From [Clostridium] celerecrescens 18A (GTDB lineage Bacteria; Bacillota; Clostridia; Lachnospirales; Lachnospiraceae): a DNA stretch of 64,000 nt. Location of the stretch: positions 3,665,501-3,729,500 of the forward strand of contig NZ_PGET01000001.1 in the NCBI RefSeq assembly GCF_002797975.1. Direction: 5' to 3'. The stretch's first letter is position 1; each line of letters opens with the position of its first letter. The translations under genes were made by a program, and so were the position numbers. The notes below the pieces were generated by a model. The model ran no database searches. It was given only the letters and a program-made list of their open reading frames with translations, and was not told where the DNA came from. This document shows, piece by piece, positions 1 through 64,000 of this stretch.

Positions 1-1042
1 CTACCACGTATTTTTCCATATTCACCGTATGTGGGCCATGGCATTTATAGCGTTTTGCCATATTGCGGGAAGCCGCAAGAATGTCCTCGGAAAAATCATG
101 GTTGAATTTCACCGCCTTTGTCTCCTCTGCAAACTCAGCGGCAATGCTGTCGCATAAGCGGATTCCCGGAATCCAAAAGAGCTCCGCCTTGGTCAGTTCC
201 AGAACTCGTTTAAAGATGATGGCCGCCGGAACCAGGAGGGTTGCGTATTCCGAATTAACTCCGAACCGTTCCTGGATCTGGTCTAAGGACATTTCCACAA
301 TCTTTTCATAAAAAAATGCAAATTCCTCTGCAGTGACCCGCTCCACAGGCTTCCCGCCGCGGCTGCCCCGGGACAGATAAAGGATGCTTTCTCCTATCCC
401 GATCAAATTTTTGATCTCCCTGTCCTTTAAGTAAACCTTGCGGAATGTATATAATTCATTATCCACCATTTCCTCGATCAGGGTATTCTGCATCTGGTTA
501 TCGACTTGTACGGTCCCCATCATTTCACGGATTCTTAAGACGCCTAACATCAGGTTATGGGTGGAAACCAAGGCATCCCTGTCAAAGAGGGAAACCTGCA
601 TGCTTCCAAAGCCCACATCCACAATGGCTGTGCCTTTTTGTATGATCTTATGGAATTCCGCATCCTTTGAGGCGATGGCCTTATAACTAATAAATCGCTG
701 CTCGGAGTTGCTGATGACCCGCACTTCAATACCGGTCCTCACCCGGATCTGATCCAGTACGATCCGGCTGTTCTTGGCTTCCCGCAGGGCACTAGTGGCA
801 TAGGCCCGGTACCCGATCACCTTATAGGACTGCATGATATCCGCAAAGTCCTTAATGACCTGACACATCTCCTCCACCAGCTCATAGCTGATCTTTCCAT
901 CATTATAGGTGTCCCTTCCAAGGGCAATGACATGACGGACATGGTCCACCTTCCGGATTCCTGTCTTAGCAGAAATCTCATAGATACCAAGCTCCAGTTC
1001 AAACGATCCCACATCTATGGCGGCAAATAATCGTATTGCCAT
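1..1042 (-). CDS. Ppx/GppA-family exopolyphosphatase / (p)ppGpp phosphatase, 3' end outside window
   Basis: I translated this from the minus strand: the frame is open from the ATG at 1042 to the window edge, about 347 residues. The start MAIRLFAAIDVGSFELE carries the DxGS phosphate-binding loop of the actin-like Ppx/GppA fold. A second motif, IVDVGFGSMQVSLF, lies near residues 145-158. The last residues visible (KRYKCHGPHTVNMEKYV) look like the start of the C-terminal helical/HD-like part. Family members hydrolyse inorganic polyphosphate or pppGpp in the cytoplasm. A GGAAAGG ribosome site precedes the ATG, 37 nt after the DUF815 gene, so the two are probably cotranscribed. Which of the two substrates is used cannot be told from sequence. 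Confidence 0.88.
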   Translation of the reverse strand, partial: MAIRLFAAIDVGSFELELGIYEISAKTGIRKVDHVRHVIALGRDTYNDGKISYELVEEMCQVIKDFADIMQSYKVIGYRAYATSALREAKNSRIVLDQIRVRTGIEVRVISNSEQRFISYKAIASKDAEFHKIIQKGTAIVDVGFGSMQVSLFDRDALVSTHNLMLGVLRIREMMGTVQVDNQMQNTLIEEMVDNELYTFRKVYLKDREIKNLIGIGESILYLSRGSRGGKPVERVTAEEFAFFYEKIVEMSLDQIQERFGVNSEYATLLVPAAIIFKRVLELTKAELFWIPGIRLCDSIAAEFAEETKAVKFNHDFSEDILAASRNMAKRYKCHGPHTVNMEKYVV

Positions 1043-1079
1043 ACCTTTCCTCCTTACTGCCCATTTGTCAGGCAGCTTT

Positions 1080-2384
1080 TTAAATATCCAAGTCTTTCTT
1101 TTCAGCTGTTCCCAAAAGGTGTGTAATAAACTGGCTTGCCGTTCTGCCTGATAAGCCTCCGTGGTTCAGTTCCCATATATTTGCTTTTGCATACAATTCT
1201 TCCAGAGACATGTTGATATCGCTGCGGGCGGCCAGCGCCCCTACGATCTCCTGGAATTCTCTTCTGTCCGGCGAGCCGTAGTAGATGGTCACACCAAAGC
1301 GGGCCACCAGGGAAAGTTTTTCCTGGACGGTGTCATTATTATGTAAATCATCATCCAGTTCCCTTTTATCACTGAATTTTTCCCGTATGAGATGCCTTCG
1401 GTTGGAAGTGGCATAGATCAGCACATTACTCGGCTTTTTCCCAAGGCCGCCTTCAATGATCGCCTTTAAATACTTATACTCCAACTCAGAATCCTCAAAG
1501 GATAAGTCATCCATGTAAATAATAAATTTGTAATTCCGGTCCTTTACCTGTTCCTGGACCTTTGAAAGGGATTTGAATTGATGCTTATAGACCTCAATGA
1601 TCCGAAGGCCTCTGTCATAATATTCATTGAGCACGGCTTTAATGCTGGAGGATTTTCCGGTTCCGCTGTCACCGAACAGCAGGACGTTATTGGCAGCCCG
1701 CCCGTTTAAGAAAGCCTCCGTATTTTCGATCAGCTTCTGCTTTTGGAGCTGGTAGCCGATGATGTCGTCTAAATGGACATGTTCAATGCTGGTGATAGGA
1801 AGGATCTGAGGCTCGCCGACTGCCTCCTCGATGCGGAAGGCTTTGTTAAGGCCGAACTTCCCTACTCCGAACCTGCGGTAAAACTCTGTTATCTCAGAAG
1901 CAAAAACAGTCTCATCCTCAGCTTCTTCTAGGGCTACGGCCAGTGCAACGATCTGGTCCCTGATCCTCTTATTATAGATCTTGCTGCTGCCGTCCGCCGT
2001 CTGGTAATGGGAAAGGGCGGTCCATATCCCCTCCCCGTGATTTAAACGGTCCAGTTTTCGGATGTCATGATCAAACAATTCCTTTATGACCCGGAAATCA
2101 TGAGCAGCAAGTTCATTTAAAGTCCCTTCGATGGGGCCTACGATCTCACAGGAGGTACTATAGGCATTTTCATTGTTCGCAAGGCAGAATGCTAAAAAAC
2201 AATGCCAGAGATTCCCCTCAAAGCCATAGGAAGCCGCCAGCTCAATGAGCTGACTGGCGCAGGCATAGGAATCCGGCATTGTTTCTCTTTCCGACCCCGT
2301 TTCCAGGCTCAAAAGCCCGGCGATCTTGTCAAAAAGTTCACGATGATTCAGATTACGGTATAAAATCAATTCCTGGGATTTCAT
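1080..2384 (-). CDS. DUF815-family P-loop ATPase
   Basis: This is a 434-residue protein of the DUF815 family, AAA-like ATPases of unknown role common in clostridia. A Walker A motif (GDSGTGKS, about residues 238-245) is followed by a Walker B-like stretch (FIIYMDDLSF) and a sensor-like YATSNRRHL. The frame opens upstream at 2438, but the ATG at 2384 is preceded by AGGAGGCAAATT, a far better ribosome site, so I start there. No signal peptide or membrane segment is visible. It sits between pheA and a Ppx/GppA gene; the neighbours do not reveal its substrate. Confidence 0.88.
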   Translation of the reverse strand: MKSQELILYRNLNHRELFDKIAGLLSLETGSERETMPDSYACASQLIELAASYGFEGNLWHCFLAFCLANNENAYSTSCEIVGPIEGTLNELAAHDFRVIKELFDHDIRKLDRLNHGEGIWTALSHYQTADGSSKIYNKRIRDQIVALAVALEEAEDETVFASEITEFYRRFGVGKFGLNKAFRIEEAVGEPQILPITSIEHVHLDDIIGYQLQKQKLIENTEAFLNGRAANNVLLFGDSGTGKSSSIKAVLNEYYDRGLRIIEVYKHQFKSLSKVQEQVKDRNYKFIIYMDDLSFEDSELEYKYLKAIIEGGLGKKPSNVLIYATSNRRHLIREKFSDKRELDDDLHNNDTVQEKLSLVARFGVTIYYGSPDRREFQEIVGALAARSDINMSLEELYAKANIWELNHGGLSGRTASQFITHLLGTAEKKDLDI

Positions 2385-2444
2385 AATTTGCCTCCTAAAT
2401 GAATCAGGCAGATATGCGGGCATATCCAGTTGATTCATAAATTC

Positions 2445-2474
2445 AAGGTTGAAAGATGTTGTTCTTTCAACCTT
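2445..2474 (-). terminator. Hairpin between pheA and the DUF815 gene
   Basis: There is a perfect 11-bp inverted repeat, AAGGTTGAAAG / CTTTCAACCTT, with an 8-nt loop, 34 nt after the pheA stop. The U-run is good on the plus strand but weak on the minus strand (TGAATTTAT). It may be a partial terminator that lowers readthrough into the DUF815 and ppx genes. Confidence 0.5.
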
Positions 2475-2507
2475 TTTCCTTCTGTAAAATAATAAGCCAC
2501 ACAGCCT

Positions 2508-3644
2508 CTAATAATTTCCCAAAACCCTCATATTGCTTCCCTCTTCAGAGATTCCCTTTAAAGCATTCTGAATGGAGGCATCACTTAAATTCCCCTCAAT
2601 ATCTATGAAAAAACGGTATTCCCAGTTTCTTCCAAGGATGGGCCTGGACTCGATCATCATCATGTTGACCCCGTTATAGATAAAATTGCTAAGCATATTA
2701 TAAAGAGAACCGCTCTTATGGGGCAGTTCAAAGCTTATGCTTATTTTCCCTGCATCCTCCCGGTATACCGGATTCCTTGACAGGATGATGAACCGGGTCG
2801 TATTGTTTTTATTATGGTTGACGGAAGATTTTAAAACCTTCAGACCGTAAATTTTCCCTGCGATCTCACTGGCCACCGCCGCCTGGGCCGGATCGCCCTC
2901 CTCAAAGACCTTCTTGGCGGCTACGGCAGTATTCTCCACGCTGATCTGCCTCCAGTTCCTGTTGGCATTTAAAAATTCAGAGCATTGCATAAGGGCCTGG
3001 GGGTGGGAAAACACCGTCTGGATGTCATCCTCCTTAGCCTCCGCAAGTCCAAGCAGCGCATGGTCCACGGAAAGGAAGGTTTCCGCCACAATGTAATTGT
3101 GGTATTTTATAAGTAAGTCATAATTATGGGTGACAGCCCCTGCAGAGGAATTCTCAATGGGCAGAACCGCATAATCTGCCGCACCTGCCTCCACCTCTTT
3201 CATGGCATCTTCCCAGGAGTCCACATGGTATATATCTGCATTGGCTCCAAAATATTTTAGTGCCGCCTCGTGGGTGTAGGCTCCTTCCACTCCCTGATAC
3301 ACCACCCGTGCCTGATTGACAGGAAGGCTCTTTACCGGACTGAAATCATATTCCGCCTTTAATCCGTGTTCCGCCATAAGCTTGTACTGGAAATGGCGGC
3401 TGATCGTCATCATCTGGGTGAACAGCTCCCTTACCGCCTGTTTATGGAATTCATCTTCCACCATACCGGTCACGGCCTCGATCTTCTGCTCCTCCCTTTC
3501 CTTGTCATAAACCTGCTTACCTGTTTCAATCTTATATTCGGCCACCTGGCCACTAAGCGCCATCCGCTTTTCAAACAACGATACAATCTCACGGTCAATC
3601 CCGTCAAGCTGTTTTCTGATTTCCTGTAAATCCAATGTTTTCAT
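2508..3644 (-). CDS. pheA: Bifunctional chorismate mutase / prephenate dehydratase (P-protein)
   Basis: The product converts chorismate to prephenate and then to phenylpyruvate in phenylalanine synthesis. The first 85 residues are an AroQ-type chorismate mutase (LQEIRKQLDGIDREIVSLFEKR). A prephenate dehydratase domain follows (VVYQGVEGAYTHEAA, with the catalytic NNTTRF motif). A C-terminal ACT domain (SGSLYNMLSNF and the ESRP motif) is where phenylalanine feedback is expected. The length, 378-382 residues, is normal for the fusion. The upstream ATG at 3656 touches the AAGGA site directly, so the ATG four codons later is preferred, though the choice is not certain. No T-box or leader peptide was seen. 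Confidence 0.95.
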   Translation of the reverse strand: MKTLDLQEIRKQLDGIDREIVSLFEKRMALSGQVAEYKIETGKQVYDKEREEQKIEAVTGMVEDEFHKQAVRELFTQMMTISRHFQYKLMAEHGLKAEYDFSPVKSLPVNQARVVYQGVEGAYTHEAALKYFGANADIYHVDSWEDAMKEVEAGAADYAVLPIENSSAGAVTHNYDLLIKYHNYIVAETFLSVDHALLGLAEAKEDDIQTVFSHPQALMQCSEFLNANRNWRQISVENTAVAAKKVFEEGDPAQAAVASEIAGKIYGLKVLKSSVNHNKNNTTRFIILSRNPVYREDAGKISISFELPHKSGSLYNMLSNFIYNGVNMMMIESRPILGRNWEYRFFIDIEGNLSDASIQNALKGISEEGSNMRVLGNY

Positions 3645-3680
3645 GGGTCTTATCATTCCTTTTTCTTATCTGATGTGTGC

Positions 3681-4442
3681 TTAAGCCCTGTCAGAAATCT
3701 TCCCCTGGCTTTTCAGCTCTGCTTCCAGCATGGCCTTTATCTGATTCTCTACATAAGCGCCTGGGAATTTCCGAAACTCCGGTTCCAACTCCTTTGTATA
3801 AAGGGGCTTGCCAAATTCAATCGTCACCTGAGAGGGAAGCATGCGGGGAAATTGCCGTTCAAACACTTCCGCAGTTCCGGTAATTGCAACCGGTACTACC
3901 GGGCAGCCGCTTTTTTCCGCGATTTTAAGGCTTCCTTCCTTAAAAGGAATGAGGTCTAAGGGACTCTCCTCCCGGTTCCTGGTACCTTCCGGGAAGATCC
4001 AGACGGAAACGCCCCGTTTTACCTGATCGATTCCCGTGAGAATGGTCTTTAAGCCCTCTTTTAAATTCTTCCTGTCCAGAAACAGACAATTTACATACTT
4101 CATCCAGGTGGAAAGCAGAGGGATCTTCTCCATTTCTTTTTTTGCCACAAATCCCATAAGGCCGGGAACCGTCACATAACCTACAAGAATATCAAAATAG
4201 CTCCTGTGATTTCCAACGTACAAAACGGCCTGGTCTTCAGGTATATTCTCCTTTCCCTTAACCGTGATGCTCACGCCTGCCATATGAAGAATGATCCGGA
4301 AAATCCATTGGACCACCGCCAGGCTCTGGATATCCCGCTGGCGGCGGTCCTTTTTACCGGTCAGCCATTCAAAAATTATGACCGGAATGCTTAAAATCAA
4401 AAATATGATGACTGTTGCTGCTACAAGAATAAAACGTATCAT
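3681..4442 (-). CDS. plsC: 1-acyl-sn-glycerol-3-phosphate acyltransferase (PlsC family)
   Basis: This is a 253-residue membrane-associated acyltransferase of phospholipid synthesis that should make phosphatidic acid from lysophosphatidic acid. It has one N-terminal hydrophobic segment, the catalytic HX4D motif (NHRSYFD, about residues 78-84) and the acceptor-binding FPEGTRN motif. The start at 4442 is chosen because GGAGGG lies 8 nt upstream; the more distal ATG at 4463 has no ribosome site. It is 36 nt upstream of pheA on the same strand. Substrate preference within the PlsC family is inferred. Confidence 0.9.
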   Translation of the reverse strand: MIRFILVAATVIIFLILSIPVIIFEWLTGKKDRRQRDIQSLAVVQWIFRIILHMAGVSITVKGKENIPEDQAVLYVGNHRSYFDILVGYVTVPGLMGFVAKKEMEKIPLLSTWMKYVNCLFLDRKNLKEGLKTILTGIDQVKRGVSVWIFPEGTRNREESPLDLIPFKEGSLKIAEKSGCPVVPVAITGTAEVFERQFPRMLPSQVTIEFGKPLYTKELEPEFRKFPGAYVENQIKAMLEAELKSQGKISDRA

Positions 4443-4496
4443 TGGTCTAGCCCTCCATTTCATCTATTATATAAAATGGTGACTTTAATTACAATA

Positions 4497-4967
4497 CTAC
4501 CCGCCTTTCTTTTTTGTAATTTGTTCAAACAACAGTCCTGTGGCAAACCACAGTGGTGCAAAGTCCAGACGGATCAGTCCGTCTATGTTGGAGTTTCGTC
4601 CCGTATAATCCCACGGACACATCCCTCTGCCCCGCAAAAGGGAGCCGGCAAAATATTCCGCCACAAAAATGAGAACCATGTAAAGAAATCCATGGCGGAT
4701 AGCAAGATCCGCTCTCTTTGCCGTAAATCCAGAACCGGGATTCACCCACCGGTCAATAAGATCACCAATGGGACCTAAAAGTGCTCCGCAGCCATAAATA
4801 GGAAACATTAAAAGGGACGTCTGCCCCATAAGCCGCCAGTCTTGGCGCAAAATGGATTCCGTGGAGGTAAAGATAACCTCCAGGCACCAACCTGTCACCC
4901 CGCATTTGCAGAAATTAAGTGGCAGTTGTTTTAAGTTTAATTGTGATAGTGTTTTCATACCCTTCAT
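4497..4967 (-). CDS. Small membrane protein of the 'putative ABC transporter type IV' family (PF06541-like)
   Basis: This 156-residue protein has several hydrophobic segments (TSLLMFPIYGCGALLGP, GFLYMVLIFVAEYFAG) and a CPWDY...NIDGLIRLDFAPLWF signature. That signature matches my memory of the CmpB / 'putative ABC-transporter type IV' family common in Firmicutes. No ATPase partner is adjacent and the function is unknown; despite the family name, transport has not been shown. The start is uncertain: neither ATG near the 5' end has a well-spaced ribosome site. The N-terminal 35 residues, with three cysteines, look less conserved. Confidence 0.65.
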   Translation of the reverse strand: MKGMKTLSQLNLKQLPLNFCKCGVTGWCLEVIFTSTESILRQDWRLMGQTSLLMFPIYGCGALLGPIGDLIDRWVNPGSGFTAKRADLAIRHGFLYMVLIFVAEYFAGSLLRGRGMCPWDYTGRNSNIDGLIRLDFAPLWFATGLLFEQITKKKGG

Positions 4968-5011
4968 TATGCGCCGGTTATTGGGATATTATGTTCTTCT
5001 GTTAAAGAATT

Positions 5012-6523
5012 CTATAAAAGAGGAGACAACAATCTGCTCCCCTGTTCCTTGATCCGGATGAAAAGACTTCTCTCCTCATATACCTCTCTTGTGATCTCTT
5101 TGCACACCTTAAGATCCTCCAGGAACAGAGCTTCCAGCCTGAGGGTCGTCTCCTCGTCGTAAATTACCGCATTTACTTCAAAATTCAACTCAAAGCTTCG
5201 GATATCCATATTGGCAGTACCATAAGAACTGACCTTTCCGTCGGTCATGACCCCCTTGGAATGGAGAAACCCGTTTTCATAGGTATAGCACCTTGCCCCG
5301 GCAGATATTAGATCCCCCACATAGGAATAGGAAGCCCAGTAAACAAAGGGGTGATCCGGCTTACAGGGGATCATCAGCCTTACATCTACACCGGAACGGG
5401 CAGCTACCTGCAAAGCGGTAAGCACGGCATCATCAGGCACAAAATAAGGTGTCTGGATGTAGATATGATCCCTGGCCTTTGAAAAGAGCCGGATATAATT
5501 ATCCCGGATCTGGCGGCTCCTTGCATCCGGACCGCTTGCAATGATCTGGATTCCAAGATGTTTCCTCTCATCATTTATGTCAACCACACCAAGGAAATCC
5601 AGACAGCTTCCGTCTTCATCTTCACAAAAATATTTCATATTCCGGAACAGGTTTTCTCCTGCCGCATAATTCCAATCCAGTGCAAAGCGGATCTGAAGGC
5701 TTAGCACAGACCCTCCCTGGAGCTTTAAATGGGTGTCTCTCCAATAACCGAACCTGGTATCCTTGGAAATATATTCCCGGCCGATGTTAAAGCCTCCCAC
5801 ATATCCGATCCTGTTGTCAATGACCACGATCTTTCTGTGGTTTCTGTAGTTTACACGAAGCTGAAGCCTGCCAAGTATGGGCGGGAAAAAGATTCCTACC
5901 TTTACCCCGTTTTCCTTAAGCTGTTTCCATTTGTCCTTACGCATGAAACGCCCCCCCATACCGTCACAGAGAATGCGCACTTCAACTCCTGCTCTGGCCC
6001 GCTCTATGAGGATGGGAATTATGGAGTCAAACACTTCATCGTCCTTTATAATATAATACTGCAAGTGAATAAAATGGGCCGCATTGGAAAGCTCCATTCT
6101 CAAGTCTTTAAATTTTTCCTCACCGTCCGTAAAAATCTCAACCGTGTTGTCAACGGTCAGCACAGATCCGGAAGTCTCCAGATTATACATCACCAGATCC
6201 TCATAGTCACGGGACAAAGAGGATACCAGGCTGATATCATGGCTTTTTAAAAATTCTTCCTGATTTTTTGCGGAATAACGCACCCGGTCTTCCACTTCCT
6301 TAATCCTAAACAGCTTGCCCTTTCGCATATCCTGGCCCAAAAGCAGATAAACAAGAATACCGAATACGGGAACAAAATACAGGGCCAGGAGCCAGGTCCA
6401 GACTGCTTTGGGATCACGACGCTGGAAAAATACGATGATAATTGACAGAATCAGGTTGATATAAATCAGATGATCAATCAGCCAGTTCCAAATTTCAACT
6501 GCCTGTAAAAAAATCGTTTCCAT
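5012..6523 (-). CDS. cls: Cardiolipin synthase (phospholipase D superfamily)
   Basis: This is a 503-residue membrane enzyme that condenses two phosphatidylglycerols to cardiolipin and glycerol. Two N-terminal transmembrane helices (residues about 15-35 and 40-63, the PLDc_N region) precede two HKD catalytic motifs: H229-K231-D236 in NHRKIVVID, and HSKGVMTD near residue 420, each followed by the expected GG/GTAN glycine-asparagine stretch. The length is typical for bacterial ClsA. AGGAGGGATTTATT gives a clear start. It appears to be transcribed alone; a DUF4250 gene with its own terminator lies upstream. Confidence 0.94.
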   Translation of the reverse strand: METIFLQAVEIWNWLIDHLIYINLILSIIIVFFQRRDPKAVWTWLLALYFVPVFGILVYLLLGQDMRKGKLFRIKEVEDRVRYSAKNQEEFLKSHDISLVSSLSRDYEDLVMYNLETSGSVLTVDNTVEIFTDGEEKFKDLRMELSNAAHFIHLQYYIIKDDEVFDSIIPILIERARAGVEVRILCDGMGGRFMRKDKWKQLKENGVKVGIFFPPILGRLQLRVNYRNHRKIVVIDNRIGYVGGFNIGREYISKDTRFGYWRDTHLKLQGGSVLSLQIRFALDWNYAAGENLFRNMKYFCEDEDGSCLDFLGVVDINDERKHLGIQIIASGPDARSRQIRDNYIRLFSKARDHIYIQTPYFVPDDAVLTALQVAARSGVDVRLMIPCKPDHPFVYWASYSYVGDLISAGARCYTYENGFLHSKGVMTDGKVSSYGTANMDIRSFELNFEVNAVIYDEETTLRLEALFLEDLKVCKEITREVYEERSLFIRIKEQGSRLLSPLL

Positions 6524-6613
6524 AATAAATCCCTCCTGTCTAAGCGGTCACGATCCGCTTTATGCGGGCAATGAGGCATACCTCATAGCTTTCTATGGGA
6601 TATTTAATTGCAG

Positions 6614-6645
6614 AAAAGGACCACCGCTGTTGCGATGACCCTTTT
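6614..6645 (-). terminator. Intrinsic terminator overlapping the DUF4250 stop codon
   Basis: On the minus strand AAAAGGGTCATCGC and GCGGTGGTCCTTTT form a 14-bp stem (several G-U pairs) with an AACA loop. The stem overlaps the last bases of the DUF4250 stop codon, so the small gene ends inside its own terminator. Confidence 0.7.
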
Positions 6646-6823
6646 ATACAAACTGATTTCTCTCCCTGTTATAATGATAATCAATCGCAGCCAGAGAAAG
6701 GGTCAGGTCATTCTCCTGGATCCCAAGACTATGGCAGCATTCCTCAAGAGAAGGATAATAATCTCTTAACTGAGTATTGACATAGCTTAGTAGCATCACC
6801 GGATCTTTAGGTATATTAAACAT
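6644..6823 (-). CDS. DUF4250 family small protein, 59 aa
   Basis: This short gene, below the usual 60-codon cutoff, was read from the minus strand. It starts at 6823 after an AGGAGGAGGAAAAA site. The protein begins MFNIPKDPVMLLSYVNTQLRD, goes on with a YPSLEECCHSLGI segment and ends IDYHYNRERNQFV. This fits the DUF4250 family, small cytosolic proteins of unknown role widespread in clostridia, usually 55-65 residues (family match from memory). It has a good promoter upstream and a terminator overlapping its stop, so it looks like an independent single-gene unit. A function cannot be assigned. Confidence 0.82.
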   Translation of the reverse strand: MFNIPKDPVMLLSYVNTQLRDYYPSLEECCHSLGIQENDLTLSLAAIDYHYNRERNQFV

Positions 6824-6854
6824 TTTTTCCTCCTCCTATTCTGTTAATATATTT

Positions 6855-6883
6855 ATTCTATCATAATTATTCCCAATTGTGAA
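6855..6883 (-). promoter_or_regulatory. Sigma-A promoter of the DUF4250 gene
   Basis: Read on the minus strand: TTCACA, a 17-bp spacer, then TAGAAT, about 30 bp upstream of the ATG at 6823. Confidence 0.6.
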
Positions 6884-6987
6884 TCATTCAAAATGGGAGT
6901 TGCAGAATATTCATGGCAAAGTATCCCTGTACGAATGGAGAAATCAGTGCTACAATCAAATTTGAAATCCTTTAGGAGGTATACGGT

Positions 6988-7992
6988 ATGAAAAAAATAC
7001 TAATGCTTGGAACAGGTGGCACCATCGCCTGTAAACGAAGTGACAATGGCTTAAAGCCTCTCCTCACTACAGACGAAATCCTTTCCTATGTTCCGGAAGC
7101 ATCAGAATTCTGTCAGGCGGACAGCCTGCAGATACTCAACATAGACAGCACCAATATGCAGCCAAGCCATTGGCTTACCATGGCAGAGGCTATTGAAACC
7201 CATTATAGGGATTACGATGGTTTTGTCATCTGCCATGGCACGGACACTATGGCTTATACAGCCTCAGCCCTTTCCTACCTGGTACAGAATTCGGAAAAGC
7301 CCATTGTCATCACCGGTGCCCAGAGGCCTATTGACATGGAAAATACCGATGCCCGCACGAATTTATCAGACAGTCTCCGATTTGCCAGCGAGCCTAAGGC
7401 CCATGGGGTTACCATTGCTTTTGACGGCAAGGTGATCGCAGGCACCAGAGGGAAAAAGGAGCGTACCAAAAGCTACAATGCTTTCTCCAGCATTAACTTT
7501 CCTTATATTGCGGCGATCCAGGATGGACATGTCCTGTTTTATGTCGATGATAAGGCTTCCTGTCCCAGGCAGGTACAGTTTTTCCAAAAGCTGAATCCTC
7601 ATGTGGCATTAATGAAACTGATTCCTTCCATGGGATCAGATGTTCTGGATTTTATGGCAGAGCACTATGATGCAGTGATCATAGAATCCTTTGGTGTCGG
7701 CGGCCTTCCCTCCTATGATACCGGTGATTTTTATAAGGCCGTTAAAAAGTGGATCAATCTTGGAAAAACCGTGGTCATGGCCACCCAAGTGACCAATGAG
7801 GGAAGCGACATGTCCGTGTACGAAGTCGGACATTCCATAAAAAAGGAGCTGGGACTTTTGGAAGCCTATGATATGACTCTGGAAGCCACAGTGACAAAGC
7901 TCATGTGGATTCTGGGACAGACCAGCAGCGAAAATGAAATACGGGAGTTATTTTACCGTACCATTAACAGAGATATTCTTTGGCAGGCATAA
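6988..7992 (+). CDS. ansA: L-asparaginase, type I-like (cytosolic)
   Basis: The product hydrolyses L-asparagine to aspartate and ammonia. The 334-residue protein has the two family signatures: GTGGTIA at residues 8-14 (nucleophile Thr12) and HGTDTM at 83-88 (Thr85, Asp86). The CEVTNEGSD-like region is represented by TQVTNEGSDM. There is no signal peptide, so a cytoplasmic type I enzyme is likely. AGGAGGTATACGGT precedes the ATG. It is a single gene between divergent and convergent neighbours and shares a bidirectional terminator with clpB. Confidence 0.93.
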   Translation: MKKILMLGTGGTIACKRSDNGLKPLLTTDEILSYVPEASEFCQADSLQILNIDSTNMQPSHWLTMAEAIETHYRDYDGFVICHGTDTMAYTASALSYLVQNSEKPIVITGAQRPIDMENTDARTNLSDSLRFASEPKAHGVTIAFDGKVIAGTRGKKERTKSYNAFSSINFPYIAAIQDGHVLFYVDDKASCPRQVQFFQKLNPHVALMKLIPSMGSDVLDFMAEHYDAVIIESFGVGGLPSYDTGDFYKAVKKWINLGKTVVMATQVTNEGSDMSVYEVGHSIKKELGLLEAYDMTLEATVTKLMWILGQTSSENEIRELFYRTINRDILWQA

Positions 7993-7998
7993 AAATAC

Positions 7999-8042
7999 GG
8001 GCGCTGCAAAGGAGATGAGCGATCATCCCTTTTGCAGCGCCC
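7999..8042. terminator. Bidirectional terminator between ansA and clpB
   Basis: The long inverted repeat GGGCGCTGCAAA / TTTGCAGCGCCC has an inner GGATGA/TCATCC-type stem. The minus-strand copy is followed by GTATTTTTATG, so it best serves clpB. The plus-strand tail for ansA is weaker. Confidence 0.8.
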
Positions 8043-8070
8043 CTTAAAATAGGCGTTAGGTTTTTTTCCT

Positions 8071-10659
8071 TTATTCCAGATAAGCAATCAGCTTCCGCCC
8101 GTCCTCCGACACGTCGATCACGATTGCATTTCCTGCCCGGACCTCATCCCCAAGAATGATCCTGGCCGCTAAAGTTTCCACATGCTTTTGCAGGTACCGC
8201 TTTAGGGGACGGGCTCCGTAAACCGGATCATAGCCCTGCTCCACCACAAACTCTTTTGCCTGGTCAGTCAATTCAATTTTTAATTCCCGATCTTCAATCC
8301 GTTTGTTTAAGTCCGCAAGAAGCAGGTCAACAATTCCTGCAATATTTTCCTTTTCAAGAGGCTTGAACAGGATTATTTCATCAAGACGGTTTAAGAATTC
8401 CGGACGGAAGTGGTTCCTTAAATCATTCATCACCATTGCCTCCGCATCCTCCCGGATTCTTCCGGCTTCATCTATACCCGTTAACAGATACTGGGAGCCG
8501 ATATTAGAGGTCATTATAATGATGGTGTTTTTAAAGTCAACGGTTTTTCCGGAAGAATCTGTGATCCGTCCATCGTCAAGAACCTGAAGCAGTACATTAA
8601 ATACATCAGGGTGAGCCTTTTCCACCTCATCAAAGAGCACTACAGAATAAGGCTTTCTCCTGACTGCCTCTGTCAGCTGGCCGCCCTCATCGTAGCCCAC
8701 ATATCCTGGAGGTGCACCGATCAGTCTGGATACGGAATGCTTCTCCATGTATTCGCTCATATCGATTCTGACAATGTTATTTTCATCGTCAAACAGATCT
8801 TCCGCCAAGGCCTTGGCAAGCTCGGTCTTTCCAACGCCCGTAGGTCCTAAAAACAGGAAGGAGCCAATGGGTTTGGTAGGATCCTTGATCCCTGCCTTGG
8901 AACGGATGATGGCTTCGGTTACCTTTATGACTGCCTCATCCTGGCCGATGACCCTCTTATGAAGCTCCTTATCAAGGTGGAGGGTTTTATTCCTTTCCCC
9001 TTCCGTCAGCCTGGCCACCGGAATTCCTGTCCACTTGGATACGATTCTTGAAATCTCATCTTCTGTTACACTCTCATGAACCAGGCTCATATCCTGGTTT
9101 CTCACCCGCTCTTCCTCTTCCGCCAATTCCTTCTGAAGCTGGGGAAGTTTTCCGTATTGTAACTCTGCCGCGCGGTTTAAATCATACTTTTGCTGCGCAG
9201 CCTGGATCTCCCGGTTCATATTCTCAATTTCTTCCCGCAGGGCGGATAACCGTTCTACGGATGACTTTTCATTTTCCCACTGGGCCTTCTGGGAAGCAAA
9301 CTCATCATGAAGCTCCGCTAATTCCTTCTGAAGCTCTGCAAGTCGGTCCTGGCTTAAACGGTCGGTTTCCTTCTTTAGGGCAGCCTCTTCAATCTCCATC
9401 TGCATAATTCGCCTGGAAAGCTCATCAAGCTCAGCCGGCATGGAGTCCAGCTCTGTCTTTATCATGGCACAGGCTTCATCCACTAAATCAATGGCCTTAT
9501 CCGGCAGAAAACGTTCGCTGATATAGCGGTCAGACAAAGCGGCCGCCGATACCAGGGCAGAGTCTGTAATCTTTACCCCATGATAGACCTCATACCGCTC
9601 TTTCAGTCCTCTTAATATGGAAATGGTATCTTCCACCGTAGGTTCGTCGACCATGACCGGCTGGAACCTCCGCTCCAAGGCCTGATCCTTTTCAATATAC
9701 TGGCGGTATTCATCAAGGGTGGTGGCTCCGATGCAGTGAAGCTCGCCTCTGGCCAGCATAGGCTTTAACATATTGCCCGCGTCCATGGAACCTTCTGTCT
9801 TACCTGCTCCTACAATGGTATGAAGCTCATCAATAAACAGAATGATCTGGCCATCGCTTTTCTTCACTTCATCAAGAACTGCCTTTAAACGTTCCTCAAA
9901 TTCCCCACGGTACTTGGCTCCTGCCAGCAATGCTCCCATGTCAAGGGCAAACAGCTTTTTGTCCTTTAATCCCTCCGGTATATCGCCCCGGACAATCCTT
10001 TGAGCCAGACCTTCTACTACTGCAGTCTTACCGACTCCAGGCTCACCGATCAAAACCGGATTGTTCTTCGTCTTTCTGGAAAGGATCCGCACCACATTCC
10101 GGATCTCGCTGTCCCTGCCGATGACCGGATCCAGCTTCTGGTCCCTGGCCCGCTCCACCATATCATAGCCGTATTTGGTAAGGGTATCATAGGTTGCCTC
10201 CGGGTTGTCATTGACTACACGCTGGTTACCTCTTACTGTGGAAAGGGCCTGTAAAAAGTTTTCCTTGGTTATGCCATAACTCCGAAACAGTTCCTTTACC
10301 GCTTTGGAGGGCTGCTTTAACATGGCTAAGAATAAATGCTCAACAGAAACGTATTCATCTCCCATGGCCTTTGCTTCATCCTCGGCGTTTATTAAGACCT
10401 TATTTAAATCATTGCTGATGTAAATCTGTCCTCCCCTGACCTTGGGAAGTTTTTCTATTGCCTGAGCCGTTTCATTTAAGAATTGCTCTTTTTGTATATT
10501 CATCTTGGTAATGAGTTTCAAAATCAGGCTGTCTTCAATGGTAAGAAGGCTGCACAGCATATGTTCCTGCTCGATCTGCTGATTTCCATATTCATATGCA
10601 AGCTTTTCGCAATTCTGGACGGCTTCCATCGACTTTTGCGTAAATTTATTGATGTTCAT
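8071..10659 (-). CDS. clpB: ATP-dependent disaggregase ClpB
   Basis: This 862-residue AAA+ chaperone resolubilises protein aggregates with DnaK. An N-terminal Clp_N double repeat (residues about 6-145) is followed by the first AAA domain (Walker A GEPGVGKT at about 205-212), a long coiled-coil middle domain rich in Glu/Lys/Gln (about 400-525), and the second AAA domain (GPTGVGKT near 600, and [13 protein letters not shown] pore loop). The middle domain marks it as ClpB rather than ClpC or ClpA. The frame opens 36 codons earlier, but AGGAGCTATT precedes the ATG at 10659 and [10 protein letters not shown] is the family N-terminus. I saw no CIRCE or CtsR operator upstream, only a plain sigma-A promoter. 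Confidence 0.97.
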
Positions 10660-10716
10660 AATAGCTCCTCCTTTTTCTCCGTTATGTAAAAGCATTGCTT
10701 TATTTGTTCTATATGT

Positions 10717-10745
10717 AATATAACAAATAGTGTTTCCTGTGTCAA
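10717..10745 (-). promoter_or_regulatory. Strong sigma-A promoter of clpB
   Basis: On the minus strand there is a consensus TTGACA, a 17-bp spacer, then TATATT. It lies about 60 bp upstream of the clpB start. No heat-shock repressor site overlaps it by eye. Confidence 0.8.
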
Positions 10746-10880
10746 GATATTTTTTTCCGGATTCCAACAGAATTCCAACGAAAATCTTACAGTTTCAAAC
10801 CCTGCATTGTTTTTTCCAGGACCTTCCTCTATAATCAAAGCAGTGATTCTTATCCCTTACATTCAGGAGGTGGCACCTTA

Positions 10881-11414
10881 ATGAAAAATATTTCCCGCCG
10901 CGGGTTAATGCTCCATGGAGCAGCCGCTGCTGTTTCCCTGTTTCTTTTTATAGCCATAGTCCCCTTTAACAGCTTTGCCCACACAAAGGATGAATCCATA
11001 TATCTGTCCGGTGCCTGGATAAAGGATGAGGTTGGCTGGCGTTTTTTTAATCAATGGAATTCCGCCTATCCAGCCGGTAAATGGGCGGAATACCAAAGCC
11101 ATTCCTATTATTTCATGGACAATGGGTACATGGCAACCAGCTGGCGTTTCATCAATGACAACTGGTATTATTTTAATCCCAATCAGGGAAAAGAGGAAGG
11201 CGCTATGGTAACCGGCTGGGTTTATGACTCAGATCTTTGCGGCTGGTTCTACACAAACCAGATTGGAATCATGGTAACCGGTTGGCATAAAATCGATGGC
11301 TTCTGGTACTATTTTAACCCGAAATCCAACGGTCTACTCGGTCTTATGGCTGTAAACCAGTTTGTTGACGGTTCCTATGTGGATGCAAACGGACGCATGA
11401 ATGAAGTCAGGTAA
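10881..11414 (+). CDS. Secreted protein with glucan/choline-type cell-wall-binding repeats
   Basis: This 177-residue protein has a signal peptide (positively charged MKNISRRG, then a hydrophobic core ending near SFAHT at residue 35). The rest is made of aromatic CW_binding repeats (NWYYFNPNQG, GWFYTN, FWYYFNPKSN, each preceded by a TGW-type turn). Such repeats bind choline- or glycan-decorated envelope polymers. There is no catalytic domain, so it may be a small wall-associated protein or a binding module alone. A GGAGGTGGCACCTTA site precedes the ATG. It lies between clpB (divergent) and a MATE gene (convergent), with a shared terminator. Confidence 0.83.
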   Translation: MKNISRRGLMLHGAAAAVSLFLFIAIVPFNSFAHTKDESIYLSGAWIKDEVGWRFFNQWNSAYPAGKWAEYQSHSYYFMDNGYMATSWRFINDNWYYFNPNQGKEEGAMVTGWVYDSDLCGWFYTNQIGIMVTGWHKIDGFWYYFNPKSNGLLGLMAVNQFVDGSYVDANGRMNEVR

Positions 11415-11420
11415 ACAAAG

Positions 11421-11460
11421 AAAAGAGCAGTGCTGCTTAAGAAACAGACACCGCTCTTTT
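11421..11460. terminator. Bidirectional terminator between wall-binding protein and MATE gene
   Basis: AAAAGAGC and GCTCTTTT form the outer stem with T-rich tails on both strands (TTTTTTCTATT on plus, TTTTCTTTG on minus). The MATE stop codon at 11437 lies inside it. Confidence 0.8.
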
Positions 11461-12759
11461 TTCTATTCCCCGGAATCTCCAGCTAAATAAAACCGCACGG
11501 AAAATCCAGTCAATAAACATTCCATACCATACACCCATGACGCCTGTATTCATCACACGTACGAAGAGATAAGCAAAAGCGATCCGGAACAGCCACATGG
11601 AGAATATGGACACCACCATGGTAAATTTGGCATCCATAGAAGCTCTCAGGGCATAAGGAATGGTAAAGGCCAAAGGCCATACGATCATCGCATAGCTGTG
11701 GACCACCACCATCCGGACGGATATTTTTGCAGCCTCCCCCGAAAGGTTGTAGACAGAAGCAAGCTGGTCTGAAAATACAACCATGACCGTACACAACAAA
11801 AGAAGGATCCCGTAATTAGCGCCAACCAAAAGTCTGGTATAGCGCTTTGCCTCCTTTTTCTCTCCCGCTCCCACACATTGTCCAACAATGGTGATCAGAC
11901 CCAGGCCTATGGCATTGCCCGGCAGATACAGCAGGGTCACCAGGTTGGAGGCCACTGCGTAGCTGGCAAGCGCCGCCGTTCCCAGGGAAGAAACCAGGCT
12001 TTGCAGCGCAAGCTTACCAAACTGGAACATGCCGTTTTCAAGGCCGTTTGGAATACCAATGGACAGTATCTTCTTAATCATCGGAATGTCTGGCTTAAGA
12101 TCCTCCAGACGGTTGATCCTTACAACATTGCCAGGACTTTGAATCATGAAAAGCATCACTACCGCAGCGGCCACCCGGCAAAACAGGGTAGGCCATGCCA
12201 GGCCGGTCACTCCCATATGAAGGCCGTATATACAGACTGCATTTCCACCAACATTCACGGTATTTATCACAAGGGAAACTGCCATGGAAGCCTTGGAGTT
12301 TCCCATGGATCGGAATAAGGCCGCACAGGAATTATAGACTGCCACAAAGGGATAGGACAGGGCCGTGATCCAGAAATAAACCACGGCGGCGTTCATGACT
12401 GACTCATCCACACTGCCGAAAATGGCTTTTAAAAGGCCTCCCCTGCCTGCCAGTGCAATAAGGGTAACAAGCACTGACAGAACAGTCGTGACTCCAATGA
12501 GCTGCCCCGCTGCCTTGCAGGCATTCTCTGACTGCTTTTTCCCAAGATACTGGGACGATATGACAGCCCCTCCGGTAGCTAGTGCCGACAGCATCTGAAT
12601 GATCAGAATGTTGATGGATTCCACCAGAGAAACTCCGGAAACAGATGCCTCTCCCACTGCCGCCGCCATCATGACATTCACCATTCCTACTAAAACGATC
12701 AATATCTGTTCCACGATCAAAGGGGCCAGCAGCTTTATCAAATCTTTTCTAGTAAACAT
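11437..12759 (-). CDS. MATE family efflux transporter
   Basis: This 440-residue integral membrane protein has about twelve hydrophobic helices in two homologous MatE halves. The first half begins at KDLIKLLAPLIVEQILIVLVGMVNVMMAAAVGE; the second half begins around IPMIKKILSIGIPNGLEN. MATE proteins export cationic drugs or metabolites using Na+ or H+ gradients; the substrate here is unknown. The start has GAGGAAGCTTA upstream. It follows a Gfo/Idh/MocA oxidoreductase by 14 nt on the same strand, so the two are likely one transcript. The 3' end lies inside the shared terminator. Confidence 0.9.
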   Translation of the reverse strand: MFTRKDLIKLLAPLIVEQILIVLVGMVNVMMAAAVGEASVSGVSLVESINILIIQMLSALATGGAVISSQYLGKKQSENACKAAGQLIGVTTVLSVLVTLIALAGRGGLLKAIFGSVDESVMNAAVVYFWITALSYPFVAVYNSCAALFRSMGNSKASMAVSLVINTVNVGGNAVCIYGLHMGVTGLAWPTLFCRVAAAVVMLFMIQSPGNVVRINRLEDLKPDIPMIKKILSIGIPNGLENGMFQFGKLALQSLVSSLGTAALASYAVASNLVTLLYLPGNAIGLGLITIVGQCVGAGEKKEAKRYTRLLVGANYGILLLLCTVMVVFSDQLASVYNLSGEAAKISVRMVVVHSYAMIVWPLAFTIPYALRASMDAKFTMVVSIFSMWLFRIAFAYLFVRVMNTGVMGVWYGMFIDWIFRAVLFSWRFRGIEKRAVSVS

Positions 12760-12773
12760 TAAGCTTCCTCTTA

Positions 12774-13754
12774 TTATGCCTCAAACGGGTAACGGATTCC
12801 CCACTGTTTTCTTAGCTCATCCATGACCTTCATAACGTCCAGGGTTGCCTTATGAGGCATCTGGGGACACTCTGTCCAGCCATTTCTAATGGCTTCCCCG
12901 CTGGCTTCAATCTGGTATTCATATCCTGATATCTGTTCCGGCCTGATGTGAGTTTCAAGCAGCTCCCTATTGGCATCATAAACCCGGATAGACTCAAAAT
13001 TATTGACATTCTCAACTACAAGGTATCCCTTTGTTCCATATATGACTCCCATACGGTCAGAGAGCACCCGCAGGGAACTGTTTAAAATTGCCATCTTTCC
13101 TCCAGGATAGCATAGGGTTATGCTGTTCTGGGCGTCCACTCCGCTGTCTGTCTTAATCACACTGGACTGGATATCTGTAATCTCATCACCAAAAACAATG
13201 GAAGCGAAATTAAGAGTGTACACTCCAACATCTAGAAGGGCCCCCCCTGCAAGCTCCGGCTTTATAAGGCGCGGCTTGTCAGAAACCAGATAACAGAGAT
13301 TTGCCGTAAGGGTCATAGGCTCTCCGATAACACCTGAGTTTAAAACCTCTTTCAGGGTTTTAGCCATAGGCATGTAACGTACCCACATGGCTTCCGTTAT
13401 CATAAGATTTTTTTCCTCCGCCAGATCGGTCATCTCCTTGGCCTGAGCATAGTTGGCGGCAAAGGCCTTTTCACAGAGAACATGCTTTCCGTTTTCCAGG
13501 CACAGCTTCGCATTACTGCAATGCTCAGAATGAGGTGTTGCAATGTAGATCAGCTGAATATCCGGGTCTTTCACAAGTTCCTCGTAAGAGCCGTAAGCCC
13601 TTTCAATGGAAAAACGTGCCGCAAATTCCTCCGCTTTTTCCAGGCTTCTTGAGGCTGCTCCCAACAGAACTACCTGCGGCATCTGAAGCATTGTATTTGC
13701 CAGTACCGATGCGATCCTACCTGTTCCCATGATTCCGATTTTTAACGCTTCCAT
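12774..13754 (-). CDS. Gfo/Idh/MocA-family NAD(P)-dependent oxidoreductase
   Basis: This is a 326-residue cytosolic dehydrogenase. An N-terminal Rossmann fold (IGIMGTGRIASVLANTM, residues 6-22) precedes the family CEK catalytic-lysine motif (HVLCEKAF, near residue 94), followed by the C-terminal alpha/beta domain (ELAGGALLDVGVYTLNFA). It resembles the dihydrodiol/xylose dehydrogenase branch. The substrate, probably a sugar or polyol, cannot be predicted. It is paralogous and equal in length to the frame at 29687-30667. GGAGGTTTAAGAC precedes the ATG. It is 14 nt upstream of the MATE gene. Confidence 0.87.
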   Translation of the reverse strand: MEALKIGIMGTGRIASVLANTMLQMPQVVLLGAASRSLEKAEEFAARFSIERAYGSYEELVKDPDIQLIYIATPHSEHCSNAKLCLENGKHVLCEKAFAANYAQAKEMTDLAEEKNLMITEAMWVRYMPMAKTLKEVLNSGVIGEPMTLTANLCYLVSDKPRLIKPELAGGALLDVGVYTLNFASIVFGDEITDIQSSVIKTDSGVDAQNSITLCYPGGKMAILNSSLRVLSDRMGVIYGTKGYLVVENVNNFESIRVYDANRELLETHIRPEQISGYEYQIEASGEAIRNGWTECPQMPHKATLDVMKVMDELRKQWGIRYPFEA

Positions 13755-13825
13755 GTCTTAAACCTCCGCTCAATTATTTCATATATTTTCCTGTTCAGTA
13801 TAGCACATGTAAAGAGTCTGTACAA

Positions 13826-14749
13826 TTATTCTTTTGGATTGTCCAGAGGGGCTGACCCTTTGCACTCCTGCTCCATCCTTTGAACCAGTTCAATAAATGC
13901 TTTCATCTCTCTGCTTATCCATTTATCCCTGTGATACACCATCTGTCTCCAGGATTGAAAGTGAAAATCCTTCATGTTAAGAGGCATTAAGGTTCCTTCC
14001 TTTATATCCCTGCAAATAGTGAACTCCGGAAGAAAAGAGATCCCTGCGCTGCTGCGGAGAAGCTTGATGATGAATTCTGTATTGCCGATCTCCAGAAAGG
14101 GATGAACCTTTTTTCCATAAGCAGCAAGGTACTGCTCCAGCATAAGCCGGTAGCTGGCATCCTTTTCCGTAAGGATCATTGGCTGTGAAATGACCTGATC
14201 AATGGTTAGACCTGTTTCCATTCCAAAAGGATGGTTCTTTGAAGCGGCAAAAATAATGTTTTCAGGCTTTTCCATCACTTTCACCCATTTTGAATCATAC
14301 ATGCGCTTATCAAGGAAATACACCAGATCAATGGTATTATTGTTCATCATGGTAAGAAGCGCATCAGGGGAGTCCACAACAATGCTCACGTTGACTAAGG
14401 GATAAAGGCGGTGAAATTCCTGAATGAGGGACGGAAACAAGGTAGAACAGATGGACTCTATGGTCCCGATCACCAGCCTTCCGGTAAGCTCCGAGGATAC
14501 GGATAAAATATTTTTTACATGGGTTAAGTTCTTCACCACATCAGCCGCATATTCATAAAATGTTTCTCCCTCATGAGTCAGGGTCGTCTGCTTCCCGATC
14601 CGGTCAAACAAATGCACATTTAATTCCCGTTCCAGCTGTTTGATCTGCACGGTGACAGCAGCCTGGGAATAACCAAGCTTTTCAGCCGCCCTGCAAAAAC
14701 TTTTCCTGTTTGCCACCTCTAAAAACGTCTTTATTTCCCGAAGCTCCAT
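13826..14749 (-). CDS. LysR-family transcriptional regulator
   Basis: This 307-residue regulator has an N-terminal winged helix-turn-helix (MELREIKTFLEVANRKSFCRAAEKLGYSQ..., residues 1-60) and a C-terminal periplasmic-binding-like effector domain (GRLVIGTIESICSTLFPSLIQEF onward). LysR proteins usually control a divergent neighbour, here the cysteine desulfidase gene at 14919. The effector is therefore plausibly cysteine or a related metabolite, which is inference. GGGGAGGAATTTTAAG gives a clear start. Confidence 0.92.
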   Translation of the reverse strand: MELREIKTFLEVANRKSFCRAAEKLGYSQAAVTVQIKQLERELNVHLFDRIGKQTTLTHEGETFYEYAADVVKNLTHVKNILSVSSELTGRLVIGTIESICSTLFPSLIQEFHRLYPLVNVSIVVDSPDALLTMMNNNTIDLVYFLDKRMYDSKWVKVMEKPENIIFAASKNHPFGMETGLTIDQVISQPMILTEKDASYRLMLEQYLAAYGKKVHPFLEIGNTEFIIKLLRSSAGISFLPEFTICRDIKEGTLMPLNMKDFHFQSWRQMVYHRDKWISREMKAFIELVQRMEQECKGSAPLDNPKE

Positions 14750-14780
14750 CTTAAAATTCCTCCCCTTTATAATTTAAAAA

Positions 14781-14812
14781 TATTAAACGTTATCTTAAAA
14801 ACGTTAAATTTT
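14781..14812. promoter_or_regulatory. Candidate LysR operator in divergent region
   Basis: Two AACGTT palindromes (14786-14791 and 14800-14805) are embedded in TTAAACGTTA and AAACGTTAAAT, 14 bp apart, in the 169-bp gap between the LysR gene and the cysteine desulfidase gene. Dyads of this kind in a divergent gap are typical LysR contact sites. A candidate plus-strand promoter (TTCACA, 16 bp, TATAAC) follows. Confidence 0.45.
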
Positions 14813-14918
14813 ACATTCACACTTTTATATGGTACATTATAACTGATTAGAAATCAATGATTATTGACAGGCAGTTTACGAAAAATTATGATACTCTCAG
14901 AAAGGAATTAATGTTCAT

Positions 14919-16193
14919 ATGGAAAGGGAATGTAATAAATACCGCGCCTATGTGCAGATACTAAAGGAAGAACTTCTTCCCGCTATGGGCTGTACCGAAC
15001 CGATCGCCCTGGCTTATGCTGCCGCAGTAGCCAGAAAAGCACTGGGACAAATGCCTGATAAAGTGGTGGTGGCAGCCAGTGGAAGCATTATTAAGAATGT
15101 GAAATCCGTGATCGTCCCCAACACAGGCCATTTAAAAGGCATTCCTGCGGCTGTTGCGGCAGGGATTGTGGCAGGGAATCCGGAAAGAGAGCTGGAGGTC
15201 ATAGCAGAGGTCTCGCCAGAGCAGATGATACAGATGAGAGAATTTATGAAGGAACGAGAGATCACGGTAGAGCATCTGGATCAGGGGATTAATTTTGACA
15301 TTCTTGTTACTCTGCATAAGGGATCGTCCTATAGCAGGGTACGCATTGCGGGTTACCACACCAACATCGTACTCATTGAAACGGATGGGACCATACAAAA
15401 GAAAAAAGAAACAGCTTTAGAAGAAGAGACGCTGACCGACCGGAATTTACTCAATATGGAGGATATCTGGGACTTTATCAATTCCGTGGATATCTCTGAC
15501 ATACAGGAAATCCTGGACCGCCAGATCCGTTACAACTGGGCCATTGCCGAAGAGGGGCTTAAGGAAAGCTATGGAGCCAATATCGGCAAGGTACTCCTTA
15601 AAAATTCCGGAGATGACTTATCCGTCAGGGCAAAGGCCATGGCGGCTGCAGGTTCTGATGCCAGAATGAATGGCTGCGGACTGCCGGTCGTTATCAATTC
15701 CGGAAGCGGAAATCAGGGGATCACCGTTTCCGTACCTGTTATCGTATATGCAAAGGCCTTAAAGGTCAGCGAAGAGAAATTGTACCGTGCTTTAGCCTTA
15801 TCCAATCTGGCCGCCATTCACCAGAAAACCCCCATCGGCAGATTATCCGCTTATTGCGGAGCCGTCAATGCAGGAGCCGGGGCTGGAGCCGGAATTGCCT
15901 ATCTCTGCGGAGGTGGCTATGAGGAAGTCATCCATACCATCGTCAATGCGCTCGCCATTGTCTCCGGTATCGTATGCGATGGGGCAAAATCCTCCTGCGC
16001 AGCAAAGATCGCTTCTTCCATAGAAGCCGGAATTCTAGGTTACAATATGTACATGCAGGGACAGCAATTCTTTGACGGCGACGGAATCGTCACCAAAGGC
16101 GTGGAGGCTACCCTTAGAAATGTTGGAAGACTTGGAAGAGAAGGAATGAGGGAAACCAACAAGGAAATTATACAGATGATGATAGGGGTATAA
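14919..16193 (+). CDS. cyuA: L-cysteine desulfidase (CyuA/YhaM, UPF0597 family)
   Basis: This 424-residue protein belongs to the UPF0597 family related to the serine dehydratase alpha chain. Characterised members are Fe-S enzymes that convert L-cysteine to pyruvate, sulfide and ammonia. Conserved cysteines are visible in MGCTEP (Cys25), NGCGLPVV, YCGAVNAGAGAGAGIAYLCGGG and IVCDGAKSSCAAK. There is no signal peptide. The divergent LysR gene suggests cysteine-responsive control. The ribosome site AAAGGA is about 12 nt from the ATG, rather far. A strong hairpin follows the stop. Confidence 0.85.
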   Translation: MERECNKYRAYVQILKEELLPAMGCTEPIALAYAAAVARKALGQMPDKVVVAASGSIIKNVKSVIVPNTGHLKGIPAAVAAGIVAGNPERELEVIAEVSPEQMIQMREFMKEREITVEHLDQGINFDILVTLHKGSSYSRVRIAGYHTNIVLIETDGTIQKKKETALEEETLTDRNLLNMEDIWDFINSVDISDIQEILDRQIRYNWAIAEEGLKESYGANIGKVLLKNSGDDLSVRAKAMAAAGSDARMNGCGLPVVINSGSGNQGITVSVPVIVYAKALKVSEEKLYRALALSNLAAIHQKTPIGRLSAYCGAVNAGAGAGAGIAYLCGGGYEEVIHTIVNALAIVSGIVCDGAKSSCAAKIASSIEAGILGYNMYMQGQQFFDGDGIVTKGVEATLRNVGRLGREGMRETNKEIIQMMIGV

Positions 16194-16199
16194 CATAGA

Positions 16200-16243
16200 A
16201 AAGACAGCAATTCCGGGGGGCATCCTGGAATTGCTGTCTTTTC
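16200..16243. terminator. Bidirectional terminator, 16-bp perfect stem
   Basis: AAAAGACAGCAATTCC pairs perfectly with GGAATTGCTGTCTTTT across a 12-nt loop, between the convergent cysteine desulfidase and chitosanase genes. A/T runs at both ends allow action in both directions. Confidence 0.88.
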
Positions 16244-16258
16244 ACCCTAATCGCTATA

Positions 16259-17092
16259 TCATTGCTCAATCTTAAAGGGATCTCCATACATTTCCCACAC
16301 AAGAGGCTTTTGTAAAGAATAATTCTCTTCCTTTAAGAATTTCCTTTGGGCAATTGTTCGGCTTAAGTCTTCATGTGCACTTTCAAGTTTCATTACCTTA
16401 TCTCTCTCATCAAGAAAAGCCGTTAGATAATCCGCTTCATTTCCTCCATCTGCCGGAGATTTCGCTTTATTTATTGCAGCCTCTCTTATGCCAGGAAAAC
16501 TTTCTTCATATGGAACGGATCCATCACCAGGGCCATGCATTACGATTGCATCATAGTAAATGAACTGACCCAAAATGGATAATCCATCTTTTACTGCCTG
16601 ATCAACTGCCGGATTAAAATACATATCATCTCTGATTTTGTTCTGCGCTTCCTGAAATTCTGCATCTTCGCTGGCAGCCTTCCAGTCATCTTCAAAAGCT
16701 TCCCCTAATCCTTCATGAGAATCCGAACCATTCACTTTTTCAAGAGCTCCTATGTATTTAGCCAGCAGATTCTCTGATTTTGTTTCTGTATAGCCTTTTA
16801 CTAATTGCAGCATATCTCCCGTTCCAGAACAAAACCCGATGATTCCGGCTGTGTAACCTCTTCCGTCTTCAATATCTTCAATATAGCTGTATTGAGCCTT
16901 CCAATCCAACGAAGAATTTTCTGCACTGGAAACCAACTCCATCGCTATCTCCTTCTTTTCTGAGTCTTTCAAAGAACTGCTGCCTTCGTCTTTCTTTAAT
17001 TGACCGCCGGTTTGGTTCGAAGCACATCCTGTCAAAATCAATAACCCTATGAGAGATACAATAACCATGATTTTGTTAGCTTTTTTATTCAA
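16259..17092 (-). CDS. GH46 chitosanase, lipoprotein
   Basis: This 277-residue protein is predicted to cut beta-1,4-glucosamine chains at the cell surface. A lipoprotein signal (MIVSLIGLLILTGC type, lipobox Cys23) is followed by a Ser/Lys-rich linker and the GH46 domain. SSAENSSLDW carries the general acid Glu58 and IEDGRGYTAGI the second acid Asp76. Their 18-residue spacing is the same as Glu22-Asp40 of the Streptomyces N174 enzyme. The start codon is TTG at 17092, supported by AAAGGAG nine bases upstream and no better in-frame ATG. It follows the GH4 gene by 41 nt, so it belongs to the PTS operon. Confidence 0.87.
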   Translation of the reverse strand: MNKKANKIMVIVSLIGLLILTGCASNQTGGQLKKDEGSSSLKDSEKKEIAMELVSSAENSSLDWKAQYSYIEDIEDGRGYTAGIIGFCSGTGDMLQLVKGYTETKSENLLAKYIGALEKVNGSDSHEGLGEAFEDDWKAASEDAEFQEAQNKIRDDMYFNPAVDQAVKDGLSILGQFIYYDAIVMHGPGDGSVPYEESFPGIREAAINKAKSPADGGNEADYLTAFLDERDKVMKLESAHEDLSRTIAQRKFLKEENYSLQKPLVWEMYGDPFKIEQ

Positions 17093-17133
17093 AAAAATGA
17101 TCTCCTTTCAATAAACAAAGGTTTACTGACGGC

Positions 17134-18453
17134 CTAGCGAAAGAAATTAGGAAGATGCTTTTTATGGGCTTCCAATAATTCCTCCATTACCTGTTTCGCT
17201 ACATCCCCGCTGGTAATCAAAGGATTCATCATAAAGGCCTGTAATAAGGTTCCTCTATCCCCTGTAACAGCAGCTTCAATGGTCAATTCCTCCATAGCTT
17301 TCATCAATTGCAGCAATCCTCTTTCCTGAGGTTTAAAGCTTCCGAAATTATAAGGAACCGGGCCTTTTCCTGTTAAAGTACAGGTAACTTCAACCGCACA
17401 ATCGTCAGGCAGGTCTTTTATGGTACCGTTATTCCGGGTACTAACGGTCATGGTTGTTCTTTTATCATTGTAGATCGAGGTAATCGTTTCGCAAGCCGCA
17501 TCACTATATCTGGCTCCGCCGCGTTCTTCTAACTGTTTCGGTTTATAATTCAAATTGGGATCCTTATATAATTCATATAATTCCGATTCTATTTTTTTAA
17601 CTTTTTCTGCACGGGTCCCATTGTTTTTAAAGTCTTCTAATTCCTCGGACAACATTTTATCAGTATAGTAGTAATAATTATGATATGGGCATGGAACCAT
17701 ATGAAGATTTTCAACTTGCTCAAAAATCAAACGATTATCCTTTATATTTGCAACAATTGAATTTGTTTCTCCACTTCCATACATCTTTTTAATCAGTTCA
17801 TCCGTTCTGTCAATTCCATTTTTATCAACCACCGTGTGCCAGTGCAGATGATTAATGCCTGCAAACTGGAAGAATAAGTCAGATGGCATTTCGTCAAGTA
17901 TTGCAGCCTCTTCATAAACCGCATTGATTGGAATATTGCATAAACCAACGACCTTGTTCCAATTGCCGTATCTTAAGACAGCTTCCGTGACCATACCGGA
18001 GGGATTTGTAAAGTTAATTAACCAGGCTTCAGGACAAAGCTCTTTCATTTCCTCTACAATATTTAATATTACAGGAATGGTCCGTAATGCCTTAAAGATG
18101 CCCCCGGCCCCATTGGTTTCCTGACCGATTAATCCATGGCTTAAGGGGATACGTTCATCCAGAATTCGTGCATCTAATAACCCAACCCGCAGCTGTGTGG
18201 TAACGAAATCTGCATCTTTTAGAGCTTCCCGCCGGTCCAGAGTTAAGTAAACCTTGCAGTCAATTCCTGCCGCTTCTACCATCCGCTTAGCCATCTCTCC
18301 TACAATCTCTAGCTTATGCCTGCCTTCTTCGATATCCACCAGCCACAATTCACTGATTGGAAATTCATCATATCTTTTAATAAATCCCTCAACCAATTCT
18401 GGTGTATAGCTGGAGCCTCCGCCAATTGTTACAACTTTAATTTTTTTTGACAT
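17134..18453 (-). CDS. GH4 6-phospho-beta-glycosidase (LicH/CelF/ChbF-like)
   Basis: This 439-residue, NAD+- and metal-dependent family 4 glycosidase splits 6-phosphorylated disaccharides after PTS uptake. The NAD-binding loop VVTIGGGSSYTPE (residues 7-19) is followed by INFTNPSG (147-154) and the metal ligands Cys172 (GLCNIP) and His202 (GINHLHWH). The frame opens seven codons earlier, but GGAGGAATTTACT directly precedes the ATG at 18453. It sits between PTS IIC (17-nt gap) and the chitosanase (41 nt). The E. coli homologue ChbF acts on deacetylated chitobiose-6-phosphate; cellobiose-6-phosphate is the alternative substrate. Confidence 0.92.
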   Translation of the reverse strand: MSKKIKVVTIGGGSSYTPELVEGFIKRYDEFPISELWLVDIEEGRHKLEIVGEMAKRMVEAAGIDCKVYLTLDRREALKDADFVTTQLRVGLLDARILDERIPLSHGLIGQETNGAGGIFKALRTIPVILNIVEEMKELCPEAWLINFTNPSGMVTEAVLRYGNWNKVVGLCNIPINAVYEEAAILDEMPSDLFFQFAGINHLHWHTVVDKNGIDRTDELIKKMYGSGETNSIVANIKDNRLIFEQVENLHMVPCPYHNYYYYTDKMLSEELEDFKNNGTRAEKVKKIESELYELYKDPNLNYKPKQLEERGGARYSDAACETITSIYNDKRTTMTVSTRNNGTIKDLPDDCAVEVTCTLTGKGPVPYNFGSFKPQERGLLQLMKAMEELTIEAAVTGDRGTLLQAFMMNPLITSGDVAKQVMEELLEAHKKHLPNFFR

Positions 18454-18470
18454 AGTAAATTCCTCCATGA

Positions 18471-19745
18471 TCAATTTTCTGCAACTCCATCAACTTCAAA
18501 ATCCGTTGTTTCAAGTGTGTGATTTTCATTCTCCAACATTTGTTTTTCAGCGATCTTGAAAAATGGCATATATATAACAATCGCAATGACTATTTCAAGT
18601 GCAGACCAGATTGCGGCTCTTATATCCCAGCCAGTAGCCATTAAAGGTCCAATAATTGGTGGCATTGTCCAGGGGACCATCATTATCGGTCTGCCAACCA
18701 ATCCAATGGACATAAGAAAATAACTGCTGGCAGCCAATACTAACGGTATCAAGATGAAAGGAATCATCATCAGTGGATTCATGATAATTGGGAACCCGAA
18801 AATTATAGGCTCATTTATTTCGAAAACCGAACCTGGCAGAGCCACCTTTCCCAATTCCTTATAAGTTTTTGATTTTGAGAAAATCATTAGTAGAACTAAG
18901 GTTAATGTGGCTCCAGTTCCGCCTACATTAACAAACAGGCTGGAGAAACCAGAAGCAGTGATATAAGGAAGTGCTTCTCCTTTTGCATATGCAGAAGCAT
19001 TTGCTGCAACAAAGGCTAAAAATATCGGATCTGCAACACCTTCTAATGTCATGTCTCCATGGATTCCTGCACACCACAATAAACTTACTAAAAATGTGTA
19101 GAGCAAAATACCAGGTAGACTATTTAACGCATGGAGTAACGGCGAAAAGATGCTTTGAATAAATTCAGTGATATTAAAATGCAGCGGAACACGAATGGTC
19201 CAGAACAGCACTAAAATCAGCATTGCAGGAATCAAAGAAACAAAGGAATTACTTACTGCCGGCGGCACACCGTCAGGCAGCTTAAATACCCAATTCTTTT
19301 TAATACAGAAATGATAAATTTCAGTCGTAACAATACCCGCAATAATTGCTGTAAATAGTCCCGTAGAATCAAAGCCTGCAGGATCAATGACAAAGCCGTC
19401 TGAAAGCTGAGTGGTAATAAAAGCCATTACCGACAAGCCCGCACCGGAAATAGCATCAAGGTCATAACTTTTACTTAGCTCATAACCGATTCCAATCGCT
19501 GCTAAAAGTGAAATAATACCAAATGAAACACCGACCGCAGCATTAATCATGTCTTCATAAGGTGCTAAAAAATTGGTCCAGCTTTCAATTGGAATATTTC
19601 CTATGATAAGAAAAATACTTCCACTTATGATTGCCGGTAATGTTAAGGTTAAACCATTACGTACCGCTACCAAATGTCTTTGATTCCCCAATCTTGACAA
19701 TGGCGGTATAATTGTGTCTTGCAACCAGTTCATCAATCTATCCAT
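18471..19745 (-). CDS. PTS EIIC, lactose/cellobiose/chitobiose family
   Basis: This 424-residue membrane permease subunit has about ten hydrophobic helices and the Lac/Cel-family features: PALPAIISGSIFLIIG-like N-terminus (LTLPAIISGSIFLIIGN), the substrate-loop GASGFSSLFVNVGGTGATL-type segment (ASGFSSLFVNVGGTG) and the GSVFEINEPIIFGFPI motif. It transports a beta-disaccharide with phosphorylation by the IIB and IIA proteins encoded just upstream. GGGGGAAATAAAG precedes the ATG. The operon also encodes a chitosanase, which suggests glucosamine oligosaccharides; cellobiose is the default family guess. Confidence 0.93.
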   Translation of the reverse strand: MDRLMNWLQDTIIPPLSRLGNQRHLVAVRNGLTLTLPAIISGSIFLIIGNIPIESWTNFLAPYEDMINAAVGVSFGIISLLAAIGIGYELSKSYDLDAISGAGLSVMAFITTQLSDGFVIDPAGFDSTGLFTAIIAGIVTTEIYHFCIKKNWVFKLPDGVPPAVSNSFVSLIPAMLILVLFWTIRVPLHFNITEFIQSIFSPLLHALNSLPGILLYTFLVSLLWCAGIHGDMTLEGVADPIFLAFVAANASAYAKGEALPYITASGFSSLFVNVGGTGATLTLVLLMIFSKSKTYKELGKVALPGSVFEINEPIIFGFPIIMNPLMMIPFILIPLVLAASSYFLMSIGLVGRPIMMVPWTMPPIIGPLMATGWDIRAAIWSALEIVIAIVIYMPFFKIAEKQMLENENHTLETTDFEVDGVAEN

Positions 19746-19775
19746 CTTTATTTCCCCCTTAATTTGTGCTCAAAT

Positions 19776-20078
19776 TCAATCGCCCAAAGCTTTTTTAACT
19801 TGAGCTATGACCTTTGCACCGTTCATAGTGCCATATACCTGCATATCAATGCATTCAATGATCTTACCTGGGCAGTCCTTTTCTACTTTCGCTTTGCTGA
19901 AACGAACCTGAGGCCCCAGCAGGATGATATCTGCATCCTTTCCCTTGTCCTTGGTGCTTGCAAGTGCATAGGCATTGATCTTACACTCGTAATTTTCTTT
20001 TTCAGCTGCCTCTTTCATCTTATGAACCAAGAGGCTGGTGGACATTCCTGCCGCACAAAACAAAACAATGTTTCTCAT
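19776..20078 (-). CDS. PTS EIIB, lactose/cellobiose family
   Basis: This 100-residue cytosolic phosphotransfer protein begins MRNIVLFCAAGMSTSLLVHKM, with the phosphocysteine at Cys8 followed by the P-loop-like AAGMST. It takes phosphate from EIIA His and passes it to the sugar bound to EIIC. It lies 30 nt upstream of the EIIC gene, with an AAGGAAGGTAGTT ribosome site. Confidence 0.93.
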   Translation of the reverse strand: MRNIVLFCAAGMSTSLLVHKMKEAAEKENYECKINAYALASTKDKGKDADIILLGPQVRFSKAKVEKDCPGKIIECIDMQVYGTMNGAKVIAQVKKALGD

Positions 20079-20103
20079 AACTACCTTCCTTTCTATAATT
20101 GAA

Positions 20104-20406
20104 TTATTTTATTCTTAAAATATCAATCATTTCTTTGCACAGGTCCATGACCGTCATGGCATTCATCAAATGATCCTGGGCATGAACCATTAAAAGCCCG
20201 ACTTCTGCCTTTTTGCCGTTTAACTCATTCTGGATCATTTCTGTCTGAACTTCATGTGCTTCCTGAATCGTCTTTTCTGCATCTTCCATCAACTGGTCCG
20301 CATGTGTAAAATCACCGTTTTTTGCCGAACGCAGTGCTTCAATCGCAGTGCTTCTGGCGTTCCCACCGCAGACTACAAGCTTCATAACAATCATTTCAAT
20401 ATCCAT
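20104..20406 (-). CDS. PTS EIIA, lactose/cellobiose family
   Basis: This 100-residue three-helix protein contains the phosphorylated histidine in LLMVHAQDHLMNAM (His75 with the start used here) and matches LacF/CelC/ChbA. It is the first gene of the operon, 25 nt upstream of EIIB. A GTG two codons earlier (20412) is possible, but the ATG at 20406 is better spaced from AGAGAGG. It probably forms a homotrimer as in the family. Confidence 0.92.
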   Translation of the reverse strand: MDIEMIVMKLVVCGGNARSTAIEALRSAKNGDFTHADQLMEDAEKTIQEAHEVQTEMIQNELNGKKAEVGLLMVHAQDHLMNAMTVMDLCKEMIDILRIK

Positions 20407-20646
20407 TCTCACACTGCCTCTCTCTTAACCTGTATTTATAAGTCTCACAAATGTAATGAAGTATTTCCCCTTATCACTTCCCTACCTCAATGGAAAATAA
20501 TACATTTATCTAATGCACATTCACATACTATCATACTTTTTTTTAGAACTCCATGATGCCTTTTTCCATTTTCGTAATGGTACCTTTTTCCTCTCTAATC
20601 CGGCGGAATATACGCCTCTGCAAAGCTGATCTCCCACAGAGAAAAA
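20407..20646 (-). promoter_or_regulatory. Upstream region of the PTS operon
   Basis: This 240-bp gap lies between the regulator's terminator and the EIIA start. It carries a TATAAA -10-like box about 35 bp before the ATG but no good -35, which fits a promoter needing the PRD activator. No clear cre site or RAT antiterminator was recognised. Confidence 0.35.
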
Positions 20647-20681
20647 GACGTGCGCAAAATGATCATCATTTTGTACACGTC
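20647..20681 (-). terminator. Terminator of the PRD regulator gene
   Basis: On the minus strand GACGTG ... CACGTC encloses CAAAATGA ... TCATTTTG, followed by TTTTTCTC. It separates the regulator gene from the structural genes, which therefore need their own promoter. Confidence 0.82.
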
Positions 20682-20707
20682 TCACTTTTAATCTTCACGC
20701 CTTTCCC

Positions 20708-22615
20708 TTATACTTCCTTTGGAATCTGGGCTTCTATGCTGCTCATGGCTTCTATAAATGCTTCATAATCCTGCTTTTTGATCAGCTCCTGGATTTGTTT
20801 CTGGCTTAATAGAAAGGCCGCCGTCATCTGATAGAAGCGCTGCAGTTCTTCACTGGTATGATCCTTATTGGCTATGGACACCAGGAAAACGGCGCGCACC
20901 TTCTGCCCTTCCCAGTCCACCGCTTCATCAAGAATACCAACACATACAAATGTCTCTTCACTGATCGCCTTGTAAACGTGGGGCATTGCCACCATGTTGC
21001 CAAAAGCTGTCTTAGCTAACCTCTCCCTCTTGAGCACGGATTCATAAAATTCTTTCGGAAGTTTCTTCTTTTCCATCACAAACTGGCACATACAGCGAAG
21101 GACCTCTTCCTTTGTCTGCAGCTTTAAATGAGGCAGAAACATCTCCCGTTCATAGTAATTCTGCACGGAAGATGCCTTATCGGAAGTAAGAACCTTTTTT
21201 ACATTGACAATGTCTTTGTCATCTAAAAAATACTGGACCTCCAGGATCGGCAGAGGTACGGGAACCGTGATGGGTACGGTGGTAAAGATGTAGTCATATT
21301 TTGAAAAATCCACCTTATAAATACTTCCCACATCGCAGGCAGTGATTTCGTTTATATATTCTTTAAACGAATTCTGGTATTTATACTGAAGAAGCTTTGC
21401 GCTTCCCCGGCCGGAAGAGCATACCAGAAGTATATTCTTTTTCTCTATTTCCGTCTTTTTCCGCTCAAGGGCAAATGCGAAAGCAAAGGCAAAGTATGCA
21501 ATTTCATCTTCCGACAAAAGGATATTAAAATGTTCGTTTATGACTGTGACCGCATTGCAGGCCATGGTATAGGAAAGGCAGAACCTTTCCTTTACATCCC
21601 GAAGAAGGGGATTCTTTAAGTCCATATCATATTTGATCCTGATACTTAAAGGCACCAGATGCTGGCACAATAGCATGCGCAGCTCCAGATCATTGCGGAA
21701 ATCAAATTTGAACAGATCATACACCCGTTCCAGCATGACCGTCACCAGATCACTGATTTCCTGGGTGATGATGATATTCTGATCCGCTCCATCGGCATGG
21801 TATATCATCTTCTTCCCTGCTAAGTGTATGGCGATGTAAACGATCTCTGTCTCAGGGAATGTGATGTGGAATGTGGATTCTATTTGTTCCGCAATTTCTT
21901 TTGCGATCTGATACTCATACCGGCCGTTCAAATTCTTCAAAGGCTCCTCCGGCATGGGCACATAATGGCATTCCATGATCCGGCTGATCGCGATGTAGAG
22001 GTGAACAACAAGATTCTGATAGGCAGCTCCGGGAATCAGGAAATCATTCTTTTTAAGAACATCTGATACGCATGCCGCAATCTCATCCATACTCTGATTT
22101 CCCTTATGAAGCCGTTTTCCAGAAAAAGACGCGATGCATAATCTTGCCTCGAACTCTCCTCCTTCCAGCTTAATTCCGTAATTAGGTTTTCGGATGATTT
22201 TTATATTAAATTTATTTAGGTATTGTTCTACTTCCTTTAGATCCGCAGTCAATGTCCGCTTTGAGATATACAGACTGTCACTCAATTCATCCAGTTTTAC
22301 ATAGGAAGGGCTGTTAAACAAATATTCCAGAAGGTATTGTATCCGTTCTTCCGACGTATCAGGCAGATATTGATCGGAATGATAGGCGTCCTGAATAAAA
22401 GAACCGAACTTTTCTTTGTCCGAAACATTCAGATAATATCCTACACCATATTTTGAAAGAATCGTGGCCTCATAGGGCTCTATTTCCTGATTCATTTCTT
22501 TCAGCAGATTGCGAATGGTCTTAGTCCCGATACAAATCTGCCCTGCAAGATCTTCTGCCGTATAGTATTCGCCGTCTGACAAAATATCCAGGATCTGTCT
22601 CTTCCGCCTATCCAT
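20708..22615 (-). CDS. PRD-containing transcriptional activator with PTS EIIB-like and EIIA-like domains (LicR/CelR type)
   Basis: This 635-residue regulator consists of an N-terminal HTH (residues 5-60) and a second HTH (about 105-145), then PRD1 (about 185-280; His205 and His264), PRD2 (about 290-390; His319), an EIIB-like domain with Cys399 (LLVCSSGRGSAKLLQ) and an EIIA-like domain with His546 (MVAMPHVYKA). Such proteins sense PTS phosphorylation and activate their operon. PRD2 has FAFAFAFALER where a phosphorylatable histidine is usual, so one control site may be lost. The start has AGGAGTGAATAG upstream. It directly precedes the PTS/GH4/chitosanase operon. Confidence 0.92.
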   Translation of the reverse strand: MDRRKRQILDILSDGEYYTAEDLAGQICIGTKTIRNLLKEMNQEIEPYEATILSKYGVGYYLNVSDKEKFGSFIQDAYHSDQYLPDTSEERIQYLLEYLFNSPSYVKLDELSDSLYISKRTLTADLKEVEQYLNKFNIKIIRKPNYGIKLEGGEFEARLCIASFSGKRLHKGNQSMDEIAACVSDVLKKNDFLIPGAAYQNLVVHLYIAISRIMECHYVPMPEEPLKNLNGRYEYQIAKEIAEQIESTFHITFPETEIVYIAIHLAGKKMIYHADGADQNIIITQEISDLVTVMLERVYDLFKFDFRNDLELRMLLCQHLVPLSIRIKYDMDLKNPLLRDVKERFCLSYTMACNAVTVINEHFNILLSEDEIAYFAFAFAFALERKKTEIEKKNILLVCSSGRGSAKLLQYKYQNSFKEYINEITACDVGSIYKVDFSKYDYIFTTVPITVPVPLPILEVQYFLDDKDIVNVKKVLTSDKASSVQNYYEREMFLPHLKLQTKEEVLRCMCQFVMEKKKLPKEFYESVLKRERLAKTAFGNMVAMPHVYKAISEETFVCVGILDEAVDWEGQKVRAVFLVSIANKDHTSEELQRFYQMTAAFLLSQKQIQELIKKQDYEAFIEAMSSIEAQIPKEV

Positions 22616-22772
22616 ATCTATTCACTCCTATTTATTCATGCCAAATGCGAAATACTTTTAGCTATATTTTTTATGCATATTTACATAATACCATAATTTT
22701 TATGGGAACTAAATGATTCTTTTTTCCAATTTAAATGTGGTAATCTCTTCTTACAGACAGATAATATAAAAA

Positions 22773-22795
22773 CCCCATTCCATTGCGGAACGGGG
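22773..22795 (-). terminator. Terminator downstream of prfA
   Basis: On the minus strand CCCCGTTCC and GGAATGGGG form a 9-bp stem followed by TTTTTATATT, about 65 nt after the prfA stop. Confidence 0.88.
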
Positions 22796-22859
22796 TGACG
22801 ACATATGTCCATATCTTTTTAATCTTCACAAGACCAGAAAACACACAAATCCGGTAATT

Positions 22860-23936
22860 TTACACCTCTTCATTTAACTTGCTTAAGCGCGCAGCCTGAT
22901 CCGCAGCAATAAGAGAATCCAAAAGCTCATGAATGTCCCCATTCATAATGGAGTCAATCTTATAAAGAGTCAGCTTGATCCTGTGATCCGTTACACGGCC
23001 CTGGGGAAAATTATAGGTACGGATCTTTTCAGAACGGTCTCCGGTACCGATCTGGCTTCTTCTTTCCTCAGCCTCCGAATTCTGCCGTTTTTCAATCTCA
23101 ATATCATAAAGCTTGGAACGCAATAACCGGAAGGCCTTTTCCTTATTCTGAAGCTGTGACTTTTCCGTCTGGCTGTAAATCACGATTCCCGTAGGCATAT
23201 GGGTAAGGCGAACGGCAGAGTCGGTCGTATTTACGCACTGTCCGCCGTTTCCGGAAGCACGCATAACATCGATTCTCACATCTTTATCCTCGATCACTAC
23301 GTCAAACTCTTCTGCTTCGGGCATAACTGCCACAGTAGCCGTAGAGGTGTGGATTCTGCCACCGCTCTCTGTCTCCGGAACCCGCTGTACCCGGTGGACG
23401 CCGCTTTCATATTTCATCTTGGAATAAGCGCCCTTGCCTGTAATCATGGCTACTACTTCTTTAAAACCGCCGATCCCGTTTTCATTGACGCTGATCAGCT
23501 CTACCTTCCAGTGATATCCCTCCGCATAATTTACATACATACGGTACAGTTCGGAAGCAAACAGGGCCGCCTCGTCACCCCCTGCTCCGGCACGGATCTC
23601 CAGAATAATATTCTTATCGTCATTAGGGTCCTTAGGTAAAAGCAAAATCTTAAGCTCCTGTTCAAGCACCTCGATCTGCTTCTTGGCATCGGATAATTCC
23701 TCCTTCGCCATCTCCCGCATCTCCTCGTCGCTCTCTTCCTCCAGTAGTGCCAGGCTGTCTTCCACGGTCTGCTTTGCCTTTTTATACTGGGTATAAGTTT
23801 CTACTAAGTCCGCCAGATCCGCCTGCTCCTTCATCAGCTTCCGAAACCGGTTCTGATCCTCTGCTACGGAAGGATTGTTAAGCTCCTGCATCAATTCTTC
23901 ATAATGAATTAAAATATCATCTAATCTATCAAACAT
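22860..23936 (-). CDS. prfA: Peptide chain release factor 1
   Basis: The product recognises UAA and UAG stop codons and triggers peptide release. The protein has 358 residues from the ATG at 23936, chosen because AGGAGGTTATCA lies just before it; an in-frame start seven codons upstream is less likely. The GGQ catalytic motif is in [18 protein letters not shown], and [21 protein letters not shown] precedes it, as in RF1. It is the last gene of the DUF1385-prmC-prfA group; PrmC, encoded just upstream, methylates the GGQ glutamine. Confidence 0.97.
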
Positions 23937-24022
23937 TGATAACCTCCTGAATTTCATGGAAAGGACTGTCGTTTACCTTATACTATAATCATAGTCCGCA
24001 GTGCCGCCCTAAAACCTGCGGT

Positions 24023-24898
24023 TTAAGGGCTCACGGACATTCGTGAACAAACCACGCGGTCCAGTCCTGCCGCATCTTTAACCACCTGGATCTCTCCAAA
24101 GCCGGCATCCTTTAATAAACCGCTGACAGCCTCTCCCTGGTCATAGCCGATCTCAAAATAAACCGCTCCTCCCAGGGTTAAATGAAGACGGCTTTCCAAA
24201 GCGAGCTTTCTGTAAAAATACAAACCGTCTTCTTTCCCGTCAAGGGCCAGCACCGGCTCATGATCCCGGACTTCCGGCTGCAGTTTTTTTATAACTTTCG
24301 TTGGAATATAGGGAGGATTTGACACGATCACATCATACTTTTTCTCTTCCTCTAACGAGGTAAATAAATCGCTTTCTATCAAAGTGACCTTTTCCTCTCC
24401 TAAAAACTTCCCCACATTCCTTTCCGCCACCTTAAGGGCTTCCCTGGAGATGTCCACGGCAGTTACGCGTTCAAATCCACCAAGCTTTGCAAGGCTGACG
24501 GCAATGCAGCCGCTTCCCGTACACAGATCCAGTACTTCCGGCTGCTTTCCTTTATAATCCTTTAAGACCAGCTCCACCAGAGTTTCCGTATCCTGCCTTG
24601 GAATCAGCACATGCTCATTTACAAAGAACTCAAGGCCCATGAACTCCCGGCTTCCTGTAATCTGTTGAAGGGGAATCCTCCTGGAACGTTTCTCTATCAT
24701 GGACCGGTATTTGGAAACGGCCTCTTGAGAGAAGTCCTCTTCTGGAAGCGCTCTGTTCCTGTCTATAAGAAAATGGACCATATCCGTGCGGAATGCCTCA
24801 AAAAGCAGGTATCTGGAATCAAGAGACGCCTCTTCCACTCCTGCCCTTGACAGCTTTTCTGTTCCTTCTTCTATTAAATGCTGCAATGTCAGATTCAT
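24023..24898 (-). CDS. prmC: Release factor glutamine N5-methyltransferase
   Basis: This 291-residue SAM-dependent enzyme methylates the glutamine of the release-factor GGQ loop. An N-terminal helical domain is followed by the Rossmann methyltransferase core (VLDLCTGSGCIAVSLAK) and the catalytic NPPYIP motif. The start overlaps the DUF1385 stop by four bases (ATGA), indicating translational coupling. prfA follows after 86 nt. Confidence 0.96.
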   Translation of the reverse strand: MNLTLQHLIEEGTEKLSRAGVEEASLDSRYLLFEAFRTDMVHFLIDRNRALPEEDFSQEAVSKYRSMIEKRSRRIPLQQITGSREFMGLEFFVNEHVLIPRQDTETLVELVLKDYKGKQPEVLDLCTGSGCIAVSLAKLGGFERVTAVDISREALKVAERNVGKFLGEEKVTLIESDLFTSLEEEKKYDVIVSNPPYIPTKVIKKLQPEVRDHEPVLALDGKEDGLYFYRKLALESRLHLTLGGAVYFEIGYDQGEAVSGLLKDAGFGEIQVVKDAAGLDRVVCSRMSVSP

Positions 24899-25839
24899 GC
24901 GCTCTTCTCCGGGAAATTCTTATTAAGAAATCCCCTCCAGTCAAACACAGCCTCCACAGAAGCAATACCCACCTGGATCATATCATCGTCCGGTTCCTTG
25001 GTGGTCAGTCCCTGCATCCACATGCCTGGGCGGCTTAATAAATCCACCAGTTTTGAATTGCTGCGTCCTGCCAGACGTAAAAATTCATAGGATACTCCGG
25101 CTATGACCGGGATCAGTATGATCCGGCTAAGGATCCGAAGGGGCAATGTATCCACTCTCACCACCATGAAAAACAGGATGCTGATGATCATGACGATCAG
25201 GAGAAAGCTGGTTCCGCAGCGCTTATGTTCCTTGGAGCTGTTTCTGACATTTTCCACAGTAAGATCAAGCCCATGCTCCAGGCAGTTGATGCATTTGTGC
25301 TCCGCTCCATGATACATAAAAGTCCTTCGGATATCCTCCATGCGTGAAACCAGACCGATGTAAGCGATAAAGATCGCGATACGGATCACACCTTCCAGAA
25401 TCGCCATTACCGTCTGGGACTTTATAAAATTATGGAATATATTAGCAAGAAACATCGGCAAAACCATGAAAATCAGGATGGCCATTACCACGGAAAATGC
25501 CATCACGATACTCATCAACGCCTTTTCCATCTTCTCCCCAAACAACCGTTCCAAAAGCTTTTCAAATTTGGAAGGCTCCATATCCTCCTCATCATCCTCA
25601 AAAAAACTGGCTGAAAAGGTCAAAGCCCTCATACCTAACACCATGGAATCCACAAAACTGAATATTCCTCTGATAAATGGCAGAGAAAAAAGCTTCACCT
25701 TTTCTCCCATGCTTACATAAGTATCCTTTTTCACTTCAATGGTTCCGTCCGGCTTTCGGACTGCTGTGGCATACTCATCCCCGTTTTTCATCATAACGCC
25801 TTCAATCACGGCCTGCCCGCCGATTCCTGAATACTTCAT
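24895..25839 (-). CDS. DUF1385 membrane protein
   Basis: This 314-residue protein has the family N-terminus (MKYSGIGGQAVIEGVMMKNG), then several transmembrane helices (VVMAILIFMVLPMFLANIF, IAIFIAYIGLVSRM, FLLIVMIISILFFMVV) and a conserved YHGAEHKCINCLEHG motif with Cys and His that suggests metal binding. The role is unknown; the gene is almost always next to prmC and prfA in clostridia. The ATG at 25839 has AAAGGTGGTTTGGCGT upstream and matches the family start better than the one at 25881. It overlaps prmC by four bases. Confidence 0.88.
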   Translation of the reverse strand: MKYSGIGGQAVIEGVMMKNGDEYATAVRKPDGTIEVKKDTYVSMGEKVKLFSLPFIRGIFSFVDSMVLGMRALTFSASFFEDDEEDMEPSKFEKLLERLFGEKMEKALMSIVMAFSVVMAILIFMVLPMFLANIFHNFIKSQTVMAILEGVIRIAIFIAYIGLVSRMEDIRRTFMYHGAEHKCINCLEHGLDLTVENVRNSSKEHKRCGTSFLLIVMIISILFFMVVRVDTLPLRILSRIILIPVIAGVSYEFLRLAGRSNSKLVDLLSRPGMWMQGLTTKEPDDDMIQVGIASVEAVFDWRGFLNKNFPEKSA

Positions 25840-25957
25840 ACGCCAAACCACCTTTCTGTTTAAAAAATGGAAGCTTTTCACTAGTTAAAATCCCAAAAAA
25901 GGCTGAGCTAAAGTGTTTCCACCAAACTCAACCTCTTCTTTGCCCCTGATATAATAA

Positions 25958-26010
25958 GGAAGTTCCATACGCCCAATGAGCACATAGAACGGCTGATTTC
26001 CTGAATTCAT
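25958..26010 (-). repeat. Dispersed 53-bp repeat, copy A (most divergent)
   Basis: This begins GGAAGTTCCATACGCC and carries GAACGGCT after a 13-nt variable centre, then GATTTCCTGAATTCATG. It aligns with copies at 26014 and 62433. It lies 3' of rpmE. Confidence 0.65.
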
Positions 26011-26013
26011 GAA

Positions 26014-26065
26014 GGAAGTCCGATTCACCCGAGGCTCCTCGAACGGCTAATTTACTAAATCCAGG
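26014..26065 (-). repeat. Dispersed 53-bp repeat, copy B
   Basis: This begins GGAAGTCCGATTCACC, followed by an 11-nt variable centre, GAACGGCTAATTTACTAAATCCAGG arranged as in copy C (written here in parts: GAACGGCT, then AATTTACTAAATCCAGG). It is in tandem with copy A and only 28 bp past the rpmE stop. Confidence 0.75.
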
Positions 26066-26093
26066 CTCCACAACCTTTGCCTTCATAAGTAAA

Positions 26094-26303
26094 TTATGCT
26101 TCAGCCTTAACGCCATATTTACGATTGAATTTATCAATACGTCCACGAGCGGAAGCAGCCTTCTGCTGACCGGTGTAGAATGAATGGCATTTAGAACAAA
26201 CCTCTACGTGGATATCTTCCTTTGTAGAACCAGTTACAAATTCATTACCACAGTTGCAAACAACTTTTGCCTGGTAGTAATTTGGATGGATTCCCTCTTT
26301 CAT
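26094..26303 (-). CDS. rpmE: 50S ribosomal protein L31 (zinc-binding form)
   Basis: This 69-residue ribosomal protein starts [25 protein letters not shown]; the Cys pair CNCG and the later CSKC make the zinc-binding C+ form. The frame opens three codons earlier with GTG, but GAGGTGAAAATC precedes the ATG at 26303. It is monocistronic or leads into the DUF1385-prmC-prfA group; its own promoter lies upstream and two dispersed repeats lie downstream. Confidence 0.96.
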
Positions 26304-26379
26304 GATTTTCACCTCACATACTTTGATTTCTATTAAATCGCAGTCCGTAAACCGACTTTGTCTAATAAACAGCTTACAT

Positions 26380-26408
26380 AGTATAACATAGAAATTTTTT
26401 TAATGCAA
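26380..26408 (-). promoter_or_regulatory. Sigma-A promoter of rpmE
   Basis: On the minus strand: TTGCAT, a 17-bp spacer, then TATACT, between rho and rpmE. It shares the GTTATACTATG segment with the rplJ promoter. Confidence 0.7.
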
Positions 26409-26438
26409 GCTTTTATTTCTATAAAAAACCCGTATTCT

Positions 26439-28055
26439 CTAGAAAAAGCGCATTTTTTTGGAGGTTTCCACGAATTCCCTGTTGTTTCTTGTCCTCGAGA
26501 ATAAGTCCAGTATTTTCTCCACTGCATCTTCCGGTTTCAGGGTATTAGTAGCCTTTCTCACGATATCAACCGTTTCTGCTTCTTCCCTTGTAAGCAGCAG
26601 GTCATCCCTTCTGGTGCCGGACTTAAGAATGTCAATGGCGGGGAAGATCCTCTTCTCAGACAGCTTCCGGTCGAGAACCAGTTCCATGTTGCCGGTTCCC
26701 TTAAATTCCTCATAAATAACGTCATCCATACGGCTGCCCGTATCCACAAGAGCGGTGGCAAGAACGGTGAGGCTGCCTCCCTCCCTCATGTTTCTGGCTG
26801 CACCAAAGAAACGCTTTGGCATATGAAGGGCTGCCGGATCCAGACCACCGGACAAGGTACGGCCGCTTGGAGCTACCGTCAGGTTATAAGCTCTTGCAAG
26901 ACGGGTAATGCTGTCTAACAGGATCACCACATCCCGGCCATGCTCAACTAGGCGCTTGGCCCTTTCGATCACCATTTCCGATACTCTCTTATGGCGGTCC
27001 GGAAGCTCGTCAAAGGTGGAGTAGAGCACTTCCACGTTATTTCCGTAAATGGATTCCTTAATATCCGTAACCTCCTCAGGACGCTCATCAATCAATAGAA
27101 TCATGAGATGGATCTCCGGGTGATTTACGGTTATTGCCTTTGCCACATCTTTAAGCAGGGTCGTTTTTCCTGCCTTTGGCGGGGAAACGATCATACCCCT
27201 CTGCCCCTTTCCAATAGGAGCTAAAAGATCCAGGACACGCATGGCAGTGGTATTTTTTCCTCCCTGGGTCTCCATATGAAGCCTTTTATCCGGAAATATG
27301 GGAGTCATATTTTCAAAATTCGGACGGCGTTCCGCAGCACTGGTGGGATAGCCATTGATTTTCTTTACATATAGAAGGGCAGCAAACTTTTCTGCCGCCG
27401 TTTTTACTCTGCGGCTTCCATGAATGATGTCACCTGTTTTCATGTTAAACCGGCGGATCTGTGAAGGCGCCACGTAGACGTCATTTTCGCCTGGGAGGTA
27501 GTTTTCACAGCGGATGAAACCAAAGCCATCGGGCATGACCTCCAGAATTCCATGAGCCTCAATACCGCTGTCCAGTTCCTGCAGTTCAGGGCTTGGCTGA
27601 AAATCTCCTCTTGGTTCTTCCGGAACAGTTTCGGGCCTTGCCTCATTCCTGGCGGATGGCTCTGTGCTGTTTCCCTGTGCCGGCCGATAGCTTGCAGGCC
27701 TTTGCTGCCCTTCCGGACGATAGGAACGGACAACCGTCTTTCTTTGGCTGCCGGCCGCTGACTGCATTTGCTGATCCCCGTTCATCTGTCCCTGCTGGCT
27801 TACAGAATCCGTATGAGGCTGGGTCTGAGGGGCTGGTTGTGCCGTAACAGTCTTAAAAACCTCTTTTTTTACTCCCTCCGCCTTTTCTGCTGAAACATTC
27901 CCCGGCGATGCAGGAAAAGCAGGAGCCTCCTCTCCCTTTTCGCATAGTAAATCTATAATTTCAGCTTTTCGCATGGAACTGCATCCCTTGATACCCTGGG
28001 CTTTGGCAAGCTCCTTTAATTCCGCTAACGGCAATGTTTGTAATTTTTCACGCAT
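26439..28055 (-). CDS. rho: Transcription termination factor Rho
   Basis: This 538-residue hexameric RNA helicase ends transcription. The N-terminal Rho_N/SAP-like helices (residues 1-45) are followed by an unusually long Gln/Pro/Ser/Arg-rich linker (about 46-160), the cold-shock-like RNA-binding domain (about 163-245; [20 protein letters not shown]) and the ATPase core (Walker [10 protein letters not shown] near 292-299; Walker [17 protein letters not shown]). The linker is an insertion typical of Actinobacteria and some Firmicutes. AAGGAGAATAAT supports the ATG at 28055 over that at 28070. Confidence 0.96.
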
Positions 28056-28133
28056 ATTATTCTCCTTCATGATTCCTTATAACAGTTGTTTCGTAATCTT
28101 GGGAATGCTTCACGATAGAATATCGCAACAGAT

Positions 28134-28155
28134 GGCCGGAAATGTTATTCCGGCC
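28134..28155 (-). terminator. GC-rich hairpin downstream of rarA
   Basis: GGCCGGAA and TTCCGGCC form a perfect 8-bp stem with a 6-nt loop, 65 nt after the rarA stop. There is no U-run, so this is either a processing/stability hairpin or a poor terminator. Confidence 0.4.
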
Positions 28156-28219
28156 CAAATCATGATAAACCAGGTCGTACGATACGCCTATTATATACCT
28201 TAATTTTAAAAAAGAAAAG

Positions 28220-29539
28220 TTATTTTTTCAGTTCCTTTAAGTGCTCTTTGATTTTACGTTCATATCCATTTTCCGTAGGATGATAGAACGATATGTCCTC
28301 CATTCCGTCCGGAAGATACTGCTGTTTCACATAGTTGCCCGGATAATCATGGGCATAGAGATAGCCCTGCCCATGGCCCAGCTTCGCTGCTCCCTTATAA
28401 TGAGAATCCTGCAGATGAACCGGCACAGGCATGGTTTTCTGGTTTTGTACTGTATCCAAAGCCTCAAACACCGCCATGCAGGCCGCATTGCTCTTAGGTG
28501 CCGAAGCCACATAGGTGACCGCTTCGGCCAGAATGATCTGGGCTTCCGGAAGCCCGATCCTTTCTGCTGCCTGGGCTGCTGCAACTGCCAGAATGAGAGC
28601 CTGGGGATCTGCATTTCCTACATCCTCCGCAGCACAGATCATAATTCTTCTGGCAATGAATTTTATATCTTCTCCCGCATAAAGCATTCTTGCAAGATAG
28701 TACACGGCCGCGTCGGGGTCCGAACCCCGCATGCTCTTTATGAAGGCCGATATGGTATCGTAATGATTGTCTCCAGTTTTGTCATAGCGCACCACCCGCT
28801 TTTGGATGCACTCCTCTGCAACCTGAATACTGATATGGATTTTTCCGTCTGACGGATCCCGGTCCGTGGTCATGACTCCCAGTTCCACCGCATTTAAAGC
28901 GGCTCTTGCATCTCCATTGGAAACATCCGCAAGAAATTCTTCCGCATCTTCGTCAATCACGGCGTTATAGGAACCCATTCCCTTATCCTTGTCATATACC
29001 GCCCGGTGGACCAGTTTCCTGATATCCTCCTTTTCCAAAGACTTTAACTCAAATACCCTGGATCTTGAAAGAAGAGCGCCATTTACTTCAAAATAGGGGT
29101 TTTCTGTAGTGGCTCCTATGAGAGTCAGCGTTCCATCCTCCACAAATGGAAGCAGATAATCCTGCTGCCCTTTGTTGAAACGATGGATCTCATCCACGAA
29201 CAAGATTGTCTTTTTGCCATACATTCCTAAGGAATCCTTGGCTTCCTTTACGATCTCTTCCATGTCCTTTTTTCCCGCTACCGTGGCGTTGATCTGTCTG
29301 AACTCTCCGCTGGTAGTGTTGGCGATCACCCTTGCCAGAGTGGTTTTACCGGTTCCCGGAGGACCGTAGAATATCACAGATCCCAGCTTGTCCGCCTTAA
29401 TGGCCCGGTAAAGCAGTTTATCCCTGCCAATGATATGCTGCTGCCCCACCACCTCGTCAAGTGTCGACGGTCGAAGCCTTGATGCAAGGGGGGACTCTTT
29501 TTTCATGGTATTTTCCCTCATATAATCAAACAAATCCAT
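28220..29539 (-). CDS. rarA: Replication-associated recombination protein A (RarA/MgsA)
   Basis: This 439-residue AAA+ ATPase is related to clamp loaders and RuvB and acts at stalled replication forks. Walker A is GPPGTGKT (residues 59-66) and Walker B/DEAH-like is FVDEIHRFNKGQQD. The C-terminal MgsA tetramerisation region is present (SDPDAAVYYLARMLYAGEDIKFIARR and the AVTYVASAPKSNA motif). GGGAGAATAAT precedes the ATG. It is upstream of a deacetylase gene remnant and apparently marks the end of the core region. Confidence 0.95.
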   Translation of the reverse strand: MDLFDYMRENTMKKESPLASRLRPSTLDEVVGQQHIIGRDKLLYRAIKADKLGSVIFYGPPGTGKTTLARVIANTTSGEFRQINATVAGKKDMEEIVKEAKDSLGMYGKKTILFVDEIHRFNKGQQDYLLPFVEDGTLTLIGATTENPYFEVNGALLSRSRVFELKSLEKEDIRKLVHRAVYDKDKGMGSYNAVIDEDAEEFLADVSNGDARAALNAVELGVMTTDRDPSDGKIHISIQVAEECIQKRVVRYDKTGDNHYDTISAFIKSMRGSDPDAAVYYLARMLYAGEDIKFIARRIMICAAEDVGNADPQALILAVAAAQAAERIGLPEAQIILAEAVTYVASAPKSNAACMAVFEALDTVQNQKTMPVPVHLQDSHYKGAAKLGHGQGYLYAHDYPGNYVKQQYLPDGMEDISFYHPTENGYERKIKEHLKELKK

Positions 29540-29556
29540 TATTATTCTCCCGTTTT

Positions 29557-29675
29557 CTATAATCCCTTGAGGAAAAACCTCTTGCGATAATCCAAAAGAA
29601 GCCTTCCGGCTGTAACAAGAGTATATCCCTGCTTTGATAAAGTGTCAATGATATCCCGCTTTCCCGCACCCTCTT
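29557..29675 (-). pseudogene. Remnant of a polysaccharide deacetylase 3' end
   Basis: A minus-strand reading gives a stop at about 29675 and then an open stretch with IIDTLSKQGYTLVTAGRLLLD, ending at TAG 29557. It matches the C-terminus of the intact deacetylase at 60463-61209 (VIDTLTKQGYTFVTVDELLID). At the DNA level about 34 of 41 bases agree around the shared AGTATATCCCTGCTTTG. No start or catalytic motif remains, so I read it as the tail of a deleted gene. Confidence 0.7.
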
Positions 29676-29686
29676 AAGAGAATTGG

Positions 29687-30661
29687 TTATAATTCCTCCG
29701 GATACTTCATATTCCAGTCATTTCGTATTTTTGTCATTATGTTCATGACATCTACCGTATATTCCAGGCGCATTTCGTCAGATTCTCCGCCAACAGCTTT
29801 CTCCATATCCAGAATTTCATACAACAGAGCATCGTCGGTGTTTCCTGCTTCCATCACTTCCCGGCGGTTATCTTCCGTATAAGTGATCACCGCCTTGTCA
29901 GCCCTTGGATATTCATATATTTCTATATAGCCCTTGTCAAAGGCCACTGTTCCACGCTTGGGTTGCTTTGCATGAAGAGACAGAGAAATGGTGGCCATCT
30001 CCTGCTGATTGTTCATTAGCAGGATTCCTGCCTGTTCATCAACACCGCTGGGGGCAAGCTTTACCTGTGACAGGATCTGGTCCGGCGCGTCTGCCATAAA
30101 CCATCTTGCAAAGGAAAGGGCGTATACCCCGATATCAAGCAGTGCTCCGCCGGCAAGACCTGGACTAAAAAACCTGTTTTCCATATTATAATCCTTATAG
30201 CTTCCAAAGTTCATCTGAATAAGGCGCAGAGGGCCCAGTTGACCGTTTATCACAATTTCCTGCAATTTTTTATAAAGGGGCATATGATAAATTGTCATTG
30301 CTTCAGCAAGTACCAGGTCATTTTTCTCCGCAAGGCTGACTGCCTCAGAAAGCTCCTGGGAATTCAATGTAATCGATTTCTCACACAGTACATGCTTACC
30401 ATTCTTTAATGCCTCTTTTAAATAAGTAATATGGGTATTATGGGGTGTTGAAATATAAATAATATCCACATCATCATCATGAAACATGTCATAGACATTA
30501 TGGTAAACCTTCTCCACTCCGTATGTTTCTGCAAATTTAACTGCATTTTCATAGGTTCTGTTACCGACCCCATATAAAGTTCTTCCCTGTTTCTTTAAAT
30601 TTTCTGCCAGCTGTTTAGCTATTACTCCACAGCCTAATGTTGCCCAACGATACTCTTTCAT
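29687..30661 (-). CDS. Gfo/Idh/MocA-family NAD(P)-dependent oxidoreductase, second paralogue
   Basis: This is a 324-residue dehydrogenase with Rossmann motif (TLGCGVIAKQLAENL), the CEK lysine motif (HVLCEKSI) and the C-terminal domain (GLAGGALLDIGVYALSFARWF). It resembles the protein at 12774-13754 in length and layout. The substrate is unknown. A TTG two codons upstream is in frame, but AAGGAGGTTTGAGT fits the ATG at 30661. It stands alone between a deacetylase remnant and the surface-protein locus. Confidence 0.87.
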   Translation of the reverse strand: MKEYRWATLGCGVIAKQLAENLKKQGRTLYGVGNRTYENAVKFAETYGVEKVYHNVYDMFHDDDVDIIYISTPHNTHITYLKEALKNGKHVLCEKSITLNSQELSEAVSLAEKNDLVLAEAMTIYHMPLYKKLQEIVINGQLGPLRLIQMNFGSYKDYNMENRFFSPGLAGGALLDIGVYALSFARWFMADAPDQILSQVKLAPSGVDEQAGILLMNNQQEMATISLSLHAKQPKRGTVAFDKGYIEIYEYPRADKAVITYTEDNRREVMEAGNTDDALLYEILDMEKAVGGESDEMRLEYTVDVMNIMTKIRNDWNMKYPEEL

Positions 30662-30826
30662 ACTCAAACCTCCTTAATGCTCCTTATTTCCTCATGTGCC
30701 CGTATAATTCCGCTTCTTCAAAACTTCTTCTATATAATGTATTATGGGCAGTACCTGTTCCTTTGTCAAGTATTGCAGCCAGAGTCTTAAAGTTTGAAAC
30801 GCAATATTGCATTTTGCATACAAAAT

Positions 30827-30870
30827 AGCCCTATTTGTTTTGACATAAAGCCTGCCTGGCAAATAGGGCT
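30827..30870 (-). terminator. Terminator at the end of the adhesin operon
   Basis: AGCCCTATTTG and CAAATAGGGCT form a perfect 11-bp stem with a 22-nt loop. On the minus strand it is followed by ATTTTGT. It lies 85 nt past the stop of the 368-residue membrane protein gene. The rest of the 293-bp gap shows no gene. Confidence 0.6.
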
Positions 30871-30954
30871 GAACCTTGAGCTTTTACAGTTATTCTGTAA
30901 TCCTTCCACTACTCTTCGTATTTGATTGAGCAGTTAAAAGGCTGTTTATGTTTC

Positions 30955-32061
30955 TTAACTGTCATCTCGTAAACTGGACGTCAGTTCTTTCATCTTTTTT
31001 TCTGCAAGTTTCTTTTCCGAACTATGTTTTTTCCGCATTTTTTTAACTATGACAAGTAATAAAAGGATGATCAGTAGAATTGAAAGGATTGATAAAGTAA
31101 CGGAATTTGTCAGAAGCCATTTTAGGAAATTCCAAAACCCCTTTCGCCCATCCCTCTCATAAATCGCTGTTACTTCTTTCTTATAGATGATCTGCCCTGT
31201 CTGATTCTCAGCTTCTGCATCAATGTAAGTACCATGATAAACATTGGCTTCTATGGAAGGGAAGGTAACAGCCCCTCCATAGATTCCCCTGATATCTTTT
31301 ACAAATTTACGTCCATGAGCAGTTGCGTTTCGGATCATTTCTCCATCCTTTGACACAGGATCTCCGTCCCATTTTACGCTTGTTATCTTATAATATTGTG
31401 ATGGTAAATTAAGATAACTTAAAAATAATTCTGCGTGATCTATTAAAGGAGAACGGTTAGAAATTTCAGTCTGACCCAGCATATAAGAGTCCGCATCATA
31501 TCCGCTCACGGTTATAGGGAATGTAAAATTATAATCCCAGTAGGCACTTTCTTCTTTAAAACCTACCGCAGGAAGTGTTACATTTAATTCCTGCTTTAAA
31601 TCCTCATTGATAACCTTGACCCGGGCATCTTCCGGTAGAGAATCTATATATTCTACTCCTTCATACAATACGGAGGCTTCTGAATATTTCGTAGTCTCTT
31701 CCGTGACTGCCTTTGAAAGTTCACTGGTTTTTAAAGAATACCTTTTTCCTTCTTGTTCTACTGCTTGGGGTGCATATTTTTCAGGATTTCCAACAAAGGG
31801 ATCGGAATCATATGTAATAATATCTCCTGGATAGATTTCCTCTACATTATCTGTATGAACGGATTTTAACCGATAGATAATACCGTCCTTTTCATAAATT
31901 TCTTTAAACTGTAACCTTCCATCTTCCTCTTTTATAGAGGTCCTATACTCCTTTTTTATTTCAATGAACATTTCCTCCGCACGTGCTATTCCAGCGCACC
32001 CCAAAACAAGGGGTACGACAAGGAATATAGCAGCAAAACCTTTCTTCATCCTATTTTTCAT
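30955..32061 (-). CDS. Secreted/membrane-anchored protein coupled to the giant adhesin, unknown function
   Basis: This 368-residue protein was not recognised as a family. It has an N-terminal signal peptide (hydrophobic GFAAIFLVVPLVLGCAGIARA, ARA cleavage likely, although LVLGC could be read as a weak lipobox), an extracellular region of about 280 residues, then one transmembrane helix (SVTLSILSILLIILLLLVIV, near 325-345) and a basic tail KKMRKKHSSEKKLAEKKMKE. Its start overlaps the end of the adhesin gene by 11 bases, so the two are translationally coupled. An accessory role for the adhesin (assembly, anchoring or display) is my inference. No sortase motif is present. Confidence 0.75.
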   Translation of the reverse strand: MKNRMKKGFAAIFLVVPLVLGCAGIARAEEMFIEIKKEYRTSIKEEDGRLQFKEIYEKDGIIYRLKSVHTDNVEEIYPGDIITYDSDPFVGNPEKYAPQAVEQEGKRYSLKTSELSKAVTEETTKYSEASVLYEGVEYIDSLPEDARVKVINEDLKQELNVTLPAVGFKEESAYWDYNFTFPITVSGYDADSYMLGQTEISNRSPLIDHAELFLSYLNLPSQYYKITSVKWDGDPVSKDGEMIRNATAHGRKFVKDIRGIYGGAVTFPSIEANVYHGTYIDAEAENQTGQIIYKKEVTAIYERDGRKGFWNFLKWLLTNSVTLSILSILLIILLLLVIVKKMRKKHSSEKKLAEKKMKELTSSLRDDS

Positions 32062-35000
32062 CCTTTTTATCTCTTCTTCTCCTTACGATCACAATGGAAG
32101 TAACAATACCAACCAGCCCTATACTTAAGAGCAGTCCCCCTCTCAGATTTACATCACCCGTTTTAGGCAGTCTTCTTAGCCAGCCCCACAATCCTTTTCC
32201 TTTATAGTTAGAAATTCCAAGACCATTCAGGCTGGATTGATATGTGGCTGTGATGAAACCCTTTTTCTTCCCATGCTCCGGATTGTTATACAATATAAAT
32301 TCTCCTGTAACAGCTCCATCATCCGTTACATATATAGTCAGGCAAGCATCAGTCTTTATATATCCCTCTGGGGCCTTTATTTCATGTACGGTATATTTTC
32401 CAGAGCGGAGCGGAAGGAAGGAGATTCCTCCGTTTTCATCTGTTATTCCTTTGTATACAGGCTCTCCGGCTTCATTTCTGATCTCCAGTTCTGCACCGGC
32501 TAATTTTTCTGAGGTTTCAGCGTCTGACTTTTGTATTAACACTTCCGGTGAAGGATGATTTACAACTGATATAGTACTGATTCCTGATACCACACCGTTA
32601 TGAATGGAAAATGAGTACGTGTGATCTGTTGAAAGGTAGCCAGGAGCTGTCTTTGTTTCTTTGTAGGTATAGGTTCCGTTTTCCGGCATATCGAATTTCG
32701 CATATCCATACTCTCCAGTTTTTACAGTCAGGTAAATACTTCCGTTAGGCCGGTAAATAGAAAATTCCACTCCTTTTATTCCCAGTCCTGTAGAAGCATC
32801 TATTTTATATAGAAACATTTTTTCAGAACCAGGGCTATGCTGTTTGAGATCTGTCATTGTGACTTCCAATAGTCCAGAGCTTCTTGGCACTGTAAATGCT
32901 ATGTCTGAGGAAAGAAAATATCCTGATGGAGCTTTCACCTCATGAAGGTAATAAGTTTTTCCAGCCTCTAATCTTCCAGTGATATCTATATCCTCACCTG
33001 TTGTTTCAAAATCTGGAATAACCACATTTTTCTGATGATCCAACACTTGTAATATAGCTCCCTTTAGAAGTACACCGGATGAATCTACTTTATTAAGCCG
33101 AATCGCAGTGACTTTGTTTTTCATTTCAACCATGTCTGCCGCGCCATTTTTACTTACAATGAAAGGAACATCTTCTGCATATGAATATCCAACTACAGGA
33201 TAAATTTCGTGGAGCCAGTACCGTTCTCCCGCTTTTAACTTTGCAATGAGTTCATGAGGTTGCGTCCCAGATATCCACTCTTCCACAATATTTCCATCCT
33301 TGTCTTTTATGCTCATATGATTTCCTGGCAGCTCCTCACTGCCCGTGATAGACTTTTTAGATAGGATCAGATGGGTTGGATTATCAATCATAATAATAAC
33401 GTCCTCATCACCGTTTCTACTGACCGTAAATGGAATATCTTCTGCGTAGGCATATCCATCTGCCGGACTGATTTCGTGTACCCAGTATTTTTTTCCGGCT
33501 TCCAGCTGGCCTTTTAATTCCTTCAACTGAGTTCCTGTGATAAAGATCAGATCTTCTCCGGCCTTAAAACCATTTCCATTACGGATTGCCTTTGCTGGGG
33601 CCTTATCTTCTTTTAAGATCTGAAGCGTACTTCCCGGTAACTGACTGGCTGCTTCTGATGGCGTTCCAATAAGAAGGGAGCCTTTCTGTTTCTTTATTAA
33701 GACCTCTGTTTTTTTATCCCTCATGACTATAGTAGTCAGACCTGGTTCATCTGGAACAGTAAAGGTTACACTCTCGGAATAGCTATATCCAGCCGGAGGC
33801 TCTTCTTCTGAAAGTTCATAAGTTTTTCCTGCAATCAGAAGTCCGGTTAAAACTATCGGTCCCCCATTAGCAGTGAATTTCTTAATTAATGTTCCATTAT
33901 TTTTTTCCCGGATAGAGAAGCGGCCGCCTGTTAATATATCTCCTGTCTCTGCATCTACTTTTATAATCTTTATTTCTGTTTTTTGGTCCTGCATGATAAT
34001 GGTTGTCCGTATGCCGCTTTCCTCCGCCGTGAAGCGGATCTCTTTTTCAAAAGAGTAACCAGCTGGAGGCTGTTCTTCCAAGATGATATATTCTTTTCCT
34101 GGAGTAATCAGTTTTGCTGGTATGAGTACCTCCCTTCCTTCTTCTTTCGTAAATTCAAATATGACTTCTCCTGTTTCTGCATCAATTAGGCTGTAACGGC
34201 CTCCAGTAAGCTCCTCTCCTGTTTGCGCATCCACTTTCGTGATATATAAGTGTACCGTCCGATCTTCCATATCTACATTATCAACCATTCCTGAAGCATT
34301 TAGCTGAAAGCAATAAACTCCGCTTATCAGGCTGCTTCCGTCACTGTACGTTGTGGTTTCCATGAGGCGATAGTTTCCTCCTGCAGTCAAGATATCCCGT
34401 ATCGTTTCATTGTTCCGGCTGCTTTCGAATACTGCGTTCTGTATAGCCTTTGAAACCTCTCCCGTTACCATTCCTCCTTCAATTTGCCCGGCAGAACGGA
34501 GCACACTGTCATAGCCGTCTTTTGGCTCCTGTGTAATCTCATATCTGGTTCCATAGGGCAATCCTGCAAAGGTAAGATACCCATCACCGGTTATTGTGAT
34601 ATTTTCTTCACCTTTGATCCGTCCCTCCGATGTACCACCATATACTTGATATCCAGTTAAGGTCTTTCCAGCAGAGTCCATAAGTCTTACATGGAAAGTA
34701 AATTCATCCGTCTGATCCTTTCCGGTTCCGGTCAGCTTATTTATGATGGTAATGGAACCTTCCGGGACAATGGGATTTGTGAGAGTAGTACGCTTCGTAA
34801 CTACCTCCGTCTGTGTTTCAAAATACACATTTGCCTGCATTCCCGTCTCACCGCTGACCACAGCCACCAAGTCCACCGTACCACTTTCATGGGCAGCGGT
34901 ATCCGTGAGATTCCAGTTAATAATTCCGTTTTGTTCTACTCCATAATTGGTGGATCTTAAATAATCCAGTCCATCTTTCAGGACCGCATTGATACGGATA

Positions 35001-38000
35001 TCAACTGGATGATTGTAAGGATTGGTATAGGAAACCGTGTATTTTATGACACTTCCTGTTTTTACTGCACCGTGATCCGCTCCTATGCTGCTTGTTACTT
35101 GTGCTATAGGGATTTCCCTTGTTACTGGATTTTTGATTGTATAATCATGATTGTCCACATTAACAGTCCAGTTTGCAAGGACGTTACCATTTCCATCGTT
35201 CAGCTCCTGCCTTGTTTCCAGGAATGTCCTGGAAGGAATGGAATAGGATCCGTTTTCGTCAAGATAGATCCGTTTCGTTTCCTTAAAGGACTTTTCTGTT
35301 CTTCCATCAGAATATCTGGTGTATTCGGTGATTTCATATAAATGGCCGTTTATGATTCCATCCTCTGCTGTTAAAACTTGGCCGCTTCCTGTTCCAATAA
35401 AGGAAGGTAGCTCGGTTCCTGTGTCTAAATCTTTTAATATGGTGAATACCTTTACCGGAACTCTTGCGATAACGGTTAGGGCTTCTATGGCACCATTGTC
35501 ACAAGCCAGCTTTAAGATACTAAAATCATTTGATACATTCCGGATTCCGGTTCCCGCTTTATTCAAGGTAAAGATCACCGGTTTTGAAAGAGCATATCCG
35601 GCTGGGGCTTTTAGCTCTTCCATGATGTAAACCCGGTTCGCTGATAGCTTCTTTGTCAAAGTAAAACCAGCCGGACCGGATACGAAAGTCTCAATGGCTT
35701 CTCCAGCCTTATAGTACTCTCCCTCAATGACTACAGCCTCATACACAGCTATTTCTGCACCTTCCACAACCAGACCATTATCAAAGTTAGTCTTTTTAAA
35801 TTGTATTTTTGTTGGCTGGTTCTCAATTTCATAGGTATAAAGTACTTCTTTTCCGTTCTCTTTCCCGTCAAACTGGAACTTCTTCATTCCTTCTGAAATC
35901 TGGTAAAGATCCGATGGAGAAATTTCTTCGATAGCATAAGTGAAAGGCCTTATAGATCCATCTGTCTGCACTATGCCCACCGGAAGTCCGGCTATTTCTG
36001 CCTTTCCATCTGTCCCAGTTGTCATGTACCAGACAGCCCCGGTATCTTTATTAGATACCATAAAACGAGCGTTTTCCAGTCCCTCTCCGGTATCAGAAGC
36101 CTTCTTTTTGATTTCCAGCTTCCCGACATTTGGGATATTTACGACCCGATAAACAGGTACTTTTTCTGTTCCCACGAGGATCTTCATTGGATCTATCTTC
36201 TGCATGTAGGGTGGGGCTGTTAGCTCTGCGATATAATAAGTCCCATAAGGGGTTTTATCGATCCGGTGAGGTTTTAAATCTCCCAGGTCAAATCCCTCCA
36301 GGATGTCCTCATTAAATTTATCGTTTTCCGTATACCTTCCATCTGACCCGGTAATCCAGGTCTGTATTAGATGGGCTTCATCTTCCATAAAGTTCCCGGC
36401 TTCATCAGCCCGGTAAAGGGCCAGTTCTGCGCCCTCTGCAGCATATTCTCTGTCTCCGTCTTTTATAACTTTAAGGACGTTGATATACTTTTCCTCATTT
36501 TCAAGGCTGAATCTCTGCACATTTCCAGTCTCTATAAGGACAATAGCCTTTGGATCGGCTGTTTCAAAGCCAGCCGGTGTCTTTTCTTCCACCAGGACGT
36601 AATTCCCTACGTTCTTCCCTTCTTTTACTGCATTGAAGGGCAAATAATCAATCCGGTGCATTCCTTCTAAGGAGTCATAACTCTTTATCCCGTTTTCCAC
36701 TTCATAGTTGAATTGATATTCAAAGTTTAGAGGAAGCCTTCCATCTGAATCAAGGGAACCATCTCTTACATTCCGGTATATAGTGATTCGAATTGTCTTC
36801 CCGGCATCAGTGGTCCAAGTCTGCACGGTCCCCTCCCCTTTTCCGGTCCGGATGATTTCGCTCCGTTCGGCTGTCCGTTCCCCGTCTTTCGTGTACCAGA
36901 CAAGGGAAGTAAGGGTTTCCCCTTTTTCCTGGTAAGCCGCTTCAAAGTCCGTGATAAAACTGGACTGATTTTCTGCCAGGCCAAGAAAGTCCTTTATGCG
37001 GTACATAAAACCAGTACCTTTTTCTGTTTTTTCTGTATACTCAGTCAAGTCATCCGTCGTCCAGCCCGCTACTCTCTTTTCCTCGTCATATACCGGCATC
37101 ACTCCATCCATCAGAATGTTTCCGTCTTTATCTGTTTTCGCTTCATAAAGGGCCAGGTCAGCCGCATGGCTGTTAGGAAGCTGCAACTTTCTTCCGGGGC
37201 CATCTTCGTAATATTTAAAAACCTCCAGCTTTGTATGATCATTCTTAAGATTTACAGACTGCACTTCTCCGGTAGCTTTTACCGTTAGTTCCATGGAGTT
37301 ACGGACATACCCAACAGCAGCATCTATCTCTTCCAGAATGTAATCCCCTGCCGGAATTCCCTCAAAGTATTTCGGAGTCCCGTCTGTGATCCAGTCGGCT
37401 ATCATTTGTACTGGTGAATTATCGGCTTTATTTTCTATCGTCCATTCTGCCGCCTTACTTTCTGTCTTTACAAAATAGTATCCTTTCGGATAGGTTTCTC
37501 CGTCCGTGGTATAAATCCGCTTTGCTTTATAAAGTGCCAAATGTGCCCCGGAAATCTGAACGTAACTGTAGGCTCCCTTCGGTTCCGTGAATGTAAGTCC
37601 CTCCTGATAATCACTGAGTACATCAAGTCGGTACCGGTCTGCTGCATCGGTCTTTACAATCTCCACCTTGATCTTCTCATCCTGCAGCCCGGTCTTTTGG
37701 ACTTCTCTGGTTTCTATTACGGTAACACCCTCCGGAAATCCCCTGGTATAGCCTGATGGAGCTTTGACCTCTTCCATGATGTACGTTCCTGGGATCACCC
37801 GCTTTAGCATATCGGCCTGGCCTACGGTCATATCGGCCTTAAATGGATCATTGGGGTACTCCTCTCCGGTGATCCAGGTATTCTCCATGATCCATGCTTC
37901 TCCCTTGCGGTGATAAAGCTTCTTATCATCTATGATATCTTCTTCCTTCCCGATATCTTCCATGTTGGCCTTGTCATTGATCCAGTAAGCAGCATTGTTA

Positions 38001-41000
38001 TAGGCAGGAAGAAGGTCATCGTATTTATAACGGACGAAATCACCATCAATGTCATAGACAGGATCGCCCTTTTTGTAGGTTTCAGCCGATCTCTGGTAAT
38101 ACTCCGGAAGGCCATGGCCATTTAGGACCGGTTTCATGCTTTTATCAAAACTATTTCCGTTATAAGTCCCTGTGATATATTCCTGATCCGTGTCGGCGTT
38201 GATGGTAGCGATTCTCCAAGTTTTGATTTTTTCTCTGGCAATGACCGCTCCGGTTTTCGTCCGGGATACCTTTACCGGCCATACCAGGACCTTTTGTCCT
38301 TCTTTCGCGTAGGCCATACCGGTAGTCGGATTCACAAATGCATCCCGGTTACCATTACTGTCCAGGTGATAAAGGATTGTTCCATGGCTTAAATTAAAGC
38401 ACTTGTCTGCCGCAGAGTATTTCACCGCAGACAGATCACCTCCGGTCAATTCGTAGACAGGCTGCCCGGCCTTCAGCACGTAGATGGATTCCCGGTTTTT
38501 TACTTGTACCTGGTTCCCGTTTCGGTCATAACCGTAAAACTTCCCTTTCGCCCCGGTTTCCGTTACTTTCAGCTCTCCAAAGGAATAGAAAAGAATATCT
38601 GTATCCCCCCGCTCTATCGTCCGGTAAGTCCAGATTCCTTCCCCTGGTACTCCGTTTAAGCTTCCTTCCTCATCCTCCTCTCGAATAAATTCAATAGATG
38701 ATCCAGCGTATCCCTTTAATACCTGAATAGACTGAACATTATTATTCCGGTCCCTTATTACCTCAACACCATCATATCCATAATCTCCGCTGTCCCCATT
38801 CTCCACGATTTCTATGGCGTCATAAAGAGTCATCTGCGCCCCGGCCACGTAGCGGTTGTTATCGTCTGCGGTATCTAAGGGCCTGGATATCAGGCCATAC
38901 CCGGCAAATACCCCATCAACATAGACCGGCTCTGCATCTTCGCCTGCGGCCTTTCTGGATTCTAAGTACTCCAGGGTACCTTTGAACCAGGCATAGCCTA
39001 AGTAAGTTCCGTTTTTGTAGGCAAATTCAAGGTTTTCTGTCCCATACCTTTGTTTTAACTCCAGTTCTGTTCCTTCTAACCTGGTGTTGGTTTTGTATAT
39101 GACCGTCTGCTCAGAGTCCTTGATTTTGGATATTTCCAGGCGTAATGGAGTATTCCCTACATAAATCCTAGCGATGTTTGTAAAACCCTGTGGCCCTTCT
39201 CCTGACTTATCTTCATAAATAGCCGCCGCTACCCGGTCGTCTCTGTTTCCGTCCAGGTAGTAGGTAGTCCGGTCGGAATAAATTTCTATGGCTACTGGCT
39301 CTGTCCTTATATAACCAGCTGGTGGTTTAATTTCACAAAGAACATAAGTTCCGGCACCAAGAGGCTGTGGAGTAATCAGATATCCGGTATTCTGATCTTG
39401 ATAGGATGTTTCTGTTAAATCCTCTTCCTTGGCCCCAGTGTGCCCCGCTTCATCGGGCAGAAGGCCGTCCCTGGTGGTTGTAAAGGCTTCAAACTGTCCT
39501 GTCCTTCTTCCTTCCTGATCGGTAAGTATCACTTGTTCCGATTCCTTACATATGGGTGTTCCTGCCGGAACAGTTCCCTTCCAGGCATTCCCTTCAAGGG
39601 CAATATTCTTGGCTCCCATGGCTTCTAAAAATTCCATTGATCCTTCGATCCGGGTATCCATTTCATAAAACTTTACCAGACCTTCCGTATTCACTCCGTC
39701 CTCCCGGGACGCTGCATAAAGAGCAAACAAGGCTCCGTCATGAAGAAGGTTTTCCCCTGTCTCTGAATCCAGCTTTTCAATCCTCAGCTTAGCTTTAAAA
39801 AAACTATTTCGAAACTTCGTATATCCAAAGCCTTTGTATGAACTCTCTCCGTTTGGGGATAGGGTACTGTCCGCTGCCTCTGTTACTGCATTGTAAGGGG
39901 CCACGACCGTCCATGGAACAAGCATAGGGGCATACTTTCCATCATAAGCTATCTGTACGCCCTGCATAGTCGTTACATTATCTTTGTACTGGATTCCAGC
40001 ACCATTGTTCTCTGTAATGGTTCCCCCAGGAAATGGAACATCATCAGCGATACCTTTATTTTCTGCCACGGAGCTGTAACGGTAGTATTTTGATACGGTA
40101 TCTCTTCCACTTAAGCCTTCTGACAGGTAATATGGGACATTTCCACTCGTCCTATCATCCTGCTCATTGTAGTAGTTCTTATATGGTTTGAATCTGTTCT
40201 GGCTCAGTGCAAAATAGTCACCTGATCCCGTCCCCGCCACACCATTTCTGATGTTGCCAATGTCCATGCCGTACTTGTAAACTTCAAAGTCGCCATCCGC
40301 ATTCCTGCCCTTGATTACGTTTACACTCTCCTCATTGAAACGGATCTTGTACTTCCTCTCCATCTCAGGCTGTGTTATGCCAACTGAATAATTGTAATAA
40401 TTATTAGTCACTTCCGGTGTATCCTGGGAGCCATCATAATCCGCATATACAGACGGGAGAGAGACTTCTCCTGGCTTATCAATCTGGTAATGCTTGTTCT
40501 TTAAATCCCCCAGATTGCTGAATTTGGGCTGCTGTTCTGCCACTATATAAGTTCCGTATGGAAGATATTTTGAAGTAGCAAAGTAATAACCATGACTGTT
40601 TCCAGCAATGTCACCAAATAGGGTATCCGCTGAAAGTGTTGTAAGATCTTTATCTGATCCGCCATCCTTTGCACTATCCCATTTAATGGAATAAATCCGG
40701 TCAAGATCATAAGCGAAGAAGGGGGTTAAATAGTTTTCTGCCTTTTGGATGGCTTCTGAAAGGGCTTTGTCGTAAACCTCATTGGAATGAGCATTGCCAC
40801 CTGTGGCGCTTACCGTTTCTCCAGCCTGATTTTTCTTCACCAGCTTTGCCACTTCGTCATCCAAATACCAGGTAATGGCAAACTGGCGGACATGATCAGA
40901 ACGTAGGGCATTATCCGTAGCTATATCCGATGTATTGATATGGTTCTTAATTACGGAATTATTGTGGACCACTGGATACTGTTTTTCTGCACCGCTTGTT

Positions 41001-44000
41001 CCAAACAGGAGCTTCTTTATTAAGGCAAAAGGCTTAAAAGAAGTGCTTCCATTATCTGTACGATTCCACTTATCATCATTGGCTACAGTTATGGCATCAA
41101 AGAACTTTTCATAATTATAAACAGAAATGATTCCTGCTCCATCACTGCTATCCGTCTTTGCCGATTTGGTTTCCAGTACGGAAGTATAGCCGTTATTCTG
41201 ATTCCCGTTAATAAAACCATTCGTATAGCTGTACAAGGTATTATTGCTTACAATTGCATCCTCTGAGTCTTTATATAAAGGAGAGGTGACACGCTGCACT
41301 TTTGTGAAAACCTTGTTTACCAGGGCCGGGAATTTCTCATTTCGATCAATCACATTAATTTCATTTCCCAGCCTGTCCTGCCAGATTATATTTCCATCAT
41401 TGTCACGGTAAAGTCGTTCCAGATTTGATTTTAAGTATATCTTAAAGCGGAAGTTGTCCATCTTCTTGGCCACCGTGTCTCTTCCAAGACGCCCGCCAAG
41501 GGTTCTTGTAAACCAGTCATCATGGATTTCGGCATAGGAGTTGGTGTTGTCGTATGTCTTTTCATCAATGGTCTTCGTTACCTTGATCTGCTGTCCGATG
41601 ATACGTTCCAGCACAGGGGTTGGTGTTTCACTTGTATTTCCATCCTCAATAAGATTGTGATATCCATTGAAAATCAAATGCTGATTCTTAATAAAGGTCT
41701 TGTTGGAATCAAATTCTGCGGAAGTAGAGACTCCTGCACCTGCTCCGGAAACACGGATTACATATTCTGCATTGGATATACTAGCCCCAGCCGTATACCC
41801 CCACACATTGTTTGAACCGATCTTACTTATATCTTCATTTGTTACAACGGTCTTTCCATTATTAAGTGCGATTGTAAAGTTACCTGATTTTGCTCCGGTT
41901 AGGTCCATATCCTTTGAACCGACATGAATGGTATATTGCTTTGAAACCTTATCATAATAGTAATAGCTGCTGCCCACCCGGTTCGCCACTTCCGTAGAGT
42001 TAACCTGGGGAATTTTAGAAGAGTTTACATTCTCTTCATTTACAATGACCTCCTTGTAATTCGGCTTCCAGACTTTCCTGGTTACGGGAGCATGGCCTAC
42101 GTAAGTACCGCCATTTAAGTGCCAGTAATCGTAAAGGGTTTCTCCTGCAGCATAACGAAGGTACCTCTCGCTATCTGTCGGATACATGGTTTTATCCGTT
42201 GGGATTCCATCATCACCCACTTCATAATCTGGTGTTACGTTAATCATGTATTTGCCTGCATTTCCTACTTCTGCAGCATTTAATTCATTCCCTGTGTACT
42301 TTCTGATAATATATCTTTCGTAGGTGGTATTCAGTTTTGTTAAGTAAGCAGCAACGATATCGCCACCGGAATTTGTTTGATACAGCAAAGTCCTCCCCGG
42401 ATTCATACCGACAACGACCGTTACAATGACTTTCCAGCCGTTATATTCCACTTTTTGAAGGCCGCCATAGGTAAATACTTTTTCATTGATGTAATAATTT
42501 AATATTGTTTCGATCACTGATTTATTAGTCGTGGCATTCTCAATTTCAAGGACCATTTCCGGCCTGCCATAGACAATTTTTCCATTCACTATCCGTTTCT
42601 CATCATAGACTGGGACATCAGTCGTAGAATAATCACCATCTTTCGGAGTTTCCATATGGAGAGAATTACGCATCATCTGCTCCAATTCAGCTTTCACATA
42701 ATTTATGTTACTTTCTGAAATCGTGAAAGCGCTGGTAAACCTCGCCGGGTCACTGGCCGCAGCAGTCCCCTCTGTAGGAAGTTTATCGGCTTCGGTTCCG
42801 TAGGCTTCGTAAGGAACCTTGATGCTTGCAGTGACCCCTGATTTCTCAATCAGGTTTCCATTGATATCACGCTTATAAACGGAGTCTGATTCTGCTGTCA
42901 GATAAAATGGTGCTTCCTTTGCATCAACCCAGTCTCCTCCATCCACTTGCCGGATCACTACTGGATTCAATGTGACGTTGTTTAGATATATATCCGCTCC
43001 TTCTGAAATTCCATCAAGGACTACGTTATAACCATTCGTGGCATCCTTTGATTTTGTTTCGAGAAGAAGTAAGTTTTCTTTATTTCCATAAGCAGCATTT
43101 TCTTCTGGGAAGGTAACTGCATGGTATAGCTGCCTTGTTATCCAGGCAGATCCTGCCGGAGCCGTTCTTGAATCAGTGGTGCCGCCATAGGACTCACGGG
43201 TACTTTTTTCTGCATTGGTTACCTCCAAATCCTTTCCGGTAATCGAAAGCTCATATCCTTCGGAACGAGTAAGTTCTTTGATATAATAATTGCCAAGGAT
43301 TAAAGGTCTTCCTATCCAGCTGTCCCCATTCATGGTTTTATTATCTTTATAGATACGTCCCTTTTCCTCTTGTGGATGTGCTTTGTCATAATCGTTTTTG
43401 ACATACAGGTTTTTTGGATATTCCTTTCCGGTATATTCAATCTTTCCTGCCTTGTAATTGTAGATACTATGAGGTCTTTCTGTTATCGTTAAGAAGGAAC
43501 CTTCCCCATTTTTATCAGTGGCCGCAACTGAGACAAGATCATTTGCATCAAATACCACTCCAATACCGGCTGTTACATTTCCACTTCCATCTCGCTGTGT
43601 GTCCGGTCCGTAAATAGGATCAGCCGCAAACAAACCATATACTGCACCTTCTAAGGTTGCATCTCCCTGGGAATCTCCATAGGAATCAAAATCTACAGAC
43701 TCCCCGGCCTTTAATTCCATATCTCTCTTATTGAAATGAACCTGTCCTGGTACACGATGATCGTATACTTTAAAGGTATGAGCTGTATTATTACTCGGTC
43801 CTTTATCTACTTCCGGTTGGCTGTCCTCTTCTCCTTCTTCAAACATTTTACTGGTAGCTCTGCTGAGAGCATTTAAACCAAGCTTTGTTGTCATGACTGG
43901 TTCTTCGTCAGTATTTTCAGCAAAAAGTCTGACCTGCCTTATTCCTCTTTCTTCTTTAGGAAGAGATGCATCGGAATCTGTGGCCAGACTATGTCTTAAT

Positions 44001-46180
44001 GAAAGATTCATAAAGTTCCTTCTAGCCTGAGATGGAGTAGATTCATCTTCATCATCTAAGAATTCATCCAGAAATTCCTCTTCTGTATCAAACTCTTTAT
44101 CATATAACTCTTCATCCTCCTTAGCGGTAAGTTTGACGGTTATCTCCTTTTCCTCTGCAAAAGCACTGGGAAGCCCTATAAACTTTAGTAATTTGTTGAT
44201 GATTCTTTCTTTTAATGGGAGATCATAGGTTTCTTTCAGGATTAAATCTCCACTTTCCTCATTATCATCAGAATATGTAGATGAAGATGTACTTGCCACA
44301 TTGCTATCGTTATCAGCAAGTAATAATTCTTCCTCATCTGTCAGGCTGGAAATATCTGATTCAGGGATTTCCATGTTTGTTAAACTCCGCATTGCTAATT
44401 CCGTAAGGTTGTCTTCACTACTTGAACTGCCCTTCGTTATATTTCGGACATATCCCGTAACTCTTATATCTGCATTACTGGAACTTTTCCACCTTTTAGC
44501 TCTTCCGGCTTCGGAAGCTGCTGTTGTGATAATTTCAATCGGAACGTCATCCGGATGTCCCGGATCATGAATGATGTAGCCATCCCTTGGCTTTGTTTCC
44601 CTGAACGTGTAATCATACTCAAGATTGATAAATATTTCATATGCATCATCCCTGGCAGCCTTACAGCCTGATGCTTCAAATGCTTCTTCCTCAGACGGCT
44701 CCTCTTCACTACCGCATTCCCAGTGATGGAATGTTCCTCCACTGGCCGCCACACACGCTTCACATTCATCTACTGCCGCTTGCCATTCCTCCATTAATCT
44801 TTCATACTCTTCTGCCCCCTCATCGGTGTCATCGCTTCCTTCCCCTTCTCCTTCCCCTTCTTCTCCACCTTCCGATTCATCAATTTCCGGTTCCGGGGGA
44901 ATTGGATGGCCATTGCAATAAGCATGACTAAAATCATAAAAACGGGTATCTTTATGGGAGACTCGCCCACTGGCATCCGTTACAAGATCATCGTCAAATA
45001 TCAGCCAATCCTGCCAGGTTGTTGGATCTTCTCTCATGTTGTCTTTTATGATTCCGCCATCTGATTCATCATCACTTAACTGGCTATCGTCGAAATGCTC
45101 CAATACCTGCCATGTAGAACCCTGCAAAGGATTTCCAGTTTCATAGTCTCTTTTTTCCAGATCAACTTTATAATTGGTTTCAAAGGTTTCATTGTGTCGA
45201 TAAACCTTTAAGGACACTTCTCCTCCATCAGTAATTAATGAAGGGGTATTTGAACTGTATTTTGTAGTGAGGAAAAACTCGCAGGTTTTTTCTTTCACAT
45301 TTCCTTTTGCTCGATATAGTTGCTGTGAGCCTTGGATGTTACACTGGAAATACTCCAGGCTACCTGTGACTTCCAATACCCTAAAAATAGCTGGATTATA
45401 ACTAATCTTCATGACAGCTTCGGTTGGTTTTTGTCCAGCCGGGGCTTTAGGGAAACTCCAAGAGAGATTCTGGCCTTCCGTATTAATGACCAATCCAGGC
45501 GTTACTGCTTCAATGATACAATATTTTTTAAATGTTTCCCAATCTGTAAGCCCAGTTAACTCATACAACTTAGTTGTATCTATCTGCCCAGGGCCACTTC
45601 TTAAATCATTGATATACATAGCCTTGCTCTCGGAATTGTACCTACTGATTAACTCTAGGATATCCTTTGGTTTTTTACAGCCATCTGGAATGTTCTCCAA
45701 AGACATAAAACCGTCATTCGCTAAGTTTTCTACCCGTTCAGACCCACCATTGCTTTTCCCTTTCGACCATGCGACATCTCTTGCTTCATCTTTAGTAATA
45801 CGGCCAAACTGAGAGTTAAGAGATGTATTTAAATCATAACTTTCAAACGCTAATATATAAGCCCAGAACATTCTTTTCTGCTCAATGGTTCCTTTAAAAT
45901 AATCAATATCTGAATTAACCTTAGAATAATCGTAATTGCTATGGGCTGTAGCACCTGAGTTCATGCATAAAAACCATTTGTCTCTATCATCACCGGGAGC
46001 CCTTCCCATTAGGTACGGATGTCCGGCCTGTCCGGAACTGACAAACACTAAACCAAAACCCCAGGTATTAAAAATACCTGGTGGTAAATACGTAAAAATA
46101 AGTGTCAATAATAAAATAGTTGCAAGTAGCCCAGCAATTTTTTGATTTAGTTTTTTACCACTTTTCCAACTTCTGATCAT
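32051..46180 (-). CDS. Giant LPXTG-anchored Cna-B/SpaA-type adhesin, 4709 aa
   Basis: This very large surface protein has an N-terminal hydrophobic export segment (residues about 15-32) and a distinctive N-domain (about 50-330) with WFLCMNSG (Cys72). About twenty Cna-B/SpaA modules follow, recognised by openings such as FRIEKLDSETGE, HLYITKVDAQTGEEL and VLIQKSDAETSEK and closings such as HEIKAPEGY and LEEQPPAGY. These carry the Lys and Glu used for internal isopeptide bonds. One region (about 3700-3800) resembles DUF11. It ends with LPKTG, a hydrophobic helix and RRRRDKK, a sortase anchor. Acidic and Ser-rich linkers lie near 430-460 and 560-760. AAGGAGAATAG precedes the ATG. No sortase is encoded in the window. 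Ligand unknown. Confidence 0.92.
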   Translation of the reverse strand: MIRSWKSGKKLNQKIAGLLATILLLTLIFTYLPPGIFNTWGFGLVFVSSGQAGHPYLMGRAPGDDRDKWFLCMNSGATAHSNYDYSKVNSDIDYFKGTIEQKRMFWAYILAFESYDLNTSLNSQFGRITKDEARDVAWSKGKSNGGSERVENLANDGFMSLENIPDGCKKPKDILELISRYNSESKAMYINDLRSGPGQIDTTKLYELTGLTDWETFKKYCIIEAVTPGLVINTEGQNLSWSFPKAPAGQKPTEAVMKISYNPAIFRVLEVTGSLEYFQCNIQGSQQLYRAKGNVKEKTCEFFLTTKYSSNTPSLITDGGEVSLKVYRHNETFETNYKVDLEKRDYETGNPLQGSTWQVLEHFDDSQLSDDESDGGIIKDNMREDPTTWQDWLIFDDDLVTDASGRVSHKDTRFYDFSHAYCNGHPIPPEPEIDESEGGEEGEGEGEGSDDTDEGAEEYERLMEEWQAAVDECEACVAASGGTFHHWECGSEEEPSEEEAFEASGCKAARDDAYEIFINLEYDYTFRETKPRDGYIIHDPGHPDDVPIEIITTAASEAGRAKRWKSSSNADIRVTGYVRNITKGSSSSEDNLTELAMRSLTNMEIPESDISSLTDEEELLLADNDSNVASTSSSTYSDDNEESGDLILKETYDLPLKERIINKLLKFIGLPSAFAEEKEITVKLTAKEDEELYDKEFDTEEEFLDEFLDDEDESTPSQARRNFMNLSLRHSLATDSDASLPKEERGIRQVRLFAENTDEEPVMTTKLGLNALSRATSKMFEEGEEDSQPEVDKGPSNNTAHTFKVYDHRVPGQVHFNKRDMELKAGESVDFDSYGDSQGDATLEGAVYGLFAADPIYGPDTQRDGSGNVTAGIGVVFDANDLVSVAATDKNGEGSFLTITERPHSIYNYKAGKIEYTGKEYPKNLYVKNDYDKAHPQEEKGRIYKDNKTMNGDSWIGRPLILGNYYIKELTRSEGYELSITGKDLEVTNAEKSTRESYGGTTDSRTAPAGSAWITRQLYHAVTFPEENAAYGNKENLLLLETKSKDATNGYNVVLDGISEGADIYLNNVTLNPVVIRQVDGGDWVDAKEAPFYLTAESDSVYKRDINGNLIEKSGVTASIKVPYEAYGTEADKLPTEGTAAASDPARFTSAFTISESNINYVKAELEQMMRNSLHMETPKDGDYSTTDVPVYDEKRIVNGKIVYGRPEMVLEIENATTNKSVIETILNYYINEKVFTYGGLQKVEYNGWKVIVTVVVGMNPGRTLLYQTNSGGDIVAAYLTKLNTTYERYIIRKYTGNELNAAEVGNAGKYMINVTPDYEVGDDGIPTDKTMYPTDSERYLRYAAGETLYDYWHLNGGTYVGHAPVTRKVWKPNYKEVIVNEENVNSSKIPQVNSTEVANRVGSSYYYYDKVSKQYTIHVGSKDMDLTGAKSGNFTIALNNGKTVVTNEDISKIGSNNVWGYTAGASISNAEYVIRVSGAGAGVSTSAEFDSNKTFIKNQHLIFNGYHNLIEDGNTSETPTPVLERIIGQQIKVTKTIDEKTYDNTNSYAEIHDDWFTRTLGGRLGRDTVAKKMDNFRFKIYLKSNLERLYRDNDGNIIWQDRLGNEINVIDRNEKFPALVNKVFTKVQRVTSPLYKDSEDAIVSNNTLYSYTNGFINGNQNNGYTSVLETKSAKTDSSDGAGIISVYNYEKFFDAITVANDDKWNRTDNGSTSFKPFALIKKLLFGTSGAEKQYPVVHNNSVIKNHINTSDIATDNALRSDHVRQFAITWYLDDEVAKLVKKNQAGETVSATGGNAHSNEVYDKALSEAIQKAENYLTPFFAYDLDRIYSIKWDSAKDGGSDKDLTTLSADTLFGDIAGNSHGYYFATSKYLPYGTYIVAEQQPKFSNLGDLKNKHYQIDKPGEVSLPSVYADYDGSQDTPEVTNNYYNYSVGITQPEMERKYKIRFNEESVNVIKGRNADGDFEVYKYGMDIGNIRNGVAGTGSGDYFALSQNRFKPYKNYYNEQDDRTSGNVPYYLSEGLSGRDTVSKYYRYSSVAENKGIADDVPFPGGTITENNGAGIQYKDNVTTMQGVQIAYDGKYAPMLVPWTVVAPYNAVTEAADSTLSPNGESSYKGFGYTKFRNSFFKAKLRIEKLDSETGENLLHDGALFALYAASREDGVNTEGLVKFYEMDTRIEGSMEFLEAMGAKNIALEGNAWKGTVPAGTPICKESEQVILTDQEGRRTGQFEAFTTTRDGLLPDEAGHTGAKEEDLTETSYQDQNTGYLITPQPLGAGTYVLCEIKPPAGYIRTEPVAIEIYSDRTTYYLDGNRDDRVAAAIYEDKSGEGPQGFTNIARIYVGNTPLRLEISKIKDSEQTVIYKTNTRLEGTELELKQRYGTENLEFAYKNGTYLGYAWFKGTLEYLESRKAAGEDAEPVYVDGVFAGYGLISRPLDTADDNNRYVAGAQMTLYDAIEIVENGDSGDYGYDGVEVIRDRNNNVQSIQVLKGYAGSSIEFIREEDEEGSLNGVPGEGIWTYRTIERGDTDILFYSFGELKVTETGAKGKFYGYDRNGNQVQVKNRESIYVLKAGQPVYELTGGDLSAVKYSAADKCFNLSHGTILYHLDSNGNRDAFVNPTTGMAYAKEGQKVLVWPVKVSRTKTGAVIAREKIKTWRIATINADTDQEYITGTYNGNSFDKSMKPVLNGHGLPEYYQRSAETYKKGDPVYDIDGDFVRYKYDDLLPAYNNAAYWINDKANMEDIGKEEDIIDDKKLYHRKGEAWIMENTWITGEEYPNDPFKADMTVGQADMLKRVIPGTYIMEEVKAPSGYTRGFPEGVTVIETREVQKTGLQDEKIKVEIVKTDAADRYRLDVLSDYQEGLTFTEPKGAYSYVQISGAHLALYKAKRIYTTDGETYPKGYYFVKTESKAAEWTIENKADNSPVQMIADWITDGTPKYFEGIPAGDYILEEIDAAVGYVRNSMELTVKATGEVQSVNLKNDHTKLEVFKYYEDGPGRKLQLPNSHAADLALYEAKTDKDGNILMDGVMPVYDEEKRVAGWTTDDLTEYTEKTEKGTGFMYRIKDFLGLAENQSSFITDFEAAYQEKGETLTSLVWYTKDGERTAERSEIIRTGKGEGTVQTWTTDAGKTIRITIYRNVRDGSLDSDGRLPLNFEYQFNYEVENGIKSYDSLEGMHRIDYLPFNAVKEGKNVGNYVLVEEKTPAGFETADPKAIVLIETGNVQRFSLENEEKYINVLKVIKDGDREYAAEGAELALYRADEAGNFMEDEAHLIQTWITGSDGRYTENDKFNEDILEGFDLGDLKPHRIDKTPYGTYYIAELTAPPYMQKIDPMKILVGTEKVPVYRVVNIPNVGKLEIKKKASDTGEGLENARFMVSNKDTGAVWYMTTGTDGKAEIAGLPVGIVQTDGSIRPFTYAIEEISPSDLYQISEGMKKFQFDGKENGKEVLYTYEIENQPTKIQFKKTNFDNGLVVEGAEIAVYEAVVIEGEYYKAGEAIETFVSGPAGFTLTKKLSANRVYIMEELKAPAGYALSKPVIFTLNKAGTGIRNVSNDFSILKLACDNGAIEALTVIARVPVKVFTILKDLDTGTELPSFIGTGSGQVLTAEDGIINGHLYEITEYTRYSDGRTEKSFKETKRIYLDENGSYSIPSRTFLETRQELNDGNGNVLANWTVNVDNHDYTIKNPVTREIPIAQVTSSIGADHGAVKTGSVIKYTVSYTNPYNHPVDIRINAVLKDGLDYLRSTNYGVEQNGIINWNLTDTAAHESGTVDLVAVVSGETGMQANVYFETQTEVVTKRTTLTNPIVPEGSITIINKLTGTGKDQTDEFTFHVRLMDSAGKTLTGYQVYGGTSEGRIKGEENITITGDGYLTFAGLPYGTRYEITQEPKDGYDSVLRSAGQIEGGMVTGEVSKAIQNAVFESSRNNETIRDILTAGGNYRLMETTTYSDGSSLISGVYCFQLNASGMVDNVDMEDRTVHLYITKVDAQTGEELTGGRYSLIDAETGEVIFEFTKEEGREVLIPAKLITPGKEYIILEEQPPAGYSFEKEIRFTAEESGIRTTIIMQDQKTEIKIIKVDAETGDILTGGRFSIREKNNGTLIKKFTANGGPIVLTGLLIAGKTYELSEEEPPAGYSYSESVTFTVPDEPGLTTIVMRDKKTEVLIKKQKGSLLIGTPSEAASQLPGSTLQILKEDKAPAKAIRNGNGFKAGEDLIFITGTQLKELKGQLEAGKKYWVHEISPADGYAYAEDIPFTVSRNGDEDVIIMIDNPTHLILSKKSITGSEELPGNHMSIKDKDGNIVEEWISGTQPHELIAKLKAGERYWLHEIYPVVGYSYAEDVPFIVSKNGAADMVEMKNKVTAIRLNKVDSSGVLLKGAILQVLDHQKNVVIPDFETTGEDIDITGRLEAGKTYYLHEVKAPSGYFLSSDIAFTVPRSSGLLEVTMTDLKQHSPGSEKMFLYKIDASTGLGIKGVEFSIYRPNGSIYLTVKTGEYGYAKFDMPENGTYTYKETKTAPGYLSTDHTYSFSIHNGVVSGISTISVVNHPSPEVLIQKSDAETSEKLAGAELEIRNEAGEPVYKGITDENGGISFLPLRSGKYTVHEIKAPEGYIKTDACLTIYVTDDGAVTGEFILYNNPEHGKKKGFITATYQSSLNGLGISNYKGKGLWGWLRRLPKTGDVNLRGGLLLSIGLVGIVTSIVIVRRRRDKKDEK

Positions 46181-46224
46181 CTATTCTCCTTATTTTTCAT
46201 CGCCTCTCGTTGTTTTGAGCAAAT

Positions 46225-46262
46225 AAAAAAGCTACCGATTATGATTAACCGATAGCTTTTTT
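46225..46262 (-). terminator. Terminator between the transglutaminase-like gene and the giant adhesin
   Basis: AAAAAAGCTA and TAGCTTTTTT form the outer stem with an inner CG pair, followed by a T-run on either strand. It separates the two units, so the adhesin either needs its own promoter or relies on readthrough. Confidence 0.8.
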
Positions 46263-46271
46263 ATAATATAA

Positions 46272-47339
46272 TTAATTAAATTTTATAAACGGAGCCCGTT
46301 CTCCATAAATATATCCATAAGAGATATTAGGAAACTTTCCTTCCACACTTACTGGAATTTCATAGCCAGTTGCTTCACAGTATTCACCTAATTTTGCTAA
46401 TTGCGGTTCGTCTCTTAAATAAAAAGATGGAGAATAAACATCTGCTACAGTAAAGTAATTATCTTTACTGGTTGGCTCATAAGCTAACCACATTCCATCC
46501 ACCAAAAACACAGGATAAATATGATTGCCAAAACCAAGTCCATTAGAAGGTAATCCAACACACGCCGCTAATAAATACGCTGCATTAGTATATCCATTAC
46601 AATCTGCTTTTCCATCTACAAGGCAGCTGTAAGAATACTGCGTACCTTCATGGTTTAGATAATCAGCCTTTGTAATTCTTTTTGCAATCTGTACCGCTTT
46701 TTCGTAATCTGTTGCATTTCTCCAATCAAAACTGTTTAAGAAGTTCCGTATTTCCAATGTCAGACGGTTCAGCTTTTCTTGATCCACCCCCTCCAATCCT
46801 GTAGTTGGATAGTCCGTCAATTTTGCAATAGCAGCCAACTCCTTTCCATCACCAAAATAGTTAAGAGAAAGAGGATCCCTGTTTCTGATGGCAAGATCCA
46901 AAGCATACTGCAAATGATTATTTGACTCATAGAAGAAGTTATTCGGATCGCTTTTCCAAGCAGTTGTACCAGTAACCGGACTGGTCACAAACCATTGTTC
47001 CATATATCCTTTTAAGGGATATTGAGGATCATAATTACCTGCGTTAGCCTTAGCTGGCATGCTGGCATACTGTATCTGCACAACACCATTCACAACCCAC
47101 GCTCCATCTGAATTAACTGAATAACCGTCAGGAGTGGTCATGTTAGCAAGCATCTTCCCGGTCGTATCAAAGAAGTAGGATTTTCCATCAATCCAATTCC
47201 AGCCTGTTGCATAAGAGCCATTATCATTCTGGTATTTCCACACAGCACCTTCCTGCTTCCACTGTCCTGCAAAAGAAGTTATAGCTGATCCAATTATTAA
47301 AATAACTGATGCAGCAGCCGTCAATAATTTCTTATTCAT
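46272..47339 (-). CDS. Secreted transglutaminase-like protein with cell-wall-binding repeats
   Basis: This 355-residue protein has a signal peptide (residues 1-24, SAITSFAG). Wall-binding repeats (WKYQNDNGSYATGWNWIDGKSYFFD, then TTPDGYSVNSDGAW) span about 25-85. A transglutaminase/protease-like core follows, with Cys247 (KADCNGYTNAA) and His273 (GNHIYPVFLVDG). The usual third residue, Asp in a VDPT-type motif, is replaced by Glu288 in AYEPT. The fold is used for protein cross-linking or peptide cleavage; which applies here is not known. GGGGGATTTAAGT precedes the ATG. It has its own promoter with a palindrome and a terminator, so it is a separate unit beside the adhesin. Confidence 0.82.
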   Translation of the reverse strand: MNKKLLTAAASVILIIGSAITSFAGQWKQEGAVWKYQNDNGSYATGWNWIDGKSYFFDTTGKMLANMTTPDGYSVNSDGAWVVNGVVQIQYASMPAKANAGNYDPQYPLKGYMEQWFVTSPVTGTTAWKSDPNNFFYESNNHLQYALDLAIRNRDPLSLNYFGDGKELAAIAKLTDYPTTGLEGVDQEKLNRLTLEIRNFLNSFDWRNATDYEKAVQIAKRITKADYLNHEGTQYSYSCLVDGKADCNGYTNAAYLLAACVGLPSNGLGFGNHIYPVFLVDGMWLAYEPTSKDNYFTVADVYSPSFYLRDEPQLAKLGEYCEATGYEIPVSVEGKFPNISYGYIYGERAPFIKFN

Positions 47340-47388
47340 ACTTAAATCCCCCTTAAAACTTATTTAAAAATTCTCTTTCAATTTAGTC

Positions 47389-47416
47389 ATCATAACACAT
47401 AAATTACATGTGTCAA
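47389..47416 (-). promoter_or_regulatory. Promoter of the transglutaminase-like gene with operator-like palindrome
   Basis: On the minus strand TTGACA, a 16-bp spacer, then TATGAT. An inverted repeat ACACAT-N7-ATGTGT fills the spacer, where a repressor could block polymerase. Confidence 0.68.
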
Positions 47417-47507
47417 TCAGCTCATGTTTTAATATGTAATTTTTTTAATCATTTTCTATCAGTTAAATATATTCGGTTGTCAAAGTACAAGATCACTATT
47501 TTATCCC

Positions 47508-47939
47508 CTAATTAAATGGCAAATCTGGATCAGCCACTCCATCAGATATATTCATAAAGCTGTCCCCTACTACATTAGGCGATGCTGGCCTGGAATTATC
47601 AGAAGATACATTCCTGCTATCAGCAAATTCCTGTTCATCCACAATGATATCCGTTGTATATACTCTATTTCCGTCCTTATTTGTATAACTCCCAGTCTGG
47701 ATTCTTCCGTAAATCAGTACTCTCATACCCTGGCGGAAATATTTTTCTGTAAACTCACCTGCTTTGTCAAATGCAACGCAATTGATAAAGTCAGCTGTCT
47801 GTTCATTGCCGTCCTGATTCCTGCGGCCTCTGCGGTCAACTGCGAGAGTATACCTTGCAACTGCCATAACATGCTCTCCTTGGGAATATCTTACTTCTGG
47901 GTCACGGGTTAATCTCCCCATTAAAATTATACGATTCAT
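47508..47939 (-). CDS. ssb: Single-stranded DNA-binding protein, accessory copy
   Basis: This 143-residue OB-fold protein begins MNRIILMGRLTRDPEVRYS, contains the core VDRRGRRNQDGNEQTADFINCVAFDKAGE and RVLIYGRIQTGSYTNKDG, and ends DPDLPFN, an acidic tip like the usual DDDIPF that recruits repair proteins. Start chosen at 47939, where GGAGGAAAAT precedes the ATG. It sits in the surface-protein locus rather than with rpsF/rpsR, so it is probably an additional copy. A weak hairpin precedes its ribosome site. Confidence 0.93.
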   Translation of the reverse strand: MNRIILMGRLTRDPEVRYSQGEHVMAVARYTLAVDRRGRRNQDGNEQTADFINCVAFDKAGEFTEKYFRQGMRVLIYGRIQTGSYTNKDGNRVYTTDIIVDEQEFADSRNVSSDNSRPASPNVVGDSFMNISDGVADPDLPFN

Positions 47940-47999
47940 ATTTTCCTCCATTCCTCCCTGCCCCTATGAGCAGGGGTTATGTATTTTTATTATGTTGTT

Positions 48000-50900
48000 T
48001 TACTGTACCCATTGGCCTTTCTTATTAACTGTATATCCATCTGGTGTAACAGTGCTGATTAAGAGTTTACCTCTTGTTCCATCGGAAGCAGGGTTAAAGA
48101 AATACCATGCTCGCGCTTCAGCTTGTCCCGCTTCACCGGGTATGTACTGCCACCCGGTAAGCATTTGGCCCTGAGTTCCGTCCATTTCAGTTTTTAAGTG
48201 ATAAGTATTTCCATCTGGATCTGTTAGCCAGCCTGTCACCATAAACCCATCTCTGCCAAACCGAAACCAGGAGGCTTTTTCCTGCTCTCCGGTTGCGTAT
48301 GGGTTACTGATATATGCCCATTCATCAGCATACGTCCGGTTTGACGCAAAGATCCATTTTCCATTTGCCACCTGTGTCCAGGTTCCCGTTACTGCTCCAG
48401 CCGGAGCTGCTGGCCCCTGTGTATTCCCTGCAGTCGTTACTCCCACGGAGTGGGCACTGCTTCCGCCTCCAGAGGAACCACTGCCTCCGCCGGAGCTGTT
48501 GGAGGTCGTATTGTCTATTACCCTAAAATTAAGAGTAACAGTTACCGGATCAAACATCTTTCCATCACTCGCAGATGCATAAACTGTTACCGCTGCGGTT
48601 CCGGTATATGGGTATTTTGTCATGGCCTTCTTAATCCAATTCGCCATAACCTCCTGTTTTTCATTATAAACTACAGGAGTCGCGTTTCCTTCCTGATCCA
48701 CAGTAAGGATACTGGCATCAGAGGAACGCCATAGTACATTCTTCATATCCTGGATTCCGGAATAAATGGTAGCATTGAATTTCTTGCTTTCAAATCCTTT
48801 CCATGAATAAACGGGGTTGCTTGATCTTCCTGTCTTTGTGAGTATCAGGTCATAGTTCTCACCTTCCCGGTCTGCCTCGATGCATTTTGCCTGGAAGGTT
48901 AATGTAATCTTACAGGAAGCATCTTTCTGGCCATCTTTTGTTACGGCCATGATCTCCACGTTCTTTTCCGACCGATACGGCGCCTTTGAAAGTGCTTCTC
49001 TGATCCACGGTGCTCCGTCAACCGGTGCTACATTCCCTTCCTGATCCACCGTTACTGTTTCCGGATCGGAAGATATCCATAAAACGCTTCGATCATAGGG
49101 CTTATGCTCTGTGGTATCCTCCACCTCCGGAAGAACGGCCGCGGACAGTTTTATCGTTTCAAAGCCAAACTTTTGGACTGTTACGGAATGGATGTCCCCT
49201 GCCTTTTGATACCCAAGACTATAAGAAAGCGCTGTCCTATCCAGAGTGATCCCTTCCGGAATGATCCTTGTCTGGTCATCGGTTACAAACTTTACGTTTA
49301 CCTGGCATGTGGCAGAAGCCTGATTTCCAAGCTTGTCCTTCCCATTTACCATTACAATTACCTCCCGGCTTCCGGCTCCAGATATCTTTGCATACTTATC
49401 ACTCTCCCGGATCCCATTATCCGATGCCATGATATTTCTGATCCAGGCAGAATCCTTTCGGACAGAAACTGATGCCTCCCGGTAAGCTTCTAGATCCTGA
49501 GATACTAGGGCCACTGCAGGGTCCGAGCTTGTCCAGGTCACTTCATCCCTGGAGAAAAAATCAGGTGTAAGTGTAGCCGTTAATGACTGGGGTGCCGTTA
49601 CTGACACGATTTCCTGTGGATTAGTCCGGTCCCCGGTTAAGGTTCTTGTTACGGTATATGTAAGGGCCTGTTTATCTAGGTCGGCCCCCTCCGTTGCCAC
49701 TAAGGTATTATCCAGGATCTGATATGTGACATTGATCCGGCTGTTCGCCATACAGGGCTTACCTTCAAAGGAAGCGGAAGGCCTGGTCTGTGCTGTCAGG
49801 ACCGCAACGCCGCCGTTCTGGTGTCCGGCTCCATAAATTGTATTGGGGATCTTATACTGGTAATTCCCTTCCGCCTGGGTTCTTTCTGCCACTTCTGTGA
49901 TGCTTGTAAAAAATGAGGAAGAAAGGTTTACAGTAAGGCTGGCTGATTTGGCCGTATAGCCATCAGTCCCCTCATCATCATTTTTTGCCAGGCTGATAAG
50001 CTGAGGATCGTCAATGCTCCATTTCACCCGGCCGTCCTCTACGTCATTATTGGCATCAATGATGGCCTTGATATTTACTGGTTGAACTTCGGTTCCCTGC
50101 TCTAACACTCCGTTGATATAACGGGCAATTAGCTTCCCTTCCTTATTCCTGATCTCTGTGGTCTTTACTGGGCTTTTCCGGTTACCTGTCCTGGTCTGTA
50201 CTACTGCAAAAGAATAATCCTCTGGTTTCACCTCGATGGATACTGCCACCTTCTTATAAACCGCTGATACAGATATATCCTCCTGCGGCATCGAAAAGGT
50301 ATAGGCATGGCTGTTATCCAAATAAATAGTACTCTTCTTTACTCCTTTACTGTTTGAGTAAGTTGGAGTACCCTCCATCTGGAACTTTTCTGTATCCGTA
50401 TTCTTTGGAGCTGTTGTTACGTTTACTGTTGTCCCGGCTGCGATGGCACCCCGATGTTCCTTATCAAGAGCTCTGGAGTACTGGGAGCTTCCCCTCACCT
50501 CCAGGGTAGCGATATTGTAGAAGTTCTGACCATTTGCCGCCGTATCGATCTGATTCACATTTAACAGATACCCCCTCACGGGGCGCCCCAGGGAATTTGG
50601 GGCAAAATGATCCAGAACGTAATCCCCATGTTGCTCATCCACGATGGTCAGAATGCCATTTTCTAATTCTTCGTAAAAATACCGGTCTGATATGGTCTTT
50701 TTAACCCCGCCCTGCACCAGGGTATAATGCAGATCCCCGGCATGCCAGTAGCCTACATGCGCAGCATAGGTATAGTCGTTATCATCACTGATCTCTGATC
50801 CGCATACATTGGAGCTGATCTTGCTTTCAGAATCCGTAAACAGATAGGCCACATCTTCTATGTAATTAAAGTTTGTTGCGGCTCCCTGCCTGGTTCCGAT

Positions 50901-52199
50901 AAAGGTCCCCTCTCTTGCCAGGGAGCCAAGCTGAGAGTTTCCGATGGTCCCCTCAAACCGTGCCACTTTAAGTTTCCCGGCTGCATATCTTCCGGCGATC
51001 CCTCCGATAGCCGTTGAATGGTAACCGCCTATGGTTCCGCTTACATGCGTATTGTAGATATAGGCTGCATTCTGGTATCCGACAATCCCCCCGATATAGC
51101 CTGTTCCCTGGATTCTGGCCGTGGTTCCGTCCCCTGTGGAAACATTAGAGTCCACGATATAAGAATCTGATGCAATTCCGGCAATCCCTCCAACATAAAT
51201 CACATCCGCTCCGCCTGTGGAATCAATCATCAACTTTTCACAAATAGCGTTTTCAATGACGGTACCGCTGATCTCTCCGGCGATTCCCCCTGCAATGCCG
51301 GTAGATCGGATATAGGCACTTTTCACGGTAACGTTCCGAATCTCGGAATTCTCAGCATACCCGGCCACAACTCCGGTGCGGTCTTTTCCCTTAATCTCAC
51401 TGCTGTCCGGTATGATAGTAATGTCATGGATCCCCGCATCCGAGACTGCCCCAAACAGCCCTACATTATTAAAGCTGGCGAAGGAATTAAGCTTTAAGTT
51501 TTTGATGGTATATCCGTTCCCGTCAAACTGACCGCTGAAGGGATAAGGGACCTCACCGGCATTTTCAGAGGAATCCCTGTAAAAACCTATGGGTATCCAA
51601 TCCAGTCCCTGTAAATCAATGTTTCCTCCTAGGGCAAAATAGCATCCGGAATAGTTACCGGCATATTTCATCTCCCCAGACTCCGGAACCATCATTCCCA
51701 TGGCGGTCAGCTCCGAAAGGCCCATAAGCTGTTCCCTGTTCTTAATAAGAAAGGGTTTTTCTTTTGTACCTTCTCCCTGGCTCCCGCTCAAGAATTCAAA
51801 GCTGGTCTTTCCTGCCCAGGCATCCCAGATATCACCCAGGGAGCTGAAAGCGGTGGTCTTTACCGCTATTTTAGTGGGAAGTATCGTAGATGCATCTTTT
51901 GGTATTTCTTCCGCTTCAGAAGGAGTGGATTCTCTTAACTCCTCATCCATCTTTCCATCTGTATCTAAACCGGATTCCAGATCCTCGTTGGTCTCTTTCT
52001 CTTTCTCTTTCTCTTCCTCCACCTCCTCATTGTCTTCCGTAATCCGGTCCGCCTCGGATGAAGTGGCTGTCTGAACTGTTTTTTCTACGATCTGACCATT
52101 TTCCGCATATACTGCCCATGATGGCAATGTACTGGTACTTATTACTATGGTTGTACAAAGCAAGCTGGCGAATCCTTTCATTCTTTTTTTCATATTCAT
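48000..52199 (-). CDS. Secreted surface protein with GLUG repeats, Ig-like domains and wall-binding repeats, 1399 aa
   Basis: A signal peptide (residues 1-32) is followed by an acidic, repetitive linker (EEVEEEKEKEKETNE, about 58-72). GLUG-type repeats span about 160-450 (FSGQFDGNGYTIKNLKLN, GGIAGEISGTVIENA, GGIVGYQNAAYIYNT). The centre has bacterial Ig-like modules (VTWTSSDPAVALV, VLWISSDPETVTV, VLWRSSDASILTV). A Ser/Gly linker (NSSGGGSGSSGGGSS, near 1230) leads to C-terminal wall-binding repeats ending TVTPDGYTVNKKGQWVQ. It is probably non-covalently held on the wall. No enzyme domain is evident. It follows a 53-residue membrane protein gene by 10 nt; the 5'-proximal ATG is used, but the ATG two codons later is possible. 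Confidence 0.86.
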   Translation of the reverse strand: MNMKKRMKGFASLLCTTIVISTSTLPSWAVYAENGQIVEKTVQTATSSEADRITEDNEEVEEEKEKEKETNEDLESGLDTDGKMDEELRESTPSEAEEIPKDASTILPTKIAVKTTAFSSLGDIWDAWAGKTSFEFLSGSQGEGTKEKPFLIKNREQLMGLSELTAMGMMVPESGEMKYAGNYSGCYFALGGNIDLQGLDWIPIGFYRDSSENAGEVPYPFSGQFDGNGYTIKNLKLNSFASFNNVGLFGAVSDAGIHDITIIPDSSEIKGKDRTGVVAGYAENSEIRNVTVKSAYIRSTGIAGGIAGEISGTVIENAICEKLMIDSTGGADVIYVGGIAGIASDSYIVDSNVSTGDGTTARIQGTGYIGGIVGYQNAAYIYNTHVSGTIGGYHSTAIGGIAGRYAAGKLKVARFEGTIGNSQLGSLAREGTFIGTRQGAATNFNYIEDVAYLFTDSESKISSNVCGSEISDDNDYTYAAHVGYWHAGDLHYTLVQGGVKKTISDRYFYEELENGILTIVDEQHGDYVLDHFAPNSLGRPVRGYLLNVNQIDTAANGQNFYNIATLEVRGSSQYSRALDKEHRGAIAAGTTVNVTTAPKNTDTEKFQMEGTPTYSNSKGVKKSTIYLDNSHAYTFSMPQEDISVSAVYKKVAVSIEVKPEDYSFAVVQTRTGNRKSPVKTTEIRNKEGKLIARYINGVLEQGTEVQPVNIKAIIDANNDVEDGRVKWSIDDPQLISLAKNDDEGTDGYTAKSASLTVNLSSSFFTSITEVAERTQAEGNYQYKIPNTIYGAGHQNGGVAVLTAQTRPSASFEGKPCMANSRINVTYQILDNTLVATEGADLDKQALTYTVTRTLTGDRTNPQEIVSVTAPQSLTATLTPDFFSRDEVTWTSSDPAVALVSQDLEAYREASVSVRKDSAWIRNIMASDNGIRESDKYAKISGAGSREVIVMVNGKDKLGNQASATCQVNVKFVTDDQTRIIPEGITLDRTALSYSLGYQKAGDIHSVTVQKFGFETIKLSAAVLPEVEDTTEHKPYDRSVLWISSDPETVTVDQEGNVAPVDGAPWIREALSKAPYRSEKNVEIMAVTKDGQKDASCKITLTFQAKCIEADREGENYDLILTKTGRSSNPVYSWKGFESKKFNATIYSGIQDMKNVLWRSSDASILTVDQEGNATPVVYNEKQEVMANWIKKAMTKYPYTGTAAVTVYASASDGKMFDPVTVTLNFRVIDNTTSNSSGGGSGSSGGGSSAHSVGVTTAGNTQGPAAPAGAVTGTWTQVANGKWIFASNRTYADEWAYISNPYATGEQEKASWFRFGRDGFMVTGWLTDPDGNTYHLKTEMDGTQGQMLTGWQYIPGEAGQAEARAWYFFNPASDGTRGKLLISTVTPDGYTVNKKGQWVQ

Positions 52200-52209
52200 T
52201 TTCCTTTCT

Positions 52210-52371
52210 CTATTTTGTTAACCCGAATACGTCCTGGTATTTTCTCAGCCAGTCCATCTGCTCTTTATCTTCCAGTTCCCTCTGCTCCGGATTCACTGCT
52301 AGAATACGACTAAAAAAGAAACCGGATAACGTTAATACAACAATTCCAAACATAATAATAATGATTCCCAT
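52210..52371 (-). CDS. Membrane microprotein, 53 aa
   Basis: This gene was too short for standard gene calling and was read from the minus strand. The protein starts MGIIIIMFGIVVLTLSGFFF, one transmembrane helix, followed by a charged cytosolic tail (NPEQRELEDKEQMDWLRKYQD). AGGAGGATCT precedes the ATG and overlaps the 780-residue gene's stop (9-nt gap). It ends 10 nt before the 1399-residue gene, so the three are surely cotranscribed. The family was not recognised; a small regulator or assembly partner for the secreted proteins is conceivable. Confidence 0.7.
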   Translation of the reverse strand: MGIIIIMFGIVVLTLSGFFFSRILAVNPEQRELEDKEQMDWLRKYQDVFGLTK

Positions 52372-52379
52372 AGATCCTC

Positions 52380-54722
52380 CTACCCCTGTGGAATTGCCAT
52401 GGCTGGCCGGATTCCAAAGCTCGTCTCATTTACACTTACCGGCTGAATATTTCCATCTACCAGGCTGACCACATAGATTCCGTCTCCATAAGGAAAATCA
52501 TTTAGTCCGCCATCCTGCGGGGTACGGAGATAATATCCCTTAGAATAAGCGGAAGCCTGTGTTAACGGATTGTTGATTTCACTTCCGTTAAACCGCCAGA
52601 GAACATCCCGGTACTTAAGTGCCTCATCCAATGACAAAATGAATACTTTATCCTGCAAAAGCTGAAACATCTCTTTCATAGCCATCAGGTTGTTATCATT
52701 GAACTGTTCATAGCTTCCCTTCCAGGTGGCACCTATATATGACCTGGTGATCCCAATATAGGTTTCATAGACAAAATCAGCCTCCGCATGATTCAGAAGC
52801 CATTCCCGAATCTCTGAGTATTTATAATTGTTATTAGATCCAAAACTCAGTTTATTTGATAACCCATCAATAGCTTGCCGCGTTTTCTCGAGTATGTCTG
52901 ACCGGATCACGCTGTCACATAAAAACAATGCCGTCCGCTGGAAGTTGCCCATTGCATCCTCATAATCTTCATCAATGCAACGAAAAAGATAGACTTTGTT
53001 ACCAATTGTCCGGGCCTGTACATCTCCGATGCTGTAATGCATGTTTTTCGGTATTTCAATGGCTGGCCTATAACATACTTCACAGATTCCGTCATGACTG
53101 AAATCTATATGGCCGGTCGCTGGCAGCATTACGGTTTCTTCTTTTCCGCACTTCCGGCATCGAACCGTTTCATATCCGTTTTCTGTACATGTAGTATTGA
53201 CCTTATCTGTAAGCTGATAATCGTGGCTGCAGATGCTTTCATCATAGGTTTTTTCAAACCCAACCCTCACAATCGTATATTTCTCATTTACTATGTTGAA
53301 TTCGTCCATGACCAGCTCAGATAGATTCTTAATGTTTTGGAATATCTGACTTATGATCACGGTACTTGGCACATGCCCCTTTGCAATGAGATAGATTTCT
53401 TTCCGTACCGTACCATCAGCCATTGACACCAGATTAAGAAGCCTTTCATTGCTTTCCTCTATATTCTTAGTAATAAGCTGCTGATTGGATGGCTCCTGAC
53501 CGCTAAGCATAATGTCAGCATCCTTAGCAATTCCAAGCCATTTTTCCAGCTTGGCCTTGGCTTCCCGATCCTGGTCCTCCTCTTCTTGGAGGTAATTTCC
53601 TTTCTCATACTCAATATAATATTTCTGGGTCCCATTGCCGTTTACAATGACACTCCACGGACTTGATACAAGGGAATGATAATAATACCGGTCTGCACCT
53701 AAAATGATTTCCGGAAAATCAACGACAAGGAGCCTATCCTCTTCCGTCTGACCCTTCTGGACTTTCAATATCTCGTTGCTGTGATTTCCCTTTTCAATAA
53801 AATAGAGATTCCAGTCAACCCTTCGGGCCTCTGAAGGGGAGGCCACACCTTCTTTCTCGTAATAGACATTCAGGAGCATATGATCGTTGGTCAATTTAAA
53901 GCGTTCCTTCTGACCCTCGCACGGCTTATAGCCATAGATAACCGGCTGCGTGATAGCAATCAGCTCTCCCTCCGTACCCGTACCAGCCACAACCTGTAAT
54001 ATGGTTTTTTCCTTAACATCCATATACCGTACCGTGTAACTGTACTGATTTATTTCCTTCTCTGGTTCGTTGGTTTCCACCGAGGGTTCCTCCATCGCCG
54101 GCAACCCTGGAACAGCTTCTGCTTCTCCCGCACCTGGTATCAAATCTTTGGGACCACGGTCTGACTTAGTGTCCTTATCTGTTTTTGTACTTCTTCCCCG
54201 GCTTCCTGATCCTCCACCTCCAGAGCCACTTCTAGAAAGTTTATTTTCCGAAGCTGCCTCTTTCACTATGACTGTTTGTATTCCTTTTCCAGGTACATAT
54301 CGTACTGTACCATCTTCATCGGTCCAGGCCCCAACAGAATCTACGGTATACCCATCCGGCGTTTTTTCATTTATGTACAGAGCTCCTTTGGGATGGTTAT
54401 TTTCAGATAGGTCGGACAGGTAATAGCAACATCCATCAATCCATTGCCAGCCGGTTAGCATTTTCCCCTTCGTCCCGTCAGAGACAGGGTTTAAAAAATA
54501 CCATTTGCCGTCAATCAGTCTCCAGCCAGTAACCATATAACCAGTATCATCAAAGTAATACCACTCCCCGTCAATCAGCCTCCAGGTATTCTTTTCATAA
54601 ATCTGATCTACCTCATAGGCCCAATGGTTATCCTTCTGTATCCAAGCACCATAGCTTGGAATTGAAACAGACATTACTGCCAGGGCAACACTTAATAAAG
54701 TAAAACATTTTCTTTTATTCAT
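52380..54722 (-). CDS. Secreted cell-wall-binding protein with DUF6273 C-terminal domain, 780 aa
   Basis: A signal peptide (residues 1-25) precedes wall-binding repeats (GEWYYFDDTGYMVTGWRLI, GKWYFLNPVSDGTKG; about 26-135), a Gly/Ser/Asp-rich linker, and a MucBP-like beta domain (YTVRYMDVKEKTILQVV, about 225-290). A Cys-rich region with SHDYQLTDKVNTTC, CRKCGKE and ICEVC motifs (about 490-545) may bind zinc. The last 220 residues fit DUF6273 (YLRTPQDGG ... SFGIRPAMAI). The role is unknown. The ribosome site AAGGAG is about 15 nt from the start, and a six-codon overlapping mini-frame lies in between. Confidence 0.8.
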   Translation of the reverse strand: MNKRKCFTLLSVALAVMSVSIPSYGAWIQKDNHWAYEVDQIYEKNTWRLIDGEWYYFDDTGYMVTGWRLIDGKWYFLNPVSDGTKGKMLTGWQWIDGCCYYLSDLSENNHPKGALYINEKTPDGYTVDSVGAWTDEDGTVRYVPGKGIQTVIVKEAASENKLSRSGSGGGGSGSRGRSTKTDKDTKSDRGPKDLIPGAGEAEAVPGLPAMEEPSVETNEPEKEINQYSYTVRYMDVKEKTILQVVAGTGTEGELIAITQPVIYGYKPCEGQKERFKLTNDHMLLNVYYEKEGVASPSEARRVDWNLYFIEKGNHSNEILKVQKGQTEEDRLLVVDFPEIILGADRYYYHSLVSSPWSVIVNGNGTQKYYIEYEKGNYLQEEEDQDREAKAKLEKWLGIAKDADIMLSGQEPSNQQLITKNIEESNERLLNLVSMADGTVRKEIYLIAKGHVPSTVIISQIFQNIKNLSELVMDEFNIVNEKYTIVRVGFEKTYDESICSHDYQLTDKVNTTCTENGYETVRCRKCGKEETVMLPATGHIDFSHDGICEVCYRPAIEIPKNMHYSIGDVQARTIGNKVYLFRCIDEDYEDAMGNFQRTALFLCDSVIRSDILEKTRQAIDGLSNKLSFGSNNNYKYSEIREWLLNHAEADFVYETYIGITRSYIGATWKGSYEQFNDNNLMAMKEMFQLLQDKVFILSLDEALKYRDVLWRFNGSEINNPLTQASAYSKGYYLRTPQDGGLNDFPYGDGIYVVSLVDGNIQPVSVNETSFGIRPAMAIPQG

Positions 54723-55962
54723 TGAAAAATTTCATCACTCCTTACTATTTGTTTTTTCTCCTTCCAAACAGACTTTTTTATAAATCTCTTATATTCAATT
54801 AAGATCTTTCAAGCACTTTAATTTTCCCGCATTAAATAGGATAATTTGGTATGCAACAATGTATACAGACTGTTTGCTCAAGAAGGGATATATGGTTCCT
54901 GCAGGGTATAATTCCTCAGGTTGTTCCCAATAAAAAAGAAGACTAAAAAAATGATATTTTGTTTTAAATTAATTGATAAAAAATATGGAATGTTATGGAG
55001 AAATAAATATTATCCAAAAGAAGTAATGCCTGAATTGCAGGAAAAGAGATTGTCATACCACATAAAAGTTCATGTCTTTTATAGAGACTATACTTTGGAT
55101 CTCTAATAAATAACTAGACTTGCTCTAAGCAATATTCAAAAATGTAATGCATAAACTTAAAAATACGCTAATAATGGAATAAGATAAAATCAGAATATAA
55201 AGAAATGATATGAATAAGAAATTTGAAAAAACAGAAGGTAAAATATACCAACACAGGAACAGTAAAATACACTGAATAAGTTCCTCACCGTCTATATGAA
55301 AATAAACCGTAATAAGTAAAATTTACAAAATATATAATATTAAAAATGGAATTAAACGAATTGGGATCATAGAAAATGAATTCAGAGATGAAAGACTATT
55401 GTCTGCCTTGTCAGACGATTATATGATACCAGAAACATATTTGAATAAGCCAGGTTTAGATAGGATTCTATTCAAAGTAAGCCCATGGCAATACAAAAAT
55501 TCAATATACCTCCTTCCGGAATAGATCAGACAAAGATATAAAAACAAGAAGTCCATATATCGATGGTGAACCATCAAACGACCCAAATAAAGCCTGATAA
55601 CATATACGATTTAACAATGTATTAAACGGGAATATTTGTCGATACTGACTTGAAAAATCAAATGATTGCTGCATATACCAAGAATATTGCTTCTTACAGT
55701 ATACAACAAACCGTTCAGAAAATCAACATGCTCATGTAGAATATATGAAAGCAATATTCTGCATCAAGATACATCACTTTCATAAGGTCCTATGGTAATT
55801 CCTTCTTTAGGTCATATCATACAGCTCTTAATGTTCCACAAACTGGCATAGAATCCAATTTCGGACTAAAACGCACATAAGCATTGCATGAACTTTTAAA
55901 CATAATAATCTAAAAGCGGGGGCTCTCATAGACTATTTCAAAGATATTATTATCAAAAAAGA
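54723..55962. other. AT-rich intergenic region with no convincing gene
   Basis: About 1.2 kb is visibly richer in A and T than its neighbours. A 52-codon plus-strand frame near 54951-55106 (from the internal Met: MIFCFKLIDKKYGML...) and a short frame near 55371-55524 (GLDRILFKVSPWQYKN) are interrupted and lack good ribosome sites. The rest is full of stop codons in all frames. I read it as decayed DNA plus the promoter region for the 780-residue gene; no specific family was recognised. Confidence 0.5.
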
Positions 55963-56001
55963 GCTTGCTCCGGAGGTTCATTATGAAACTCCGGAGCAAG
56001 C
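55963..56001 (-). terminator. Terminator of the tyrosine phenol-lyase operon
   Basis: GCTTGCTCCGGAG and CTCCGGAGCAAGC form a perfect 13-bp stem with a 13-nt loop that can pair further (TTCAT/ATGAA). On the minus strand it is followed by TCTTTTTTGAT. Confidence 0.92.
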
Positions 56002-56052
56002 TTATGAGGATTTTTTTAACATTGAATATGGCTATCTTTTTAATTCTAAGTT

Positions 56053-58997
<2,945 letters not shown>

Positions 58998-59052
58998 TAC
59001 CCCATCCTCCTTCTCATATTAAATTGTCTTTTTACCTTCTTTCCGTTCCATT

Positions 59053-59081
59053 GATGCATGATGTGTGATGCATCATGCATC
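59053..59081. promoter_or_regulatory. Palindromic operator for the GntR regulator
   Basis: GATGCATGATG and CATCATGCATC form a perfect 11-bp inverted repeat with a 7-bp spacer, and an inner TGATGCATCA palindrome overlaps it. It lies just downstream of the -10 box of the symporter-tpl promoter, a position that would repress. Confidence 0.72.
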
Positions 59082-59090
59082 GTTGTGTTT

Positions 59091-59118
59091 ATTATACATT
59101 ACTATGCAAATTTGTCAA
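59091..59118 (-). promoter_or_regulatory. Promoter of the symporter-tpl operon
   Basis: On the minus strand TTGACA, 16-bp spacer, then TATAAT, ending 10 bp before the palindromic operator. Confidence 0.8.
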
Positions 59119-59274
59119 TATTTATTTATAATTTTTAACTATATTTATATTCCTAACGTTCTGGGAAATATATAGACAAATCAGATCAACAGTTGTCCCT
59201 TTTATTGCTTTTAAGAAAGATTTATAGTAAACTGTAAAATACAAGCAATTCAGACAATCAGGAAGGAGACGAAG

Positions 59275-59919
59275 ATGAAGAATACTCTTGTGAAAATGAC
59301 CCTAAGCGAACAGTTATACAACATTCTAAAAAATGAAATCATGAGCGGAACCATTCCTCTGGGAAGCAAAATTACAAATAGAGAACTGCAGGAGCGTTTT
59401 TTAGTTTCCTCCACACCGGTGCGAGATACTATCAACAAGCTTTATCAGGATGGCCTCGTAAAAGAGGTCACAAAAACAGGTGCCCAGGTAATCAGCTTTG
59501 ACTATGGATATGCGGCAGAAATCAATGAATTCATTGCGGCTATCTCCTGTGTAGCCCTCAATATGACCATTGCCAGGGGAGCAGACAAGGAAGTGACAAA
59601 GCATCTGAAAAAATATCTGAAAAAGCAGGCAATTGCCCCGGATGACGATGCCTACTTTGAGGCAGACTTCCATTTTCACAAGTCGTTCTTTGATTTCTGC
59701 GGCAACCAGTTTCTGAAAGAAACCTACAAGAGATACAATCTTATCCGCTTCCTTCTGATAAAGTTTGCTATCCGCACAGCTGAGGACCGTTCCTGCTCTA
59801 CCAAGCAGCACAGAGATATCGTCGATGCCTACAGCTCCGGAAATTTTGACCTTGCGTCCGAGCTTCTTGAGCAGCACTATATCCACGGCCTTTCACTGAT
59901 CAAGGGATACAATCCATAA
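59275..59919 (+). CDS. GntR-family (FCD domain) regulator of the tpl operon
   Basis: This 214-residue regulator has an N-terminal winged helix (LSEQLYNILKNEIMSGTIPLGSKITNRELQERFLVSSTPVRDTINKLYQDGLV, roughly residues 9-65). A C-terminal helical FCD effector domain (about 80-205) has conserved acidic and His positions (EADFHFHKSFFDFCGN). It is divergent from the symporter-tpl operon with a palindrome between, so it probably controls that operon in response to tyrosine or a metabolite. AAGGAGACGAAG precedes the ATG. A terminator follows about 120 nt after the stop. Confidence 0.9.
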   Translation: MKNTLVKMTLSEQLYNILKNEIMSGTIPLGSKITNRELQERFLVSSTPVRDTINKLYQDGLVKEVTKTGAQVISFDYGYAAEINEFIAAISCVALNMTIARGADKEVTKHLKKYLKKQAIAPDDDAYFEADFHFHKSFFDFCGNQFLKETYKRYNLIRFLLIKFAIRTAEDRSCSTKQHRDIVDAYSSGNFDLASELLEQHYIHGLSLIKGYNP

Positions 59920-60036
59920 GAAAAGCCATAAGACTAATGACTGTATCCGTACAGAACAGCATTGATCTCATGAAGGGTTAGCCAGAATTGCACCCTTATA
60001 CCTTTTAAACAGGGTTTCCACATAATAAAACCGATA

Positions 60037-60069
60037 AAGGAGGTAGCTGATATAATCAGCTACCTCCTT
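60037..60069 (+). terminator. Terminator downstream of the GntR gene
   Basis: AAGGAGGTAGCTGAT and ATCAGCTACCTCCTT form a perfect 15-bp stem with a 3-nt loop, followed on the plus strand by ATATTTTTATT. Confidence 0.9.
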
Positions 60070-60462
60070 ATATTTTTATTCACTTCAGGCAGCATGTCCT
60101 TATATCTGTACAGCAGCTATACTCTGTAAAAAGAACGACTATACTGATTGTTCCTACTAGATCTAACAACATCAGTGCAATGATACTAAACTAAAAAACA
60201 GCTGGCAATGCTAGATTATCCGAACCGTCAACTTATATGAGATATTATTTCTCTAAATCGAAATTCAATTAGAAAATCTCTGCCACTGAATCGTAAAATG
60301 AGAACTGTCCTGCTATCTGACTTCCGTTTGTATTTTCTAACGATAACCGCACGGCTGCAATCTCCACCAGCTTACCAGCTATTATGTGGTCCAATAGATT
60401 CCTCTATCTATGTATAACCTTGGCTCACCCACTGCAATGCTCTTATAGTGAGGCGATTTCAG
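60070..60462. other. Intergenic stretch without recognised content
   Basis: About 390 bp between the GntR terminator and the deacetylase stop. I see no frame with a ribosome site and no RNA gene. It may hold decayed sequence at the edge of the accessory region. Confidence 0.5.
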
Positions 60463-61209
60463 TCAGTCTATCAGCAGTTCATCAACCGTGACAAAAGTAT
60501 ATCCCTGCTTTGTCAAAGTATCAATCACCTCGAGGGCTGCTTCCACTGAAGTCGGGTACACATCATGAAGAAGAATAATATCTCCAGGCTCCACGCGCTT
60601 TACAATATAACGCACTACCTTTTTGACGCTCTTTGTTTTCCAGTCTAGAGGGTCTAAGTTCCAAAGCACAACCGACATGTCGGTTGTACACTCCAATTCT
60701 TCATTCCAAGAACCATAAGGCGGCCGCAGATACTGAGGTCTTGTACCGGTAATCTCTTCAATCTGCCGGTTATTCTGTTCTATTTGCTGGCAAGCAGTTA
60801 ACACAGATTCCTTGCTCATCTGTACATGAGTATATCCATGATTCCCGATTAAATGCCCATCCTCTTTCATCTGTTTCAAAATGGATTCTTTCCCCTCCAC
60901 ATTTTCTCCAAGAATAAAAAATGAGGCGTGGACCCCTCTCTTACGAAGCCCGTCAAGAAGTCTTGGCGTATAAACGGAATGAGGGCCGTCATCAAAGGTC
61001 AATGCAATCTGCTTATCTCCAGAAAACTGCCTCCTGACCTCATCTCTTGCTTCTGCATCCGCACCCACAGGAAGGAACAGGGTATTCTTTGCCTCAGTGT
61101 ATGATTGGTGCATTGCTTTTATAAAAATAATATCCAATATAAGAACAACCAGTAAACAGGCTGCTTTCCATTTCATTTTCATATTCCCATAAGCCCAGCT
61201 TTCTGCCAT
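60463..61209 (-). CDS. Polysaccharide deacetylase (NodB/PdaA-like), membrane-anchored
   Basis: This protein of up to 248 residues removes acetyl groups from an N-acetylglucosamine polymer such as peptidoglycan. An N-terminal helix (AACLLVVLILDIIFI, about 17-31) anchors it. The NodB motifs are all present: TFDDGP (71-76), NHGYTH (His124 and His128, metal ligands), RPPYG (162-166), LDPLDWKTKS and DIILLHD. The start is uncertain: the frame opens at 61209, but ATGs at 61182 and 61176 also fit, and none has a strong ribosome site. A remnant of a close relative lies at 29557-29675. Confidence 0.9.
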   Translation of the reverse strand: MAESWAYGNMKMKWKAACLLVVLILDIIFIKAMHQSYTEAKNTLFLPVGADAEARDEVRRQFSGDKQIALTFDDGPHSVYTPRLLDGLRKRGVHASFFILGENVEGKESILKQMKEDGHLIGNHGYTHVQMSKESVLTACQQIEQNNRQIEEITGTRPQYLRPPYGSWNEELECTTDMSVVLWNLDPLDWKTKSVKKVVRYIVKRVEPGDIILLHDVYPTSVEAALEVIDTLTKQGYTFVTVDELLID

Positions 61210-61499
61210 TATTAATAAACCTATGGAGTAACAGAGAAAAATAAAACCAAAACATTTCTGCCTTTTTCTATCTTTTCCCTTATACGTTCTTATCCAGACG
61301 ACTTATCCCCAATATTAAAGAGGATTTTGTATACAACCTTACAACATTGAATCAACCGTTATTAATCCGTATAAACACCGCTGCTTTCAGCGCTGAACCA
61401 GCTATACGGTCCGCCTCTTCCTGAATCCCGGATATCCGGCATCTGCAAATGCCATGGAAAGCACCTCCAGTATGATACCGTAAAATGCGAAAACAAAAA
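61210..61499. other. Region between the deacetylase and the cold-shock gene terminator
   Basis: About 290 bp. A minus-strand mini-frame 61402-61455 (17 codons) has a GGAGGTGCTTTCC ribosome-like site, and an overlapping frame reads MPDIRDSGRGGPYSWF. Both are too short to call genes. The deacetylase promoter should lie here but no clear boxes were found. Confidence 0.4.
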
Positions 61500-61535
61500 A
61501 AGGGCTGTTCTCATCTTTAAATGAGAACAGCCCTT
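61500..61535 (-). terminator. Terminator of the cold-shock gene
   Basis: AGGGCTGTTCTCAT and ATGAGAACAGCCCT form a perfect 14-bp stem, 29 nt after the csp stop. On the minus strand a TTTTTTTG run follows. Confidence 0.92.
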
Positions 61536-61563
61536 AAAGCTTACATAGAAATCGAAGCTTTTA

Positions 61564-61767
61564 TTAAGCCATGCAAACGTTAACTGCCTGCAGACCACGG
61601 TTTCCTTCTGTTGTTTCATAAGTTACTTTCTGGCCTTCTTCCAGAGTCTTGTAACCATCAGCAACGATGCCAGAGAAGTGTACGAAAACTTCTTCGCCTG
61701 TTGCGTCATTTACGATGAAACCATATCCCTTAGCACCATTAAACCATTTTACTGTACCGTTGTTCAT
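61564..61767 (-). CDS. csp: Cold-shock protein (CspA/CspB family)
   Basis: This 67-residue OB-fold RNA chaperone starts [19 protein letters not shown] and carries the RNP-1-like KGYGFIV and RNP-2-like VFVHFSGI motifs. AGGAGGTACACGTT precedes the ATG. A consensus promoter sits about 140 bp upstream and the mRNA leader between them contains a long hairpin, as is common for cold-shock genes. It is a single-gene transcript with a strong terminator. Confidence 0.96.
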
Positions 61768-61822
61768 AACGTGTACCTCCTATAAAATAAAAAATATTTG
61801 ATATATCGCCTGAAACAAAAAA

Positions 61823-61876
61823 TCACATATTTTTGTAAATCATCATCCGAAAATAATGACTTACAAAAATATGTGA
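61823..61876 (-). promoter_or_regulatory. Long hairpin in the csp mRNA leader
   Basis: TCACATATTTTTGTAA and TTACAAAAATATGTGA form a perfect 16-bp inverted repeat with a 22-nt loop, between the promoter and the csp ribosome site. It is AU-rich with no U-tail, so it is probably a stability or temperature-responsive element rather than a terminator. Confidence 0.65.
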
Positions 61877-61906
61877 AATCATAACTCCATTCGATAATAC
61901 ACGTAC

Positions 61907-61935
61907 ATTCTACCCTGAATTTACAAAATTGTCAA
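61907..61935 (-). promoter_or_regulatory. Sigma-A promoter of csp
   Basis: On the minus strand TTGACA, 17-bp spacer, TAGAAT. It gives a leader of about 130 nt. Confidence 0.8.
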
Positions 61936-61963
61936 GACTATTCTGTTATTTTACACTAGAAAA

Positions 61964-62005
61964 GGACAGGGTTTTGTCCCCATTTAAAAGGTACAAACCC
62001 TGTCC
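61964..62005 (-). terminator. Terminator of the rplJ-rplL operon
   Basis: GGACAGGGTTT and AAACCCTGTCC form an 11-bp stem just past rplL. On the minus strand CTTTTC follows. Confidence 0.82.
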
Positions 62006-62025
62006 AAAATAATCATAAAATAAAA

Positions 62026-62397
62026 TTATTTTAAAGTAACTTTAGCGCCTTCAGCCTCTAAAGAAGTCTTGATCTGCTCAGCCTCTTCCTTGGAAGCGCC
62101 AGCCTTTAATACCTTAGGAGCTCCATCAACTACGTCTTTAGCTTCCTTTAAGCCTAAGCCAGTAGCTTCACGAACAACTTTGATAACTTTAACCTTGTTA
62201 GGACCAACTTCAGTTAATTCTACGTCGAATTCAGTCTTCTCTTCTTCTGCTGCTGCAGGACCTGCTGCTGCAACTACTACGCCTGCTGCTGCAGATACAC
62301 CAAATTCTTCCTCACATGCCTTTACTAATTCATTTAATTCTAATACAGATAATTCTTTGATCGCTTCGATAAATTCAGCTGTTGTTAACTTTGCCAT
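62026..62397 (-). CDS. rplL: 50S ribosomal protein L7/L12
   Basis: This 123-residue stalk protein recruits translation factors. The N-terminal dimerisation helices ([30 protein letters not shown]) and the Ala/Gly-rich hinge ([18 protein letters not shown]) are followed by the C-terminal domain ([34 protein letters not shown]). GGAGGTATATTATC precedes the ATG. It follows rplJ in the same transcript, with a dispersed repeat in the 116-bp gap. Confidence 0.98.
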
Positions 62398-62432
62398 GAT
62401 AATATACCTCCGTATTTAATATGTTTTTTTAA

Positions 62433-62485
62433 GGAAGTTCGATTCGCCTTATCGCTCACCGAACGGCTAATTTTCTAAGTCCAGG
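62433..62485 (-). repeat. Dispersed 53-bp repeat, copy C
   Basis: This begins GGAAGTTCGATTCGCC, then a 12-nt variable centre, GAACGGCT, and AATTTTCTAAGTCCAGG. It aligns along its whole length with copies A and B near 26000. It lies between rplJ and rplL. Confidence 0.75.
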
Positions 62486-62513
62486 TATGCTTCGCTTACC
62501 TTTATTAAAAATT

Positions 62514-63017
62514 TTATGCCTCTGCTGCTTCTCCGCCCTGAGCATCTGCAATCTGCTTGAGAACGCGAGCAATGTTTGTGATAGGAGACTGGATGCTTCC
62601 AAGCAGCTTTCCAAGAAGGATATCCCTGGAAGGAATGCTGGAGATCTTCTCCATACCTTTTGCATCATAATAAGCGCCTTCTACAACGCCGCCCTTAATC
62701 TCTAAGGCCGGAGCTGTTTTTGCAAACTCAGCCAGGATTCTTGCTGGAGCTGTAGCATCTGTCTTGGAAACAGCGATAGCTGTAGGTCCTTCCAGATTAG
62801 GTTCCAGAGCCTCAAATGCTGTACCCTGAGCTGCAAAACGGATCATTGTATTCTTATATACTTTGTAGGAAACATCGGCCTCTCTTAATTTCTTACGAAG
62901 TGCTGTATCCTGAGCAACTGAGATACCACGGTAATCTACAACTACCGCTGCCTCAGCGCCATCAAGTAATTCTTTGATCTCGCTTACAACTGGCTGCTTT
63001 AATTCAACTTTTGCCAT
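62514..63017 (-). CDS. rplJ: 50S ribosomal protein L10
   Basis: This 167-residue base of the ribosomal stalk starts MAKVELKQPVVSEIKELL and carries the family core AAVVVDYRGISVAQDTALRKKLREADVSYKVYKNTM. AGGAGGTAAACCATA precedes the ATG. It binds its own leader RNA (63018-63212) together with L7/L12 to limit synthesis. Own promoter upstream. Confidence 0.97.
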   Translation of the reverse strand: MAKVELKQPVVSEIKELLDGAEAAVVVDYRGISVAQDTALRKKLREADVSYKVYKNTMIRFAAQGTAFEALEPNLEGPTAIAVSKTDATAPARILAEFAKTAPALEIKGGVVEGAYYDAKGMEKISSIPSRDILLGKLLGSIQSPITNIARVLKQIADAQGGEAAEA

Positions 63018-63212
63018 TATGGTTTACCTCCTGTTTAGTCTGAGCCTCCCGGTTGCCCGCAAGGCCCGCTCGTATAAACCGCAAAGAAAAACCCCTCCGC
63101 CGGATGGACGGAGAGGTCTACAATTCATTTACATAAAATGATTCTTGTACATTCCTCGGCAGGCGTTAACACCTTATGCCTTGCGGCACCTGCTGTCTTC
63201 GGCAGTCAATAC
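63018..63212 (-). ncRNA. Ribosomal protein L10 leader
   Basis: The minus-strand leader contains the L10-leader landmarks GCAAGGCATAAGGTGTTAACG and TGCCGAGG. It is followed by a stem at 63092-63116 and a T-run, matching the Firmicutes L10 leader as I remember it. The L10(L12)4 complex should bind it and set antitermination. The exact ends are estimated from the promoter and the rplJ start. Confidence 0.82.
63092..63116 (-). terminator. Attenuator hairpin inside the L10 leader
   Basis: On the minus strand CCTCTCCG and CGGCGGAGGGG form a GC-rich stem followed by TTTTTCTTTG, about 75 nt before the rplJ ATG. It is the likely terminator arm of the leader switch. Confidence 0.8.
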
Positions 63213-63218
63213 TAGCAT

Positions 63219-63247
63219 AGTATAACATTATTTATAATTAATGTCAA
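63219..63247 (-). promoter_or_regulatory. Sigma-A promoter of the rplJ-rplL operon
   Basis: On the minus strand TTGACA, 17-bp spacer, TATACT, immediately after the rplA stop. Confidence 0.8.
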
Positions 63248-63260
63248 CCACAAAACAAAA

Positions 63261-63956
63261 TTAGTTCATTAATTTAGCTACGTTCAGTTTTACGCCAGGT
63301 CCCATAGTGGAAGCCAGTGTAACACTCTTTAAGTAGGCACCCTTAACTGCACTTGGTCTTGCTTTGACGATTGCATCAACAAGCGTCTGGAAGTTGTCCG
63401 CTAACTGTTCTTCTGTAAAAGAAGCTTTTCCAACTGGCACGTGGATAATATTTGTCTTATCAAGTCTGTACTCAACCTTACCAGCTTTGATATCGTTGAT
63501 TGCTTTCGTTACATCCATGGTAACTGTACCAGCTTTTGGGTTAGGCATTAAGCCCTTTGGTCCCAGGACACGTCCCAGACGGCCAACAACACCCATCATA
63601 TCTGGCGTAGCAACAACTACATCAAATTCCAACCAGCCTTCGTTCTGGATCTTCGGAATCAGTTCCTCAGCTCCAACAAAGTCTGCGCCTGCGGCCAGTG
63701 CTTCATCAGCCTTCGGACCCTTTGCGAAAACTAAAATACGAACAGTCTTACCTGTACCGTGGGGAAGTACAACTGCACCACGGATCTGCTGGTCAGCGTG
63801 ACGTCCGTCACAACCGGTTCTGATATGAGCTTCAATGGTTTCATCAAATTTAGCACTTGCATTCTGCTTAACTAAAGAGATTGCTACTGGTGCATCGTAG
63901 AGAACAGAACGATCTACTGTTTTAGCTGCCTCTGCGTATCTTTTTCCTCTTTTCAT
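63261..63956 (-). CDS. rplA: 50S ribosomal protein L1
   Basis: This 231-residue ribosomal protein forms the L1 stalk and can repress its own mRNA. It starts [21 protein letters not shown] and carries the family stretches [27 protein letters not shown] and [43 protein letters not shown] precedes the ATG. rplK is expected just upstream, beyond the window edge. Confidence 0.98.
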
Positions 63957-64000
63957 TCTAAATAACCTCCTAGTGGTATTGTCGGGGATTTTCCCTCCCA

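Follow-up and report, generated by a model that had tools for sequence, protein, structure and literature searches.

A giant [Clostridium] celerecrescens protein with a predicted thioester head, a Cna-B-type stalk and a membrane partner

What kind of surface protein is encoded by a single 14.1-kb reading frame of [Clostridium] celerecrescens 18A, and how is it fixed to the cell in a stretch of DNA that contains no sortase gene? We analysed this frame within a window of 64,000 nucleotides of the genome. Sequence comparison and structure models suggest that its product, P0001, is probably a single-chain giant covalent adhesin of the TIE (thioester-isopeptide) type, which a class B sortase would anchor with the help of a membrane partner.

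Architecture of the giant protein

The frame of P0001 (32051..46180) opens with an ATG and continues, single and uninterrupted, for 4709 residues on the minus strand, to which all window coordinates below refer; the plus strand of the same interval carries stops throughout. Its assignment as a giant TIE-type adhesin gene draws on the frame, Pfam and homologues. A hydrophobic N-terminus of the export type (residues 1-40, hydrophobic at 17-33; 46061..46180) leads into a distinct N-domain. At the other end, an LPKTG sorting motif (residues 4671-4675; 32156..32170) is followed by a membrane-spanning stretch and a basic tail (residues 4680-4709 and the stop; 32051..32143). This combination of LPXTG motif, hydrophobic segment and basic tail is that of a sortase-anchored protein, and the Pfam model Gram_pos_anchor stays below its cut-off on P0001 (15.7 of 20 bits). 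A preliminary description of this DNA had already recognized the unbroken frame, export signal, N-domain and LPKTG anchor, all of which are borne out here. It had also taken the product for a giant isopeptide-type surface protein, which the triads and the one modelled Cna-B module described below support.

The frameshift that could have undermined this description is excluded by the lengths of relatives and by the essentially end-to-end alignment of two of them, described below. Scoring of the 1386 candidates with the most words in common gave 139 proteins homologous to P0001 at E <= 0.001, 120 of them among the matches listed. The nearest 24 (P0002-P0025) include 22 of 4662-4740 aa, the others having 4510 and 5012.

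An inverted repeat of 9 bp that ends in a run rich in T (46061-46081) lies just within the frame, after the export signal, and possibly reflects attenuation or chance. Pfam PF28468 is precomputed on listed giants and absent from our Pfam scan of P0001, probably because our copy of Pfam is older than the family. The source genome also encodes a second giant, an LPKTG protein of 5107 aa (locus L115, 1546-16869, plus strand); its similarity to P0001 is weak and lies in the SpaA parts, and no partner or sortase adjoins it.

A predicted thioester-type head

The N-domain that had been described as distinct is indeed present; its thioester-type character had been missed. Residues 40-295 (45296..46063) form a predicted thioester domain (TED) whose model resembles solved thioester domains and has the TED fold, with all Z scores below 8. 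A listed TIE protein, 6fwv, aligned through its Cna-B part only. Pfam TED gives no sequence-profile match in the P0001 head, and comparing the profile of the head with those of 28 thioester domains gave weak scores (probability 0.2-5.7, best E 0.0067).

The residues L71-C72-M73-N74 fit the thioester cysteine motif [YFL]C(hydrophobic)(polar), as defined in the available text of PMC6194298 and PMC4450167. Cys72, the likely thioester cysteine (FLCMN; 45965..45967), is invariant in 22 of 22 diverse heads and is the sole invariant column besides Met1 in that alignment (A4), whose rows were picked by locus and not by cysteine motif. Its count among a further selection of 63 heads is circular, these rows having been chosen by the motif (YCID-type heads included). 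Gln286, the likely thioester glutamine (45323..45325), is kept in 63/63 of these heads with a C[MFLI][ND] motif and sits on a late strand, as a thioester glutamine should. Its column in a 16-row family alignment (A1) holds Gln in 6/16 rows, in a part that is poorly aligned across head types. The range ends of the alignments with three solved domains, those of SfbI, PnTIE and CpTIE, lead to model residue 251, which is Gln286 if no gap is assumed. The helix motif TQXX(hydrophobic)W is absent from the head, where the nearest sequences, EQKRMFW and RDVAW, do not fit. According to the available text of PMC4450167, most putative TEDs have that motif and some lack it, and the thioester bond does not depend on its Gln and Trp. 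Conservation and the model together suggest that Cys72 and Gln286 are likely to form the thioester bond of the head.

A stalk of fixed design

Pfam detects SpaA in 12 stretches of P0001 (E 1.7e-120), together with DUF7601. By iterated profile and inspection, we count 17 modules of the Cna-B/SpaA type; the type had been named correctly before, and the number then given, about twenty, was too high. A complete triad of Lys, E-box Glu and last-strand Asn/Asp is found in 16/17 modules, the seventeenth being module A1 (323-565), which was left out of the count as its Asn/Asp was not assigned. Ten modules retain both Lys and Glu in 16/16 rows of the family alignment; elsewhere most departures are gaps, and the last modules are absent from several rows. 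A Cna-B fold was predicted for the single module modelled. Triads and predicted folds were the checks that the preliminary description had proposed, and both results agree with its reading.

Behind the head, profile and model place module A1 with a long helical insert (residues 323-565; 44486..45214); the insert holds Cys422, His425, Cys473 and His485, invariant in 16/16 alignment rows (residues 422-485; 44726..44917). An acidic low-complexity linker visible in the sequence (residues 566-805; 43766..44485) separates A1 from module A2 (K818/E969/N989, residues 806-1002; 43175..43765). Next comes a region (residues 1067-1461; 41798..42982) in which proteins of some head types do not align significantly with one another. 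Alignment further defines a large conserved Cna-B-like core (K1536/E1882/N1949, residues 1528-1955; 40316..41599) and module B1 (residues 2127-2317; 39230..39802). Modules B2-B7, delimited by profile and alignment, occupy residues 2343-3554 (35519..39154), a Pfam DUF7601 domain residues 3808-3912 (34445..34759), and SpaA modules D1-D7, found by Pfam, profile and alignment, residues 3973-4636 (32273..34264). Module B1 contains two conserved cysteines, Cys2211 and Cys2282, kept in 16 and 15 of 16 rows, one of which adjoins the E-box Glu; a disulphide within an isopeptide module is possible.

The stalk had previously been thought to grow by local duplication, with near-duplicate modules in its last third. 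Modules D3 and D4, which carry the supposedly near-duplicate YWVHEISPADGY and YWLHEIYPVVGY, are 43% identical, and the best pair within the last seven modules reaches 44%, whereas same-position modules of P0001 and four relatives (P0002, P0004, P0009 and P0015) are 75-95% identical (14/17 modules compared). The stalk is therefore an old, fixed design. P0002 and P0015 align with P0001 as one segment, essentially end to end; between some family types, the heads (residues 1 to about 315) and residues 1067-1461 differ, and from about residue 1462 on relatives are collinear except for varying last modules. As for the comparison of module number that had been suggested, near relatives have a near-constant length and a collinear order, and P0027 and P0044 have fewer last modules. 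The fewer modules in these two proteins, and the similar E-box motifs shared by the last modules, are what a rapidly growing repeat array would have in its favour; the identities already contradict such an array, which we regard as highly improbable.

A membrane partner and its fusions

Overlapping the 3′ end of the giant's gene by 11 bases is a gene (30955..32061) for a protein of 368 aa with a predicted secreted all-beta domain and a C-terminal membrane helix, hereafter the partner. The preliminary description overlooked this gene, as well as the upstream cluster and the fusions in relatives. The partner is present in 25/25 genomes searched of the genus, three of which have no match to the giant core. 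After removal from 79 loci of 9 without an intact giant (cut-off) and 7 with <1200 bases downstream, 63 were evaluable. In 24/63 the partner is fused to the giant, and in 4 of these 24 fusions a class B-like sortase is fused as well, with the partner directly before it; a further 24/63 loci have neither partner nor sortase fused or adjacent. A clear TG signal followed by a hydrophobic stretch precedes the partner in 17/24 fusions; the signal is doubtful in 2 and absent in 5.

Because the partner lies beyond the T|G cut in fused relatives with a recognizable signal and would stay in the membrane, we infer that it is a handling or anchoring factor and not part of the finished arm. It may instead belong to the displayed structure, or be a sensor or regulator that shares the operon by chance. 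In favour of this are the size and all-beta nature of its domain and four loci where the partner gene, away from the giant, immediately precedes a relative of the 780-aa gene described below; in the five fusions without a recognized TG signal, both parts could stay joined. In the 17 fusions with a clear signal, however, cleavage would part the two, and the position directly ahead of the sortase in four loci also speaks against display or sensing; we consider such a role rather unlikely.

Sortases and sorting motifs

No sortase gene occurs within the window, as had been remarked before, and the only two Sortase-family matches in the source genome lie >1.1 Mb away on either side. Anchoring would therefore depend on a sortase encoded elsewhere. 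The class A enzyme that the preliminary description proposed to look for did not emerge, in that both sortases pass the NCBIfam class B cut-off (TIGR03064; 190.5 and 177.0 bits against 153.75). A class B sortase exceeds this cut-off in 25/25 genomes of the genus. Five linked or fused sortases of relatives also have TIGR03064 as their best NCBIfam match, with scores (90.1-152.7 bits) that fall short of its curated cut-off of 153.75; the scan of fused enzymes took in L061 (a partial piece, 90.1 bits), L074 (129.3) and L075 (139.8). The fused sortase of L075 has TLSTC but no Arg at the spacing that the search pattern required. A database search that scored only the 1533 candidates with the most words in common yielded 61 giants that bear a Sortase domain and have related tails, in a set of 62 proteins, many near-alike and of a length bounded by the search. 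Two of these giants, P0268 and P0270, stand for clusters of 3510 and 1188 member sequences and are apparently of types abundant in public data.

Sorting motifs differ with sortase linkage. The motif xPxTG occurs in 1/12 giants with an adjacent or fused sortase versus 30/36 without (Fisher p 5.6e-6, uncorrected for kinship); rows without a recognized TG motif were dropped, the doubtful unlinked rows L026, L032, L043 and L051 were kept, and L012 was counted as unlinked although a sortase lies 3.6 kb downstream. For a test on the core tree, these four doubtful rows were set aside, the window was added and L012 was treated as linked, giving 43 rows for which both traits were available. The tree requires seven or more changes of linkage, and likewise of motif. 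Five well-supported independent pairs changed in opposite directions in 4.4 cases on average and in the same direction in 0 (sign test p 0.06-0.25), a test that with only five pairs cannot reach significance.

The upstream gene cluster

Upstream of the giant, on the same strand, lie genes that are conserved beside giants. The nearest encodes a cell-wall-binding protein with a transglutaminase-like domain (46272..47339), a weak Pfam match (17.8 of 23 bits) in which Cys247 and His273 are kept in 18/18 aligned sequences. It is followed by a 1399-aa Big_2 cell-wall-binding protein (48000..52199) and a 780-aa choline-binding-repeat/DUF6273 protein (52380..54722). Of the 62 loci with room, 49 have a relative of the Big_2 gene no more than 5 kb upstream of the giant, with a distance of at most 100 bases in 20; an overlap with the called start of the giant occurs in 3 further loci. 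A relative of the transglutaminase-like gene stands directly upstream in 15/62 loci; by approximate head label, it accompanies CMN heads, the type of P0001, in 9/14 loci, CLEP in 4/9, others in 2/21, CID in 0/14 and CxH in 0/10. This suggests that it may be a head-specific helper.

Within the surface-protein cluster, a further gene (47508-47951) encodes what we take to resemble a single-stranded-DNA-binding protein; the giants of L003, L010, L015, L016 and L039 also have a relative of it upstream. The window's only Rfam match at gathering score is a ribosomal protein L10 leader (63077-63220).

Discussion

Fold, cysteine, glutamine, modules and anchor all fit TIE proteins, the adhesins built of thioester, isopeptide and ester domains. 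Like SfbI, CpTIE, SaTIE and BaTIE, P0001 combines a TED-like N-terminal fold and the [YFL]C(hydrophobic)(polar) motif with a Cna-B stalk and an LPXTG-type anchor. Unlike them, it has 17 modules in 4709 aa, a head that Pfam TED misses, an overlapping gene for a membrane partner and a genome in which only class B sortases were found; its relatives differ further in the fusion of partner, or partner and sortase, to the substrate.

Two other readings of P0001 were weighed. The giant could be a purely mechanical or structural fibre, its TED-fold head binding non-covalently or having lost its bond. The missing TQXX(hydrophobic)W motif, the silence of Pfam TED and the mixed, though poorly aligned, Gln286 column would fit this; the invariance of Cys72 in diverse heads and of Gln286 in heads with C[MFLI][ND] argues against it, and we judge it unlikely, perhaps a one-in-four matter. 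SpaA/Cna-B modules with E-box motifs might alternatively indicate a polymerised pilin, its subunits joined by a pilin sortase, as might a model of a pilus ancillary protein that P0001 matches weakly (41.7 bits against a cut-off of 600). Such polymerisation is barely credible for a single chain that is already very long, in a genome whose only two sortases found exceed the class B cut-off and are not assigned to class C.

For a TIE-type adhesin, we propose that the Cys72-Gln286 thioester would react with an amine on a target, either the host or a neighbouring surface, and that internal isopeptide bonds in the modules would give the arm a fixed length and resistance to stretching. Once the protein is exported, cleavage of LPKT|G by a class B sortase would link the arm to peptidoglycan. 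The partner would be produced along with the giant and act at the membrane while the giant is exported or sorted; where fused relatives have a recognizable signal, it would stay behind in the membrane after the cut. In some relatives, arm, partner and sortase are fused into one polyprotein, perhaps self-anchoring. More broadly, giant covalent adhesins may be anchored by a dedicated cassette of substrate, partner and class B-like sortase, occurring as separate genes, pairs or single polyproteins. A fused sortase would act in cis, anchoring the substrate to which it is tethered and freeing itself; the all-beta partner, apparently outside any described family, would be a membrane escort; and linkage would let the motif drift from xPxTG to xxxTGD. 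For this cassette as a whole, we see the case as evenly balanced.

Giant TIE proteins as such are already known. The available text of PMC10619420 describes a Mobiluncus mulieris adhesin of 7651 aa, a TIE protein with an LPxTG anchor, a thioester head found by structure prediction and a stalk in which 51 repeated Ig-like domains carry ester or isopeptide links; a homologue differs by large insertions of isopeptide domains. As far as that text goes, both proteins are giant single chains with an LPxTG-type anchor and a thioester-type head seen by structure prediction, and P0001 differs in its partner gene and in a stalk whose 17 Cna-B-type modules are divergent and keep a fixed order. The partner may be likened to SipA of Streptococcus pyogenes pili, an accessory protein that the available text of PMC4049620 describes as essential for sortase-dependent assembly of that surface structure. 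Relative to the literature searched, the partner and the natural substrate-partner-sortase fusion are new, no description of a natural sortase-substrate fusion having been found there.

Natural fusions of a sortase to its own giant substrate would permit a direct test of cis-anchoring and substrate choice. The presence of the partner in every genome of the genus that was searched suggests that surface display in Lachnospiraceae involves a component missed so far. TEDs missed by sequence models, on giants of gut and environmental bacteria, would widen the known range of covalent adhesion.
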